Positions 1-64,000 of a DNA stretch of 64,000 nt are shown piece after piece (within the stretch, counting starts at the first letter, position 1; each line of letters begins with the position of its first letter). This stretch comes from Fusarium oxysporum f. sp. lycopersici 4287 (Eukaryota; Ascomycota; Sordariomycetes; Hypocreales; Nectriaceae). The translations under genes and the position numbers were made by a program. The stretch covers positions 1,460,747-1,524,746 of the forward strand of contig NC_030991.1 in NCBI RefSeq assembly GCF_000149955.1. Direction: 5' to 3'. Below the pieces are notes generated by a model. The model was not told where the DNA came from and did no database searches. It saw nothing but the letters and a program-made list of their open reading frames with translations.

Positions 1-379
1 ATAAGCTGAAGGCTAGTTTATAAGTAGTCTAACTATTACTACACTTCTTTGAAGTTACTAAATCTATGCCTAGACTACCGGACCTAAACGTCCGGATGAG
101 TTCCCATCCAGTACTAATCACAAGTTATTAGAAGCTAGTTAGCCATATTCACCGTCGTGATAAGGAACAAGTAATAAAGAGACTAATGTCACTGTTTATT
201 TTAGTTTTTCCTTAGTATCTCGAATATTTTACTATCTTTCTTTTACTCGTCAGTACAGTGGGATACAGAAAGTATTCACAGGTGTGCAGATGGACCCTCG
301 CCCCACTAAGGCTAAGTTTAAACGAGATTTTATCGAGGCTGTAGTAAGACGGTAACGACTACTCAAGTATGCACGGCAG
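1..379. other. No gene recognised
   Basis: AT-rich at the left and of mixed composition to the right. I see no convincing ORF or repeat here except the first of the palindromes that start at 380. Confidence 0.4.
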
Positions 380-507
380 GAACGGGGCCCGTTCTGAGTT
401 CTAACCCAATCACATGCACTAGAATCGACAAGGTTCGCGCCACCCCAGAACGGGGCCCGTTCTGATTTTTAACTCTCAACAGCAAACACAGAACGGGGCC
501 CGTTCTG
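380..507. promoter_or_regulatory. Three copies of a GAACGGGGCCCGTTC palindrome
   Basis: Three near-perfect inverted repeats with a single central G lie at 380-394 (15 bp), 446-464 (CAGAACGGGGCCCGTTCTG, 19 bp) and 489-507 (same 19 bp). Centres are 68 and 43 bp apart and 154-265 bp upstream of the ATG at 652. The repeated symmetric half-site GAACGGG suggests binding by a dimeric protein, or recombination sites. Two other OrsD-like genes in the window have different palindrome trios at a similar distance. The repeats are seen directly; function is inferred. Confidence 0.7.
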
Positions 508-651
508 GCTTCAAAGGGTCCGTGCTACCCATGCCCAATCCATTGAATCTAGTGTCCCGCTTCTCCCCTTTTACATTTCCCACCTGGCCCGTAATAACCC
601 CATATAAACAACCCCGTATCAATGACTCTATATGAACAACTAACCTAGACA

Positions 652-897
652 ATGACCGGAATCCATCAAGAAATCTCACTAAGCCTGGATCAACACTCTT
701 GGCTAGAGAAACTCCATCTTTACTTTAATTTACCAGAGCCGGCCATTATCTGCACGCTATGTGGCTACGCGCTTGCGGCTGACAATGACCGCGTCGGGAG
801 GCACCTGGGCGAGAAACATCAAATCTCCAAAGCAGCTCGCCAGAAACTGAACACCTTGGTAAACTCGCTCAAGCTCCCTGTTCTGAATAGCAAGTGA
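652..897 (+). CDS. OrsD/DUF3505-like N-terminal zinc-finger fragment
   Basis: An 81-codon ORF. After about 30 residues it carries a C2H2-like finger: CTLC, then HLGEKH about 15 residues later. This is the N-terminal signature of the fungal OrsD/DUF3505 family (named after the orsellinic acid cluster protein D of Aspergillus). Two other members here share the pattern of an aliphatic stretch, II/IVC-x2-C-G-[YF]-A. The ORF ends in AAGTGAGT, which could be a splice donor, but I cannot find the rest of the family protein downstream. It is therefore either exon 1 of a decayed gene or a 5' remnant. Three palindromes lie just upstream. Molecular function of the family is not established. Confidence 0.6.
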   Translation: MTGIHQEISLSLDQHSWLEKLHLYFNLPEPAIICTLCGYALAADNDRVGRHLGEKHQISKAARQKLNTLVNSLKLPVLNSK

Positions 898-1214
898 GTA
901 GGTAGTACGTGTCGCTGATAAATACCAGATACCGTTATTACTTGTAAACGTTTTGACTTGCTCATTGAGACTATCTTTGATGGCAAACCTGTGACTCAGG
1001 CGAAAATGCTAAAGAGGGTGAAAAACACTGGACCGAAAGTATTTCTTGTTTGATCTGTGACTTTAATGTTTAATAAATATCTAGTCAATAGTCTTCGTCG
1101 GCTCAAAATGGTCATCAGCACCTGCATTTGTCAGCGTCACGTTCAAATCACCCATGAATACATGCTCATCAGCCCTGATAATTATTACAATCATTATGGT
1201 GGTTATTCTTCGAT
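898..1214. other. No clear gene; possible short exon
   Basis: About 950-1054 holds an open stretch without its own ATG (reads FDLLIETIFDGKPVTQ... in frame). It could be a downstream exon of the 652 gene or chance. Nothing else recognised. Confidence 0.25.
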
Positions 1215-1772
1215 ATGAAATTCAGCACTGCACGTGCGACTTTGGTAGTGCTGGCTCCTGTCCTTTCATTAGCCAAGGGTAAAAAGCTCGACTCCGTCAG
1301 TTTCCAGGCCGACATTAAGACAGATAAGTCATCATCTGCTACAAACCACTATATGTGTACAGCACAGCTCACAATAACCGGTCTCATGCTAAATCTCAAA
1401 GTTCTGAATGATATCTCCTTCGATAGCGGCAGCAACAGAGCGCTTGGCTCCCCCGGCTACAGCGCATCTGTCGACTACACCTACAAGCGCGCCTCTGAAG
1501 TGAAGGAAGCCAAAGCCTGGAAACGATACTTCTCTGTAATCTCCGCCTCCGTCGATTATGTTAGTCTCAAAGTTGAGGATAAGCCCATCCATATTCATGG
1601 CCTGACATATTCGCCATCTACAAGTGTAGAGGGTATCACTGCCGAAATCGCGCTAGGACTTGAAGGCGCTGCAGGTTGCGACGCTTCTTCGTATCGCGGT
1701 CTTGATGTCAAGGGCAAGGGGACACTGCCAAGAACTCTTGATTCGGCACGGCACCCCTGCTATCTGGTTTAA
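1215..1772 (+). CDS. Small putative secreted protein, 3' end replaced
   Basis: A 185-codon ORF starting MKFSTARATLVVLAPVLSLAKG, a plausible signal peptide of about 20 residues. A cysteine-poor, beta-rich-looking mature region follows (alternating hydrophobic residues, DISFDSGS, YSASVDYTYKR). I do not recognise a family. From about 1710 the ORF overlaps, in another frame, a sequence that reads as a Helitron Rep-domain remnant, so the last 20 or so residues are probably not native. It looks like a small secreted protein gene whose 3' end was overwritten. An intron could also be hidden. Function unknown. Confidence 0.4.
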   Translation: MKFSTARATLVVLAPVLSLAKGKKLDSVSFQADIKTDKSSSATNHYMCTAQLTITGLMLNLKVLNDISFDSGSNRALGSPGYSASVDYTYKRASEVKEAKAWKRYFSVISASVDYVSLKVEDKPIHIHGLTYSPSTSVEGITAEIALGLEGAAGCDASSYRGLDVKGKGTLPRTLDSARHPCYLV

Positions 1773-2250
1773 ACTAAACCTGAACGATATAACGAGCCCG
1801 ATAGAAGTCGGGCTAAGACAAACGAAACCGAAGAATACCTAAAGAGTCTTGGCCGGGCAAACAAGAGAGCACGACTCGCCTTATCGGATTCTTTCAGCTC
1901 GGCCATCTTTTGTCACCGGGAGATGTCCATGTTCTTTCAGTATTACGTGATGGTTGGGAAAGATGCGATATTTGGGCGGATTAGTCAGTACTACGGGGCA
2001 GTAGAGACAAACAAAAGGAGCGCGCTCCAATTTCACGGCCTCCTCTGCCTGCAGGGTAACATGTATCTAAGTTCCCTTCTCAATGACGTTCAAGGAGAGA
2101 GGCAAGTTGCATAGCGGCAGCGGGTGACCGAATATGTTGATAGTGTTTTTGCGGAGGTTCGTTTATGCCACACCTGGATCTGGCATGTTGGTGATCGAGG
2201 GCAGATTAGTTGTGTTGGGAAAACAGGACCACTGTCTATTAGGTGCGACC
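1711..2250 (+). pseudogene. Helitron-like (Helitron_like_N) remnant
   Basis: In frame 1 near 1720-1810 the translation contains GTPAIWFKLNLNDITSPI. In frame 3 from 1905 it contains FFQYYVMVGKDAIFGRISQYY followed by GAVETNKRSALQFHGLLCL. These match the pattern of the fungal Helitron-like N-terminal (Rep-associated) domain: GPPxIWFTINPxDxxNPI, then FF...FGRVxxYYGxVExQxRGxLHxHxLL. The blocks are in different frames and stops interrupt (about 1840 and 2114), so this is a dead fragment. The PIF1-like helicase part is absent. It abuts and overlaps the 3' end of the secreted-protein ORF. Confidence 0.6.
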
Positions 2251-2563
2251 GGTAAATGGTGTTGTGTACTATAATCTCGCAGTCTCGCATAGCTACCCTT
2301 CTTACATTCTCCCTGAACCTTGACCAAATTTATTATCACAACATGAAGAAAATAGTCCTCAGCATTGCAAGTTTACCAACTTGCTGGTTTACAATTGGGA
2401 AAGATTCCCCTACTAAGATGAAATTAGTGTTCGGACTGCAACCTCGGGCCTTTGCGAGTGGCCTGGCGGCCGAAGGAGCGCTCGTTTCTGGCGCTTCGAA
2501 TGCCTCGAACAAGCGTCCTAGCTGTTCGAGAGGGTTTGGGATGCTGTAAGCTGTGGCACAGTT
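2251..2563. other. No gene recognised
   Basis: Short ORFs only, none with a recognisable domain. Confidence 0.3.
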
Positions 2564-3337
2564 TTAATCACCCTCCGACTCCATTTCGCAATCATCCTCC
2601 GACTCCGTTCCATAGTCACCCTCCGACTCCGTTTCATAGTCACCATCCAGCTCCATGCCAAGATCCAGATCCCGATCCATGTCATCGTGTCTCACGCTAG
2701 CAAGCAACCAATACAGCTTGAGCAAACGTGGACATCGGAGGCCTTGAATCTCGTCCATTTCTTGCAGCCACAACAGAATGCATTGCGGACCTATTTTTTC
2801 TAGGTCGTCCCAGTTCTTCCATCCCATGTAACGGAGAGCAGTGGCGCCCAATAAAGTCACACCAGTCCGGTCAGTTTTACCATCAGCCACCATACATGCG
2901 GCAACAAAATCTTTTACTGGCTTGACCCATTCACATGACACTACCGGATACGATTCACCGGTCTGCTCCCGCGCTTCGTCCTCGTTTCCATACTTCGCAT
3001 CTAGCATTTCCCTGTGTAACGTCTGCCAGCACAAAAGCTTTGGAAACCGACAATTGTTGCATCGCGCTCCTGGTCCATGGCTTTGCGCCTTGTAATCTTC
3101 CAAGACTTTGAGCCAGACATGCGCTTCACTTTTATGATCTTGATAGTAACAGTTCTCAATCATATGTGTATCAGCATCTTTGCTGCCTGGCCCATCATCT
3201 TTTGATCTCTGGATGAAGCAGAGCGTACAGTGGAGCCGGTTTCCGCGGATAAGCTCTTGTAGTTTCGTAACAATAATGTCATCACGTAGTCCTGTGGTCC
3301 TGCTGCTGTCCTTCCTAGTGCACCATACTAAAATCAA
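2564..3337 (-). pseudogene. C-terminal zinc-binding tail of a telomere-linked (RecQ-like) helicase
   Basis: A 257-residue reading without helicase motifs. It contains LHCTLCF at about 35, HMIENCYYQDHKS..VWLKVLEDY at about 60-80, then RCNNCRFPKLLCWQ at about 93-106. A helical stretch GVTLLGATALRYMGW..W..WLQEMD...RLLKLYWLLA and a strongly acidic C-terminus follow. The Cys-rich W..CxxCxxPxxxCxxW layout is what I associate with the extreme C-terminus of fungal telomere-linked RecQ helicases, which often carry OrsD/DUF3505 sequences at the other end. The helicase domain should lie to the right on this strand. Instead, intergenic repeats and the plus-strand OrsD-like ORF are there, so the gene is truncated near 3337. 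The acidic tail is encoded by about four 24-bp repeats (2566-2660). Confidence 0.5.
2566..2660 (-). repeat. 24-bp minisatellite coding for acidic tail
   Basis: About four tandem units of a 24-bp sequence (core CACCCTCCGACTCCGTTTCA on the plus strand), giving E-S-E-G-D-Y-x-T repeats in the minus-strand ORF. Later units are degenerate. Confidence 0.6.
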
Positions 3338-3495
3338 TTCTACGTAGAATTCATTTGTTTTATGCTAAACAACCCAGGGTAGAATTGGTTTTTACAGGGG
3401 AGTAGAATTCAATTTCTAGACCTACTTAACAGGGAGTAGGCTTGAATTTCGCAAGGGGTAGACTTTATTTATGCTAGGGGTAGACTTCATTTAAA
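3335..3495. repeat. Palindrome plus five GGGGTAGAMTT direct repeats
   Basis: A perfect 16-bp palindrome AATTCTACGTAGAATT (3335-3350) is followed by about five direct repeats of a GGGRGTAG[AG][AC]TT-x-[AC]ATTT unit, starting near 3379, 3398, 3431, 3455 and 3475 (roughly 20-30 bp spacing). The unit shares GTAGAATTC with the palindrome arms. This lies between the truncated helicase tail and the intact OrsD-like ORF. The repeats are directly visible. A role as promoter, recombination site or telomere-like tract is not known. Confidence 0.55.
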
Positions 3496-3524
3496 CCAGG
3501 GTCAATAATTAGATTAATGACATG

Positions 3525-3559
3525 ACGCGTAGTCGCGTGAGTACACGCGAGTACGCGTG
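3525..3559. promoter_or_regulatory. Alternating ACGCG/CGCGT half-sites, 10-bp period
   Basis: Four alternating half-sites, ACGCG (3525), CGCGTG (3534), CACGCG (3544) and CGCGTG (3554), are separated by 4-bp TAGT/AGTA spacers. They form three overlapping palindromes in which the half-sites recur every 9-10 bp, one helical turn. They lie 37 bp before the first ATG (3596) and about 130 bp before the second (3689) of the intact OrsD-like gene. The motif contains the MluI/MCB-like ACGCG core. Function is inferred only. Confidence 0.65.
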
Positions 3560-3595
3560 ATTTACGGCGTATATTAACTAGTAATAACTCTTTAG

Positions 3596-6500
3596 ATGGT
3601 TCATAGAGATCCTCCCCCTTACCCAAGACCGAGATATAGGGAGCATATACCCAATCGCCGTATAACAAGTTTATTTCCAATCAAGACAATGGGCCCTAGT
3701 AAGCTATCTCAATCATCCAACCCAGTCCACCCATTCGTTATTCTTCTAGAATATCAACTTATAGTATGCGAGTTATGCGGATTTGCAACCCTCCCCAACG
3801 AGGTCAACACACACCTCAGGACAAAACACAACAATATTTCTCTGGAATGCCGGCATAGATTGGTAGAGCAGGTCAAAGCAATCCCAGATCTTCTCCAAGA
3901 CCAGTCTAAGCTTCGACTACCACGCATACCGATTGAAGCGATTCCTTGCCTTGCTACACCGAGATTGGACGGACTAAAGTGCCGGAAATGTGGCCATATA
4001 TTCCGCCAAGCCCAAAAGATGAGGCTCCATTGTACGGAGGAGCACCTGTGGAAAAACCCAAGAGGAAGAGGAAGGCCGATATCAGGTCTGGAGCCATCTG
4101 CCGAATTACCATGGATCGAGGGCGTTGCCTGTCAACGGTTTTTCCCTTCTCGGGAAGGCAGTAGATGGTTCGAGGTCCTTCGAGAAACTGGAAAATCGAA
4201 GAAGGGAGCAAGACTCGCAAAATCATCTCGGCCTGATTTGAGCAAAGACGTCCGAAGCCTGAACTGTGAGGCGCGCACCCATCTAAGCGATGTATTAGAG
4301 CGAGAGGAGAATTATTTTCGCCAGATGAATCAGCCACGCATGAGTGCCAAGGACTTGGGTAGCGATGCTCTTGCATCTACCGGCCTATGGCAAGAGAGAA
4401 CTCAATGGCGGGTCATCTTTCAGAACACTCGACGTGACATTCTACGAGCAATGACGCGGTTACCGGATCGACATTCACTCATGTCAGACTATGTTATGGG
4501 ACAAGGGTGCCGGCAAGGCGATCCGGATATCAGGAGCTCGTACGTGGATGAACAGAAACTATCTTGTACCGTGAGGGCATTAGACTTGGTGATAGATCGC
4601 TGCGAGAACACAGTCCGTTACACCAGTCGTACCCTCTTATGCTGGCTCTTGAGTCTGAAGCTTCATGTCTATCGCGAAGCTCCGTTCCGTCTTGTGGCAG
4701 AGAAGAGCAGCGAAACTAAATATAGGGTACTTGAGAAACGCTTTCTTACATTCGTTATCCGACTTCATAGGATGTCGAATGCTTTACAGGGAGAAGTGGC
4801 GAACGTCCGATTCAATCCGGTACTTTCCGCGACAGTAGAACGTTTATGGAGCCATAAAATTTGGAATATGTTCGATGTATCTCGGGGACTGTGGCCCGAT
4901 CTTGGGAACTACCGCTGCGTCGAAGAGACTTCTGTGGCCCTGAATGAGGATCGGTCTAATTCGACTGGTAGCGAGGATGGGGAAAGAACAGGCAACAACG
5001 ATAGGGATGATATCGACCCAGAAGGGGAGGATGATGGCGACGGTGATGAGGACTGGGATTCAGATGACGATGAACTTGACCATGATGACTCTGCATATGG
5101 CAGCGATCGGGCCGAGTTCAGCCGAGAAGCCCATCTAGAACTACAGGTTCCAGCGGATGGTGAGCTCGATATTGCGGCCTTCGATGATTTCCTGGAGCTG
5201 CTCTATGATGCTTGCCTTACTCTGTGTACGGAGACCTTCATTGCTGGGCAGCCCGGCTCCACGCTATTAGTTTACTTCAGCGGTATCCTTGGTTTTTCTA
5301 AAGACTGCCAACACTTTTTGCTTGCACGACAGTACTGTCCACAACTATCTGGGCTCATTTATATGCAGCGCCTATTGCTTCTAGAACGCGCATTGCCATT
5401 AAGGCCATATAACACTATTGGCATCCCACAACGGCCACATACACAACAACTCAAAAGGTTAAACGAAATTCGAGCGGAGCATATGGTCCTAGGTTCACAA
5501 TCTCCACTTGCTGAGCTAGTCAGTCTTCGAAACTTTGGTCGCACTATAGCTCGCACCGAACCACCATCTATTCTTTTCTACTGGAGTGACGATGGGGAGA
5601 CAGTTTCAAACGGAAGCTTACAATTAACTATGGATAAATTTCGTGAGCTTCCAGAGTATTTTACGTCTCGAGCGGAAGAATTATGTGGCAGTCTCATGTA
5701 TGGTCTCGAACCTGAGATCGACTTAGCATCAGTCAAGGATGACTTGGCAAATTCACAGAGCGGATACTGTTTTGTCAAGCATCCCGCGAACGGTCTTGAG
5801 TCGGCATACAAGGAATTGCTGATCCAAGCCTATTCCTCCAGCAACGGCGCCCTTGCCAGAGACGGCTACTGGAGGTGGCCTATCGTTATGTCATACCTTA
5901 AGCAAGTGACCGAACTGGAAGAGATGCTTGCTGGCGGCCTCTATGTGGAAGGCGGTTCGTGTCCGCGAGTGCGTGAGCTTTTTGCCCTTGAATGTGAGAA
6001 CGGACCATTCACCAGTTGTGGAATTTACGTTTGGGGTGGTTCCGTGGTGTATGTCGCACGACACCATAAAGCGAAACGACAAACGAACCGCGAGTTTTAT
6101 GTGGTTCGCTTCCTGCCAGCCAGATTAAGCCGGGCTATGTACTTGTACCTTGTCTATATCCGGAGATTGGCCAACTTATTACGTCGAGAACAGGTTAGGC
6201 ACTCTGAGATTGTTCAGAAGGGCTCAGATGAACGAAACGAACGGCTTCTTTTTCATGTGAATGGAAAGGCCTGGTCTACTTCTCGCCTTACCGAGATTCT
6301 GGTCAAGGCCACTTCAAAGATCTGGAACCAAGCTATCAATGTCCGCTTATATCGCCAACTCGCCATCGCTATTACAGAGAGGCACGTCCGCGAGGTACAT
6401 ACCCCGTTCAATAGATACGATGACCTAAGCAGCGGCGCAGATAGAAATGCTGTGTTTGCGTGGCAAAGCGGACATCGTCCATTGCAACGGGAGACCACCT

Positions 6501-6817
6501 ATGGACTTGACGGAGCCTATCCGTTTCGACTCCAACCGGCACTCTTGCGTGCTTATGAGTGGGCTTCAACTCGTTGGCATGAATTTCTGCACCAACCAAG
6601 CAAAAGATGGTCTCTATCTGGTAGCCGAATACCTGCATTACTTGAAACAGAAATGAAGCAGCGCAAGCGTAATATCGCAATGACTTTGCAGGATACTCTG
6701 GCACTCCCAGAAGAGGCTAATTCATCTAAAAGATGCAAGGTAGCTAGCATATCTGGCTCGTTAGTGGAGCGAGATCAGGAAGCTAGGAACGGAGCTAGGA
6801 ACGGAATGCGAGCCTGA
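3596..6817 (+). CDS. Intact OrsD/DUF3505-like protein with C-terminal tyrosine-recombinase motifs
   Basis: A 1,073-codon intronless ORF. Met32 (3689) may be the real start, since relatives begin about 27-35 residues before the finger. Two C2H2 fingers are present: C58, C61, H73, H78 and C129, C132, H145, H150. Residues 443-510 are an acidic linker. Residues 525-605 contain the conserved block ILGFSKD..LSGLIYMQRLLLLERALP shared with the 7400 copy. Residues 785-985 resemble a tyrosine recombinase: box I CPRVREL (R791/R793), beta-hairpin lysine RHHKAK (K825), box II YRQL (R920), GH (H960), and a tyrosine (Y969) nine residues after the His, the XerD-like spacing. The HxxR histidine position reads Arg (R917). 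Family: OrsD/DUF3505, related to the N-terminal part of telomere-linked helicases. The length and absence of stops beside RIP-decayed neighbours suggest recent function. Recombinase activity is inferred. Confidence 0.75.
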   Translation: MVHRDPPPYPRPRYREHIPNRRITSLFPIKTMGPSKLSQSSNPVHPFVILLEYQLIVCELCGFATLPNEVNTHLRTKHNNISLECRHRLVEQVKAIPDLLQDQSKLRLPRIPIEAIPCLATPRLDGLKCRKCGHIFRQAQKMRLHCTEEHLWKNPRGRGRPISGLEPSAELPWIEGVACQRFFPSREGSRWFEVLRETGKSKKGARLAKSSRPDLSKDVRSLNCEARTHLSDVLEREENYFRQMNQPRMSAKDLGSDALASTGLWQERTQWRVIFQNTRRDILRAMTRLPDRHSLMSDYVMGQGCRQGDPDIRSSYVDEQKLSCTVRALDLVIDRCENTVRYTSRTLLCWLLSLKLHVYREAPFRLVAEKSSETKYRVLEKRFLTFVIRLHRMSNALQGEVANVRFNPVLSATVERLWSHKIWNMFDVSRGLWPDLGNYRCVEETSVALNEDRSNSTGSEDGERTGNNDRDDIDPEGEDDGDGDEDWDSDDDELDHDDSAYGSDRAEFSREAHLELQVPADGELDIAAFDDFLELLYDACLTLCTETFIAGQPGSTLLVYFSGILGFSKDCQHFLLARQYCPQLSGLIYMQRLLLLERALPLRPYNTIGIPQRPHTQQLKRLNEIRAEHMVLGSQSPLAELVSLRNFGRTIARTEPPSILFYWSDDGETVSNGSLQLTMDKFRELPEYFTSRAEELCGSLMYGLEPEIDLASVKDDLANSQSGYCFVKHPANGLESAYKELLIQAYSSSNGALARDGYWRWPIVMSYLKQVTELEEMLAGGLYVEGGSCPRVRELFALECENGPFTSCGIYVWGGSVVYVARHHKAKRQTNREFYVVRFLPARLSRAMYLYLVYIRRLANLLRREQVRHSEIVQKGSDERNERLLFHVNGKAWSTSRLTEILVKATSKIWNQAINVRLYRQLAIAITERHVREVHTPFNRYDDLSSGADRNAVFAWQSGHRPLQRETTYGLDGAYPFRLQPALLRAYEWASTRWHEFLHQPSKRWSLSGSRIPALLETEMKQRKRNIAMTLQDTLALPEEANSSKRCKVASISGSLVERDQEARNGARNGMRA

Positions 6818-6830
6818 TGAGAACCTATGT

Positions 6831-7304
6831 TTGGCTAGTGACAGTTTTGGGGGCGTGAACTCTCAATATCTCAAGGTAGGAAGCGATTTGTGGATAGATA
6901 AGGTTCTCTGCGTGCTTCCAGAGCATCAAGTCCTTATATGTCTTCTTTGCAGAGCTGCTATCCAACCAGGCGGGGGCATAGTAAGCCACTTCCGGAGAGC
7001 ACACCAATTTAAAGGTGTCGAACTCCAACAAGTCACGGCTTTCTGCGCCGGGAGGTTATTTAAAGATCCGTGCACAGTGCCGCTGCCAAAGAATGGAAGC
7101 AAGTCTATCCCAGAGCTTCCAAAATGGAAGGGCTATAGCTGCAAACACTGCAACTATATAACAATAAATCGCAAGAATATGACATCTCACCTTACAAAAC
7201 TTAAACACTCAACTCAAGCGGATGACGAGACGGACTGGGTATATGTTATCGTTCAAACGTTCTCAAGGGGCAGGTACATACGCTATTGGACTGTTGAAGA
7301 ATGA
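6831..7304 (+). pseudogene. OrsD/DUF3505-like copy 2, truncated after second finger
   Basis: 157 codons starting 13 bp after the previous stop. The first finger-like motif is ICLLC...HFRRAH, and the second is YSCKHCNYITINRKNMTSHL. This is followed by a VQTFSRGRYIRYWTVEE block that also appears in copy 3 ([15 protein letters not shown]). It then stops. The acidic linker, the LxGxLxxERxLP block and the recombinase-like part are missing, so this is a 3'-truncated relative. It has no palindrome trio of its own upstream, unlike the three other 5' ends. The tight spacing suggests tandem duplication or recombination junctions rather than a co-transcribed gene. Confidence 0.5.
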
Positions 7305-7399
7305 GATGGAATATATATTCATATAATAAGGGCACATTAGGGACAACAAAATAAAAGACATTTAGTTGGAGAGATTATTCAATTATATACTATGATATC

Positions 7400-9043
7400 T
7401 TGCTTTGTCTACTTTGCAAAGCAGCTATCAAGCCCGAACCGGCTCAGGTAGAGCGTCACTATCGCAATTGCCATAAGACTATCGGACAGCCGCTACAAGA
7501 AGTCATCGCGTTTGCCGAATCGTTCTCATCGGCAGGATGGCGCCCCCGAGCACTACAAGACCCAACAGATGAGAACATGGAACTGCCACCAGACGGAAGC
7601 CCACCTATCCCCGGACTAAAGACATATAAGGGACTCAGCTGCGAGAGCTGTCGATTTCTAACCCGCAATCGTCGGAATTTCGCCACGCATGAAACCCGCG
7701 AAAGGCACTACAAGCTGCAGGTCAGCGGCGGGGGAGGGAAAGGTCGGGCGACGGTGATGCTCCAGTCACTGCGCAAGGCTCCGCACGCAAGGTACTGGAT
7801 CGTCAATCCAGCCGCCGTACGGGCCAACGGCAGCGGCGACGAGAGCAGCAGCAGCAGCAGAAGCAGCAATACGGCTGAGCAGGGGAATGGTGGTGGCGAC
7901 GGCAACACTGATACTGTACTGCTACAGACCGTCCGGGCGTGCGAGAAGGATCTGAAGGAGGCGGAGGTGGAACGGAGACGTCAAGTGGAGGCACCAGGTG
8001 GAGTTGAAACTGAGTCAAGATGGGTGCAGTTTATGAAATGGTCGGCGCACTTGCAGCAGAAGGATAAACCGATGCTGCACCAGGCAGGACTATCACCGGC
8101 TTCTGCCGCAGTCGAGCAGCGGATGTGGCCCCGCGAGCGCCGTGAAGCGAACCAGAGGCTACGTGAGTTGACCGAGAGCTTCCGGCGCGAGCTTGGCCGT
8201 TGTATGGAAAGACTGGATAGGGTGCCGGACGACACGCTCGAGTGGCTCGGCAGCATTGACCCAACCAAGCCAGTATCGACCCTGTTCGGCCGAAAGCAGC
8301 AGTCAGATACGATGGATAGGTACAGTGCATGCTGGCAGCGGTACTTGTGCTATTGTGTCCGGATCCAGCCGCTTGGGCGCGAGGGAGCTAAGACAGAGCA
8401 CGGTATCCGATTTACGGAAGAGCAGTGGAACTCTCTGATCGATATCATACAGCGACTTGATACCGTTGCTGACAAGAAGAAGAAGCAGGGGCAGAAACAG
8501 GTCATGAAGGACAGCAGGGAAGGTGATAGTGATGGAGGGAGCGCTGAGGGTAGAGAAGAGGGGAAAGAAGAAGACTCCGACAAAGAGGCACTTGACGAGG
8601 CTGTCTTTGACTTCTGCATCAAGTCAATCAAGCAGAAGCTTGGGAGGAAGCAGTATCATAACCCACTGCTCCACTTTACGGCCGTATTAGGTATCAAGGA
8701 GGATGGTACATGGGTTCCGTCCCACACACATACTCGGTTTCTCGCCGGCTTCTTATGGTGCGGGAGGATTCTGATGTTGGAGCACTTTTTTGAGGATGAC
8801 CCGTACGACTCCGAGGACTCGACTTGCGACACGAGTTTCGCGGCTATCGGTCGGTTCCAGAAAGGTCATCGCAACTGGCTCGCAACCGGCTCATATACAC
8901 CGTTCAGCGCTATTATTCAGTGGATGACGTACGGACGGGGCTACCGCAATCAGGAAGGTGGGCAAGCGAGGGTGCTATGGGACAGTGATGGCATGACGCT
9001 TAATTATCTGGGTGATAAGATCATAGGGCAACCGACGAACTAA
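7400..9043 (+). pseudogene. OrsD/DUF3505-like copy 3, truncated at both ends
   Basis: A 547-codon open frame. The first finger is [14 protein letters not shown]...HYRNCH with no good upstream start (the preceding codons are in frame but lack the usual N-terminus). The second finger is [20 protein letters not shown] Ser-rich and charged linker follows, with a hydrophilic coiled segment and a KKKKQGQKQ...[11 protein letters not shown] tract. At about 425-500 comes the conserved block [38 protein letters not shown]. It ends in GQPTN at the border of AT-rich RIP DNA, so the recombinase-like C-terminus is lost. The GC-rich, stop-free body indicates that this copy escaped heavy RIP. Confidence 0.55.
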
Positions 9044-9589
9044 ATCTGGGGTAACCGACAAACTCTAGATTATAACTAATAAGTAATAAAATAACTATAA
9101 AAGCTTCTAGGTTTATAAAACTTAACCGTAAGATTATATTAAGAAAACTTTTATATTAAGAAATTAATATAAGTGCTAAAAATCGTAAGTTTTACTTTTA
9201 AGTCTGGTTTTAATATTTCTATATTAGTAGGGGTATTACTAAACTTAGGCCAATAATAATAAGCGCAATTAGTATAAGAGAAATATTAAGATAATAATAA
9301 GCTATTATTCTAATAATTATATAAAAGGCAAATTATAAATATATAGTTACTATATTTATATAATATAATAAGTGACTTTAAGTAACGGCTAAAATATAAA
9401 TATAAAGGAAGGGCTATATAGTAATATTTCTACTAGCTAAGCTTAAATAATTAGTAAATATAAATAAATCTATTAGCTTCTATCCTATAGACCTAACTCA
9501 GATTATATAAGTATCTTACGTTCCATTTATAATCCTATAGTCCTAGGTAATATATAGGTCTACTCCTCTACCTCTATTTACATAACCTA
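9044..9589. other. AT-rich RIP-like tract
   Basis: Very high AT with TA-rich runs and stops in all frames. This is consistent with an RIP-degraded repeat. No family can be read. Confidence 0.5.
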
Positions 9590-10393
9590 CTTAAAGGTTG
9601 CCTCCCCTTATCTTACTTTCTCCTTGGCCGTCTCCATAAAGGAATCCCAGTAAGACCAAATGCTACGCAATAGATAATTGCCCTCATAGTCCTCACCCCT
9701 TCTTATTATCTTCTTAATAGTAAATCTATTACCAAATTTCTCAATAAGGAGCTTTACAATATAGGAGATATCCTTAATCATCTAATGCATTATAAGGTCG
9801 CTGCCATCCAGAATACCGCAGCCACATAATACTAACGTAATATATTTTACATTAGTAAAAAGGAAGATATCTTAGAGGCGCTTCTATATCCATCTAGCAG
9901 CCTCGCCTATCCCATGCCGATAATATACACTCTCTAGGTCATCTATCCCACTATCACTATCGCAGCCTTCCTCGTGGAGGTAAAAGTCATCAATTACATC
10001 ATATAAGTCAATAATTACAGTAATGCTATCTTTAATTAGCGGCACAATAGGGACCTTTATTTTATAGTCGCCAAAGGTATCGGTCATAAACTCGCACAGC
10101 CAGTGCAGTCGCACATTAAAATGGTTTTCGCCATAGTACACATCAGAAGCCTCCTTAACCAGCTGCTTACCAGTCTCATCTTTACCCATAAAGTGCTGTT
10201 GGCGTAGGAGGACACCATCAGCAATTTTGGCGTTCAAGGAGCCATCATCATCTGCCTCATCAATGAGGACCGGTTGCTATTGCACGAGGTATTGTCGGAA
10301 GAGATCGCGCCTTTTCAGTGGAGATAACGAGGCAAATTGGGGGACGGTACGACCGCCAAGCATACGGCGGATCGTAGTAGCATGGTAATCCAT
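9590..10393 (-). pseudogene. F-box-like fungal hypothetical gene, RIP-damaged
   Basis: Reading minus from an ATG at 10393 gives MDYHATTIRRMLGGRTVPQF, then an in-frame TAG at 10279-10277. An open stretch follows (10237-9884) with ASDVYYGENHFNVRLHWL and ITVIIDLYDVIDDFYLHEEG. Further left comes NVKYITLVLCGC...FGNRFTIKKI with more TAA/TAG codons. The layout, with a YGENxFxV block followed by a hydrophobic strand near VKYITLVL, is typical of F-box-associated or F-box-like fungal hypothetical proteins. The stops fit C-to-T (RIP) changes. Not expected to be functional. Confidence 0.45.
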
Positions 10394-11049
10394 TCTATAT
10401 TGGATGAATGAGAATAATAAGAATGGGGATAAAAATAAAAATAGATATTAAACTCGAGATTAAATATAGAACTTAGTTATACGGTAGGCGTGATAGGTAA
10501 ATAAGTAAGAATGTATAGTAGTGAAGAAGGGGAAGTATGTGCTAGAGCAGATCTAGGCTAGGAGGTTACTACTTATCCAATATGATTTTCTATGGTCCGT
10601 GCACTTAACCCTGACGGTATCCCCTACATCGCTTAGCAATTAACGAATTATTTTTAGTAAGAAATAAAATGGCGCTAACATAACATAAGGTAGCCGCGTC
10701 TACGTCCCAGTGATAATAGAAAAGACATGAAAAAATGCATAAATGTAAAGCTCAACCTTGCGATTATAATGGTAAGTTTTGTTTCGTCGAGGCGCTATTA
10801 TTTATGGCTAAATCATTCGGACTTATCGTAGACTTTAGTTTTTATGTTCGCCAGTTAATAAGGGTTGCCTATAAAAAGCACCCAATCAGGGTATGATTTT
10901 ATTTGCCATATAGAGATATAGCGGTTGCATTTTTACTATTACCAACCAGTAGGAAAAAGAAAGTTTAATATTAAAAAATAAACAAAAGAGGGGGAGTTCT
11001 TATAAGAGGACCAGTCTTGGAAATTATTCAGTTCATAGTGTTACTATTG
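10394..11049. other. AT-rich tract, nothing recognised
   Basis: Decayed sequence with no ORF. The part from about 10560 is slightly richer in GC but unassigned. Confidence 0.4.
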
Positions 11050-11097
11050 CTTAGGGTTAGGATAGGGTTAGTATTAACTATCTAAGCTATCTCTGCC
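11050..11097 (+). repeat. Telomere-like repeat, inverted partner at 24242-24290
   Basis: CTTAGGGTTAGGATAGGGTTAG followed by a shared non-telomeric stretch (TATTAACTATCTAAGCTATC). Nearly the same 48 bp occurs in reverse orientation at 24242-24290. Units match TTAGGG loosely, with one GGATAGGG variant. It may be an old interstitial telomere tract or just a dispersed repeat. Confidence 0.5.
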
Positions 11098-11459
11098 AGC
11101 TTGCTTTACTTCTAGCTATATACAGCTTATAAGGAGGGGAGATTTTTCTAGAGAAATAAGTAAAAGGAAGTAAGAAGGGAATAAAGAGTATAAAAAGAGT
11201 AAAGAGATTATAAGGAAATAAAAGAGAGGATAAAGTAAAGAAATACTAGCCGATATAGACGGAATAGTAAGAGAGAGAGGGATATAGCTATAAAGAAGGT
11301 AGAGAGAGAGATATAGATATAAGGAAGGTAAGAGAGATAGTAAAGGTATAGAAGAAATAGAAGAAGGAAATCCTATAGATACCTAGAGCTTTCTATTATA
11401 TATTGCGCCTTAGGGTATACTAAAGACTCCTATAGGTACTTTATATCCTTATATATATT
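11098..11459. other. Purine-rich AT tract
   Basis: About 11150-11340 is a strongly purine-biased plus strand (repeated AAGGAAGTAAGAGAGA-like runs). No coding sequence read. It may be an RIP-decayed repeat. Confidence 0.35.
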
Positions 11460-11712
11460 GCATTAATTTGCGGATTTCCTTGGTGAAGTCCTTATTTTAA
11501 TTTGTAATAACTCCTGCTTATTTTATTATAAGTCCTAATGTCTATACTTATTATATAAATTTATACCCTCCCTCTAGTATCTATTTAAGGAGTTATTCTT
11601 TAGCTTTAATAGTTCCTATATTAAAGTCTAATTATTAGCTAATTGTATTAGCTCTTTTATTATTTAATCCCTTACGGTAAATAATAATAGAATTAAACTT
11701 ATATAGGTATTT
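11460..11712 (-). pseudogene. RIP-mutated Ty3/gypsy pol fragment (RNase H end)
   Basis: Minus-strand translation with stops reads IIYRKGLNNKRANTIS...LDFNIGTIKAKE and VITN-NKDFTKEI. This is the end of RNase H and the linker before integrase in Ty3/gypsy pol. It is the continuation of the pol remnant at 17.5-20.5 kb, and the two pieces are split by the young chromovirus. Confidence 0.6.
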
Positions 11713-11953
11713 TGTCACAGCGTAAGACCAGACCAGGTTACCCTAGACCGATAGGCCAAGTGGATCTCAGTCACGTGGCGATACGTTATCGCAGAAGATC
11801 TTGACCGACCGCCAGATAGCTCCCGAACGTAGCTCCTCGAGCTACGTCTTGTCAATAGAGCCTGACCTGCCGGCAGTGCCTATCCGTAGCAATAGAACCT
11901 ATCCGCCTAAAGCGTTCCCTGTTCACCTGTATTCCCGAGCCTGACCCGTGACA
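11713..11953 (+). repeat. 5' LTR of chromovirus
   Basis: Starts TGTCACAG and ends CCGTGACA, so the six terminal bases are themselves inverted. It contains a hairpin, ACGTAGCT (11827-11834), CCTCG loop, AGCTACGT (11840-11847). Identical to the 3' LTR. Related diverged solo LTRs are at 21072 and 23213. Confidence 0.9.
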
Positions 11954-11969
11954 CTACGTAGCTCCTCCC
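11954..11969 (+). other. Candidate primer-binding site (possible self-priming)
   Basis: Directly after the LTR comes CTACGTAGCTCCTCCC. It does not start TGG as a tRNA-primed site usually would. ACGTAGCTC (11956-11964) is complementary to GAGCTACGT within the LTR (11839-11847), so a Tf1-like self-priming mechanism is conceivable. This is inferred from 9 bp of complementarity. Confidence 0.35.
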
Positions 11970-11987
11970 CTTTGGACGCTGAACGCA

Positions 11988-13397
11988 ATGCCTACCCACC
12001 CGATTCCCCCGGCTATCCCAGGGAACCGCGCCGAATATGAGGCGCAATACGCGAAAGACCCCGATAGATGGTATCAGTACCTAAGTGAAGCCTATGCCTG
12101 GATGGCAGCGCAAGAAGAAGGTCAAACCGCTACTGATCGGAAGCTTATAGAGCTTCAAGTCCAAGTCGAAGCCCAGCAGGAGGAAATTCTAAACCTCCAG
12201 AATATAATACAGACAATGCAAGTCGAGAAGTCCGCAGCGATGATGCAGAAGTCATGGATAGAGGACCGACTGGATAAGAAGGAGAAGGAACTAGAGATAG
12301 CCCAGGGCAAGGCCTATAAGGCTCAAGAGGAAGCCCGTCAAGCCGTGGCCGCCCGACTCCCTACTGTAGCAACCCTGACACCCGTCACATCTGACCCTGA
12401 TGCTAAGGCACAAATAGCTGAGACTATGGAAACGCCTTCACCTCCTGCTACACAATCTGCCGCCTCCGCCCAGCTTTCAGAACGAATCCCCGACCCTGAT
12501 AAGTTTAAAGCAACCCGCGCCGACCTACGACGCTTCTGTGACGCCGTCACTGAGAAGCTAAGCCTGAACCGAGACCGCTATCCAACCCCTATCAGTCGTA
12601 TGGGCTATGTGAACAGCCGGCTGAATGATGATGCCTATAAACTCATACAGCCGTATATTCGTCATGGAATTTGCCGCCTACCTGACTATACTGATATCCT
12701 AGATATCCTGCAGGGTGCCTATGGAGACCCTAATGCAGCCCGAACTGCACGAAGAAAGCTAGACACCCTTCGACAAGGCAATAGAGACTTCTTCTCCTTC
12801 CATGCAGAGTTCCAGAGCCTAGCCTTAGAAGGCGGCATAGAAGGTGACGCCCTGGCCCCCTTCCTAGAGAAGGCCGTCTCGAAGGAACTATCAGAAATGC
12901 TCCTCCATAACCCGCCTGCCGATTACAGCTACCACACCCTCGTATCCCACTTCCGAGGACTAGATATCCGCCTGCAAGAACACCGCGAGAGGACCCGACC
13001 CTATATCTCCAGGAAACCGACTACCACAGCTTATGTTAGACCTACCTATATCCAGACCACACGACAGGAAAGGAAGTCTCCCTCACCTCAAAGGGGCCGT
13101 AGCCCCCCAGAGAGAGCCCAGCCCTCAGGCGACCCTATGGACCTAAGCAACCAACGCCGCTACCAGCGCCCCAGCTATCGTCGGGAAAACAACCAATGCT
13201 TCCGTTGTGGCTCATCTACTCACTATATCCGCGACTGCCCTGAACCAGATACCGGCCCAGCCAAGTTCCGACATGCCGCTATCACCTATAGTCCGCGCCA
13301 CCCCAGCCGTCAGGAGTCTCCTAAGTCCCCGACCTCTAGCCGATCTGACTCCCGTAACTCGCAAATCCATCAGGAAAACGGGGCAAGCCTGTCCTAA
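11988..13397 (+). CDS. Chromovirus Gag
   Basis: 469 codons. The N-terminal half has a coiled-coil-like Glu/Gln-rich stretch (about 50-115). The capsid-like region is at about 160-330 ([47 protein letters not shown]). A Pro/Arg-rich linker follows, then a CCHC zinc knuckle, C404-x2-C407-x4-H412-x4-C417. It builds the virus-like particle and binds element RNA. The stop at 13395-13397 overlaps the open pol frame, which lies in -1 relative to gag. Confidence 0.9.
13373..13379 (+). promoter_or_regulatory. Candidate -1 frameshift site GGAAAAC
   Basis: The pol frame has no stop from 13358 into pol (previous stop TAA at 13355), so it overlaps the last 40 nt of gag in the -1 frame. Within the overlap, G-GAA-AAC (zero frame GAA AAC) is a near-match to the X-XXY-YYZ slippery rule. 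Alternatively pol could start by reinitiation at 13508. Weak evidence. Confidence 0.3.
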
Positions 13398-13507
13398 GTC
13401 GGCGACAGGCTCTCGCCTCTCCAATACCCGCACTGAAGATCAGACTATCTACTGCCGCCGTCCATGGGATCCCTATCGAAGACGAAGGGAACCAACGTTC
13501 TAACCTG

Positions 13508-16500
13508 ATGATTCTACCAGCTAACCTAATACCGACTGGGAAAGACCCTATACCCTCCTACGCCATGACCGACAGCGGGGCGGAAGGGAAAGGATTTATC
13601 GATGAAAGCTGGGCAAAGTCCCAGAACTTACAGCTTTACCCCCTAAAGAGACCATTCGAGATAGAGGTCTTCGACGGCCGACCCGCCGAGAGTGGGCAGA
13701 TTACCCACTATGTCCGTGCCGGACTCCGGATCGCAGACCATTTCCAGAAGAGTATGCTATTCTACGTCACCCGGCTAGCCAGCTATCCCATAGTCCTAGG
13801 GATGCCCTGGCTAAAACAGCATGACCCCCAGGTGGGCTTCGCAACCCACACCTTCACCTTTAATAGCCCATACTGCCAGAAGTTCTGTAATACGCCAGCT
13901 AAACCTACAAAAATCAAAGCCCTACAGACCATCCCAAAGAAATTCCTCCGCCAACTAGAACAGAGCATCCCTAAGAACCTAAGGAAGAAGGATATCCTCC
14001 CTATATCCCTAAAGGCTGTCCGATTATACAGCCAGAGACCAAGCTGCCGCTTCTACACCATCACACTCGAACAGATTGACCGAGGACTACAGGATAAGAC
14101 CGAAGATTTCCAGTTGCCCGAGGAATTACAAGAATTCCAAGACGTCTTCTCGCCTAAGGAAGCCGAGAAGCTACCCCCGCACCGATCCGGAGACCACCAC
14201 ATCGAACTGGTACCTGGAGGGAAGCTACCCTTTGGGCCACTATATGGAATGTCTCGTGAGGAGCTGAGAGCCCTACGAGAGTGGCTTAGGGAGAACCTAC
14301 GCAAGGGATTTATCCGACCTAGCTCTTCGCCTGTCGCGTCGCCAGTACTTTTTGTAAAGAAACCCGGCGGCGGACTTCGATTCTGCGTGGACTACAGAGC
14401 CCTAAACAACATCACAGTCAAGGACCGCTACCCGCTGCCCCTGATCAAAGAGTCCCTAAACAACCTATCCGGCATGAAGTACTTCTCCCGTATAGACATC
14501 GTATCTGCCTTTAATAACCTCCGAATAAGGAAGGGCGAAGAATATCTCACAGCCTTCCGAACACGCTTTGGATTATACGAATCCCTAGTCATGCCCTTCG
14601 GACTAACAGGAGCCCCTGCAACCTTCCAACGTTATATCAACGACGCCCTAAGAGAACACCTAGATATATTCTGTACAGCCTACCTAGATGATATCCTGAT
14701 ATACAGCCGAACCCGAGAGGAACATATAGAGCACCTTAAGCTGGTGCTCCAGAAGCTCCGAGCCGCAGGGCTCTATGCCAATCCTGCTAAATGCGAATTC
14801 CTAGTTAAGGAGACGAAGTTCCTAGGCCTAATCGTGGGCCAGGAAGGGATTAGAATGGACCCTTTGAAAGTCGAGACGGTCAAGAACTGGAAGACACCGA
14901 CCTGCCTGACAGATGTGCAAGCCTTTATCGGCTTCGGGAACTTCTATAGGAGGTTCATCCGTGACTTCTCAAAGCTCACGGCACCCTTGAACAGACTGAC
15001 GAAGAAGGACGTGCCCTTCGTATGGGATGATGCCTGCGAGAAAGCTTTCCTAAAGCTGAAGGAAGCCTTTACAACAGCCCCGATCCTACGCCCGTTTGAC
15101 TGGACCAGAGATGTAATCCTTGAGACCGATGCCTCTGACTACGTCTCGGCGGGAGTGCTATCGCAATATGACGACGAAGGAAGGCTACACCCGGTAGCCT
15201 TCTTCTCAAAGAAACACACAGCCACCGAGTGTAACTACGAGATATATGATAAGGAACTGATGGCAATTATCCGCTGTTTTGAGGAATGGAGACCCGAACT
15301 AGAGGGCGCACCCTCGCCGATCAAGGTGATCACAGACCACAAGAACCTAGAGTACTTTACGACAACGAAGCTACTGAACCGAAGACAAGCCCGTTGGTCC
15401 GAGTTCCTATCTCGTTTTAATTTTCAAATTAGCTATCGACCCGGAAAGCAAGGAGTTAAGCCCGATGCTCTGACCAGGAGGTCAGAAGACCTGCCTCAGG
15501 AGGGGGATGAGCGCCTGGCGCATCAGAGCCAGGTAATCCTAAAGAAAGAGAATTGGCAGCTTCCACCCTTGAAGGTTCAGAGGGCCCGTATACGCCAGCC
15601 GCACCTACAAATACCTGCAGCCCCAGCAGAACCAAGTCCTTCCATAGACTTGCCGGGGGATATCGACCGCCTATTAGAAGAGGGTTACCAGACCGACGAC
15701 GACCTACAGTCAATACTGCAGGCCGTAAGAGAAGGCGCCCAGCGCCACCCGAAGATCACCCTGGCCGAGTGCACTATCGTACAAGGCCGACTACTCTATC
15801 GAGACCGCGTTTATATTCCAGACCACAACCCCCTGAAGGCTGCCCTGCTGAAAGCAAGTCACGAACACCCCATAGCAGGCCACCCAGGCCGCGCCCGCAC
15901 TTATGACCTACTCTCACGCGACTACTACTGGCCTGGAATGCTATCTTATGTAGAACGATGGGTTAAGAATTGTCACACCTGCCGAAGATCGAATCCCGCC
16001 CGAGATGCAAGACAAGGAGTCCTAAAGCCCCTGCCCGTGCCAGAGCGAGCTTGGCAGCACCTATCAATGGACTTTATAACCCACCTGCCACCTAGCGAAG
16101 GGAACGATGCTATCCTGATCATAGCCTGCCGACTTACGAAGATGAGACATATTATAGCCTGCAAGGGAACCTGTGATGCCGAAGATACCGCCCGATATTA
16201 CCTAAAGGAAGTGTGGAAGCTACATGGCCTTCCACAGACTATAGTATCTGATCGAGGACCTCAGTTTGTGGCTGAATTCTGGAAGAAGCTTAACCAACAG
16301 CTATCCATCAACGCCCTTCTATCAACCGCATATCACCCCGAAACCGATGGACAGACCGAGCGGCTAAATGCCATACTAGAGCAGTACCTGAGAACCTATG
16401 TGTCATACCTGCAAGACGACTGGAGCCGATGGCTCCCCCTGGCCGAGTTCGCAGCGAACTCATTAAAGTCTGAGACCACTAGGATATCCCCGTTCTTCGC

Positions 16501-17152
16501 GAACTATGGATTTAACCCCCGGATGGGCTTTGAGCCTACTATCACAGTCAGAGGAACCCCTGCCACGAGAGATGCGGAACAGTTCGCACAGACGATGAAC
16601 GAGATACTAGAGTACTTACGCTCCGAGAGCATAGCCGCACAAGCCCGTTACGAAGACCAGGCGAACCGTCATAGAAGACCCGCCAGATGCTATCGAGAAG
16701 GCGACTATGTCTGGCTCGATGCCCGGAATATCAAGACCTTGAGGCCACAGAAGAAGCTAGACTGGAAGAACATCGGTCCCCTTAAGATCACAAAGGTCAT
16801 CTCCCCATATACCTACCGGTTAGATCTGCCTGCGAGCATGAAGATACACCCGGTGTTTCACACGAACCTGCTCAGACCCGCCGCCACCAACCCCTTGCCA
16901 GGCCAGAACCCAGACCCGCCGCCGCCTATCGAGGTCGAAGGAGTGGAAGAGTGGGAAGTGGAAGATATCCTCGATTCCCGTTGGGATCGCCGCGGCCGTG
17001 GAGGCCGCCCCAGACTGAAGTACATAGTGAAATGGGCAGGATACACCGACCCAACTGAAGTCCCTGCCGACTACGTGGATAACGCTGCTGAGGTCGTAGC
17101 CAACTTCCACAGGAGGTATCCCGATAAGCCGGGACCGCAGAAAAGGGCCTGA
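13508..17152 (+). CDS. Chromovirus Pol: protease, RT, RNase H, integrase, chromodomain
   Basis: 1,214 codons counted from the first ATG, but the frame is open from 13358, so pol is probably made as a Gag-Pol fusion. Aspartic protease DSG starts at D22. RT core YLDD is at 392-395. RNase H DAS has D541. Integrase zinc-binding residues are H787 and H792 region and C822/C825. The integrase DDE triad is D855, D915, E951, with exactly 35 residues between the last two. The C-terminus (about 1147-1200) is a chromodomain: [11 protein letters not shown]...[21 protein letters not shown]. All catalytic motifs are intact and no stop is present, so the element may be active. Confidence 0.93.
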
Positions 17153-17194
17153 TGGATGAGACCACGGAGTGCCCATCTCGACAGAGCTCGATGC

Positions 17195-17206
17195 TAGAGA
17201 GGGGGA
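17195..17206 (+). other. Polypurine tract of chromovirus
   Basis: AGAGAGGGGGA lies just before the 3' LTR, in the expected position for the plus-strand primer. Confidence 0.7.
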
Positions 17207-17209
17207 TAC

Positions 17210-17450
17210 TGTCACAGCGTAAGACCAGACCAGGTTACCCTAGACCGATAGGCCAAGTGGATCTCAGTCACGTGGCGATACGTTATCGCAGAAGATCTTG
17301 ACCGACCGCCAGATAGCTCCCGAACGTAGCTCCTCGAGCTACGTCTTGTCAATAGAGCCTGACCTGCCGGCAGTGCCTATCCGTAGCAATAGAACCTATC
17401 CGCCTAAAGCGTTCCCTGTTCACCTGTATTCCCGAGCCTGACCCGTGACA
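17210..17450 (+). repeat. 3' LTR of chromovirus
   Basis: 241 bp, reads identical to the 5' LTR, and is followed by the TATTT target duplication. Confidence 0.9.
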
Positions 17451-17455
17451 TATTT

Positions 17456-20400
17456 AGTATATTATATCTATCGCTTATTTAATTCTTATATTATAGTAAA
17501 GTATATAATATTCTAATAATTTATATAGACTTTAATTTAGTACTTACTTCCTATAAGGTAGTATTAAAATTCTTTAAAGTAGTTAAAAATTACTAAGAAT
17601 TCTTTATTATATATAGGGTAGTTAAGTTTAGCTTTATGCAATTTATATAAATAGAATATAATAGGGTATAGTTTGCCGTTATTATTATATTATTTAATCT
17701 ATCCTCCTAAAGTAAAGTTAGATATATTTATTTCTAGCTTAATTTCTTTATTTAGGTTAAATATTATTAGAATTAGTTTACTAAGGATAGCTTCTTTAAG
17801 CTATTTAAATACTTATTATACCTTATTATTCTATTTAAAGGGTTTATCTTTTTTAGTTAACTCTATAAGTAGATTTATAATTTTACTAAAGTCTTTAATA
17901 AATTATCAGTAGTAATTAGTAAAACCTAAAAAGGCTTATGTTTTTTTAATATTATTAGGGACTTTTTAATTAGCTATAGTAGAGATTTTTTTCTTTTTTA
18001 TATATATTTCTTTTGGCATAATAGTATACCCTAAGAAGTCTACTTCTTAAATGTAAAAGTAACTTTTCTCTAGTTTAATTAATAGCTTAGTATTCTATAG
18101 TAGCTATAAGACCTTATAGATATATTCCCTATAGTCTTCTTTATTATCTAAGAAAATTAGGATATTATTTAGGTAGTATACTATAAAGATATTAAGGTAC
18201 TACTATAAAATATAGTTAATTATCCACTAGAATATTATAGGTATATTAATAAGACTAAAAGGCATTATTAAATACTTAAAGAGTTTAAACTTAATATAGA
18301 ATGCCGTCTTCTATTTATCTCCTTCTTTAATTTATATAAGGTTATAGGCGCCTTTAAGGTCTAAAGCGATAAAGATCTATTTTCCTTATAGTTAATCTTT
18401 TAGTTTTATAATTAATAGAAGTAATATTTTATCCTTAACTATAAGTGTATTTAATTCTTAGTAGTTAATAACTAGTTATAACTTTCTATTTTTCTTAGGT
18501 ATAAATATTATAGGTACTCCTACTAATAAGATAGATAGTTAGATATATCCCTTTATTAGACTATTATCTATATATTCTTATAATTCTNNNNNNNNNNNNN
18601 NNNNNNNNNNNNNNNNNNNNNNNNNNNNNNNNNNNNNNNNNNNNNNNNNNNNNNNNNNNNNNNNNNNNNNNNNNNNNNNNNNNNNNNNNNNNNNNNNNNN
18701 NNNNNNNNNNNNNNNNNNNNNNNNNNNNNNNNNNNNNNNNNNNNNNNNNNNNNNNNNNNNNNNNNNNNNNNNNNNNNNNNATTTAGTATTCTTTCGGTAT
18801 ATTATGCAGTTAGTCCTAGCTTAGTTCTTTAATATCTTACTTAAAAAGAATGCTTAGGATCTATTGTTTTTTACCTATTATATACTATTTTTATATTTCT
18901 TCTAAAGTTAGTAAGTTCTTTACCTTATATTTACCCTTATTGCTTCTTTTTATAGTCTGGGTTTAAGATCTCTTATTATTTATTATAATTGTTTTTATAT
19001 TATTATTTGAAGTTTTTAAGATAAAAACTTAGCCGGTTATCTAATTAATATTTAGGTTTATACTTTTAAGCTATAATATTCCTAAGAGAATATTACTACT
19101 TTCTCTTAATAGTATGATATTAATACTAATTCCTTAATTCTTATCTAGGGTATAGATCTTAAGATAATTAGTCTCTTAATTTATAATCCTATTATTATAG
19201 TTAAATAGCTATTTTTCTATATTAATTAGTAGGTAAGGATTTTATTTTCTTTTCTATAGAATCCCTAGCTTTATAATTAGTCTAGGATTAATAAAGTTTT
19301 ATTATACTCTATAATCGATCTATATATTTAGCTATCTCCCCTTAATCTAAACTTATAATATTAGGCATTTAAGCTTATCGCTTTATATAGCTCTTAAAGC
19401 ACTTAATAGTTTAAGTTATTCTTAACTGTATACTTTACTTATCTATAGCTCTATTATAGATAATATTTATCTTTTCCTAAGTTATCTTCTATTTATTTAA
19501 AGTAAATATTTTTAAACCCCTGGTGGATACCTTAAGATATTTCTTTAAATTATTAGGTTAGTTCTTCTATATCTTCTGGTTCTTCTGCCCTTATTAGGTA
19601 GTTATATTTTCCATTTATAAGTTCTTTAAACTCTTTATTAGCCTTTTTAATAGCTTATATACTCTATTAAACTGCCTTAATAGTTTTTTAATCTTTTTAC
19701 TAATTTTAATAATAGGCTAGGTTAAATTATAGCTTTATTACTTTAAGTAATTTATATTAATTATATATTAAGTATCTTATTATTTCTTTAGGTATATAGG
19801 GTCTACTATTAGGTATTCCTAGGATAATAATAGGAAAGTAATTATTATCCTTTTTACTTTTAAGGTATATTTTATATTACTAGTATCTATAGGATACCTA
19901 TAAGATTTTATTATATTAAGGATATATAGGTATAGTTCTAATATTATCTTTAATATTAAACTTAGGTTCCTTATAATATAGGTTTAGGGCCTTATTTATA
20001 TAATAGGCTTTAATATATATATTTTCTATTTCTATAGTGTCTATATATTCCTTTACACTTTAGATATATATATCTTCCTTATTGATATAAGTATATAATC
20101 CTTATTTATCGTATAAGGGTTAATATTCTTATTTCTATTTATTCTTAAGTTCTTTATCCCTCTTTTATAGGTACCTAGCAGTTACTTTTATTATATTACC
20201 TCTATATTTTATACTTTAGGAGTGTTATTATTAGACTATATGTATTTTATATACTGCTTTGTATTCTTTAAGTATAAATTCTTCTTTCTATTAAATTATA
20301 GTTTTAATAGGAATATTATTAAGTTACTAATTAACTATTTTTTATAATTATACCTAATTATCTAGTTTATTTAATAATTATAGTAATAATATAGGAGTAA

Positions 20401-20581
20401 TTATAACTCCTAGGGTCTAAGCGTTCTTCCTTTACTTTATATATCTCTTATATGCTTTTTATACTCTTTTCTAACCTTCTTCCGTCTTTTAGTATTATTT
20501 ATTCTATTATCTCTTTAATTCCCTCTATTAGTTAGTAGTTATAGCTTTATATTAAGGTATTAATACTTCTTCTTTAGTTAG
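17456..20581 (-). pseudogene. RIP-mutated Ty3/gypsy pol (protease to RT)
   Basis: The minus-strand translation is full of stops but recognisable. At about 17660-17910 it reads FIKDFSKIINLLIELTKKDKP and IKLEINISNFTLGGQI (RT thumb and start of RNase H). At about 18000-18210 it reads NNILIFLDNKEDYREYI and LLIKLEKSYFYI-EVDFLGY (RT palm, YxDDILxF region). At about 19050-19400 it reads LGIPQLESINP, the protease end motif. AT content is extreme and CpN-to-TpN loss is consistent with RIP. An assembly gap (18588-18780) interrupts it. This is the host of the young chromovirus. Its gag is to the right. Confidence 0.65.
18588..18780. other. Assembly gap (193 N)
   Basis: Run of N inside the RIP-decayed retroelement. 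Confidence 1.
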
Positions 20582-20586
20582 GAATA

Positions 20587-21062
20587 TATAACGGTTGGGG
20601 TTCCTAAGGTAATAAACTAGACCGTTCTAGGTTTATGTTGGCAGAGTTGTAGGGCATAATGCTGAGCGATGCGAAGTATTACGTTTCTTAATAGTGAATA
20701 GAGTGTGTTAGGCGTATTTAGGTAAAGAAGTCTTATTGATAGCTGGTGAGCTAAGTTCTATCTAATACTAAATGAATGTATATATATATAAGGGTTCACT
20801 TCTGCATAAGTGAGCTTTGATGAAAGGCNNNNNNNNNNNNNNNNNNNNNNNNNNNNNNNNNNNNNNNNNNNNNNNNNNNNNNNNNNNNNNNNNNNNNNNN
20901 NNNNNNNNNNNNNNNNNNNNNNNNNNNNGTTGGGTGAGCTATAGGGTAAGTCTCACGCGTGCATAGGTGAGCTTTTGGGAAGCTCATGCTGGTGTGGGTG
21001 AGCCTGGGTTTGATTGGACGGAAATGTGGGGTACACGTGATGTAACCGCGAGGGTCGTAATA
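20587..21062 (+). mobile_element. Solo LTR (family B), TSD GAATA
   Basis: Starts TATAACGGTTGGGG (a RIP form of TGT..ACG) and ends TCGTAATA. It is flanked by GAATA on both sides (20582-20586, 21063-21067). It shares long stretches with the LTR at 23109-23778 and, unmutated and inverted, with 41839-42191. It is interrupted by a 100-N gap. Confidence 0.75.
20829..20928. other. Assembly gap (100 N)
   Basis: Run of exactly 100 N inside a solo LTR, probably a scaffold gap of arbitrary size. Confidence 1.
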
Positions 21063-21071
21063 GAATAAGTC

Positions 21072-21309
21072 TGTCACAGCTCGACCAGACTGGCCTACCC
21101 TAGACCACTAACAAGGTAGATCCGGATCACGTGGCGATACGTTATCGCAGAGACTTTGTTTACCGACCAGATAGTTCCTGAACGTAGCTCCTCGAGCTAC
21201 GTCTTGTTAATAGAGCCTGACCTGCCTGCAGTGCCTATCCGTAGCAATAGACCGTATTCTGCCTGAAGCGTTCCCCGTTCACCTGCCCTACCGAGCCCAG
21301 CCCGTGACA
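21072..21309 (+). mobile_element. Solo LTR of the chromovirus family, TSD AAGTC
   Basis: 238 bp, TGTCACAG...CCGTGACA, clearly homologous to the 241-bp LTRs at 11713 and 17210 but diverged. It is flanked by AAGTC (21067-21071 and 21310-21314). The left TSD abuts that of the previous solo LTR. Little RIP damage. Confidence 0.88.
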
Positions 21310-21314
21310 AAGTC

Positions 21315-22636
21315 TTTTAGTTACTATATAGAACTTTTATAGTATTATCTTTATTCTTTAGTTATTCTATTTCTATCTTTAAGAGCTATTTTATTTAATA
21401 TAATATAGCTATCTCTATATATCCTAAGCGCTTATAGCTTTCTTAGTTTTCTTATATAATACTTCTTTTATTAGTATTCTCTTTCTTTTGCCTATAATGT
21501 AAGGCTATTTTAAATTTAGTCTTATTAATCCTTATAGTATTATTATTGCTTTTCTTAATATTCTAAGTCTTAGATCTATTTAGTATATCTTTCCCTATAG
21601 GTGCAATTAATTTCTTTATTATTTAAAGGTAATAGTCTTTCTTTTTCTACTTCTTATTTTATAGGAAATAGGTCTTTTAGCTCTTATACTAAGCTTTCGG
21701 TATATTAAGTCTAAGCCTAGTTTAGATTTTATTCTTCTTTTATAGCGGTAGTATTATATCCTATATAATATATTCTTAATATTTAGGTTTATTAAACCAT
21801 TTAGGGATTAAAATTATTAGTAAGTCCTAAAGTTTATTTACCTTAGTTTAGGTTTTATAGTTTTTATAGTTATAGGCAGTTTCTTACTATATAACTTATT
21901 TAGTTATAGTTATAGTATTTATATTTAGATATATCTTATTTTTATTAATCATTCCAATTAGGCTATATAGCTCTTAATATTATTAGTCCTATATAGGTGC
22001 TATAATAAGTATTGCCTTATTATTAATTTTATTATTATCTTTAGTTATAAGAGTTACCTTAGTTATTATTATTCTATTTCTATTCATTAAGGTAGTAAGG
22101 GTTAAAGTCGCTTCTTTTTTTAATATAGGCGGCTTTCTCTTATTAGCATTTATACTATTATTTATCGATCTTAACTACTATAGTAATATATATAGTTAAG
22201 TTATTAAGTCAGTTGGCTAAATAGAGTTTATTCTTTTATATCTTCTTTTAAGCTTTAGTAGTAGATTTCTATAAGGGCTTTATTATCCTATTTTATCTTA
22301 GATATAAGCTATTAAAGTTTAGTAGAGTAGGCAGTATAAGACTTATGCTATTTTAAGGCCAATAGTTCGGCTGCTACTTATCGTTCTTTATTAATTACTT
22401 TAAAGTTATCTTTAAGGGCTTATTTAAAATTATCCTAGCTAGTAAAGATATTTTATATTTCTTAATCCTAAAGATTTTTATTATCTTTATTCTTAAGGTA
22501 GTCTTAAAGGATTAATTTAAACCAATCTTTAGTATCTCTTTAGATTAAGGATAAGGTATATAAGACTTTCTTTATATTAATATCTAATTTATTCTTATAT
22601 ATATAGAAATGCCCTTTTATTTATATTAGGAATAAT
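21315..22636 (-). pseudogene. RIP-mutated Ty3/gypsy gag
   Basis: Minus-strand translation at about 22260-22620 reads, with stops, KRAFLYI...KESLIYLILNLKR...INPLRLP, then KYLY-LG-F. This resembles Ty3/gypsy Gag (KVLYALSxLxGxAxxWFxPxL ... F). It would precede the pol remnant at 17.5-20.5 kb in one old minus-strand element. The rest is too decayed to read. Confidence 0.4.
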
Positions 22637-22641
22637 ATAAT

Positions 22642-22820
22642 TGTTACGGTCGTGGGGGAAGGCTAGGTAGGTTCAATAGTATTATTTTACTAAAGCTTGT
22701 TAGAGGGAAGATCCCTCTGACGGGCTATTTGCTAGTATAGTTATAGGTTGTGGCTGACTCGGGCCCGTCACGTGCCAGTGTGGCGTTGTGGCTACCCGGT
22801 AGTGCGGTTACGATATAACA
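22642..22820 (+). mobile_element. Solo LTR (third family), TSD ATAAT
   Basis: 179 bp, TGTTACGGTCG...CGATATAACA, GC-rich within the AT-rich gag remnant and flanked by ATAAT (22637-22641, 22821-22825). No homology to the other LTRs in the window noticed. Confidence 0.75.
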
Positions 22821-23108
22821 ATAATATCTACTGCCTTACCTATAAAGGCTTCTAGCTTAAGAGGTTTTAGTGTTTCTCTTAAGTCCTATTTATTACTATA
22901 TACTTAAGTAGTTACAGTAGGTTATTTATTAACCTAGGTTTATAAATTATTAATAATATTATATAACTGCTAGATCTTAGCCATAAGTTTTATAATGCTG
23001 GGTGCAGTTCTAATATAAAGGGGGGTAAGTCTATTATTAGTAGCTATCTTAATAGTATATTATTACTTAGTCGTTAATATAGTATATTCTAAATAAGAGC
23101 TATTAATA

Positions 23109-23778
23109 TATAACGGTTAGGGTTCTAAATAGGTAAATTAATCCATACTGATTTATATTTATAAAGGCATAAGGTATAGATATTAAGTAAGGTAAAGTAT
23201 TATATTTCTTAATATTACAGCCTAAGACCAGACCTGCCTACCCTAGACCGCGGAGCGGGTTAGATCACGTGGCGATACGTTATCGCCGTAACTTTAGTTA
23301 GACCGCCAGTTAGATCCTGAACGTAGCTCCTTGAGCTACGTCTTATTAATAGAGCCTGACCTGCCTGCAGTGCCTACCCGTAGCTATAGACCTGATCCTG
23401 CCTGAAGCGTTCCCTGTCTACCTGATTCCTGAATTACGACCGTAACACTTAATAGTAAATAGAGCGGGTTAGGTATATTTAGGTAAAAAGGCTTTATTAA
23501 TAGCTAGTAAGCTAAGTTCTATCTAGTACTAAATAAATAAATATATATAATATAGTCGGCTTACAATTATAAGTCGACTTATTATAAGTTATAAGTCGCA
23601 ATCGTAAGTTTAATATACTATACTATTAGGCGGCTTACGGTATATATCTTTAGTAGGGCATAAGTTACTCCACTATGCATATAAGCCTGGCGGCTTAGGC
23701 TGGCTTAATAAGCGTGGTAATTGGTGATAATATAAGGAAATTTGTGGGGACATATAAAAGATTAATTTAATCGTAACA
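23109..23778 (-). mobile_element. LTR (family B) of the old RIP-mutated element, interrupted
   Basis: TATAACGGTTAGGG...TCGTAACA, homologous to the solo LTR at 20587. Flanks (TAATA left, CGTTA right) do not match, as expected for the 5' LTR of a minus-strand element whose body lies to the left. A 235-bp solo LTR is inserted in it at 23213. The partner 3' LTR was not found. Confidence 0.55.
23213..23447 (+). mobile_element. Solo LTR of the chromovirus family, RIP-aged, TSD CTTAA
   Basis: Begins TATTACAG (RIP form of TGTCACAG) and ends CCGTAACA. It retains the ACGTAGCTCCTTGAGCTACG hairpin region. Flanked by CTTAA (23208-23212, 23448-23452). It is inserted in the family B LTR. Confidence 0.85.
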
Positions 23779-24197
23779 CGTTAGAGTTGATAACTCCGGC
23801 ACGGCTATAGGGACTGCTCCCTATATGTAATTCTGGCATTTTTATCCTATTTTATAACTCAAGACTTAGTCTTTATTTACTGTAAGTTGCCTTTAAAGAA
23901 TATTAAGGGCTATTCTTTCTGTAGAGTTTGGACCTATCCTAGAAGCGCATATTAAAGACGCGCTATTTATGTGGAATTCTATAATTAAACTTTAATTATA
24001 TTATATATATAATATATATTATAAAGCTTTAAGCTATTACCTTAAACTTTATAAGAACCGTCTAGGGTTAAGACTAGAGCACTAATGAGATGATAAAGCG
24101 CCCCTGCCATCGCTAAAAGTGGAGTCGCGGCAGTCTCTCCAAGTAGCCCCTTTCATATGAAAGAGGAAAATAGGGATAACGGCCCAATCTAGACGCG
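23779..24197. other. No gene recognised
   Basis: Moderately AT-rich. A palindromic TATATATAATATATATTATA run is near 24000. Nothing else. Confidence 0.35.
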
Positions 24198-24241
24198 TCA
24201 AAGTCCTTTTTCACTTGAATTTGGAGCTGGAATAATGATGT

Positions 24242-24290
24242 AGGCAGATATAGCATAGATAGTTAATACTAACCCTATCCTAACCCTAAG
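24242..24290 (-). repeat. Telomere-like repeat (inverted partner of 11050-11097)
   Basis: Reverse complement reads CTTAGGGTTAGGATAGGGTTAG followed by TATTAACTATCTATGCTA. The OrsD-like fragment 24437-24297 ends exactly where this repeat begins. Confidence 0.55.
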
Positions 24291-24437
24291 TCTGGGACTC
24301 AAAGCAAAACCGCATTTGATACATATGATAGCTTGTTCTGGCGAATTATAATAAAGGCCGAGCGTCTCGAGCTTCTGCACCTTTGCTGGGGATAAAATAG
24401 GATAAGTACTTTGCTCCTGAATAGGTAAGGGGTCCAT
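24291..24437 (-). pseudogene. OrsD/DUF3505-like 5' fragment
   Basis: From the ATG at 24437 the reading is MDPLPIQEQSTYPILSP, then an NSPEQAIICIKCGFALSP finger start (CIKC). The homology stops at 24291 where the telomere-like repeat begins. An ATG at 24467 in frame adds 10 residues, but 24437 matches relatives better. The finger His residues and all of the body are lost, so this is a broken gene. Three AAACGC-N3-GCGTTT palindromes lie 170-300 bp upstream. Confidence 0.55.
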
Positions 24438-24605
24438 TATGACTAAGCTTAGAAAAGTACGTAACATAGGATGAAACGGAGAATATCGAGTAGATGTTGT
24501 ACGAAGACGATAGGTATGTCATATTCAGCAAGCAATAGCAAAATTATGCCGTTATTTGGGTCTGGAGTGATTAAGTTCAACAACTTGACAAGGGTCAGCC
24601 GACGG

Positions 24606-24742
24606 AAACGCGACGCGTTTCGTGTTTTAGGTTTTCTAATTTCACGAGTGCGGTACAAGAAACGCAGTGCGTTTCCAACGGAGAAATATGGGGCGAGAAT
24701 GTTGGACGATGATTGGTCAAAAACAGGAAACGCAATGCGTTT
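24606..24742. promoter_or_regulatory. Three AAACGC-N3-GCGTTT palindromes
   Basis: Perfect 6-bp arms with 3-bp spacers at 24606-24620 (spacer GAC), 24660-24674 (AGT) and 24728-24742 (AAT). Centres are 54 and 68 bp apart, 176-298 bp upstream of the OrsD-like ATG on the minus strand. The first has the MCB core ACGCG. They are seen directly. A role in gene control or recombination is inferred. Confidence 0.7.
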
Positions 24743-24908
24743 CTGCTAGTAATTCTTGAGTAGGGTAAATGATTCGCCAATTGCTCTCCACTTTCAACGA
24801 CGCTGAATGCAATTAACTGAGTTTCAAACTGATCGCAACATCGCAATACTTGGTTTCTGTGGATTAAAATTAAAATGCCATATGTCCTCGTAATTACAAA
24901 TTGATGCA

Positions 24909-25062
24909 TTACCTTAAAAGTCATTTTTTCCAACTTTTGATGATGGCGACCTGTATCCGTTGGGGGCAATGGATTCAGGTCCCTGTCTTCATTAGCGTGG
25001 TTTTATTTTATATGTGTTTTCCATTGGATTCAGACCTGTATCCGCCTCGCAGCTAGGATAGG
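24909..25062. repeat. 154-bp direct repeat, left copy
   Basis: TTACCTTAAAAGTC...AGCTAGGATAGG, apparently identical to 26517-26670. It includes the stop codon and last codons of the transposase ORF. Confidence 0.85.
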
Positions 25063-26419
25063 CATTCTCATGCATTATTGCCTTTGTTCCCTTTGCAAGC
25101 GACTTCAGAGCTCCTAGTATTGACTCTGGGGAGCTACTTTGATGCCTTCTGATTCGCCTATAGAGGTATTCAGACTGAGATTCGGCCTCGAGAACTGTCT
25201 TTGGCGTCTTTGAAGTCCAAGGCTGAGCCTGGCTGGCCTCCTCCACGGGAGGTGTTGGAGTCCGTAGCTGAACATCAAGCTTTGAGATCACACTTTCAGG
25301 GTCAAAAGGAACAAGGCCAGCCCCTCTAAAAGCCCCTCTGATATTCTTTTCGGTCATAGTGGCTTGAAAGGCGGCGGCAAAGGCAGGAAAGAACTCGGTC
25401 TTCGAAATGTGATGTACAGACCTTCTGATCAGATCCTCAATTTCTCGACCATATGCCTTTTTAAGCGGCCCAAAGCACCCAATATCGAGAGGCTGGAGTA
25501 GATGAGACGAATGAGCCGGCATACAGAGCGTAATAATCTTATTTGCCTCGCAATATCTCTCAAATTCGACAGAGTGGTGGCTTTCGTGGCCATCAAGGAT
25601 CAGAAGACGATAGGAACCAACTGATCGATCAGCTGTGCGTCGGTCAAAGTGCTTTAGCCACTCAAGACCCAGTTCGTTATTTGTCCAGCCATTTTGGCTC
25701 ATTGCAATAACCCAATCGCACGGGAGGGTAGGTTCTTCATGCCAGTTAGCGAGGTGATTTTGGCCCGCGCCAATGATAAACGGCTCAATCGCCTGGCCTT
25801 CCGCATTAATCGCCTGAATGACTGTAATCCATTCACGGTTTCCAGGCTGCACTGATCTCGGTCTTCCAAGCCTTTCTGAACCTGTGACGACCATTCCGCT
25901 TGAAATCATGCCCATCATAAAGCCAGTCTCATCAAAATTCCAAATATCATGTGATTGGATACCGTATTTCGCGATTGTGTTCTCTACAAGCCTAAACCAA
26001 TTTCGAATAATAGTCGGATCTTCACATTTGGCTCTCTGGTAATCATATCTCCGAAAGAAACGCATCTTGAGCTCTGGTTGTCGCTTGATAAAATTGTTAG
26101 CCCAGTGCATGCCGACAGGTGACGCGTTGCGGTCAGCGAGGAGACAATTAGCCATTGCTTCAACAAAAGACAGTTTTGGGGGAAACCCTTGGGAATCTAG
26201 CTTTAGAATAAAGCGAACTAAAGTCTTTTCTTCTAGATTAGATAGCTTTCGTGATCCTGGTGTCCAGTCGCGTCGGGATTGAGCGCCATTCTGGCGGCGA
26301 CGTAATGTACTGCGATTGACGTTATATATACTTGCAGCGCGTCGGATGCTTAATTTTGGGTTATTTTGAAGGGCCTGAAGTGCAAGAAGGATTCTACCTT
26401 CTTTATTGGGTTGTGACAT
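24992..26419 (-). CDS. Pogo/Fot1-type DDE_1 transposase, intact
   Basis: 475 codons. An N-terminal helix-turn-helix (psq-type, about 10-45: LSIRRAASIYNVNRSTLRRR) is followed by a CENP-B-type HTH (about 60-125). The DDE_1 catalytic core has D163 (NFDETGF), D276 (LILDGHESH) and D312 (LQPLDIGCFGPLK), with 35 residues between the last two. Length and motifs match Tc1/mariner-pogo transposases of fungi, and no stops are present. The extreme C-terminus lies in the left 154-bp direct repeat. No obvious short TIRs with TA duplication were found at the edges, so mobility is uncertain. A related fragment lies at 52574. Confidence 0.88.
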   Translation of the reverse strand: MSQPNKEGRILLALQALQNNPKLSIRRAASIYNVNRSTLRRRQNGAQSRRDWTPGSRKLSNLEEKTLVRFILKLDSQGFPPKLSFVEAMANCLLADRNASPVGMHWANNFIKRQPELKMRFFRRYDYQRAKCEDPTIIRNWFRLVENTIAKYGIQSHDIWNFDETGFMMGMISSGMVVTGSERLGRPRSVQPGNREWITVIQAINAEGQAIEPFIIGAGQNHLANWHEEPTLPCDWVIAMSQNGWTNNELGLEWLKHFDRRTADRSVGSYRLLILDGHESHHSVEFERYCEANKIITLCMPAHSSHLLQPLDIGCFGPLKKAYGREIEDLIRRSVHHISKTEFFPAFAAAFQATMTEKNIRGAFRGAGLVPFDPESVISKLDVQLRTPTPPVEEASQAQPWTSKTPKTVLEAESQSEYLYRRIRRHQSSSPESILGALKSLAKGTKAIMHENAYPSCEADTGLNPMENTYKIKPR

Positions 26420-26516
26420 ACTGGGTGGTTGAGAATTATTTGATTAGGTAGTGATGATGTAGGATGAGGGATTTTTGGCTCACATACTTGTCTGGCTCAC
26501 ATACTAGTGATACACG

Positions 26517-26670
26517 TTACCTTAAAAGTCATTTTTTCCAACTTTTGATGATGGCGACCTGTATCCGTTGGGGGCAATGGATTCAGGTCCCTGTCTTCAT
26601 TAGCGTGGTTTTATTTTATATGTGTTTTCCATTGGATTCAGACCTGTATCCGCCTCGCAGCTAGGATAGG
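26517..26670. repeat. 154-bp direct repeat, right copy
   Basis: Same 154 bp as 24909-25062, about 100 bp upstream of the transposase start. Direct, not inverted, orientation. Confidence 0.85.
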
Positions 26671-26727
26671 ATAGGCTTCGCCCTAACACCGGACATCAAG
26701 GTGCGGCACACTATTCATCGTGTGTTC

Positions 26728-27345
26728 CTAAGTAGTATCCTCGTCTATCTTCTCCATGCTGTGATTCCATTTGGACACTATACTAGGCCAGTGAGGCGGC
26801 AGTCTCGACGATCCCAGCACGACCAGAGGTGCCGCCTCTTGTTGGTACTTCGTTGCACTAGCCTGACCATCAGACCGCTCAACCAGAATTCTCACGGTCT
26901 CATTGCCAAACATCGCTCCTTCGAGCCGGTCATGTATTCTATCCTCGGACAAGCCCTTTCCCATAGCGAGGGTACAGACGAAGACCAGCGCGCGGCACAT
27001 GCCTATGCGGGCGATGCGTGATGCAACAATCAGCAGGCAGTCTGACCCGAGTCTCGAACGCATCCAGTGATTGAGTTCATGGATGTTTGGACGGGACGAT
27101 AGTCCTGTCAACATTATTTTCTGCGTCCTCTCGACCTTAGCTTTGGGCAGGTCCAACCTGATCCAGTCGATCAGATCGTCCCAGCGTCGCAGTGATCCTT
27201 TGACGTGGCTAGAGTATATCCTGGCAAACCTGGGCTGGATCAACGTGCAATCTATAACCTCGAGCTTGATGCTCCTCAGCTTGTTGACGTCTGAGTATTC
27301 CAGCTTTGGGTGAAGTTGCTTCACTTCTTGTAGAATCTCTATCAT
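26728..27345 (-). CDS. Unrecognised hypothetical protein
   Basis: 205 codons, mostly alpha-helical in appearance: MIEILQEVKQLHPKLEYSDV, later SLRRWDDLIDWIRLDLPKAK, HELNHWMRSRLGSDCLLIVASR, GNETVRILVERSDG. No signal peptide or membrane segment. Coding-like composition but no family recognised. The right end (27346-27540) may hold an upstream exon. It could be a lineage-specific gene or a truncated one. Confidence 0.4.
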   Translation of the reverse strand: MIEILQEVKQLHPKLEYSDVNKLRSIKLEVIDCTLIQPRFARIYSSHVKGSLRRWDDLIDWIRLDLPKAKVERTQKIMLTGLSSRPNIHELNHWMRSRLGSDCLLIVASRIARIGMCRALVFVCTLAMGKGLSEDRIHDRLEGAMFGNETVRILVERSDGQASATKYQQEAAPLVVLGSSRLPPHWPSIVSKWNHSMEKIDEDTT

Positions 27346-28073
27346 GACCTAATTAGACATCATAGAAGAGAAGCGACAGGTCCAAAGTGAATACAAACCA
27401 AGTGCAATGTTAAAGTCCCCCTCGTACTCGAAACAAACCCATCCTGAGCTGGCGTCGTTGTGAAACTGCCAATCCGTAACACCGCAGTCTTGTAACCAGT
27501 AACTTATGAGCTCTCGTGCACCGCCAAAGGGAATCTGGTAGGTTGTAAGTGATGGGAGTCATTATGACTGAGGCTAGTTATAGAAATCGCTCAGAAATCT
27601 ATTACATTATATATGGGAATGTAGTAGCGTTCACTACTACGACCAGCCGGGACATCAATAAGATGCGTCGGCAGGTCCAGAGAAATCCGTGGCATGCCCT
27701 CGTGTTATCTCTTCAGAGTTCAGAGTCCTCGGGTAGTGCTTTGGAGAATGAAAAGTGGAAAGAGATAATGTTACTGCCAAAGACATAAGGAAGGGAGGGT
27801 TTATTTCTTATGAAAGGGAACAGCATGTTTTGCGACAAACCAGGATCAATTCTCCCATAGAAAGGAAAGGCCAATCCTAGATTTCTAAATTGAGCAGTTC
27901 TGGCTACCAGCCCTCTCTCCCGGCATGGAAAACTGAAGCACGTATGCTCCCTAAGCGATAATCGATCGAACCAGTCCCTAAAAAGACGAACTTCACCAAG
28001 CTAACATATAGACATAACCATCTAGTTGTGTGCGAAAAGAAGACTCTCCATAACTAGGCCAAGTACATACAGT
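27346..28073. other. No gene recognised
   Basis: Only small ORFs (for example 27549-27788 plus) without recognisable features. Confidence 0.3.
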
Positions 28074-28520
28074 TCAAGTCCGCCTAGGCCACGTCGTCAC
28101 GGACACCGCGTCGGCATGCGCCGCTTCTTCATTTTCCTCATCGTCACTTGAGGGGATCCACAGGCAGCGGAGGTCCTCATCCTCCCCATCTTCTCGACAT
28201 GGATGATTATGGGTAAACTCGATGGATGTGGATATGTGATTATCCTCTTTGCGATCATTCGTAGTTCTCGGCTCGACCCTGCTCTCAACGGTATGCGATA
28301 GCGAGTCGAGGGTATGGCTTGTCACGGAGTCATCGATCCTGTGAATGGATTCACTACTGGGTACTTGAACGTAAAGATTTGGCGATTTATCTGGTGCCTT
28401 CACTAGCTTCTTGATCCTCTCCCATGCTTTGACTTCTTTCATAGGGCCATACGTCTCATCCACAATGCGGCGTCGCAGCGTTCTTTTCTTGTCAATTCTA
28501 GTGTGTTCACTACGGATCAT
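28074..28520 (-). CDS. Small hypothetical protein with acidic LWxPSSDDE tail
   Basis: 148 codons. A basic N-terminus (RTRIDKKRTLRRRIVDETYG region) and a polar middle lead to an acidic C-terminus containing DLRCLWIPSSDDEENEE. A similar LWPPSDDD motif closes the neighbouring ORF at 29073-29453, so the two may be distant paralogues. No known domain. Introns upstream are possible. Confidence 0.35.
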   Translation of the reverse strand: MIRSEHTRIDKKRTLRRRIVDETYGPMKEVKAWERIKKLVKAPDKSPNLYVQVPSSESIHRIDDSVTSHTLDSLSHTVESRVEPRTTNDRKEDNHISTSIEFTHNHPCREDGEDEDLRCLWIPSSDDEENEEAAHADAVSVTTWPRRT

Positions 28521-29072
28521 CGATTCCTAGAGAGTGATTGATACGAACATCGCCAAACATGGCAATAGTGCATATTTAAGCATTCCAAGGGGATCCAAGA
28601 GGCCTTTTTCCAATTTCAGAACCTAGCTGGTCGTACAGTAAGTCCTTCCCTTTTTGATACGCGACACTTTGAAGATTCGTTCTTTCGATTGAGCCGGGTC
28701 TCATCCTATTTTAGCCTCTGGATAGTTTCTGTTCTTCGCAAATCTCTCTTCCTTTGCTTCTGCGGCAGATATAGCAGAACCTGGTCCAGCATCTTGCGCT
28801 TTCCGTCTGATCTGAGCAATCTATCCAGTGTAGAGCCTTCGAGACGATAATGCTTTTGCGGGCTGGGATCACAATACAAGTCGGCAGTGGGCTTATACAC
28901 AGAGCTGCGGAATATGCATCCCCCAAGTCAAGGGTGACTTTAATCTGTCACGTACGAATACTGACGGTCCAGATTCACTATGATGGTTTGAAATGCAAAT
29001 TTTTCGTGAGAGGCAGGAACTTCAGGAGGCCTACGATAAGAGTAAGTTGGTAATATCCATATATTGTAGCGC
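28521..29072. other. No gene recognised
   Basis: A 64-codon minus ORF (28706-28900) with a basic C-terminus could be an exon. Unsupported. Confidence 0.25.
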
Positions 29073-29638
29073 TTAGTTGTTGTTTGTAATGGTGCTCCTC
29101 TCGGCGCAAGTCATCTCTACATCTGCGTCCTCCTTCATCTCAAAATCATCATCCGACGGCGGCCATAACACGATCGTCGGAATACACATTTCGTTATCCC
29201 TTGATGCCTCCTCATTGTCTATATCCATCGGCTCGAACTGAGCGCCAGTGTCCATCGCTTGTCCGGCCACTTGTGTATCATGACTTAGATTAGCTTCCAA
29301 TTTCTCGGTCTTCTCTTGCTGACGAAGCGTCCAAAGATTTTCTCTCCGCAGAAATAGCGGCTGTAGGGCAGGTGGTGACCTTACGTTCTGTTTTCGCATC
29401 AAGCCAATTATATGCATGCCAGGTGGAGAGCAGACAGGATGCGGAGGTGACAAGTTTCACATCGGCACGGCGAGCAGGGCTTAAATAGCAAACGAGTGAC
29501 TTTGTTTTGGCCACATGGAACGAGACGGAGCTGACGGCCTTTCTTGCTTTCTAGCGCTATGAGCTTGATACTGTTCATCCTGTGCATGTAGTCATGCTCG
29601 TCTGGTTCTGGCTTCTTCCTCCCACTGAAGCAATCCAT
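29073..29638 (-). CDS. Hypothetical protein, probably two exons, acidic tail
   Basis: The 5' open frame 29638-29408 (MDCFSGRKKPEPDEHDYMHR...) and the 3' frame 29453-29073 (ending FEPMDIDNEEAS, then TIVLWPPSDDDFEMKEDADV) are in different frames and overlap. An intron near 29410-29460 or a frameshift is therefore needed. The C-terminal acidic LWPPSDDD motif resembles the one in 28074-28520. Function unknown. Confidence 0.3.
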
Positions 29639-30120
29639 GGTCTATATCCTGTCAGCGCTCAGTATGAATGCTTGGCATAAAGACATAAGGGTGTTTCCGA
29701 CATTATGAATTAGATTTTGCTAATTGTCTCATATGTATTGGGACATTTACGACGACCGTCTGTGCACGTGCACTTCTCACCAAACCAGATGCAGAATCAT
29801 GCTGTTCCTTAAACGGTAAGAAGCATCCCAGGTAGCGGGAGCGATTATGGAACAACCTCAGGCGCATTAGTTTTACAGTACCTAGGCCAATAAATAAATC
29901 TATTTGATCTATCGTTCCTTTCTTTCTTCTTCTACACATCTTGTCATCTTTTTCTCTCAAGACATCCATCAAGACATCCATCGAAACTTATCGTGCTGTT
30001 CCTTTTCTGCCCTCTTCATTTTCGTTCTTGAATGAATAAAAGAGAGGAGAAAGAAAGTACAACTACGAGCACATCAGAAAAGACCGATCAAGAAGACCCA
30101 TGTACGCTTGATGTTCATAC
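29639..30120. other. Intergenic
   Basis: No gene seen. A pyrimidine-rich stretch lies near 29915-30000. Confidence 0.35.
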
Positions 30121-31835
30121 TCAACAGGCCGGCATCGCGGGCGGCATACCGATCATGCCATGACTTCCCATTGGCCAACTTGTATTATTGTTCATATCTG
30201 GTCCAGCATCCTCGTAACAATTCATTTGAGACAATGCTCTAGTGATGATCGATAACAGCGGGTTTCCAGCAAAGTGACCCGACTGCGGTCCGTCCTCTGC
30301 CGTCGTCGTGGTATGTTTCGAACTGTCTGGCCAACCTGTCGCAGCGGTCGACCGCGGGCTAGGACGAGTCTCGTCTGATGGAGTCCGCGCTTGCATCTCA
30401 ATGTCACTCTTCGACTGGGCGGACGGCATGTGGCTGTCGCTGGCTGCCGCAGCCGTGGACTGTGTAACTTTTGCGGCACCATTGCCAGCATCAGCAATAG
30501 CATCGGTGTCGCGGTTCGCCAGTCCACCGTCGCCCAGACCTCCCTCGGCTTCGATGGGAGCCTGACGGACGACATGTGGGTCGGCTGAGGGAAGATGCAT
30601 CATATCGATGGGCAGGTGACCGTTGTCAAGTTGATCCATCATCTCCATGCCCAAGTCCACGTTCATGTCCATACCCATGTTGTCGAGATCAAATTGCAGC
30701 ATGTTACCCCAGTGATGTGCGCCAGGGAAATCTGTCACTTGGCCAAAGTCCAGCATAGCCGACTGCATCCAATCATCCTCTGCCATCATCGTTGTCAGAT
30801 CGACAGATCCTGGCTCATCTCCGTGACTAGGCTGCATTGCATCATCCGACGGGCCATTCATAGCCATGGAAGCAAATGGTGCGGTCGGCTCACACCACGG
30901 CTCGCCTTCCGCATCCTCATCTTCAATCGAAGTGTACGGCATCACGGCGTCCTGATCATCTGGTGCATGATCGTGAAGATGGCTCGAGGCTGCATTGTTT
31001 GGTTCCGCCGGCTCGCTCCGGTCGCGAACCCGTGAACGACGGCAATCGCCTCTATAAACGTGATGATGATCATCACCTTCGCCGTTGGCGTTATCGGTGT
31101 CATTGTCGCTGATATGGTTGTCGGTACTACCAAGGTCACGAACAGCATGATCCGGGCAAGCGTCGAGGCGAGCTTCCCTTCGGATTCTTGTCTCGGTCTC
31201 TCCGGGGCCGGCATTGTCACGACCCCGGCGTCGGGTCATCCTCGGCGCTGGACTGGCTGGAACGTCCCAGGTACTCTCACCATCGTCTTCGGCTTCGGAT
31301 TCGCCGTCGCCGGCGACGATGATTTGCGGCTGCGTCGGTGAGGCGCCAGACCCTGATGAGCCATCGCCCTGACGACCTCTGCTGCGAAGACTGAGCACAC
31401 GGGGTGATGGCTTCGGCGCTGGTTTGGTGACCCGGCACGGCTTCGTATTGGCCGGCTGCTTCCGTTGTCTCGCTGGCTTCAGAACAAGCTCGCCATTAGA
31501 CACAACCTGCCTTCGCCAAATATCGTGAATCTGTAACCACCGTCCCGGTCAGCGACTTGCTCAATCGGCTTCTTCAGCCTTCCGCACTTCTACACTTCTA
31601 AACCTACCACGTCGTTCGTGTCTTCCGGCAGCGATTCCCCCTCTGGGACGTACACTGAGCCGTCCCAGAATCCATGGATCTTGTTGTAGAACGCAAGCAC
31701 GGCGATCGTACCGCAGTCCTTGCCGAACTGATAGTTCTTCTTGATCGCCGTCATGCCTCTCTTGCGCATGGTCTGGCTCACCCATGCTCGATCTTCTGGG
31801 TGGGGGGACCTGGAACGAGTCTTCCGAGGCGCCAT
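30121..31835 (-). CDS. MADS-box-like DNA-binding protein (two exons)
   Basis: Exon 1 is 31835-31608, and exon 2 is 31530-30121. The 77-bp intron (31607-31531) has donor GTAGGT, branch CTGAC and acceptor TACAG, and keeps frame (...EDTNDV joined to IHDIWRRQ). The protein has about 545 residues. Residues about 12-60 read RAWVSQTMRKRGMTAIKKNY, then QFGKDCGTIAVLAFYNKIHG, which aligns with the MADS/SRF pattern (KRKxGxxKKAyELsxLcgxxVxLixxsxxG). The rest is low complexity: AT-hook-like basic stretches (RMTRRRGRD), acidic and Met/Asp-rich segments (DLDNMGMDMNVDLGMEMMDQ) reminiscent of activation domains. Nuclear regulator likely. No target can be named. The MADS call rests on a short alignment done by eye. 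Confidence 0.5.
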
Positions 31836-32655
31836 GTCTACCTCTTCAGCCGGAATGGAAGCAGAGACGAAACAGTATCGTCTGGGTCTCGATGCTGTTC
31901 CAAGATATGGAAGCTGTGCATGTATCGAATGTAGGCCATCTTTTGAACGAACGGCGGAATTAAGTGGATGAATCGTCCTGTCCCAAACCGGACTCGCGAC
32001 TCTCTTGCAGCAAAGAACGACCCATTTCTCCCGCTATGCCTTCTTGCCAGGCCAATGTCTTGATTCGATTTCATTTTCGGCCTTCTTTCGTTGTCGAGCC
32101 ATTGCCGAATTTTCCAGACTTGCCTTGCCAAGGACTGTTGGTCGGTCGTCGTGCAGCGGAACGGGTCATGTCGGTGTTACTCTATGGTCGTTGCAAAAAG
32201 TCCTCAGGTAATCCAGGGTTAATTTCCACCTCTCCATCACGGTGCCAGACTGTCGGGACGAATTCGACGTCGACATAGGTCAAAACGGCTGGAGCGAGGG
32301 GATGGACGAGGAATATGAGGCGCAAATCCATGGTAGAGGTGGATCAAGTGTCTGCTAGAGCCAACATCTTTTTCAAACCCTGAGTGTGGGTTCCATTTTA
32401 CATGTCCTCTGTCAATTTTGTTCTTCAACTTCCTATTTCCACCTTCCCCTTCTTCCGTATACAATATCACTTGCCCTCACCTTAGATGCAGTCGCTCAGA
32501 GCTGATGTTACATCGGTAGTTAGGATCGACATATTCTGCATTGAATCCACATCACGTGGGGGACTGCAACGGTTAAAACGGACTTTTAATCGCTGATCTA
32601 GTGGCCCAGGGCTTGAGCTTTTGACAGGCCATTCCTGCCGTTGTAAAATACCAGC
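31836..32655. other. Promoter-side intergenic region
   Basis: No coding sequence recognised upstream of the MADS-like gene. Plus and minus ORFs here look like chance. Confidence 0.35.
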
Positions 32656-33178
32656 TATGTTATGTTATGTTATGTATATTTTTCGTCCGGGGGGCCGTAG
32701 GCCCCAAAAAGTCTCCTACTGGAGCACAGGACGTGCTGAGCTAGAGGAATTACAGTCTATCTATACGCTAATTACAGAGATATTTGGCCCTAACGAGGAT
32801 TAGTCATCCGCTACGCGAAATTAGTCTTCCCCTCAGAGTCCAATTTCTGCGAACGCGTCAACAAACTGCGCTCTATCCAGCATATCAACAGCACAAATGG
32901 CGCATCTTATCAAGCTTGCTACCCGTCAGCGGGATGATCAAGCGCGGCTGATGAATGACAGCCGCAAGGTAAGCCTGTTTTTAGGCGATCGTGAGCCTCT
33001 CAACGCGGTTGTCGCGGGGCTGCCTCCGAGTGATCGCAGTCGGATGGAGGGCGTATCAGCGCCTTCCATTTAGCTGCAAGCATATAAGAAAGAGGAAAGG
33101 TAACAAAAGAAACGTATTGAAAATAAAAAGAGAGAAAGAGAGAAAGAGAGACGCGAGTGCTTCTCGAGTCGTGTTCGC

Positions 33179-36100
33179 CTAGTAGCGAGGGCAGATATTT
33201 CCAAAGAACGCGCTGGCCTTGGATAGGTCGATATATTTGGTAAAGTCTTTTCCTATTGCTAGATTGACCGCTGCATTCGGTGAGGGTGCAAGCCTCATCC
33301 GGTGACGCGGCGGTATCTTTCTGCAGTAGAAGATGTGATCCGGTGCTTTGCGTCGGCCACATGAGCAGACTAGGCGTGCGTCGACATGGTCGAATCTCTC
33401 GTGATACGCAGCGAAGTCCCCGTGAAGGGATCTCGCTGCCAACAGATGGTGCAAGGCTGCGCGCGGGAGCGAAAGCTCCGGCGGGCAGCCTGTAGTCGCC
33501 TTGAGATTGAGCCTCTTATACTGCTCAGGGGCAGAGGTCGACCACCACGTCTCGAATGCTTCTTTCGGTTTCTGTCTTGCGATCCTTCGCAAGTATGCTA
33601 GTGTTGGCTGAGCCTGCCCAGGCTCGGGGGCTGATGATGCTGCTTTGGCCAGTTTATCGGCCTGTTCGTTGCCGGGGATGTCGGTGTGTCCTGGCACCCA
33701 GCGTACCTGTGTGGCTCCATGCAAAGCCGCTAGTGCCTGAAACTCGAGAAAGACGTCCTGTGAGGAGTCGGAAGGTGTGCCTCGCAGGCATGTAGCAGCT
33801 GCAAGATTGTCTAGGCAGATTATGATGTTTCGTGAAACTGATTCTTGTAGGTTTAGAGCGGCCTTCAAGCCCTGGAGCGCCCCTGTAGCTTCGGCAGGTC
33901 CAAGGCGACCTGACCCGTCGAGGACGGGGAAGTTGCCCTGGTGAATAGTAAAGCCGTAGCTGGCAGCTCCCTGAGAGGAGAGAGAGCCATCTGAGTATAT
34001 TACTAGGGTTAGCGGATCGAGTGACTGCACCCAACGGAGGAAAGCGTCGGCCGTTTCCTTCTTCGACGCTGTCTGCAGCGGTGGCATTTGTTCTTGGTTG
34101 AAGCATCGCTGGATGAGCTTCGGTCGCGCGCACGGCGCAAGGAGCTCATCTGTGCGTCGAAGACGTGTTCGGAAGCTACTTTCCGTCTGTGCTTGATATC
34201 TTCGTTTTATGAGGTCGTGGTAAGCAGGTTGGCTGGGCGGACGCGTTCGCCTCGCCAGAGGGTGAGCCTCATCAAGCGATTTGAGCCGTGCAGAGAATCG
34301 GAGTCGTCGTGATTCAAGGAGTTGCGCGACTGGCGGTATCCCACTTTCTCGGTGGAGAGCAGCAATAGGTGTTGTCTTCCAGACGGGAAGTATAGCTCTC
34401 ATGGCCTGGTTCATGGCTTTGGTCATTCTCTGTATGAGATGTTGGTTGCTTGAAGGTAAGTCTTTACTGGGTTGATTCCATCGCGGCCTGGATGTGCCCG
34501 GGTACCAGGCCTCGGAGCCGTGGAGCAGCACGGGCTCGATACATGCCCTAACGGCACTTCGTACGGCAGCCGGCAGCCGGCAGCGGGCCGTGTTTCGTGT
34601 TGGTGAGTCCTCGCAGATGGTAGGCCACGGCTTGCGCTTTCGCCGCCCACTTCTCTACATGGATTCGGAACGATAGCCTGCTGTCAAGCCAGATGCCCAG
34701 CCAGCGTAGGGCTGACTCGGGATGTTTCTCGATGTCGCCGTGACGTACTGCCGGGGCGGTCCTGAGTTTGCTGCGAGAGAAGTGCATGACTTCAGTCTTC
34801 TTCGAGTCGAAGGAGACACCGTTCGTCGCTCCCCAGCGCACCATCTCGTCGATGGCCCCGGAAGTCATAGCCGTAGTTTCGTCTACTGTGTCGCCTATGG
34901 ACAGGATGGCCGTGTCATCAGCATAACCGAAGCGACCCTGAGGGTTTCCTAGTCGGTAGATTGGCTCAGTATAGAGTAGAAAGAGAATTGGCGATACCGG
35001 CGACCCCTGAGGGAGGCCGCACTGAAGGGGAGAAGAGGCCGTGACGGTGTCTTGGTACCTGACACGCGCAGACCGGCCGCCCATGAAGGAGCCAGCCCAA
35101 CGAGCCAGATAGTCAGGCCAGCCTTGTTCGCGTAGACGCAGAACTAGCCTGTTGCACATGACGGTGTCGAAAGCACCTTGGACGTCCATTGTGACTAGAG
35201 TCGCCACCTTCTTGCGTGCAAACGCTTCTTCGATATCGTGGATCAGAGCTGTCACCAGGTCTGTCGCAGACCTTTTGGGGAGCGCTCCAGCTTGCTGTGG
35301 GTGCAAGACGTTGTAATGCACCGCTGCCCAGGCTAGGCGGCGTGCGATCAGTCGTTCCAGTCCCTTGCCAAGACAGGAGAGTAGTGAGATAGGTCGCCAC
35401 GCTCGTGGCTCTGTGAGGTCTCTGCGTCCCGGTTTCGCGATCATGACCACCTCCGCCTCCTTGAATGGTTTTGGATGATGGCCTGTGGTAAGGCATCTTT
35501 CGAAGAGACGACGGACGTGTGTACCGATAATATGCCATACTGCTTCAAGAAGTTTGACTGTGATGTTGTCTGACCCTGGGGATGTATTGCCTGTGTAACA
35601 AGTCGCATATTGCGCCTCCTCTAGAGAGATTTCGGGAGAGAATGGGATCGATCTAGGTGGGAATACTGGCGTCCATGCGTTTGCGATGTCGTCCTCCGCA
35701 GTTCTTCGTTCAAGCGTGGCCTGTCGGAGTGCGTTGGCTTTATCTATCTGGCTTTCATACACGACGTTATCGACCTGTAGAGGTGGCGGCTGGAAGGCTC
35801 CTGGGGACTTTAGCCACCGGACAGCTTTGAAAACATCGCTACTGCTGGAGAAGCCATCGATGAGGTTACGCCAATAGCGCCTCTTGGCCTGACGGACTAC
35901 ACGATGAAAGCCTCTTTTGGCGATCTGAACATCCTGGTTGAAGCCGAGCAGGTAGCTTCTTCTGATGGCTCGAAAAGCAGCCGCGGCGTCGGCGCACTCC
36001 TCCGTCCACCAGGGAGCCGGACGTCCGCCTTTCCGTGCGGGCCTCCCAGACGCTTTTGCTGCTGATGTTAGTAGACTCACAAGTGAAGAGGCAAGCTCGT

Positions 36101-36920
36101 CCAGCTCCTCGGGGGTCGAATCTGTCAGGGGTATTCCTGTAGCGCCAAGCTCTACGATCTCGACGAATCGTTTAAGCTCGTCTTCCGTCTTGACTCGGAT
36201 CTTGGCCGGTTGTACCGGAGTCGATCTGATGTCAAGGAAGGTCAAGCTGAGCGTGAAGTGGTCGGAGCTAGTGGCGAGATGGTCCTCGACGGTAGCTTCG
36301 GCCAGTGGCATATTGGTGAAGGCCAGGTCAATCGTGTTGCCGTGTGGATTTGTCGGGATATCTAGAGTGTTAAGAAGATTGAGGTCATTCTCTGACGCCC
36401 ATCCCGCTACCTCGTGGCCGCGGTTCGTCGCTTGGCCCGTCTGCCAACTACGATGCCTGGCATTGAAATCGCCAGCAACGAGGCAGCGCTCCGGAACAGG
36501 CCAGCGAAGCAGCGTGTTTAGGGCATCCCTCTCGTCGTTCTGGCGATAAAAGTTGACTATCGTCATGCCGTTGACTGTGATCCAAAGGATGTCACGTGTC
36601 TCAAAGGGGCGAATCTGGTCAGCCAGAAGTCTTGGGTCTCGTCGGACATATGTCATCACTCTAGGCCGAGTGTCGTTGCTGTTCCACATGTCGACTGGCG
36701 TGAACGTGTCGTACGCAGGATGTGTCTTGGTTAGGCAGCGGGCTTTAGTATGAGCTGTCCACGGCTCCTGCAGGAGTACAATGTCATATCGTTCCGAGTC
36801 GGCTAGCGCCAGGGCGCAGTCGTGGGCCGGAGGGATCTTGCCGACGTTGGCCTGGAAGACCTTGAGTGGCTTCTTATCGTTCTTTCGTGTCTGCGAGTAC
36901 CTATTCCTGGTCATAGTCAT
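33179..36920 (-). pseudogene. LINE ORF2: endonuclease, reverse transcriptase, RNase H; one frameshift
   Basis: The first open part (36920-34548, 790 codons) has an APE-type endonuclease (VFQANVGK, LLQEPW, VAGDFNARH, SSDHFTL) and RT (GLPQGSPVSPILF, FGYADDTAIL). The second part (34531-33179, 450 codons) continues RT thumb-like sequence (EPVLLHGSEAWYP), then RNase H (YSDGSLSSQGAASYGF, EATGALQGLKAAL, VPGHTDIPGNEQADKLAK) and a Cys/His tail (CSCGRRKAPDHIFYC). The frames are broken by a third copy of a 7-bp unit CGGCAGC at 34564-34584. With two units the frame would be continuous. All catalytic motifs are otherwise present. Confidence 0.85.
34564..34584. repeat. 7-bp tandem repeat (CGGCAGC)x3 causing ORF2 frameshift
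   Basis: Three perfect tandem CGGCAGC units. Seven bases equals +1 mod 3, which explains the frame change between the two halves of LINE ORF2. Confidence 0.8.
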
Positions 36921-38541
36921 GAGTACGGCTTGTCAGGATTATACGACGCTTCTTCTTCGGTGAGCTTAGTCCATGATGCTCAGGCTCCTCCTCTGCTTCG
37001 TAGGTAGCCCGGGGAGCTGTGGCCACCATGATGCACGAGGGTGCTCCCGACGCAGCTGGACTCGGAGCGTGAGCGTCTGGCTGTTCATCTAGTCCGATGT
37101 CGCCCCTTCGCAGCTCAGCCGCTCCTTGTTGGGTTTCCATATGCGTCTCTAGTTGTGTTTCTGAATATCGTTGTCGGTATGTTTCCGCGCCCACCATTCG
37201 GACGTGTTCTCGTTGTTCTTTGGTAAGCCGGCGAAGGACGCCGCGTACTTTCTTCGGCCGAGCTGGGCACTTACGAAGGTTGGCCTCGTGGGGCCCTAAG
37301 CAGTTGACGCACTGTTCTGATGCAGCACAGCCGTCTGCGATATGGTCAGTCTTGCCACAGCGTCGGCAGACTGGCTGTCTACGGCAGTTGCGGGCAAAGT
37401 GGTAGTCCCAGCACGTTTTGCACTGTTTAGGTTGGACGGTTTTGTCTATGAGTCTGGCTGCACGGCTGCCAAAGAGGGACCAGAATCTCTTGGTGGGCTT
37501 GAGAAAGGACACAAGTAGAGTCTTGGTCAAGGGATTATCCGAGAATTGTCTCCCAGTACGTATATCAACGGGCTTGAGCCCTGTCTGGATTTCTATCTCA
37601 TCGCTGACAACGCTGTCACTATCCACCTCATTGCCGCGAAAGTCGGTCAGTCTTCTGGGAAAGTCTGAGACCACATAAGTGTGCCATTCCTTGTTCGTTT
37701 CTACTGCCATAGCTCCCAGCTCAGCCGCCCACTCGGCCCGCTTCTCTACGAGAAAGTCGCGCGTTTCGAGGTCGGCAGCCAGGATGGCCCATCCTGATCT
37801 GACTTCAAACACCTGTCGGATCTTGTCTGAGACGGCGCCGAGCTTTTCCCGGATCAGGGTCCGGATGGCATAGCTACTGTGGGCCCTGGCCGGAGCTCCG
37901 GCTTCTAGACGGATGAAGACACGGAGGTCTTGTCGGGGTGGAGCGATGGTCGATTGTTGCCCTTGGCGATGAAGTGGGTCAGATTGTCGGTGTTGTTGTT
38001 GTTGTTGATGTTGGGGAGTTGGGCGGGCGCGGTCAGTGGGGAGCGAGGCGGCGACGCTGCTGTAGGTAGGCTTAGAAGCTGGTGCATCGCCAGAAAGCTC
38101 TTGTTTCCAAATGCCGAGGAAGCTGTCGGCGAATTGCCGAGCGAAACGTCGCTGCGGTCCAGCGGTGAATTGCTGAGCGGCTTCTTCAAACTTGGCGCAG
38201 AAGGCCTGGAAAACCATCAGCTTGGCGTTGTACTCTTCCACGCGCTCGCGGGCGAGGTCATTGGCCGATTTGATAATAGAGATTGGCTGATCATAGATCG
38301 ATGTGGGGTTGGCACGCTCAGCTCCTTCCACAGCTGCAGCAGTGGTGGCGGCGTTGAGTGGTGAGGACGGTGTCTGCGCCGTCCGCCCGAGTCCGGGTGA
38401 AACACCAACGGGACCGTTGACGATTGCAGGGCTGTTTTGCAGGAGAGCTGCACGGGCTTCTCGGTTTAGATTGGCGGGAGTGTGGATCCCAAGATCAAAG
38501 CGATCCGAGACAGCGGGCGGGCTCGTCATGGACGAGGCCAT
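36901..38541 (-). CDS. LINE ORF1 (Gag-like, CCHC knuckles)
   Basis: 546 codons. A low-complexity N-terminus includes a Gln-rich run coded by CAA/CAG repeats near 37990. The central RRM/gag-like region contains FIRLEAGAPARAHSSYAIR. C-terminal zinc knuckles include CKTCWDYHFARNC, CRRCGKTDHIADGC and CVNCLGPHEANLRKC. It binds element RNA. Its stop overlaps the ORF2 start by 20 nt (36901-36920, ATGACTATGACC), suggesting termination-reinitiation for ORF2. Confidence 0.85.
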   Translation of the reverse strand: MASSMTSPPAVSDRFDLGIHTPANLNREARAALLQNSPAIVNGPVGVSPGLGRTAQTPSSPLNAATTAAAVEGAERANPTSIYDQPISIIKSANDLARERVEEYNAKLMVFQAFCAKFEEAAQQFTAGPQRRFARQFADSFLGIWKQELSGDAPASKPTYSSVAASLPTDRARPTPQHQQQQQHRQSDPLHRQGQQSTIAPPRQDLRVFIRLEAGAPARAHSSYAIRTLIREKLGAVSDKIRQVFEVRSGWAILAADLETRDFLVEKRAEWAAELGAMAVETNKEWHTYVVSDFPRRLTDFRGNEVDSDSVVSDEIEIQTGLKPVDIRTGRQFSDNPLTKTLLVSFLKPTKRFWSLFGSRAARLIDKTVQPKQCKTCWDYHFARNCRRQPVCRRCGKTDHIADGCAASEQCVNCLGPHEANLRKCPARPKKVRGVLRRLTKEQREHVRMVGAETYRQRYSETQLETHMETQQGAAELRRGDIGLDEQPDAHAPSPAASGAPSCIMVATAPRATYEAEEEPEHHGLSSPKKKRRIILTSRTHDYDQE

Positions 38542-38600
38542 CGCCGCGGCTTGCGGCTGCGCGAAGCGCAGGTTGGGTCGTTTGTTGTGCGCTTGTTAAG

Positions 38601-39190
38601 GATCTTGGTGCAGACAGGGCCACTTTCTTAACACTTGTATGCCAAGAAAGTGTGATGACAAAGGAAGGTTGAGCCGATGAGTGTATGGACCAGTCCATCC
38701 ATTGGGCCCCTTCAGGGTAAGCAGGTCGGGTGCAGGTCAGGGGCTAACGTACACGCTGATACAGTAGACAAGAATTCAAGGTCGTCGGGATCAACAGAAA
38801 AACCTATGGATATGATAAGCTTCGAGCAGAAAATGAAGGTAACTCTGCCATATGTAATTTGGTTACCTTCAGAGAGTAATTGAGTGACGTTCCATGGGTT
38901 CGGTCATGAGGGATTGTGGGTGAACCGAGATAATCGACAAGGGCAACGTGGTGATCCGGTGATACTATATTGAAGGATCAAGGTATTAAGAGCAGGAACA
39001 ATACCAAGAGATTCTGATGCGCTCCTGCCAGCCCAAAGAGGAAAGTCTTGGAGCACAGCATAAAGCTCCATACTCTAATGCCTCCCTAGGGGATGGCTTA
39101 CCACTAAGACTACTTGGGTATTAATGACACTAAAGACTGTACCCGTAGTCTAAAAACTTTGAAACGCAAATAAGGAGATGCTATAATGGC
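38601..39190. other. No gene recognised
   Basis: Flank of the LINE. Nothing readable. Confidence 0.3.
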
Positions 39191-39422
39191 CCCTGAAAAT
39201 TATATCTAAAGGCTTCAAAGTCCTTTCTGAAGAGGATAATACTGGTAATATATATAAATGTTTTGTTGAGCGCCAAGGTCTGACCTCCTCGAAGGCGAAC
39301 GACATAATTAGTCGGCGGCCAAAAGATCATCCTTATAGAATCAAGGAAGGGTAGCTCTGGAGAGAATATGGAGTCCAGCTAATTGCATTAATAAAAACAC
39401 ACGGACAGTGGCCGAATTATTG
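39191..39422 (+). pseudogene. Unrecognised coding-like remnant
   Basis: A plus-strand frame reads ISKGFKVLSEEDNTGNIYKC, then VERQGLTSSKANDIISRR, a TAG, then LWREYGVQLIALIKTHGQWP. Protein-like composition across a single stop suggests a dead exon. Family unknown. Confidence 0.25.
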
Positions 39423-39773
39423 AAAACACTGAATTCAAACCCTGAAGCAAATACGGTTGTCCTTGTCATATACAACAAATCATGCTCTCGATGCTTTACA
39501 TCTCCAGCCGGTAAAGTTTTATCTACCTTCGCGATATATTACGTATGGTTATCAGTTCAATGCTCTCACAGGCTTCTTCCTAACCTCTAGGATACTGGCG
39601 TCGTATCAATGGGCGATAACGCAAGGTACAAAAACCCGTAAGCCTGAAACATGTCTGCATGTGCAACAGGGCCACGTAATAGTCGTCGAGGATCTCTCGA
39701 AGATTCATCTGAGCATGAGGTTTAAATTCCCCGGTTGGCGGACTATCTTCTCCAGCGACATGGCACTCTTCAA

Positions 39774-40795
39774 TTAGCGTTCTTGCAGCATGATTACCAC
39801 AATTGCAGTTGTTGAAGAGATCCATGTGATACAAGAGTCTTTGCATTCCAGGCTTTCCAGTAATGGACTCTCTTTGTTGTCCCATATCTCGTGATGTTCG
39901 GGCGGCCGTTCCGGTCGACTCAAGTTTTGGAGTATTGTGTTGCAAGGTCTATATTGCCTATTAGATGCGTTCTTCTTAGTTGATGATCCTACCTCAAATC
40001 TTACGTCAACACACCTTAAATCAGCTCCCAGTTGATCTGGAAGTTTGGATAGCCAGCTATTGACTTTTTGCTGCAGCCTGTCATGCTTAAATACGAAAAT
40101 ATGATCGTCATTTCCTGTAGCGGCAGTCACCTGCCTCTCCTTGGGCTCTGGCACAAATGAAAGGGAGCATGGGTACTCTTTCCACGTGGCATCGCTGGGC
40201 TTTGAGTAACTAAAGACAGTCTCATTTACAAATAGGGAGTCTAATGAAAACTTCCCAACATCGAAAGTTCTAGGCATTTCCTCTGCAGAATCCTGTGGTG
40301 CAAGCGGCTTTAGATCGACGATTATGTCGTCAAGGGCGACAATGGCGTCATTCATGGCTTGATTGATAGTTGATGAAAGCGTTTGGCTAGGGCATTTGCC
40401 AAAGGTTCGGAAAGTGTCTGTGTAATCAGAGTGCGTTGAAGTCCCGCTTCACTCGCCGAAAGACGCTGTAGCGCTTGTCTAATGAATGGTGTTGGGATAT
40501 GGCTGATCTTTTGGGTATGGTTGGGAATGTAGATGATGTTCAAGACTTTAAATAACAAGGAAGATCGAAAGCCCTCATCCCACAGTTGTGCTCAATAATA
40601 TTGAGGTTCTACGTCTTTGGCGTCGGCAAAGTGGACAATCTTCCGGCAGTTCAGCAATCGCCTCATGATAGAACATTCTGAAACACATTTGAAACTATCA
40701 AAGGTATCGCAGAGCCCCAGCACGTCGTAAATACTAGCCTTCTATTTCCTGATATATCGGCTTACAGTGCCATAATTCCACATCACAGGCGAGCT
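39774..40795 (-). pseudogene. Unrecognised gene with multiple nonsense codons
   Basis: Reading leftwards, a continuous protein-like frame appears: SSPVMWNYGTVSRYIRK, stop, KASIYDVLGLCDTFDSFKC, then MRRLLNCRKIVHFADAKDVE, QPQYY, stop, AQLWDEGFRSSLLFKVLN. It continues with an RQALQRLSASEAGLQRTLIT segment. It shifts frame near 40352 into MNDAIVALDDIIVDLKPLAP and runs to 39774. Stops fit TGG-to-TGA type changes. It looks like a sizeable cytoplasmic protein gene now inactive. I cannot name the family. Confidence 0.4.
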
Positions 40796-41100
40796 GGCCG
40801 GAACTGAATTAATAAAGTCTATTCGGCATAAAATCAAGCTAGGGCACTCGTGTAAGTACGTTTCATGTAGAGGACTTGACCAAGGTAAATAAAATGATAT
40901 CTCTTATGGCACAATCACAACGTGACTAACTGGGCTAGTCACATGGTTCAAGCTAACAAGGGGAGGTCAAATACTTTTTGCCCCCTCCCCCCACTATATC
41001 CTTAAAGGACTAAATGCGGGGTTTCGGCAACAGGATGAAAGTGGAACCATTCATTTAGTTTTATCAAAAAGGGTTAGCTCAACTATTCCGATGGTACAGA
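40796..41100. other. No gene recognised
   Basis: Includes a C-rich run near 40980. Otherwise unremarkable. Confidence 0.3.
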
Positions 41101-41290
41101 TATGTATATTTTTCGTCCGGGGGCCGTGAGGCCCGTAAAGTCCCCTATTGGGGTATAGGACGTGCCGAACTAGAGTCTCTAGTGCTAAAATCTACGTAAA
41201 GCTTTCGCAAATTACAGAACAGACCACTATCCAGCATATAATCAACTCAAAAGCGCGTCCTGTCGAGCCTGTTACCCTCCGATGGTGCAG
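41101..41290 (-). mobile_element. 5'-truncated LINE 3'-end copy
   Basis: TATGTATATTTTTCGTCCGG and following sequence match 32671-32940 (both continue with GGACGTGC-GA-CTAGAG, later CTATCCAGCATAT), diverged. Interpreted as a short 3'-terminal copy of the LINE in the same orientation. Confidence 0.5.
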
Positions 41291-41838
41291 AGCAAATAGA
41301 GTTTCAAAGGTTTAGGTTAACCCTAAGTCATCTGCAACCCCATGCCGATCTCATCTTGAGCAGACGTACCAGAGGCAAGCAAGGCCAAGATGGCGACTTC
41401 TACGTCCAGGAAATGCACAGTTAATAATTTTCAAACAAGTTTATTGGCTGCTTGAAATGTTTAATTTCCTGGTCAAGAATAGAAGAAAGTAATCATCGAC
41501 TTTCACTGCCGAGTCGGCTGCTCCCGCAGCATGTACGTGCACCTGTGTTTGGGAGTAGGTGGCGGTTTGGGTCAGCCCAGTGGCTTACTGCTTTCCGTTT
41601 CATATCATCCAATATGCCTAGGACTTGCGGGTACCGATCATTTACTAGCTCAGGCGCCGTGACTTCGGCACGTACGGCTGACTGGTTTCGGGGGACAAAA
41701 AGACTCGGGAGCTCAAAACCTTGGACAGTCCGGCGCCACTGACATGATCATGACCTTTAATCGCTCCCAAGTCCGTGAAGATAGATCCCGAGCTCTTTAA
41801 TCCACCAGACATCATTAGCATTAGCTAAGGTCTCAATA
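41291..41838. other. No gene recognised
   Basis: A 96-codon plus ORF (41452-41742) has no recognisable domain and is probably chance. Confidence 0.3.
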
Positions 41839-42191
41839 TGTTACGACACAGCGGTTATGTACCTCCAAGGTCCCCACAACTTTTACCAATCACACCACGA
41901 AGAATCCCAGAATGATTAGTGCCGAGACTCAGCGATCAGCACTGATCCCACGATAACCTCACTAATCCCCGTAAGCACACATAAGTATATAGATCACGTT
42001 TATTAGCACTTTCATAGACTTGAGCTTACTAGCTATTAATAAAACTTCTTTATGACAATAAGCCTTATAAGTATTACTCGTCTATTGAGAGACGTGATAA
42101 TACCTCGCTACGCTCAGTATTGCGCCCTACAATCCTACCAACATAAACCTAGTACGAACTAGTTTATCCCTTGGGAAACCCAATCGTCACA
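41839..42191 (-). mobile_element. Solo LTR (family B), not RIP-mutated
   Basis: Minus strand reads TGTGACGATTGGGTTTCCC...GTCGTAACA, 353 bp. It matches the RIP-mutated LTRs at 20587 and 23109 (shared AAACTAG...CTAGGTTTATGTTGG, TTGTAGGGC-AATGCTGAGCG). Flanks CAATA/AAATA are a near target duplication. Confidence 0.7.
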
Positions 42192-43785
42192 AAATATTCC
42201 TCTTCTGCCCCTCCCACTCAACAATCGTCCTGTGGCCAGGTTTTTGCTTAAAGGTAGGAACCAGGGGCTGCCGGTGGCAATAAATTGATTCAGCAGCAAA
42301 CCGATGAAGACAAGACAAAATTATGCCGTTTCATTTCCTAAACCATGCCCCTGCATGTACAAGTAGCGCTAATTATAGGCCCTCTATCAGTGTCCTTCTC
42401 TTGCCGATGATAAGTCTGTAAGCGCTAGAAGCTCAAACAACCCGAACTTTAATTACCGGCAGTAATAAGGCACCGAAATGTTGATATGCTAGTGGTATGA
42501 TCGTAGAATGCTCGCTCAGCACATCTAGCTTGCCGGGCGCTTTTTAACTGGACATTAATCAGTGCGATTAGTCGTGGCGTAATTGGCGAGGGAGGCCCCT
42601 GACGGCCGTGAAATGAGGTTCTCGACCGTGCACTGTCACACAGCGACTTATCCTGAGTTCGCGGGCCATCGCCAAAAAGGTCTGTTCTCCAACAGAGTTA
42701 CTAACGCTGCTCAAATCTATCTCGTCTACGCCGGCTGGTCACTAATACCTAGACAGCGACCTTACTGTTCGATTAAGCTCTAGGTCGCGAATTATAAAGG
42801 ATGAAATAATGCAGGTATCCTAAATCTAGGCCCATACAGAGGCAAACGTCCTAGAATACACTAAAGCAGCTAGGAGATGGCTTGATCGCCAAAACGTGTC
42901 TCTTCTGACCGCCTTGTCCCTATGGATGCACCAACTCCGAAGCAGAGGCATGATCAAAGTGTTCCAACACCTTGGATTTTGGCATCGGACTTCAATTACT
43001 CTGTTCGAGGCTCACTTGGCTAAAGCTAACGACCAAGCTCGCTAAGGGCTTGCATTAGAGTCCCGATCGGGACATCAGCTCGCACCCTAGGGCAAATGCC
43101 GATGTAAACTATTTAGGCCGAGTCCACGTTGGTCGTAAGCAGAATAAGAACGGAAAAGAAGCAGGCAGAATATGACCCGATAACTGCCATACGCCACCTT
43201 AGTTAACGGTTAAAGTGGCGCTGCTGCCAGGTCGTTATAGTATAGTTGCCAAAAGATCGTATGCTCAATATAAATCAGCAATTTGGTCAAAACCGGTAAC
43301 AGCCGATCCTATCTGTTCGAGTACGAACGATTTGGCTGTACTGCACAGACACTTCACATCGAGCGGCATGGAGATAACGGGACGCGTAATATGGGCATAT
43401 GATGAGCAAAACTCGGACGAGGGGGTGATTAATAGCGAGACGACTACATTAACCAAACTTTTCTTCAGAATGTCTTCCCTGCGAACAGTAGAAACTCGAG
43501 TAATCTGACCCTGGCGCTACACACCGATCACTCACATCACCTCCGCTCTCACTTGACAGGGGTTTTACGGGATGTACGCCCGCATTACCTATCCAGGCGC
43601 TGTTTCAGCTGTCCCAATGACTGGGAACAGTAGGAGGTGATCCATGATTCCATTCTATGTTTGCTAACCTAAAGAATAACACATTGGCCAGTTGTGTCTG
43701 TGGTCTGGTATGCTGATTCTGATATCCACGACTCAAAATAGCCCCAGAGACTCCAGCTGACTGAGCATTAATAATCGTGGACGTG
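42192..43785. other. No gene recognised
   Basis: Long stretch without a convincing ORF. A 14-bp palindrome GTCCCGATCGGGAC lies near 43054. The 97-codon plus ORF 43215-43508 has no recognisable domain. Confidence 0.35.
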
Positions 43786-44415
43786 CGGCGGCCAATACAT
43801 AGACACCTAGGTGCCCAAATAAAGTTGCCCACCCAGGTGCGCCGCCCGACTAAGCGTGGCACCAATACATAGCTTACAACAGGACGGTTAGGGCTACTTT
43901 GGAGAGCTGTTGCAGGACAGATGGGCGGGGGAATGGGCTCAAAGATACTGCTGTAGCCTAACTGTGGGGTTAATGGATGGTTAAAGTTTTGAACACATGA
44001 TTTTTCGGTGAACACGATTCTATAGGTCCACGGAGCGCTGCAGAGTCGACAGCATGAAAACTGATCCAAACGCCGCCCTGTGAGGAGTAAGAGCACAGGA
44101 TACACGCCAATTCAGCGCTCAAAACGTCTCGATTATTAAGTAGAAAGTGACTATATTCTTTGGCCCATATACGTTTCATTTCAATGCAACACCATCTCCA
44201 GGTATCAATGATGGTTTTGTAGTTGAGTCGACGCAGCAAATGTCTAGCGCAGTCTCAGGTGTTAGTGCATTTGTACCAGCCGTACGAGTCATGAAGGCCG
44301 GCTGAGGCTTTAGTGCTTTGTCAAAATGTGGGGAGTTTTGAGCCAATAATATTGCGTGTCCTAGGGGGATGCCCACGGTTATTTGGGCACCTAGGTGCCC
44401 AAATATTGGCCGCCC
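43786..44415. mobile_element. MITE-like element with GGCGGCCAATA termini
   Basis: Left end CGGCGGCCAATA...CACCTAGGTGCCCAAATAA (43786-43828) is mirrored at the right end (44374-44415), where TTTGGGCACCTAGGTGCCCAAA is a perfect 22-bp palindrome followed by TATTGGCCGCCC. The interior of about 550 bp has no domain-bearing ORF. Target duplication not resolved. Confidence 0.5.
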
Positions 44416-44577
44416 TTACACTAGATATTTGGATGGTAATGGCCCTGGTCCCCCGGTGTGTGACTGCTGATCACAAGGCCCCAAGTCTTCTGTATTGCGA
44501 GCTGGGCTTGAACATGCTCCGAATCCAGTTGAATTGAGGAATTAAGGTGGTGGGTTTGTTTAAGAGGTTCTGTTGTA

Positions 44578-44719
44578 CAAGGATGGGAGCAACTCAATTC
44601 AAGTCAACGTAAGTCAACCCACATCAACATTTTATCAAGGAGCCAATGGGATATATGAATTAGGCCAGGGGGGTGAGCTAACTTACGTTGACTTGAACTG
44701 AGTTATACTCCCATCCTTG
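44578..44719. mobile_element. 142-bp hAT-type MITE, TSD CTGTTGTA
   Basis: Termini CAAGGATGGGAG/CTCCCATCCTTG, extended inverted arms including TTCAAGTCAACGTAA, and a perfect 8-bp target duplication CTGTTGTA (44570-44577, 44720-44727). An 8-bp TSD is the hAT hallmark. hAT transposase relics occur at 47.2 and 60.4 kb. Confidence 0.8.
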
Positions 44720-44839
44720 CTGTTGTACCTCCCGCTCCTACGCTACAAGTATACTTCCCCCACGGCACCAACTTCACAAGCTGGTCGCGCTAGTGGTGGT
44801 CCAGTATCGCATTCCGGTGATAATAGTTAATGGAGATAT

Positions 44840-44998
44840 CTCTTTGAGTGCCACAAGCCTCCACTAGGGTCAAGCGAGGTATCGGCCAGAATCTGGGCAA
44901 ATCAAATATTACTCCAGTGAAGAAGGTATACGTCCATTGGTTCAGTTTCTGGCCGATACCTCGCTTGGCCCTAGTGGAGACTTGTGGCACTTAAGAGA
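44840..44998. mobile_element. Fold-back element, about 50-bp arms
   Basis: Arms 44847-44891 and 44947-44991 are inverted copies (AGTGCCACAAG...CGGCCAGAA) with few mismatches around a 55-bp loop. No clear target duplication. Confidence 0.65.
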
Positions 44999-45575
44999 GA
45001 AGTGCTGCTATTTGCTCCCATATTTAAACCTCCGACTCCTTTCATCAGTTCGTGCTCTGCTTCCATCTTTAGGGCTCTTGGTTCTCATCGTTAAAGGATT
45101 CTATCACCACATTCTTCTTACATGCTTAGGGTTACTAGACACATGGCCTAGTAATACCATCTCAACTATTGAGCCACCGTTTAGCCTTCCCCTGCCTGAC
45201 TATTCCATCTATTTCTGTCGTCGTCCGAGAAGCTCTAGACCAGGCATGGGAGCTTCTGAAAGCCTGCATTTTGTGGTTTCAAAGCCACCCATTGTGCGGG
45301 CTGTACAGACCCCAAGGCCAAGACATCCCTCCACACTGTCCATTGGTACCCGTGGACTCGGATCCCAGATGGCAACATTCCTACAGCTGCCATGCTCTCC
45401 CTCGATGGGAGATGTTAGGTTCGTGCCCTCTAGATTTAACTTATCACACCCTACCAGTCGACTCCTTCATCAAGTCGATTGAGTCCTGTGCTTCCCCGAT
45501 GTCTGGAAATATAATGCTATACCATGCCACGCAAATTAATTAACGGATAGTTCGTTCTTCGAGGAACCAATTGAT
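44999..45575. other. Upstream region of bZIP gene
   Basis: A 181-codon ORF (44937-45482) begins inside the fold-back arm and has no recognisable domain. Treated as leader or chance. Confidence 0.35.
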
Positions 45576-46541
45576 ATGTTCCCAGTCCCAACAGTGGGGG
45601 GGGTCGATATTCCAGAACAGCAGCCCCAATATAGCGCCGCACCGGCCCAACCCACAGGGCCCAATCGACGCTGGGACGGCGAAACCTTGCAAGAGATATT
45701 ATTGAATGCTGAGCGCGGCGATACACCAGTCAACCCGTTTCGCAACCGGATCCAAGCGCGGCCAGGATCGGCGCCTTCGAAAGCCAGCGCCACTGCGGTG
45801 ATCGTAAAGTCGCTTGAACCGAGAAAAAGCGGTCGGAAACTAAAGAAACAGTCCAAAGGATCGGGTCCAACAGGACAGCAGGAGGAGCTCGATGATGATG
45901 ACCTTGTCAAGAATCCCCGCCAAAGACGCGTCCTCGAACGTAACCGAGCCACTGCCGCCAGATGTCGGTTACGCAAACGCGACGAAGCCTCTGCCCTTTC
46001 TTCCCGAGAACGAGCCATGGAAGACCGGAACCGCTACCTGTCTTCGTGTTTTGATTCCCTGACCACCGAAATATACTATCTAAAGACGGAATTGTTACGG
46101 CACACCTGCTGCAACTGCGATCTCATTCAAACATATATTGCCAACGAGGCAAGGAAGTCCGTGGACGCCTTGCTTGCTTGTTCTTCAGATTTGGCGGCCT
46201 ATGGCTGCTCAATTGATCCTGAATATGTAGGCTCGAGCGGCACCAAAACTACTGGCTCTTTGGATTCTCAAAGCCTCAGAGCGATTAGCAACTCGCCGAC
46301 CCCAACGACCGCCTTTTATCAAAGGCCGAAGGCTTCAGAGGTCAGGGATGGCATGCTCAGCGTAAATTTGCAACGGCTCCCAAACCTTTACGAGCCGCAT
46401 GATTCGATGGCTTCTATCCGGATGATTTCGGATGTGCCTCTCGCTGGATGTGTTCCAGGGCCATATATGAGTACGGGACCGCAACAGCAGTTAACGAATC
46501 AGACGGGCTTGGACTCTCTCATATGGGGATTTGGAGGTTAG
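45576..46541 (+). CDS. bZIP transcription factor (ATF/CREB-like)
   Basis: 321 codons, intronless. Basic region residues 116-135 contain the invariant N123-x7-R131 (NRATAARCR). A leucine-zipper-like helix runs from about 137 to 175 (ALSSRERAMEDRNRYLSSCF, then LTTEIYYLKTELLRH) and ends in a HTCCNCDLIQTYI motif. Fungal AtfA/Atf21-type factors end their zippers in a comparable HxxCxCxLIxxYI motif. The C-terminus is low complexity. Acts as a nuclear dimeric DNA-binding regulator. The target process cannot be told from the sequence. It is intact, with promoter-side MITEs at 44.6-45.0 kb. Confidence 0.85.
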   Translation: MFPVPTVGGVDIPEQQPQYSAAPAQPTGPNRRWDGETLQEILLNAERGDTPVNPFRNRIQARPGSAPSKASATAVIVKSLEPRKSGRKLKKQSKGSGPTGQQEELDDDDLVKNPRQRRVLERNRATAARCRLRKRDEASALSSRERAMEDRNRYLSSCFDSLTTEIYYLKTELLRHTCCNCDLIQTYIANEARKSVDALLACSSDLAAYGCSIDPEYVGSSGTKTTGSLDSQSLRAISNSPTPTTAFYQRPKASEVRDGMLSVNLQRLPNLYEPHDSMASIRMISDVPLAGCVPGPYMSTGPQQQLTNQTGLDSLIWGFGG

Positions 46542-47248
46542 GGTTGATGCGTGAGTTCAGAAACAAAAACTCCTCAAAATGGGTCAAAACCCAGGCATAT
46601 GGTAGAGCGAGACAAGCACAGTTTAATGAGCTTAGGCCCTTGTTTTTCTCAAGTCTGTGGAACAAGTTAGGATGGTTTGGAATATACAATCGATTGTTGG
46701 AAGAATTGATGGTTCCCCCTCAACTTCAGGATTAAGTTTCAAGATTAAAGTTAAAGTTTAATGTCCTAAAACTCAAATCGTAGGACTTCCATCTAGGACT
46801 CTAGGACTCTAGGACTCAAGTCCAAGAAAGAAACAGTCGAAGATATAAGGCCACAAAGGTCCTTCGACTGCAAGGAGTTAATAATAACAATCAATTATCA
46901 ACTGCACTCAGCATCCCTGCGTAATCCAACAACACTGGTGCGTCTACCCATGGATCCGAAAACGGAATCATCACTGCTTCAATAAAAGTTAGTGATAGGG
47001 CTCTTTACTGGGGAAATATCCCAGAGAATTTTGATAGCAGCATTTTTGATCAGGGTGGTCAACAATTCAATTCCATCAATCCGGCGTCCATGTTGAGTTG
47101 AGTGGACAGCTTACTCATCGTGTAGTCCATGGAGTTGAACCATCACGCCTTGAATTTGGATTGATGGCGTTGAATTGAAACGGTTGAGCTCAATTATACA
47201 CATCGAGCCCCACCCTCTGGACCACCTCCCCCCTCCGGTACGTATTAA
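46542..47248. other. No gene; short repeats at 46793-46855
   Basis: TCTAGGACTC repeated three times (46793-46820), then a stem (CAGTCGAAG...CTTCGACTG) near 46837-46873. The downstream end of the hAT relic lies to the right. Confidence 0.4.
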
Positions 47249-49012
47249 TCATCCTTCTCTGCTTTGCCATTTAATGCTATTTGCAGTTTCTTCAGACACA
47301 TCTATCAGTGCATCTCCGGCCTCAATTAGCCCACTTCTCACCCACGATCTTAATGTTTGCGTCATCCTTATCGTACTGGCTTCCAGCCGAGTCCCAAGTG
47401 GTGACACCATTTGCCCAGCAACGCTAAATAGTCGCTCGCACTCTGCAGACATAGGTGGGATCGAGAGCACATCGAGAGCCATCCGTGACAGTCGTGGATA
47501 GTCTTTCCGTTTCTCCCACCAATACCGCAGTGGATCTGTCACCAGTGGATCGTGCTTCGCATCGGGATTGCGTAGCCAATGATCATACTCATCATAGTCC
47601 CCATCCCACGAACCTTTCAAGCAAGCAGTTTCGTCTGGCAGCGACGACGTTCTACAAGCCCGATGCCTCTCAAGCGCACTCATTACCTTCAAACGCTTCA
47701 GTGGAGGCTCTCCATTGGGCGTTGACAGTGTCGGCGATGATTTGTACTTTTCCTCCCACAATTTCTTCACCATATCTTTTGCCTCTTCAAGCCACACCAG
47801 CGGTGTCTCATCAGTCCATGTGTTCTCGAAATATGCCCAGCGCGAAACAGGATTCAGAATCGCTGAGGCATAGTATGCTGGCGTTTCATCAAGCTTCGTG
47901 TAATAGTCATTCAGCTTGCACCATCCTAAATTAATGTTAACCCTGAAGTGTTCGGAATCCGGGTAGTTTCCCGCAACTGCTTTCCACTCCTCAAGCCTTT
48001 CCATCAGAAATTCATATGTTGAGGCGACGTCCCACATATTGCCGTATGCCTCGACATGTCCTCCTTTGCGTGGTCGTCTTTGGGCATCACCCTCAAGCAT
48101 ACGGAGTGCCTCCTCAAAGTCAACAAGCACCTCCTCCATTAACTCAACAACCATCCAGTCATTCTCGCTGAGCAGGCTCTCCTCACAAAGGCACAGAGGC
48201 ATTTCCTCTGTCCTTCTCACACCATTCCGGCGTTCTCTATTGAATTCTATCGTGGTTTTCTCAATGAGGTCCTCGAGAAAGGGTCGTAGCTTCAGGCCCC
48301 GCCTCATCATATAGAGAGTCGACAACTAGCGAGTCTGATTATCACGTACGACGTCCAAAGGTTTCCTCGCTTGAATGACTGGGATGTCAGAGTTTTGAAA
48401 GAACTCTTCCTGAAGAGCACGGAGTTTATATGTCAGCTTGTCCGACCGGTGGATCCAGTGCACCAGGTTGTGGAGTTTGCCAACGGGGCCTTTCTTCCGC
48501 CAGATTTCGTGCTGAGTAACATCAAAACCAGGTTCCCCATCGACCTCGGTTTCGAAAGCCTCAGGGTTTTGCCCAAACAATAGGGCGTTGACAACAAGAT
48601 TAAGCACGTGGCCGAAGCATCGTATTCTCCGTTGCTTCGAATCGACGCCCAGCGCCCTTGCAAGCTCCTCCGTAGCAGTGTCCATGTTGCCAGCGTTATC
48701 CAACGTCATGTATCCCACCTTGTCGAGAATCTCATAACTCTCCAGTATCTCCAGGATCTGCGCTGCAATATTCTCACCAGTGTGCGAAATCCTCAGTTCC
48801 GGCAGGCCAAGGACCAGTTTCGATGGGGCTCCATTATTGTCAACAAAAGAATACACTATCCCATAGAGCGCGTGCCGGTTCCTGGAGCGCCAGCCATCGA
48901 AAGCGATATGAATCTGGCCCGGGGTGCTCCTCAGATGGTCGATTACGCGCAAGGTTGAAAGCCACTCCACCCAATCCACGTAGTGGATCCACTCGTGGAT
49001 TCCACTGTCCAC
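47249..49012 (-). pseudogene. hAT transposase, 5'-truncated with a nonsense codon
   Basis: The N-terminal piece (49012-48326) has HIAFDGWRSRN and TLDNAGNMDTA catalytic-region motifs, RRIRCFGHVLNLVVNAL, WRKKGPVGKLHNLVHWI and DNQTR. The next codon is TAG (48328-48326) where hATs have Trp (NxTRW). The frame then continues unchanged (48325-47249) through LNPVSRWAYFE to the C-terminal hATC dimerisation domain (YPRLSRMALDVLSIPPMSAE, then CERLFSVAGQMVSP). A single TGG-to-TAG change thus splits it. The BED-finger N-terminus is missing, because the ORF runs into the GTGGAT repeat array at the right. Confidence 0.85.
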
Positions 49013-49102
49013 TCCACTGGCAAAATCCCAGTGGATTGGCTAATCCACCGAATCCACTCGGCAATGTCGTGGATGGATAGGGTGGATTTGGGTGGATTAT
49101 AA
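48963..49102. repeat. Cluster of GTGGAT/ATCCAC hexamers
   Basis: More than a dozen ATCCAC or GTGGAT copies in about 140 bp, in both orientations (for example TGGATTGGCTAATCCACC). Probably subterminal transposase-binding repeats of the hAT element. Confidence 0.6.
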
Positions 49103-49112
49103 GTGGGGTAGT

Positions 49113-49781
49113 TAAGGGCGCCCATATATTTTGGCAGAATGCCTTTAACAGAGGCTGATGTGCCCCATAATCTTTGCAATGTTGCTACCCTATGTCAAAA
49201 ACACCATGAAGCTTCTGAACAGCGCAATTTTAGAATACATACAATATAGGAAACACTATTCGAATGTCCTACGCTTTCTTATTGGGATGACGTAAGTCTC
49301 GATGGATATACTTAGGATTTGCTCCGTGAGTGCATATCGTTATGAGGGCCATCAATAAGTGTACATTTTCCTCAACAACATATCCGGCAAATATCAAGTT
49401 CGACTGTCCATACTTTGAATTTATAATACAACAATTATACCATTAAATAACTGCCCGCAAGCTGATTCAAAAAACGCGTCCAGATCCCTCAATATCTCAA
49501 TACTGCGCGAAAAATTGCAAGCGATACTAATCGCGTCAAGCTCGTGATGTGAAGGATGTTAGGGACTTATCTAATACCCGACCCCAATATGGCACTCGCT
49601 ACGTGCTCGTCCACATCAAATTGGCTCGAAAGGCAAGTATCTGAAACATCTGCAGGATAAGGGCATATTGTGCCAACTGGTCGCGTTGGACGCGTCATTC
49701 GCGCTGACCTGACGACCTGTTGTTGACCCATCACCTGCACCATGTTTTGCGTTTTCGACATGACAAAGAGATTATTTTACC
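49113..49781. other. No gene recognised
   Basis: Nothing readable beyond small chance ORFs. Confidence 0.3.
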
Positions 49782-50060
49782 ATGACCTTGCCTGATTCCT
49801 GCTTCGACATTTCCGACAGCGGCTTCGGGTCCGCTGCCGAATCAACACCCTGCCCGACGCCGTATCCTACCCGTTCAACCTCGACCCCTGTCTCGACTGT
49901 GAGAACCTCTTCCGTAAGCGATGAACAGTATGAACGTACGCTCTGGAGGCATTTCCCAGGCTGGGCGTTCTCTGAGCGAGCCAGGGAGACGCGTTGCTGG
50001 GCGTGGGAGAAGCTAAAGAGGGAGACGGAGAAGCTAACTTTGAGAGGGGCGGGTGCATGA
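49782..50060 (+). CDS. Small hypothetical protein
   Basis: 92 codons: a Ser/Thr/Pro-rich first half (DSGFGSAAESTPCPTPYPTR) followed by an aromatic-charged stretch RTLWRHFPGWAFSERARETR. It could be a real small gene or exon 1 of a truncated one. The antisense frames are also open. No family recognised. Confidence 0.25.
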   Translation: MTLPDSCFDISDSGFGSAAESTPCPTPYPTRSTSTPVSTVRTSSVSDEQYERTLWRHFPGWAFSERARETRCWAWEKLKRETEKLTLRGAGA

Positions 50061-50547
50061 GGGGATCGTCTCAAAGTCGAGAGCTGCTATTGGCTATACA
50101 CTGACGGACCGGCATCCAAAGCCTGCTATTCGTGGACCGCCCCAATTGATGTGATTGGAAGACAAGACATCAACTGAGTGAGGTGGATTGGTCAGGTATT
50201 GGTTAGGGTAACCCCGTCCAAACAGCTTATCTTTCTGTGGCTGTAAGGTTCTACCAGGGCGTATAGCGCCAGCACGTAGTCGAACGGTGCTCCCTGGACT
50301 CGTCCCAATGTTCGAAGAGAATGACTAGATTTCACAGTTCAATCTAACGCTTTGATACAGTGGCCGTGTAAGCAGACGCCACGTCGAGTCAGTCAAGGAG
50401 GATTGATGGACTTTGATTCCAGGCTCAGGCTCCGAACGATCGCCCAAAGCATCTTGGACAAGATATATACAAGTGGTTATAGCTCTCAAATTATCTCAAA
50501 CTCTCTGTCTATTATTTCCCTACATTTTACGTAAAGCATTCGCAACT
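50061..50547. other. Upstream region of PTH11-like gene 1
   Basis: No coding features seen. Confidence 0.35.
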
Positions 50548-52077
50548 ATGGAGGACCGACGAACTCCAATCCTCGGGCTAAATATCGCATTAATGCTTCT
50601 TTCAATCCTCGCTATCGCGGCGAGACTTTCCACCCGGGCATTCGTTGTTAAGAAAATTGGTCCCGATGACGGTTGGCGCTCTTCCTGTACCATTGCTTTC
50701 AAATGGCGTATTGATAATCATACAGTTCTCATTGCGATTGCATTTCTTTTTGGCCTGGCACTCTCGACACTCTATATGCTCTGTAGGTCGTTTCAGCTTT
50801 GATAAATTCACCTCAGTCTTTACTAACGTAAAACCAGCAACAAGATATGGAGAGGGGCTCCATATTGAATACCTGCAACCCGAGAATGTGCCAACATACA
50901 CTCGGGTCATGTTGTTGTCAGGCGTGAGTCAACCACACTCAATCTGTACTTCCAGGATTGGCACTAACAAGTAAGCAGCTAATTTACGGACTCTGTCAGA
51001 TGTTTATTAAGCTATCCTACCTTAGCCTTTACCTGCGCATCGCCCCTCATAAGACCTACCGACTGGCTTTATACGTCTCGATGGTCCTGGTCTTTGCCTT
51101 TGGCATTTCCACTTCGCTGGTATCCATGTTATTATGTTTGCCTTTCGAGAAACTCTGGAAACCAGATATCCCAGGCCATTGCATCGACATAAACACATTT
51201 TACATGTTTAATACGACCGCAAACATGATCTTTGACATTGCCATCTATGCCATGCCAATACAGATCCTCTGGCATCTAAATCGTAAGTAGACAGATATTG
51301 GTGGCGAACGCAATATTGACCATTTTGATAGTACCCAAAAGGCAGCGGATGGGATTGGTATTGGTGTTTGCGCTGGGTTTCCTGTAAGTGTCTTCTCGGC
51401 CAAGTCAATAAGTGAGTTGCCATGGGTCTTAACGGCAAGAAGTGTTCTAGTTGCAAGTGTTTTCCGCCTGGTAACTCTTGTGCGTTTATTATATTCCCCA
51501 GATTGTAAGTCTCTTCCCTAAACTTGCCAAACTTAAAGCTGATCGTGGATGTAGACCGCGGAGATAATACCTGTATGGAAACTTCAATCTGCCTTTGAAT
51601 ACCTGCTGATAGTTACCTAGGGACGACTGTGCGCCCCCATTGACACATCTTTACTCCATTGCCCGGTTTTAACTGAGATATTAGGTCGAATCATTGAACT
51701 GGTCATCTGTAGAAATCCATCTCGCCCTCGTCTTATCTTGCACCGTGGCATTTAAGACACTGATTCAGAGATTCCTTCCAGGTGTTCTTGAGAGAGCTTC
51801 TCGGTCAACAAAGAACATCGTCTCTCGAGGCTGGCCACGCGGTGCCAAGCACGATGGAGATTACGTGCTCCAGTCTGTCGGCCACAATGAGTCGCGCGCG
51901 AACATTGCCACAAGGGGGGATTCCAACGAAGCTGATGAAATTGGAAGTCAGAACCCAATTGTCGAAGATGTGGAGATGGCCGGATTGAAGGGGGCAGCCT
52001 CATATCGCTCTTTGAATTCGAGCATTGGTGACCAGGTTGGTAGCAGGCAGTTGCCCGCGGAGCAGGGCGGCTGGTAG
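50548..52077 (+). CDS. PTH11-like / rhodopsin-domain integral membrane protein 1
   Basis: Multi-exon. Exons by eye are 50548-50671, 50726-50782, 50838-50923, 50979-51282, 51332-51382, 51458-51504, then a last exon ending 52077. The joins give MEDRRTPILGLNIALMLLSI, GPDDVLIAIAFLF, STRYGEGLHIEYLQPENV, LSGLIYGLCQMFIKLSYLSL, YLRIAPHKTYRL, LPFEKLWKPDIPGHCID, MIFDIAIYAMPIQILWHLNL and PKRQRMGLVLVFALGFL. This is the seven-helix fungal rhodopsin (PF20684-type) pattern with TRYGxGxH, the W..C.D loop and the PKRQR helix end. Plasma-membrane receptor-like. Ligand unknown. The junction around 51505-51690 is not resolved, so a defect there is possible. Confidence 0.75.
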
Positions 52078-52573
52078 TGTGACTTTGGTCCGGGCAAGCA
52101 GCCTAGAAGTCTGTTGTATACAGTGACTTGCGCACAAAGAATCGTGCCGCCGCTATCATCACCGCGCCGTCGGTGTGTCTCCCATTCGGGAAACGGTCCT
52201 TAGCTCAGGAGGTGTTACGCTTGGCAGAAGTCACTCTCGAGCCGACTATAGTCGCTAGGCTCTAAGATGGCGCCGCCCTCAATTTGTTCTCTTTTCTCCT
52301 GAGCTTTAGATACGCAATGTAAGGTGCCAGGACCCATATCCTACTTGTACCAATTACCACTGGTATTGGCACCCAATACCTTTTTTTCCGGCCCGTGCAC
52401 GCTTCTCGGATTTGGCAACGTCTATCAAGCGAATGTCTCCACACAAGCGAGTGTCCCAAAAATCTCAAACTTTAAATACAGGATTCCAGATAAAAACATA
52501 TAAAAGCATCTGATCAATTGAATTCAGTCGTTATACTTTTCCCCATACGTCTCAATAACACCCTAAAAAAGTA
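52078..52573. other. No gene recognised
   Basis: Nothing readable. Confidence 0.3.
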
Positions 52574-52748
52574 CAGCCTGGAGATCGGGAATGGGTTACA
52601 GTGATCCAAGCAATTGATGCGGAAGGCTGGGCGGTCCAGCCCTTTATCGTATTTGCAGGCCAAAATCACCTTAGCAACTGGTATCAAGAAAGCAACTTCC
52701 CGGGTGATTGGGTTATCACTACAACCGTAAACCCTGCTTGCATGTGAC
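52574..52748 (+). pseudogene. Pogo DDE_1 transposase fragment
   Basis: Reads QPGDREWVTVIQAIDAEGWA, then VQPFIVFAGQNHLSNWYQES, closely matching residues 191-240 of the intact transposase at 24992-26419 but diverged. Only about 58 codons remain. Confidence 0.8.
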
Positions 52749-53221
52749 AACCTAGCACCTATTTAATATCTGTTCTTGTGGGAGCGCCAACGACTATTAG
52801 AAACAGACAAAAAATAGGGTCCCCTGCAGTAAGCTCTCTTCTTTCTTTAATTCCAGCCATTACTCAGAATTTCACAAGTCATGGCTTGGAAGAGATTAAA
52901 TTACACTAGGACAGCCACCGAAACGGTTTGAGGTGCCAAGGTGAACATTGTTCAAGCTAACGGCAAATTCCACTATGCCGCGCCTTAGACCTCTATAGAA
53001 CTCACGCCCTAAACTAAAGTACAGGGACGATTTCAAGGCCTAGTTGCTTCATAGGAGACCTAATATTAGCAAAGCCATTATTATAAATCCAGATACTTTT
53101 AATAAATCCCAACAAGGACAAGGCTCAAGATCATCCTCCGTGAGATTTATATACGAGAAGGGCGGTATAATTAAGCACTTGTCACTTTCATAAGACGCAC
53201 GGCGCCCGCAAATGCAGATCT
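52749..53221. other. No gene recognised
   Basis: Nothing readable. Confidence 0.3.
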
Positions 53222-53414
53222 ACTACCGCACCAACTCATGAAATTCGGTAGCGCCTGTGGGTACAGACTAGCCTGATACTAGCCCTCTAATTGGTCAGGA
53301 TGTAAATAAAGATCTGACATCTTGTTAAATAGCCTTATTGGTCAAATGAAGGAAATGGCTCAAACTAGCGTGTATCCACAGGCGCTACCGAATTTCATGA
53401 GTTGGTGCGGTAGT
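53222..53414. mobile_element. 193-bp MITE with perfect 39-bp terminal inverted repeats
   Basis: ACTACCGCACCAACTCATGA...CGCCTGTGG (53222-53260) is exactly inverted at 53376-53414. Homology then continues imperfectly inwards. No ORF. The target duplication is not obvious (at most a single T). The identical long TIRs suggest recent origin. Confidence 0.8.
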
Positions 53415-55213
53415 TCAAGTGCCGGCTTCTTTGATCATAGCGCATTAGCTCTTGAGCTAATCGCCACTAGTCAGTAACGTCACCACAAGGGGCACCATTG
53501 GCCGTTGTACAAAAGAATGGCTTGTGGCTAATACGCCTGGCAGAAGTAAGGGAGGTGGATGCCTCCTAGCCTTACTGTTACCCCAGCCTGATCGCTTATA
53601 TGCGGGCGCTCTCCGCCCTCATCGAACTTTATAACTCTATAAAGATAAGTTATTTAACCCGGGCATGAGACCCGGAACTTCCCAGATTTGCGCGATTACA
53701 TTGTCAGCGTGGCGCCGGATGTCGACAACTCTGGCGACTGCCCAACGAACAAGAAGCTGGGATTGGGTCATGTGTTCTGCCTTGTCCCTAACGTAGAGAA
53801 GAGATATGATGTGGCTGGATTCGTGTTCCATTTGATTGCAACATGATGGTCACACACGACTGCCCCCTGCTGCGAGACGCAGGTAATGATAGGTATTGAG
53901 AAGAGACGATTCTTTTTGAGTTTTTCTAGAGCGTGGTGTCGCATGTCAGGCATGATCTTAACGAGCCTCAGGAAACAACAACACTTATTAATCGAGCTGT
54001 GTGCTTTAAGTATAATCTGTGGGATGGAGGACCCCACATTTCAGATAATAATGAAAAAAAAAAACAAAAAAACACTCTTACTGCTCATTATTGGTTTTAT
54101 CTGACCTTAATTCTTTTTTCGCATACTTATCAGTGCAACAAGAGGTTTCCCTGACCCAGTCTACCAGTCTACCGAGACCGACCTATATTTTATATGACAG
54201 TAATAGCCACTGGTTACGCCAAGACAAACTAATCCTGTGGACCGTTCGCCTGGCCTCGCGGATGATCCGACGCCTTAAATGATGCACGGACGGATCCTAG
54301 ATATCTAGGCAATCCATTCGATATCACATGCCCAGTACAGTAGGCTTTAAATTTTCTGAGAAGTTAAGCCTATCACCTTTCAATTTGTTCAGGCTTTCCC
54401 ATAAGTACCTTGTCCTACACCCTCGTTACGTGCGGGGAACCTTGAGATGCATCGCCAAAACACCATTCAAAGTCATGGAGAAGTTATTAATGAGTCATCC
54501 ATTGATGCTTGCCGAGGCCCTCAATGCATATGATGACTGCAAGGTGAAGTTCTAATTGCCTTGCTTGTCAAGGTAATCGGCTTAGGAAGCCAACGCCAAA
54601 GGGCTCAAGGAAGCTTTTGGGGCTGGTCAGTAACAACGCTGAGAAGCCTCTAGCAAAGAAAAAGATGCATCACTTCATTTGGGGACGTGAGCAATGGTGA
54701 GACAAGTGGCAGAGGCTAAATTAGGTAGTGAATAATCCGCCTTTCTTCCTGGCTTTTTAATTAGGCTGGTGTCTCTAGAGTGACCTGGCGGAACGTTTAA
54801 CACATTCAAAGGGATAGACTAAAGGATGCCTTAAGGCTTCACACACCGGGAATGACTCGTGTGTTCGAGGCACATGCTGGCTTTCCCCTTACTAGCTGCC
54901 GCTAGGCCCACCACGGGAGAGCAGCCGGCATATTATAGTCGATCACCCATGTCAACTACTTCCAAGGTGGCGTAATGCAGTATCTGAGCGCCATTCCCGC
55001 CTGCCAGGGATAAAACTTTCGAGAAAACGTGGCTTTGTAATTCGCGGTAACCTAAATTCCCTAGCCTTCGTCGAATTTTGCGGCACCACCTAGAATAAAA
55101 AGAACATAAATAAGTCTCATCGTCCTCAGATATTGCTAAGCAAGTGGATCTCCACTGTATTGTGTGAATTTGGCCGACGGTATACGCCCGGAATACAAGA
55201 GACTTCCTTGGCA
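53415..55213. other. No gene recognised
   Basis: 1.8 kb without a convincing ORF. An A-rich run lies at 54053-54072. Confidence 0.35.
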
Positions 55214-56740
55214 ATGAGTGACCAGCCAAGTGACAATGCCGCTATCGAGGGCGCCGCTCCCCCTCCACCAGGGATATCCCCCTCTTTCGACCATCCCGAG
55301 TACAGTGGACAGCCCGTTGTCGTGGTAAACATTGCTTGTCTTGCTCTCGCGACGTCGGTTTGTGCTTTGCGGCTGTTCACAAAGTTAAAGATCGTCCGGA
55401 CTGTGGACTACAGCGATTGTGAGTACGCCCACAAGTCCGGCTTGTACCTTTTCCAGGAGATCCGTTAACAGTGATTAGATCTGATCATCCCCGCCTGGGT
55501 ATAGTCATGCGCCCGACGTGACTTGCATTTCAATGTTGACTCAACGACAGATATCTGCCGTTGCCTTTGCGAGCATAAATATCATTCGTAAGTCCAAGTT
55601 CGGACCCCGTATTTTGGCTCTGTCAACTTACGTGCGCCAAGAATGCAGCTATGGCCTGGGCGTCCATATCTGGAACGTCCCAATCGTCAAGTTCAGTCCA
55701 ACTTTCCTACAGGTATACTTGAATCCAAAGAGGACCTCGTTTGAGGCTTAATAGTCTTCAGATACTAATGCTATGTCTTGGCAACTGAAGCTGCAAATAA
55801 CGACTCAGGCGCTTTACTGCGTCTCCATGATGTTCACGAAGCTATCTCTTCTAGCCGTCTACCTTCGAATCTCCCCAAGTCGGAGATTCAGAGCGGTTGT
55901 GTGCCTGCTCATGGCAATCGTTGCTGGCTATTCTTTCTCAGCAGTGCTGGTCGCGATATTTCAGTGCCATCCCATTGAGATGGCTTGGGATATCACCGTC
56001 TCAGATGGGTCCTGCATCGACCGAATGGCTTACTTCATCGCCACATTGGCACTTAATGTCACCACTGATCTCTTCATGTTGGCCTTGCCAATACCGATGC
56101 TTTGGAATGTAAAAATGCCCAGAAGGCAGAAACTCGGCCTAATCGGCATCTTCATGACTGGTTCCTTGTAAATCGCCGCCTTTCCATTCTTCCATGCCAT
56201 GTTACTGACAGTGACTAGTGTCTGTGTCGTCGGTTTTCTCCGAATTAAATCTCTTTTGGGTTTGATGGGCCTCAACGATTTGACGTGGCATCTCGTAGAT
56301 GGATACGTCTGGGTGTAGGTGGTGCCTTTCTTCCTATTTCTTCCGAGTCTAAATGTCCCAGGGCCATCGAGATGAACACCGGCATTATTTGCTCGTGTCT
56401 CCCATTCATGAAGCCGTTTCTGAAACAGGTCTTTCCTCGCGTTTTCGGCAGTAGTCTTGGCTCAAGCCACCGGCAGTCGTCAAATGGCCAGAGCAGAGCC
56501 GTCACTTTGCACGGGCAGGTCATGGAGCTCGATCGCAAAATCACAAAGACGAAATCCTGCACTGAGAATCTTTCAACCGGCGGCCAAGGCGCCGACTTGC
56601 GGAGTGAGAGCCAGGAGCGCATCTTCCATAGGCCACAGGATTGTCATAGCGTCACCACCGATGCGTCGCTCTCCAACCCTACAGGTGGCTCGCAGGATGT
56701 TATTGGCCAACCACACGATCTGGAAAGCGCCATGGACTGA
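55214..56740 (+). CDS. PTH11-like / rhodopsin-domain integral membrane protein 2
   Basis: Starts MSDQPSDNAAIEGAAPPPPG, then the first helix VVVVNIACLALATSVCALRL, followed by a GTGAGT donor at 55419. Later exon-like blocks are SAVAFASINII, CSYGLGVHIWNVP...F, then 55773-56171: LQITTQALYCVSMMFTKLSL, YLRISPSRRFR, FQCHPIEMAWDITVSDGSCI, LALPIPMLWNVKMPRRQKLG. The C-terminal exon (about 56285-56740) is hydrophilic and contains CSCLPFMKPFLKQVFPRVFG. Same family and layout as genes 1 and 3. The exact exon 2 boundary is not resolved. Receptor-like membrane protein of unknown ligand. Confidence 0.75.
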
Positions 56741-57059
56741 TCATTTTCTAGGTCTATGTATATAGTTGGCACTTAGTTGGGTAATAAAATATATGGCTGC
56801 GCAAATTCCTGTGTAGCACTAACCAATGGAGAGTGGATTGGCCGGCGCGGAACTCGGTGAACGATCTTCTTTGTTTACTGGCGCTTTTTAGGAACTTTGC
56901 GGCTATATTCTCGGGGTGGTCACACGGCCATTCGAGAAGCGGACAACCAGTTGTTGCTTAGGCGCTCGGCACTTCCTGGTTTTCATATCACAGTTTGGTA
57001 AACTTGTACTAACTTCAAGGACGGCAGTCTGCTTACTTTGAGGCAGTTGCGGCACTAGG
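56741..57059. other. Intergenic between convergent PTH11-like genes
   Basis: Nothing readable. Confidence 0.35.
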
Positions 57060-58400
57060 TCAAAGCGGTATCTCGTCCCCATCCCGTGACCAAGGCAGAC
57101 CAGGGTTCGAAGTCAGGTAAAGTGTCGGCTGTATTCCTCCGCTGTTGCTGTCAGAGGTACCATAGCTGCTTCCAATTACTTTTGGTAGAAATCTTCCGAG
57201 AAAAGGCTTGAGGGATGCAAGGCATGCGCATACCAAAGCCAAGTGTACCTCAACCGTCCTGTCAATACGAAGTTGGATATGTCAACGCATCACAAGCATA
57301 TAGCAATAGGGAATGCTGACCACCATGCTGTTCCTGGGACACTATCCCATGTCAAATCCTGGTATGAAAGTGAGTCTACTGTCACTTTCAGTCTCACAAC
57401 GCTGATACCCAAGACACTGTGCTGTGCGTCAGCATTAAGCCTCGCAGCAAGGAGGTTGAACACCCACAAACCACCCGTCATCATAATCATCATCACGCCA
57501 AGCTTTTGTCTTTTTTGTAGGCGCAAGCCCCGTAGAATCGCAATCGGGAGCAACAGAATGATCGCATCGGTGGCTGTATTCATCACTCCACTGAAAATGG
57601 TAACCTTCAAGAAGTTGATACAGGATCCGTCCGTGATAGTGAGGTCCCAGTATTTCTCAAGAGGTTGACATGCATAAACCCATACAAATGAGGCGATAAG
57701 ACTGTATAGTATGGTAAGCACTATTGTGGCATAAATGACGCCCCTGAGCTTTGCTGATGCTATGACGAATCTGAGATAGAAGGCCAAGATGGAAAGCTTC
57801 GTTAACATGATGGACATTCCGTAGAATGTACCGGTAATGGCTCCAACCTCAGGCAGAATTATGTCAGCTTTAAGAGGCTTGGTGGAATGAGAAGGGAAGG
57901 TGGCCATACTTTCATAAAGTTGTTGTTGAAAGTTGAGAACGGGATATCCCATGCGTGGCGTCCGAAGCCATACTTTACCACTGGGAGAGTAAGATACTGC
58001 GCTCATATTTAGGCATATTTACTTACTAGTACACGTCATCGACGAGTATATTGCTGCAAAGGCCTGAGCCTTAGTGTTAGGACCTGTTCGCTTACATTAG
58101 CCACGGTGGTGGCGACCTACCCATGCAATAACCAACATATCTGCAATGTCATGTTAGCATCTAGTCGTCAGGCTTCGATGATAGAGTATTACAGTCAGCC
58201 GAGTCCCGTGTCTTTATAATTGCGACGAAGGTATAGATACGGATTAACATGAAACAGGATGAGACAGCCAAACACCCAATGGAAGAGCTGATGACAAAAG
58301 GAGTTCGGGTCGGCGGGTCGACGAAGTTCGGTGTTATGCCAGGAGGAGGTGGCACGAGGGCCACGGAATCCCCCCGGCACCAAAATGTAGTAGAAGTCAT
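57060..58400 (-). CDS. PTH11-like / rhodopsin-domain integral membrane protein 3
   Basis: ATG at 58400 (MTSTTFWCRGDSVALVPPPP), first helix VISSSIGCLAVSSCFMLIRI, donor after RDSAD. Exon-like blocks follow: YMLVIAW, AFAAIYSSMT, then YGFGRHAWDIPFSTFNNNFM, a strong PTH11-family motif (near 57925-57990). Next come ITGTFYGMSIMLTKLSILAF, CQPLEKYWDLTITDGSCINF, ATDAIILLLPIAILRGLRLQ and KRQKLGVMMIMMTGGLWVF. A C-terminal exon ALVCACLASLKPFLGRFLPK follows, ending at 57060. It is convergent with gene 2, and its proline-rich PPPPGITPxF N-terminus resembles gene 2 (PPPPGISPSF), suggesting an inverted local duplication. Confidence 0.78.
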
Positions 58401-59202
58401 TTCTAAGACGTCGAATGTGACAGGAGGAGGATAGACACTCAACAACTCCCAAATAACGAGCAAGGTAATAAATGTAGAAAACTGGACGACCCAATTGCGG
58501 CTCCTTGCGTTGGTTGGGGTATGGCTAAGTATTACAAGATAGTCGCTAGAGGCGGTCTGGCTAGGCAGAATGCCCATTTTAAACGTATGACGCAGATCGA
58601 AGTGATATATCAAAAAAAGGTTGTAGGTTATTGGAAGGGGTGGAAATGAGGGGCGCGCGGAGGGTTCCGAGGTGAGATTAAATGCCATATGGCATTCCTG
58701 GCCGGTTTGCTAATTACAGCCAAATTCCTGTGCAAATTAAGGGGAGACGCAGTACCTTGTTCGGTAGCTTAGCAATGATCTCTTTGCCCTGGCCCTTGTT
58801 TTGCATCCCCCGTTGTGTGCCCTTCCTTCTGATACAGGTGATATTATTAAGTCTACGTTCTGTACCTGTGCTCTTCGCACAGTGCAAAACCTTCAATGCG
58901 GTCACTCGCAAGGATCTAACCCAATTACGGCTACTCTTCTCAATACCTCCGTCAGCACTAATCGTCGCCCTAGTGGCAAGTCGACGGATCATTTCCCCGG
59001 TGGTGATAAGGCTCCAGCTAGTTAATCGACCCAGTATTAAGTTACTAACAGACGCGGTGGTAACGCGCTGCAAATCAGTCGCAAAACTTGTTGGAAAATC
59101 CGGGAATCCCCCTTCCCTTCAGGATTCAGACTGTTAGTTTGAAAGTCCTAGATACAATTATCTAGAGATATAAACCTGAGAATAACTCTCAGCTCAATAA
59201 GA
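58401..59202. other. Intergenic; no clear gene
   Basis: ORFs on both strands (58682-59137 plus, 58714-59073 minus) overlap each other and have no recognisable domain. Confidence 0.3.
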
Positions 59203-60310
59203 AACAACCAAGTTTTCCAAAAATACATTTTCACCCAGCACTACTGCGCAATATAAACAACACCTGTCGGATGCCACTCTAGTCGAGGAACAAGTCGATC
59301 TCGAAGCCGCCCTCCCCGACAAGAAACACCGTAAATATTCGCGCGGACTCCGTTACCGGGTATTCATCATCTACCGGCGGCTTTTCTCGCTCGTTGGCTT
59401 GTTCAACATCTCGGCTGCCATTGCTCTGGTAATGACCGGGATCAGCCGGGAGTGGCTAAGCAACATCACGGCAATCAATTTGGTCACGGCCGTTCTCGTC
59501 CGCCAGGACTTCGTCATCAACGTCCTATACACAATCGCTTGCAGCGTACCAAAGTCCTGGCCTCTCTTCATTCGGGCTCGTTGCGCAAAGATATATCATC
59601 TCGGTGGTGTCCATTCCGGTGCAGCCGTTGGTGCAGGAGCTTGGCTCTTGGTGGCGAATATCGCCGACATTGTCTGCATGGTGAGCGGAAGTTTTTCAAA
59701 CTGGGGCAAACAGTCGATCATATCCAAAGTTATCTCGTGGGCTCTCTCGGCCTTTTTCGCCGTCATGATCGGTCTTGCCTGGCCGTCGATGCGTAAGCGC
59801 CACCACGACTTGTTTGAGAGAACGCATCGATTTATCGACTGGACCATGCTCGTATTCTTCTGGGTTCAAGTAATTATCACAAGCAAGGACAATGCAGCCA
59901 CCGGCACTTCATTGGGACAAGCCTGCGCCCGGTCACCACCATTCTGGCTCCTGGCCGTAGCGACTGTAAGTGTCGCTTCTTCGTGGTTCTTTCTCCGTAA
60001 GGTACTCGTCCAAGCGGAAAAGTTGTCAGACCACGCGATCAGACTGCACTTTGGCTACACAGTCCCCGTCAACGGCTCATTCGCTCGCCTATCATACAAT
60101 CCCCTCGTGGAGTGGCACTCGTTCGCCACTATTCCCGCTCCCGAGGCCGTCAACGGCCGGCCGAAAGGCTACTCGCTCATCGTCTCGAACGCTGGTGACT
60201 GGACTAAATCAACTATTCAGGATGGCCCGCCCCACATGTGGATCCGAGGCATACCGACGTGCGGTGCCATGCGCATTGCAACCCTGTTCAACCCAGCGCT
60301 GACTTCAATT
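59203..60310 (+). pseudogene. TmpA-like integral membrane protein, C-terminus lost to a hAT insertion
   Basis: Open from about 59203 with no clear start, then HRKYSRGLRYRVFIIYRRLF, membrane helices LFNISAAIALVMTGIS and NLVTAVLVRQDFVINVLYTI, WPLFIRARCAKIYHLGGVHS, GAGAWLLVANIADIVCMV, RFIDWTMLVFFWVQVI and FWLLAVATVSVASSWFFL. An FAD-domain-like start follows, with LHFGYTVPVNGSFARLS and GDWTKSTIQDGPPHMWIRGI. This resembles fungal TmpA-type, ferric-reductase-related membrane proteins. The coding homology stops near 60300 (ATLFNPALTSIQ) where ACTTGAA-type repeats of the adjacent hAT begin, so the NAD-binding half is missing. Confidence 0.6.
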
Positions 60311-60410
60311 CAAGTAAGTCAAGTTTGGGGGTCCAACTTGATTACTTGAAATAAAATCGTCCATGGACTTACTTAACTTGAATTGAATTGATATACTTGA
60401 AATGAAGGTG
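60300..60410. repeat. ACTTGA/TCAAGT subterminal repeats of the hAT element
   Basis: Several copies of TCAAGT/ACTTGA in both orientations, including inverted TTCAATTCAAGTAAGT and ACTTACTTAACTTGAA. Likely the 3' subterminal region of the hAT element, just at the point where the TmpA-like gene ends. Confidence 0.5.
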
Positions 60411-60435
60411 CTGACCTGAGGCTCCAATAAAGCTA

Positions 60436-62548
60436 TTAAGCCTCCCCTCCCTCCCAACCCACCAAGTCCCCGCCAAAGCTAACCACCTCACCCATAGTGA
60501 TCGCTTGATGGCGTAGCCAGTTTCGTAGACACTGCATCTCCTCTATTATCTCGGGGCTTATGCTGTGCCTTTGCTCAAGTTCTCTCGCCCAACTGGCCCT
60601 TGCCTCATGTAAACGCCAAGCTCGTCTTTTTCCTCCATCATGCACCGATCGCAGCTCTGCATCCACTAGTCAAATTGACTGGGCTTGTCTTGCCGCATCG
60701 TTTTTCCTGTCATCGTCCTCGATGTCTCGGGCTGCTCCTCACGTGGATAGTGCTGTTCAAAGAATTCCCAGACACTGTTTTTAGCGTCTCGTAGCCACAC
60801 TGGTTGCTCGTCGCTGGTCCAGTTCGCCTCAAGCCAAGACACGTTCCAGCGTGGGTGAAGAATAACGGCAGCCGGATAAAGTGGCGATTGGCCTAGTAGG
60901 CTGTAATACTCATCGAGCTTTGACCAACAGTTCTTAATAGAGATCTGGACGCATCGTCGGTGATCATCATCAAGACAATCATTACTTCCCACAAGGCGCC
61001 GTGGCGTCCTTCTTTGGCCCAACCCTGGCACCTCATGGTGATCTCATGGAGCGGTTTGAGTAGACTCTGTATCTCCGCCAACAGAAGCCAGTCCTGTGGT
61101 GAAAGCTGACCTTGGACAGGCACCCGTTGTCGGGGCTCTGACGTCTTCGTTTCGAGATATGCAATGAAATGGTCAATGTGCTCTCGCTTTTGAATGGCAC
61201 GCGGGATCATCAGGAAGGTCGAATTCCATCTGGTTTCATTATTTTGGATCAGCTCGAGGTCGATGGCAGCTCGCTCCTCTTCAAAGAGTTGATAGCCGTC
61301 TTCGTCGTTCTGGTCACAAGCCAGAGATTTCATCAGCTCTCTTCGTTGCGGGGAAGCCCTGACGAACCGGACGATGTTATGCAGCTTGCCCACCGCTCCC
61401 CGTTTCCGCCAGAGCCGAAGCTCACGCTCTTCAACTTGGAAAGCCACCTCGGTGAAGGCTTCTCGCTCAAACGAGTCAGGATCTTCTCCCCAGAGAAAGG
61501 CTCGAGCTGCAAGGTTAAGAATGTGCCCAAAGCATCTTGTTCGATGATTTCTAATATCTTCTTCCGCCATTGCAGGATAAAGTTGACGATAGAGGCTCTC
61601 TAAGCATGTATCATTGGACGAGGCGTTATCGCAGACACCCGCGCCAGTCCTATCTCGTATCCCATACTCGCCCAAGATATCATATATTGTCGCTGCTTGG
61701 TTGTCTCCGGAATGAGATCCCCATATACGGCGCAGAGCAAGGAGTCGCAATTGGACTTGATAGGAGGCGTCGAGATAGTGAGCGTGGAGGCCAAGGAAAG
61801 CATACCGGTTTGAAGAAGTCCATAGGTCAAAGCTAAAGCTAATCCTTGTGACCGCCTTCTGCAATTGACTTGATATTACTCCCTTCTTTACCTCGAATAA
61901 TTTCCGCATAGTATCACGCACTGACAGCCGACTCCACGGTACCTCTTTTGCTAATAATGCATCGTGTAAATCGAGCATTCGGCGCAAGTACGGATTCGAT
62001 GGCGCCGTGAATGGAAGATTGGCAGTAACGATCCAGCCGACCGTCAACTCCTTCGCTTTAGTGAGATTCGATCTTGCAGTAGGAGACTCCAAGCAACGCC
62101 GTTTCGAAGGTGGGTGAATGTCAGCGCGAGACGAATACGAATCTTCATCCGCATTGTCATCCGCCTCGGTGATCATATGAGACCTACATCCCGTAAGAAA
62201 ATGAAGAAGCATTAAAGATCAGGCTCGTATAGATACCATTTACCTTCGGAGGCGCTCAATTGGCGATGTTGTATTTGTGGCGACGAATAATGAGCTCTTG
62301 CCTCGTTCATCACATTTCGAGCATACCCAGTAGGTCTGCAATGTCCGTAAATCAGGACTGACTTCTGTAAGAAAGAAGCCATGGGCTTGGATCCAGCTCC
62401 TTCGACCTTTGCGATTCTTATTGGCAATGTGTTCTTCTGGTATATATTTCTTGCAGCCGATCTGGACAGTTGGCGAGGGTCGTTCTTCCAGCTTCAGTCT
62501 TGATGGACGCAGCGTCAAGCTGCTGCTTGATTGATTTGTGCTGGCCAC
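60436..62548 (-). pseudogene. hAT transposase pseudogene (frameshift and internal deletion)
   Basis: Exon 1 is 62548-62244 with a zinc-finger-like N-terminus (YWVCSKCDERGK). A 60-bp intron (62243-62184, GTAAAT...TAG) keeps frame into SHMITEADDNADEDS. Exon 2 has ISFSFDLWTSSNRYAFLGLH, GAGVCDNASSNDTC, RTRCFGHILNLAARAFL, KRGAVGKLHNIVRFVRAS and NNETRWNSTFLMIPRAI. Near 60965 the frame shifts by one (GATGATGAT run), continuing as CVQISIKNCWSKLDEYYSLL. The frame ends at 60666. The last hATC piece HSISPEIIEEMQCLRNWLRH lies in another frame (60436-60666), and the middle of hATC is missing. Not functional. Confidence 0.82.
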
Positions 62549-62687
62549 TAATTCCCAGAAGCGATTCTAACGACTGTTGTTGTGCTGCCATAGCGGGTTA
62601 CCGGCGAATCGCGGATTGCAGATGCTTCTCGTCAGGGAGCGACGTTAATTCTGAACCAGGTGTTTCCGCGAGCGAACGCAAAACACG

Positions 62688-63068
62688 TACTTGGGTAGGG
62701 CCTAGAGATCGGCCGACCCCGTACTATTCATCAAGTCACCAGTGATCGTGCCTATAGCACGGGGGGTACGGTGATAGGGAAAAGGGTCGGCTGACTGGGG
62801 AATAAAATAACATATATTTCCATAGCAATTAGTATGACATAGAAGGTATCTCTGTCTCCAAATTTCTCCGCGAATATCACAGAGCTTTTTAAAATCTAGA
62901 TACTTTCTTTTATTAAGCTATCTCTTATTAAATAAGGTATCTTTCTTTTCCTCAGTCAACCGACCCTTTGCCTGGTCAGGCTACCCCCCGTGCCTGACCC
63001 TCTGGCACCACGGGTGGATAGGGTAAGGCAAAGGGGGGCCGGTCTCTAGGCCATACCCAAGTAGTCCA
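62688..63068. mobile_element. 380-bp fold-back element inserted in the Zn2Cys6 gene
   Basis: Imperfect inverted repeat centred near 62875. TACTTGGGTAGGGCCTAGAG at the left mirrors CTCTAGGCCATACCCAAGTA at the right. GCACGGGGGGTA mirrors TACCCCCCGTGC. AAAGGGTCGGCTGACTG mirrors CAGTCAACCGACCCTTT. No ORF. Its right edge coincides with the point where the Zn2Cys6 protein homology stops. Confidence 0.65.
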
Positions 63069-63913
63069 CTTTGAAGGAACAACTTCATCTATTCTAGGGT
63101 CGGCAATAGAGGCTGCGTGAACCGGCCTCAAGTACTGGGCTTTATAACTTTCTTCGGATTCCGACAGCCGGGGGACACTGACATTGCCGGCGTGATCGTT
63201 TTCATTCCATTCGTGAATCAAGGAGTGTATAAAAGGTTCGTCGGAGTTTGCAAGTATAAGGGCTTCAGGGGTGAGTAAAGAAACTGATAGCGACATCTGG
63301 TTTCGGGTCCAGGTGAACTTGAAGAAGGAGATCGGCTGTGCTGAGTTGACGCGCGATAGCCTCGGCATCAGCACCGGCTCGAATGCGACGGACAATCTCG
63401 TGGACTTCGGCCTCTGGCCGAGTCTGTATAGCACGATAGACAACGGCAGCAGGATGCGACACTTCAAGCGCTTCTAACCTCTCCCTAAAATTACCCTCAG
63501 ATGTTTGCCAATAAACACAATCGATGTGCTTTGCTCGACACTGAGAACATGTCGGCCGAGCACCGTTGCACTATGCAAACCATTCAACCCACGTTTATAT
63601 GAACCTCCAAGAGAAGGGCTACTTCCCGAGGGCTAAGGGACAGAGTTTGGTAGTGGCATACCTTGCTTTTCCGTCGTCGACAGGACTCGCAAGCTAAAGA
63701 TGTAGAAACTCTTCTTCGTGCTAAGGGAGCTGTTCGATGCCCGGCATGGGCCACTGCCGGATGAGAGCGCGGAGCTGGGAGCAAAGGTCGGAGATCAGTT
63801 CCCTGACTTGATTCGTGTGTTGACAAGTTCGAGGAATCTGAGAAATTGGAAGTTCTGTTTGCCATCATATTTGACGTTCTTAGTGACGGGTTGCGGCATT
63901 GAAATATATGCAA
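63069..63913 (-). pseudogene. Zn(II)2Cys6 transcription factor, truncated and frameshifted
   Basis: Exon 1 (63913-63662; Met at 63865-63868 also possible) ends in RRRVSTSLACESCRRRKSK. A 91-bp intron (63661-63571, GTATGC...GCATAG) joins to CNGARPTCSQCRAKHIDCVY. The spliced reading gives the full C-x2-C-x6-C-x6-C-x2-C-x6-C binuclear cluster. The downstream regulatory region SHPAAVVYRAIQTRPEAEVH, EIVRRIRAGADAEAIARQLS, LLLQVHLDPKP is typical of the family. A run of four C/G at 63268-63271 throws the frame. In the shifted frame it continues PEALILANSDEPFIHSLIHE and ASIADPRIDEVVPSKWTT, then stops at the fold-back element. Not functional unless the extra base is a sequence error, and the C-terminus is lost anyway. 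Confidence 0.75.
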
Positions 63914-64000
63914 GGCTACGGCCTCCAGCTATTCAACGACTGGGGCCCAAAACATCGAAAGCGTGGGAGAATCAGAGAGAGGCTAGATAGGAAAGACGGA

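Follow-up and report, generated by a model that had tools for sequence, protein, structure and literature searches.

Tyrosine recombinases are found in several kinds of mobile DNA. Members of the tyrosine recombinase/type IB topoisomerase superfamily usually, though not universally, carry the histidine of an HxxR motif. Cryptons are eukaryotic DNA elements with a tyrosine recombinase; the Starship captains, marked by DUF3435, are likewise fungal tyrosine recombinases of mobile elements (PMC12134995, in the sections consulted).

Telomere-linked RecQ helicases (TLHs) form a second body of related work. Telomere-associated sequences have been reported to contain OrsD in Ustilago and DUF3505 alongside helicase domains in Colletotrichum (PMC10532341, PMC5576322, consulted sections); TLHs have been described at Fusarium oxysporum chromosome ends (PMC12857005, consulted sections). 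The word recombinase is absent from the consulted sections of PMC10532341, PMC12857005, and PMC8381367, and among the papers listed in searches of the open-access literature other than preprints, none links OrsD or TLH to a recombinase.

The stretch analyzed here (the window) comprises 64 kb of F. oxysporum f. sp. lycopersici 4287 (C6:1460747-1524746), in transposon-rich surroundings within a 61.2-Mb, 71-contig genome. Its ORF1 encodes an OrsD protein that most likely hides a tyrosine recombinase and belongs to a mobile element (Table 1). ORF1 resembles XerH, XerA, and Cre in its predicted catalytic fold, the order of its R-K-R-H-Y set, the nine-residue spacing of His and Tyr, and an R-x-x-E box; it differs in its lack of detectable sequence similarity and of the HxxR His, in its OrsD fingers, and in the roughly 120 residues that separate the domain start from Arg I. 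The element differs from Cryptons in its OrsD fingers, in the two recombinase proteins and helicase of its longer copy, and in GCR1_C (fungal CryptonF), to which none of the five window ORFs scanned has a Pfam match at E up to 1. It differs from Starships in being compact as far as known and in its lack of DUF3435 (PF11917), which likewise has no match in ORF1, or in any of the five ORFs, at E up to 1; the original prediction of a class distinct from the DUF3435 captains thus holds at the level of profile HMMs only, the window ORF being the one ORF1-type protein in that scan. The likeness to TLHs lies on the side of ORF2, among whose homologs one is named helicase tlh1 and several are named RecQ, whereas ORF1 has no helicase.

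Table 1. Positions of the element features within the window
Feature	Position	Strand	Evidence
Element left end, begins CCTAGTGC	3314..3330	+	homology of other copies begins here (within 2 bases)
Terminal palindrome (candidate core site of the recombinase); arms 3331-3343, 3344-3356	3331..3356	.	inverted repeat I3
Six GTAGRVTT iterons, candidate accessory binding sites	3344..3501	+	repeat families D1-D3
18-nt inverted repeat directly upstream of ORF1	3522..3561	.	89% complementary; poorly kept in other copies
ORF1 (OrsD zinc-finger domain and tyrosine-recombinase-like protein, 1073 aa)	3596..6817	+	
N-terminal OrsD of ORF1 (two C2H2-type fingers), residues 48-150	3737..4045	+	Pfam PF12013, E 3.8e-15
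ORF1 helical region, residues ~264-440, possible core-binding domain	4385..4915	+	structural alignments
ORF1 predicted catalytic domain, residues 672-1003	5609..6604	+	
R791 of ORF1 (Arg I, R-x-x-E box)	5966..5968	+	119/119 readable rows
K825 of ORF1 (beta-hairpin Lys)	6068..6070	+	115/115 readable rows
R920 of ORF1 (Arg II)	6353..6355	+	115/115 readable rows
H960 of ORF1 (His/Trp III)	6473..6475	+	112/114 readable rows
Y969 of ORF1 (candidate nucleophile)	6500..6502	+	111/113 readable rows
C-terminal OrsD remnant of ORF1, out of frame	6831..7304	+	PF12013, E 3.4e-16
5' part of ORF2 (OrsD and start of second recombinase protein)	7400..9023	+	PF12013, E 8.9e-13

Domain architecture and conservation of the active site

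The OrsD match of ORF1 scores 56.8 bits against a cut-off of 26.6, and the only other Pfam match at E up to 1 is a sub-threshold zinc ribbon. The two N-terminal C2H2 fingers of the original prediction are this Pfam OrsD domain. The reading frame had also been called intact; in a longer copy, however, it continues into a second OrsD domain at the C terminus, and the window carries this domain outside the frame.

Of 7995 candidates scored in a protein search with ORF1 residues 520-1030, 339 matched at E 1e-3 or better, and the best 120 of these, aligned with ORF1, gave 121 rows; most homologs among the matches listed are labeled "hypothetical." R791, R793, K825, R920, H960, and Y969 all sit at the positions that had been claimed for a tyrosine-recombinase set, with H960 and Y969 nine residues apart. 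Seventeen of the 121 rows are gapped at one or more of the five active-site positions; the other 104 can be read at all five, and R-K-R-H-Y stands in 103 of them, which exceeds chance, the sole exception (P0028) reading R-K-R-D-Y. Of the columns from 780 to 980 that are readable in 100 or more rows, only six show no variation, and three of these are R791, K825, and R920. The rows that depart at H960 are P0028 and P0063 (Asp); those that depart at Y969 are P0023 and P0080, both of which are poorly aligned there. The prediction had turned on R920, H960, and Y969, and all three are kept across the homologs.

The first arginine had been given as the pair R791/R793, of which R791 stands. R793 is ruled out as a catalytic residue, since Arg occupies this position in just 56 of 116 rows; because of this variability, R791 is taken as the catalytic candidate, forming the R-x-x-E box with position 794 (E in 91, D in 25, and A in 1 of 117). 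The HxxR His had been described as replaced, and position 917 is indeed R in 68 rows, Q in 46, and A in 1. The sister ORF2 family keeps R-K-R-H-Y in 58 of 59 rows readable at all five sites (of 87) and also lacks this histidine, the counterpart of ORF1 917 being mostly S or A. Given its absence, the domain is filed within the tyrosine recombinase/type IB topoisomerase fold superfamily, with a changed active site, and is placed in no classical integrase family. Another residue may compensate for the missing histidine. H930 (window positions 6383-6385) is invariant in all 118 readable rows of the ORF1 family and is a candidate stand-in there; the ORF2 family is without it.

Predicted fold and profile comparisons

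A full-length AlphaFold2 model of ORF1, built with 81 sequences, has a mean pLDDT of 77.9. The secondary structure of the model passes from a helix to a beta sheet, where a hairpin carries K825 as had been proposed, and then to further helices. Ten-residue pLDDT means are at least 83 over residues 661-930, except at 821-840 (58, 78) and 871-880 (58), and drop to 44-61 over 931-980, the region of H960 and Y969; the blocks holding K825, H960, and Y969 average 58, 61, and 44, and the His and Tyr blocks of the ORF2 model 57 and 52.

In VIA-align comparisons of the ORF1 model, XerH (11.4), XerA (10.4), and Cre (10.3) stand on top. Every match in rows 1-29 and 31 is to a recombinase, a type IB topoisomerase, or a protelomerase; the remaining rows score at most 4.5, save for a zinc finger (5.3) aligned with the OrsD part. 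The ORF2 model likewise has Xer and Cre as its top matches. The predicted fold is therefore that of a tyrosine-recombinase catalytic domain, the point on which the original prediction had staked itself. Many Cre rows end with the aligned pair 964-319, which would place H960 on Cre position 315, the third catalytic residue of Cre; some rows (Tn1549 integrase and one XerH chain) finish in a different register, as expected because local confidence is poor. The structural matches with XerH and Cre have their first aligned residue at 263-265 of ORF1 (range ends only being given), a weak suggestion that residues ~264-440 could form a core-binding domain.

Foldseek alone was not significant (best E 0.14 for ORF1 and 0.034 for ORF2). 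Comparison of either family with eight named tyrosine recombinases by hhalign gave probabilities below 1%, like reversed decoys, whereas control comparisons among those eight gave E values of 2e-8, 2e-8, 2e-5, 7e-4, and 3e-3 in five trials. With a negative result beside a positive control, structure and active site reveal the relationship and sequence profiles do not. An hmmsearch of PDB sequences with the ORF1 profile found no recombinase and nothing convincing in all 35 rows; with the ORF2 profile, the first 60 of 191 matches included RecQ and other helicases and no recombinase. The sole phmmer match of the C-terminal part of ORF1 in the PDB was a spurious rhodopsin (E 0.053). Assignment of ORF1 or ORF2 to a named recombinase family is not claimed.

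The same fold would also accommodate a type IB topoisomerase or a protelomerase-like enzyme, relaxing DNA or resolving chromosome ends. Such an activity would suit the link to telomere-linked helicases; nevertheless we regard it as unlikely, as both models find their best matches in Xer and Cre, and the sharp palindromic left ends of dispersed copies described below suit strand exchange with specific DNA.

ORF2 and its relation to RecQ helicases

The homology of ORF2 to other copies ends at 9023, where three of those copies continue; a tblastn search with P0125 is further evidence for ORF2. Position 9023 was accordingly rejected as the right end of the element and is read as a truncation of the window copy. 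In the longer copy, ORF2 carries a RecQ-type helicase domain, as do its relatives, and the window's ORF2 ends before it; the longer-copy match has one stop in its first part. The motif LPTGxGKS occurs in 41 of 86 newly listed ORF2-type proteins, as against 0 of 120 ORF1-type proteins. In the longer form of the element, ORF2 comprises OrsD, a second recombinase-like domain, and a RecQ helicase.

At least 150 OrsD places occur in the genome, duplicated regions included. The best OrsD match is a divergent 1115-aa frame near a contig start (L044:6401-9745, minus strand), with an HSFRTFNFAY (H-x8-Y) motif and a helicase-like end; no array of telomere repeats was found at the start of that contig, the one contig start examined. 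Another copy of the ORF2-helicase gene (C5:4906468-4910425) has 51 TAG and 22 TAA codons in its first part and looks RIP-mutated. Among 18 hand-picked, non-independent OrsD places within 150 kb of the ends of seven long contigs, 14 point to the nearer end.

The left end of the element

In a genome search with window positions 1-9500, the homology of many other copies begins at 3313-3316. Eight loci with homology from this left end were examined, and their flanks differ although their starts agree to within 2 bases; two of them (L014 and L022) sit in the left end of a related element. Other matches start further in (e.g., at 3653, 3525, 8751, and 8611), so the left end is not kept in all copies. 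Related families with other interiors (L028-L033) have the tip CCTAGTGC in common, and most also the palindrome, which is missing in L030 and present in L028 only at a second left end. This inverted repeat, 26 bp long, 92% complementary and without a spacer, is kept in most related left ends. Two genome-wide searches with left-end patterns found 26 places each, segmental duplicates included, against 0 for a reversed control. Beside the tip, GTAGRVTT iterons start at 3344, 3379, 3402, 3436, 3458, and 3480; these 6 occurrences in 330 bases compare with a mean of 0.045 and a maximum of 2 in 20,000 mononucleotide shuffles.

Some left ends fall within genes of the same family (L009, L014, L018, and L023). 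At L014, where the target is known at the DNA level for two left ends, the target supplies the tip bases, CCTAG once and CCT once. At the other three, CC or CCT would come from the reading frame that is interrupted, provided that its codon fits the residue of relatives (residues seen at L009/L018/L023: CRHLT in 8, NFGQKVA in 5, and LGQGT in 4 of 206 proteins).

Copies, 3' breaks, and selection

Copies are mostly cut at varying 3' points; many are truncated and some have stops. No common right end was found, the independent copies examined stopping at differing 3' points, and neither an empty site nor a direct-repeat pair was found. L021 and L022 share a 3' stop base, yet constitute one segmental duplicate (97% over 5.2 kb). 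At L009, L014, L018, and L023, a 3'-truncated copy adjoins the left end of the next element; these junctions look as if ends had been repeatedly lost and capped, or as if nested insertions had lost their remainders. The letters following the 3' breaks of L019 and L017 look alike (CTGTAC... and GGCCCGTGCAC) and perhaps represent a small inserted element of another kind.

Window positions 1-9500 are present three times at 99-100% identity (the window, C3:2993016-3002515, and C3:3129695-3139206), a triplicate that belongs to duplications between two contigs. For the window and the C14 copy, pairwise dN/dS estimates from a simple method that leaves RIP unmodelled are 0.34 over 1047 codons of ORF1, 0.14 over 332 codons of its catalytic part, and 0.18 over 511 codons of ORF2; comparisons with L007 gave 0.37 (window) and 0.31 (C14), and that of the window with L003, with few changes and 6 stops, gave 0.52. 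The window copy is probably not autonomous, being without the C-terminal OrsD in ORF1 and having only a truncated ORF2.

The original prediction had the recombinase possibly driving movement of the surrounding DNA. This survives for a compact element whose left end at 3314 recurs in different flanks; the whole window was rejected as a mobile unit, there being no evidence that the element moves the rest of the 64 kb. Elsewhere the window holds a Gypsy-type LTR element (13508-17152), a Pogo-like DDE transposase with a Psq/Tc5-type HTH (24992-26419), a LINE-like endonuclease/reverse transcriptase with RNase H (33179-36920), and a hAT dimerization domain (47249-48325). All 13 DUF3435 matches in the genome lie outside the window, and the plasmid records searched contained no match.

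ORF1 might instead be a former recombinase, now a domesticated or dead DNA-binding factor, spread by segmental duplication in a transposon-rich accessory region. Consistent with this are the near-identical triplicate, the single segmental duplicate behind the shared 3' stop of L021 and L022, the frequent truncation of copies, and the name of OrsD, which comes from a metabolite gene cluster. To this possibility we likewise assign a low probability: left ends occur in different flanks, and the five residues are all but invariably retained, unlike in Crypton-derived DUF3504 genes, which have lost most of the catalytic R, K, R, H, and Y residues (PMC3212892, in the sections consulted). Least probable is spread by another agent, be it a different transposase or an addition to chromosome ends that have broken, in which the recombinase domain would be only an accessory; truncated copies abutting the next left end and the prevailing orientation of the hand-picked, non-independent contig-end places would accord with it, but eight other copies, whose flanks differ, begin no more than 2 bases from a common position, coding sequence harbors some of the left ends, and the contig start examined has no telomere array.

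Discussion

Taken as a whole, the evidence makes it quite probable that ORF1 is the tyrosine recombinase of a repeated mobile element with its left end at 3314, acting as outlined below. This explanation draws on the predicted fold, the conserved active site, the sharp left end in many contexts, the lower dN/dS of the catalytic part, and the helicase fusion, and it gives partial support to the earlier interpretation as a site-specific recombinase.

In the proposed mechanism, the OrsD zinc fingers and helical region of ORF1 would bind subterminal DNA, with the terminal palindrome and the GTAGAATT-type iterons as the sites bound. Y969 would serve as the nucleophile, with R791, K825, R920, and H960 completing the active site; ORF1 would cleave near the CCTAG tip and then join the element to a target sharing CC(T). 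In the longer element, ORF1 and ORF2 may act together—elements with paired recombinases exist—and the RecQ helicase of ORF2 may serve excision, copying, or end processing. Cleavage, the crossover position, any present activity, and the parts played by palindrome, iterons, and helicase are inferences.

A broader reading, on which our judgment is evenly balanced, is that OrsD proteins and fungal telomere-linked RecQ helicases together make up one large unrecognized class of mobile elements moved by a divergent tyrosine recombinase. The telomere-linked helicases would then be recombinase-helicase fusions, and the full element, with two recombinases (ORF1 and ORF2-helicase), would insert at CC(T) sites, often into other elements of its class. 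We regard the element as a variation on the known tyrosine-recombinase elements, set apart by its OrsD fingers, its altered active site, its pair of recombinase proteins, and the fusion to RecQ.

If the domain is a recombinase, OrsD loci would be mobile elements on a scale that annotation has missed. For telomere-linked helicases, this would suggest a testable role in integrating DNA or capturing ends, and Cryptons and Starships would be joined by another fungal group of tyrosine-recombinase elements.
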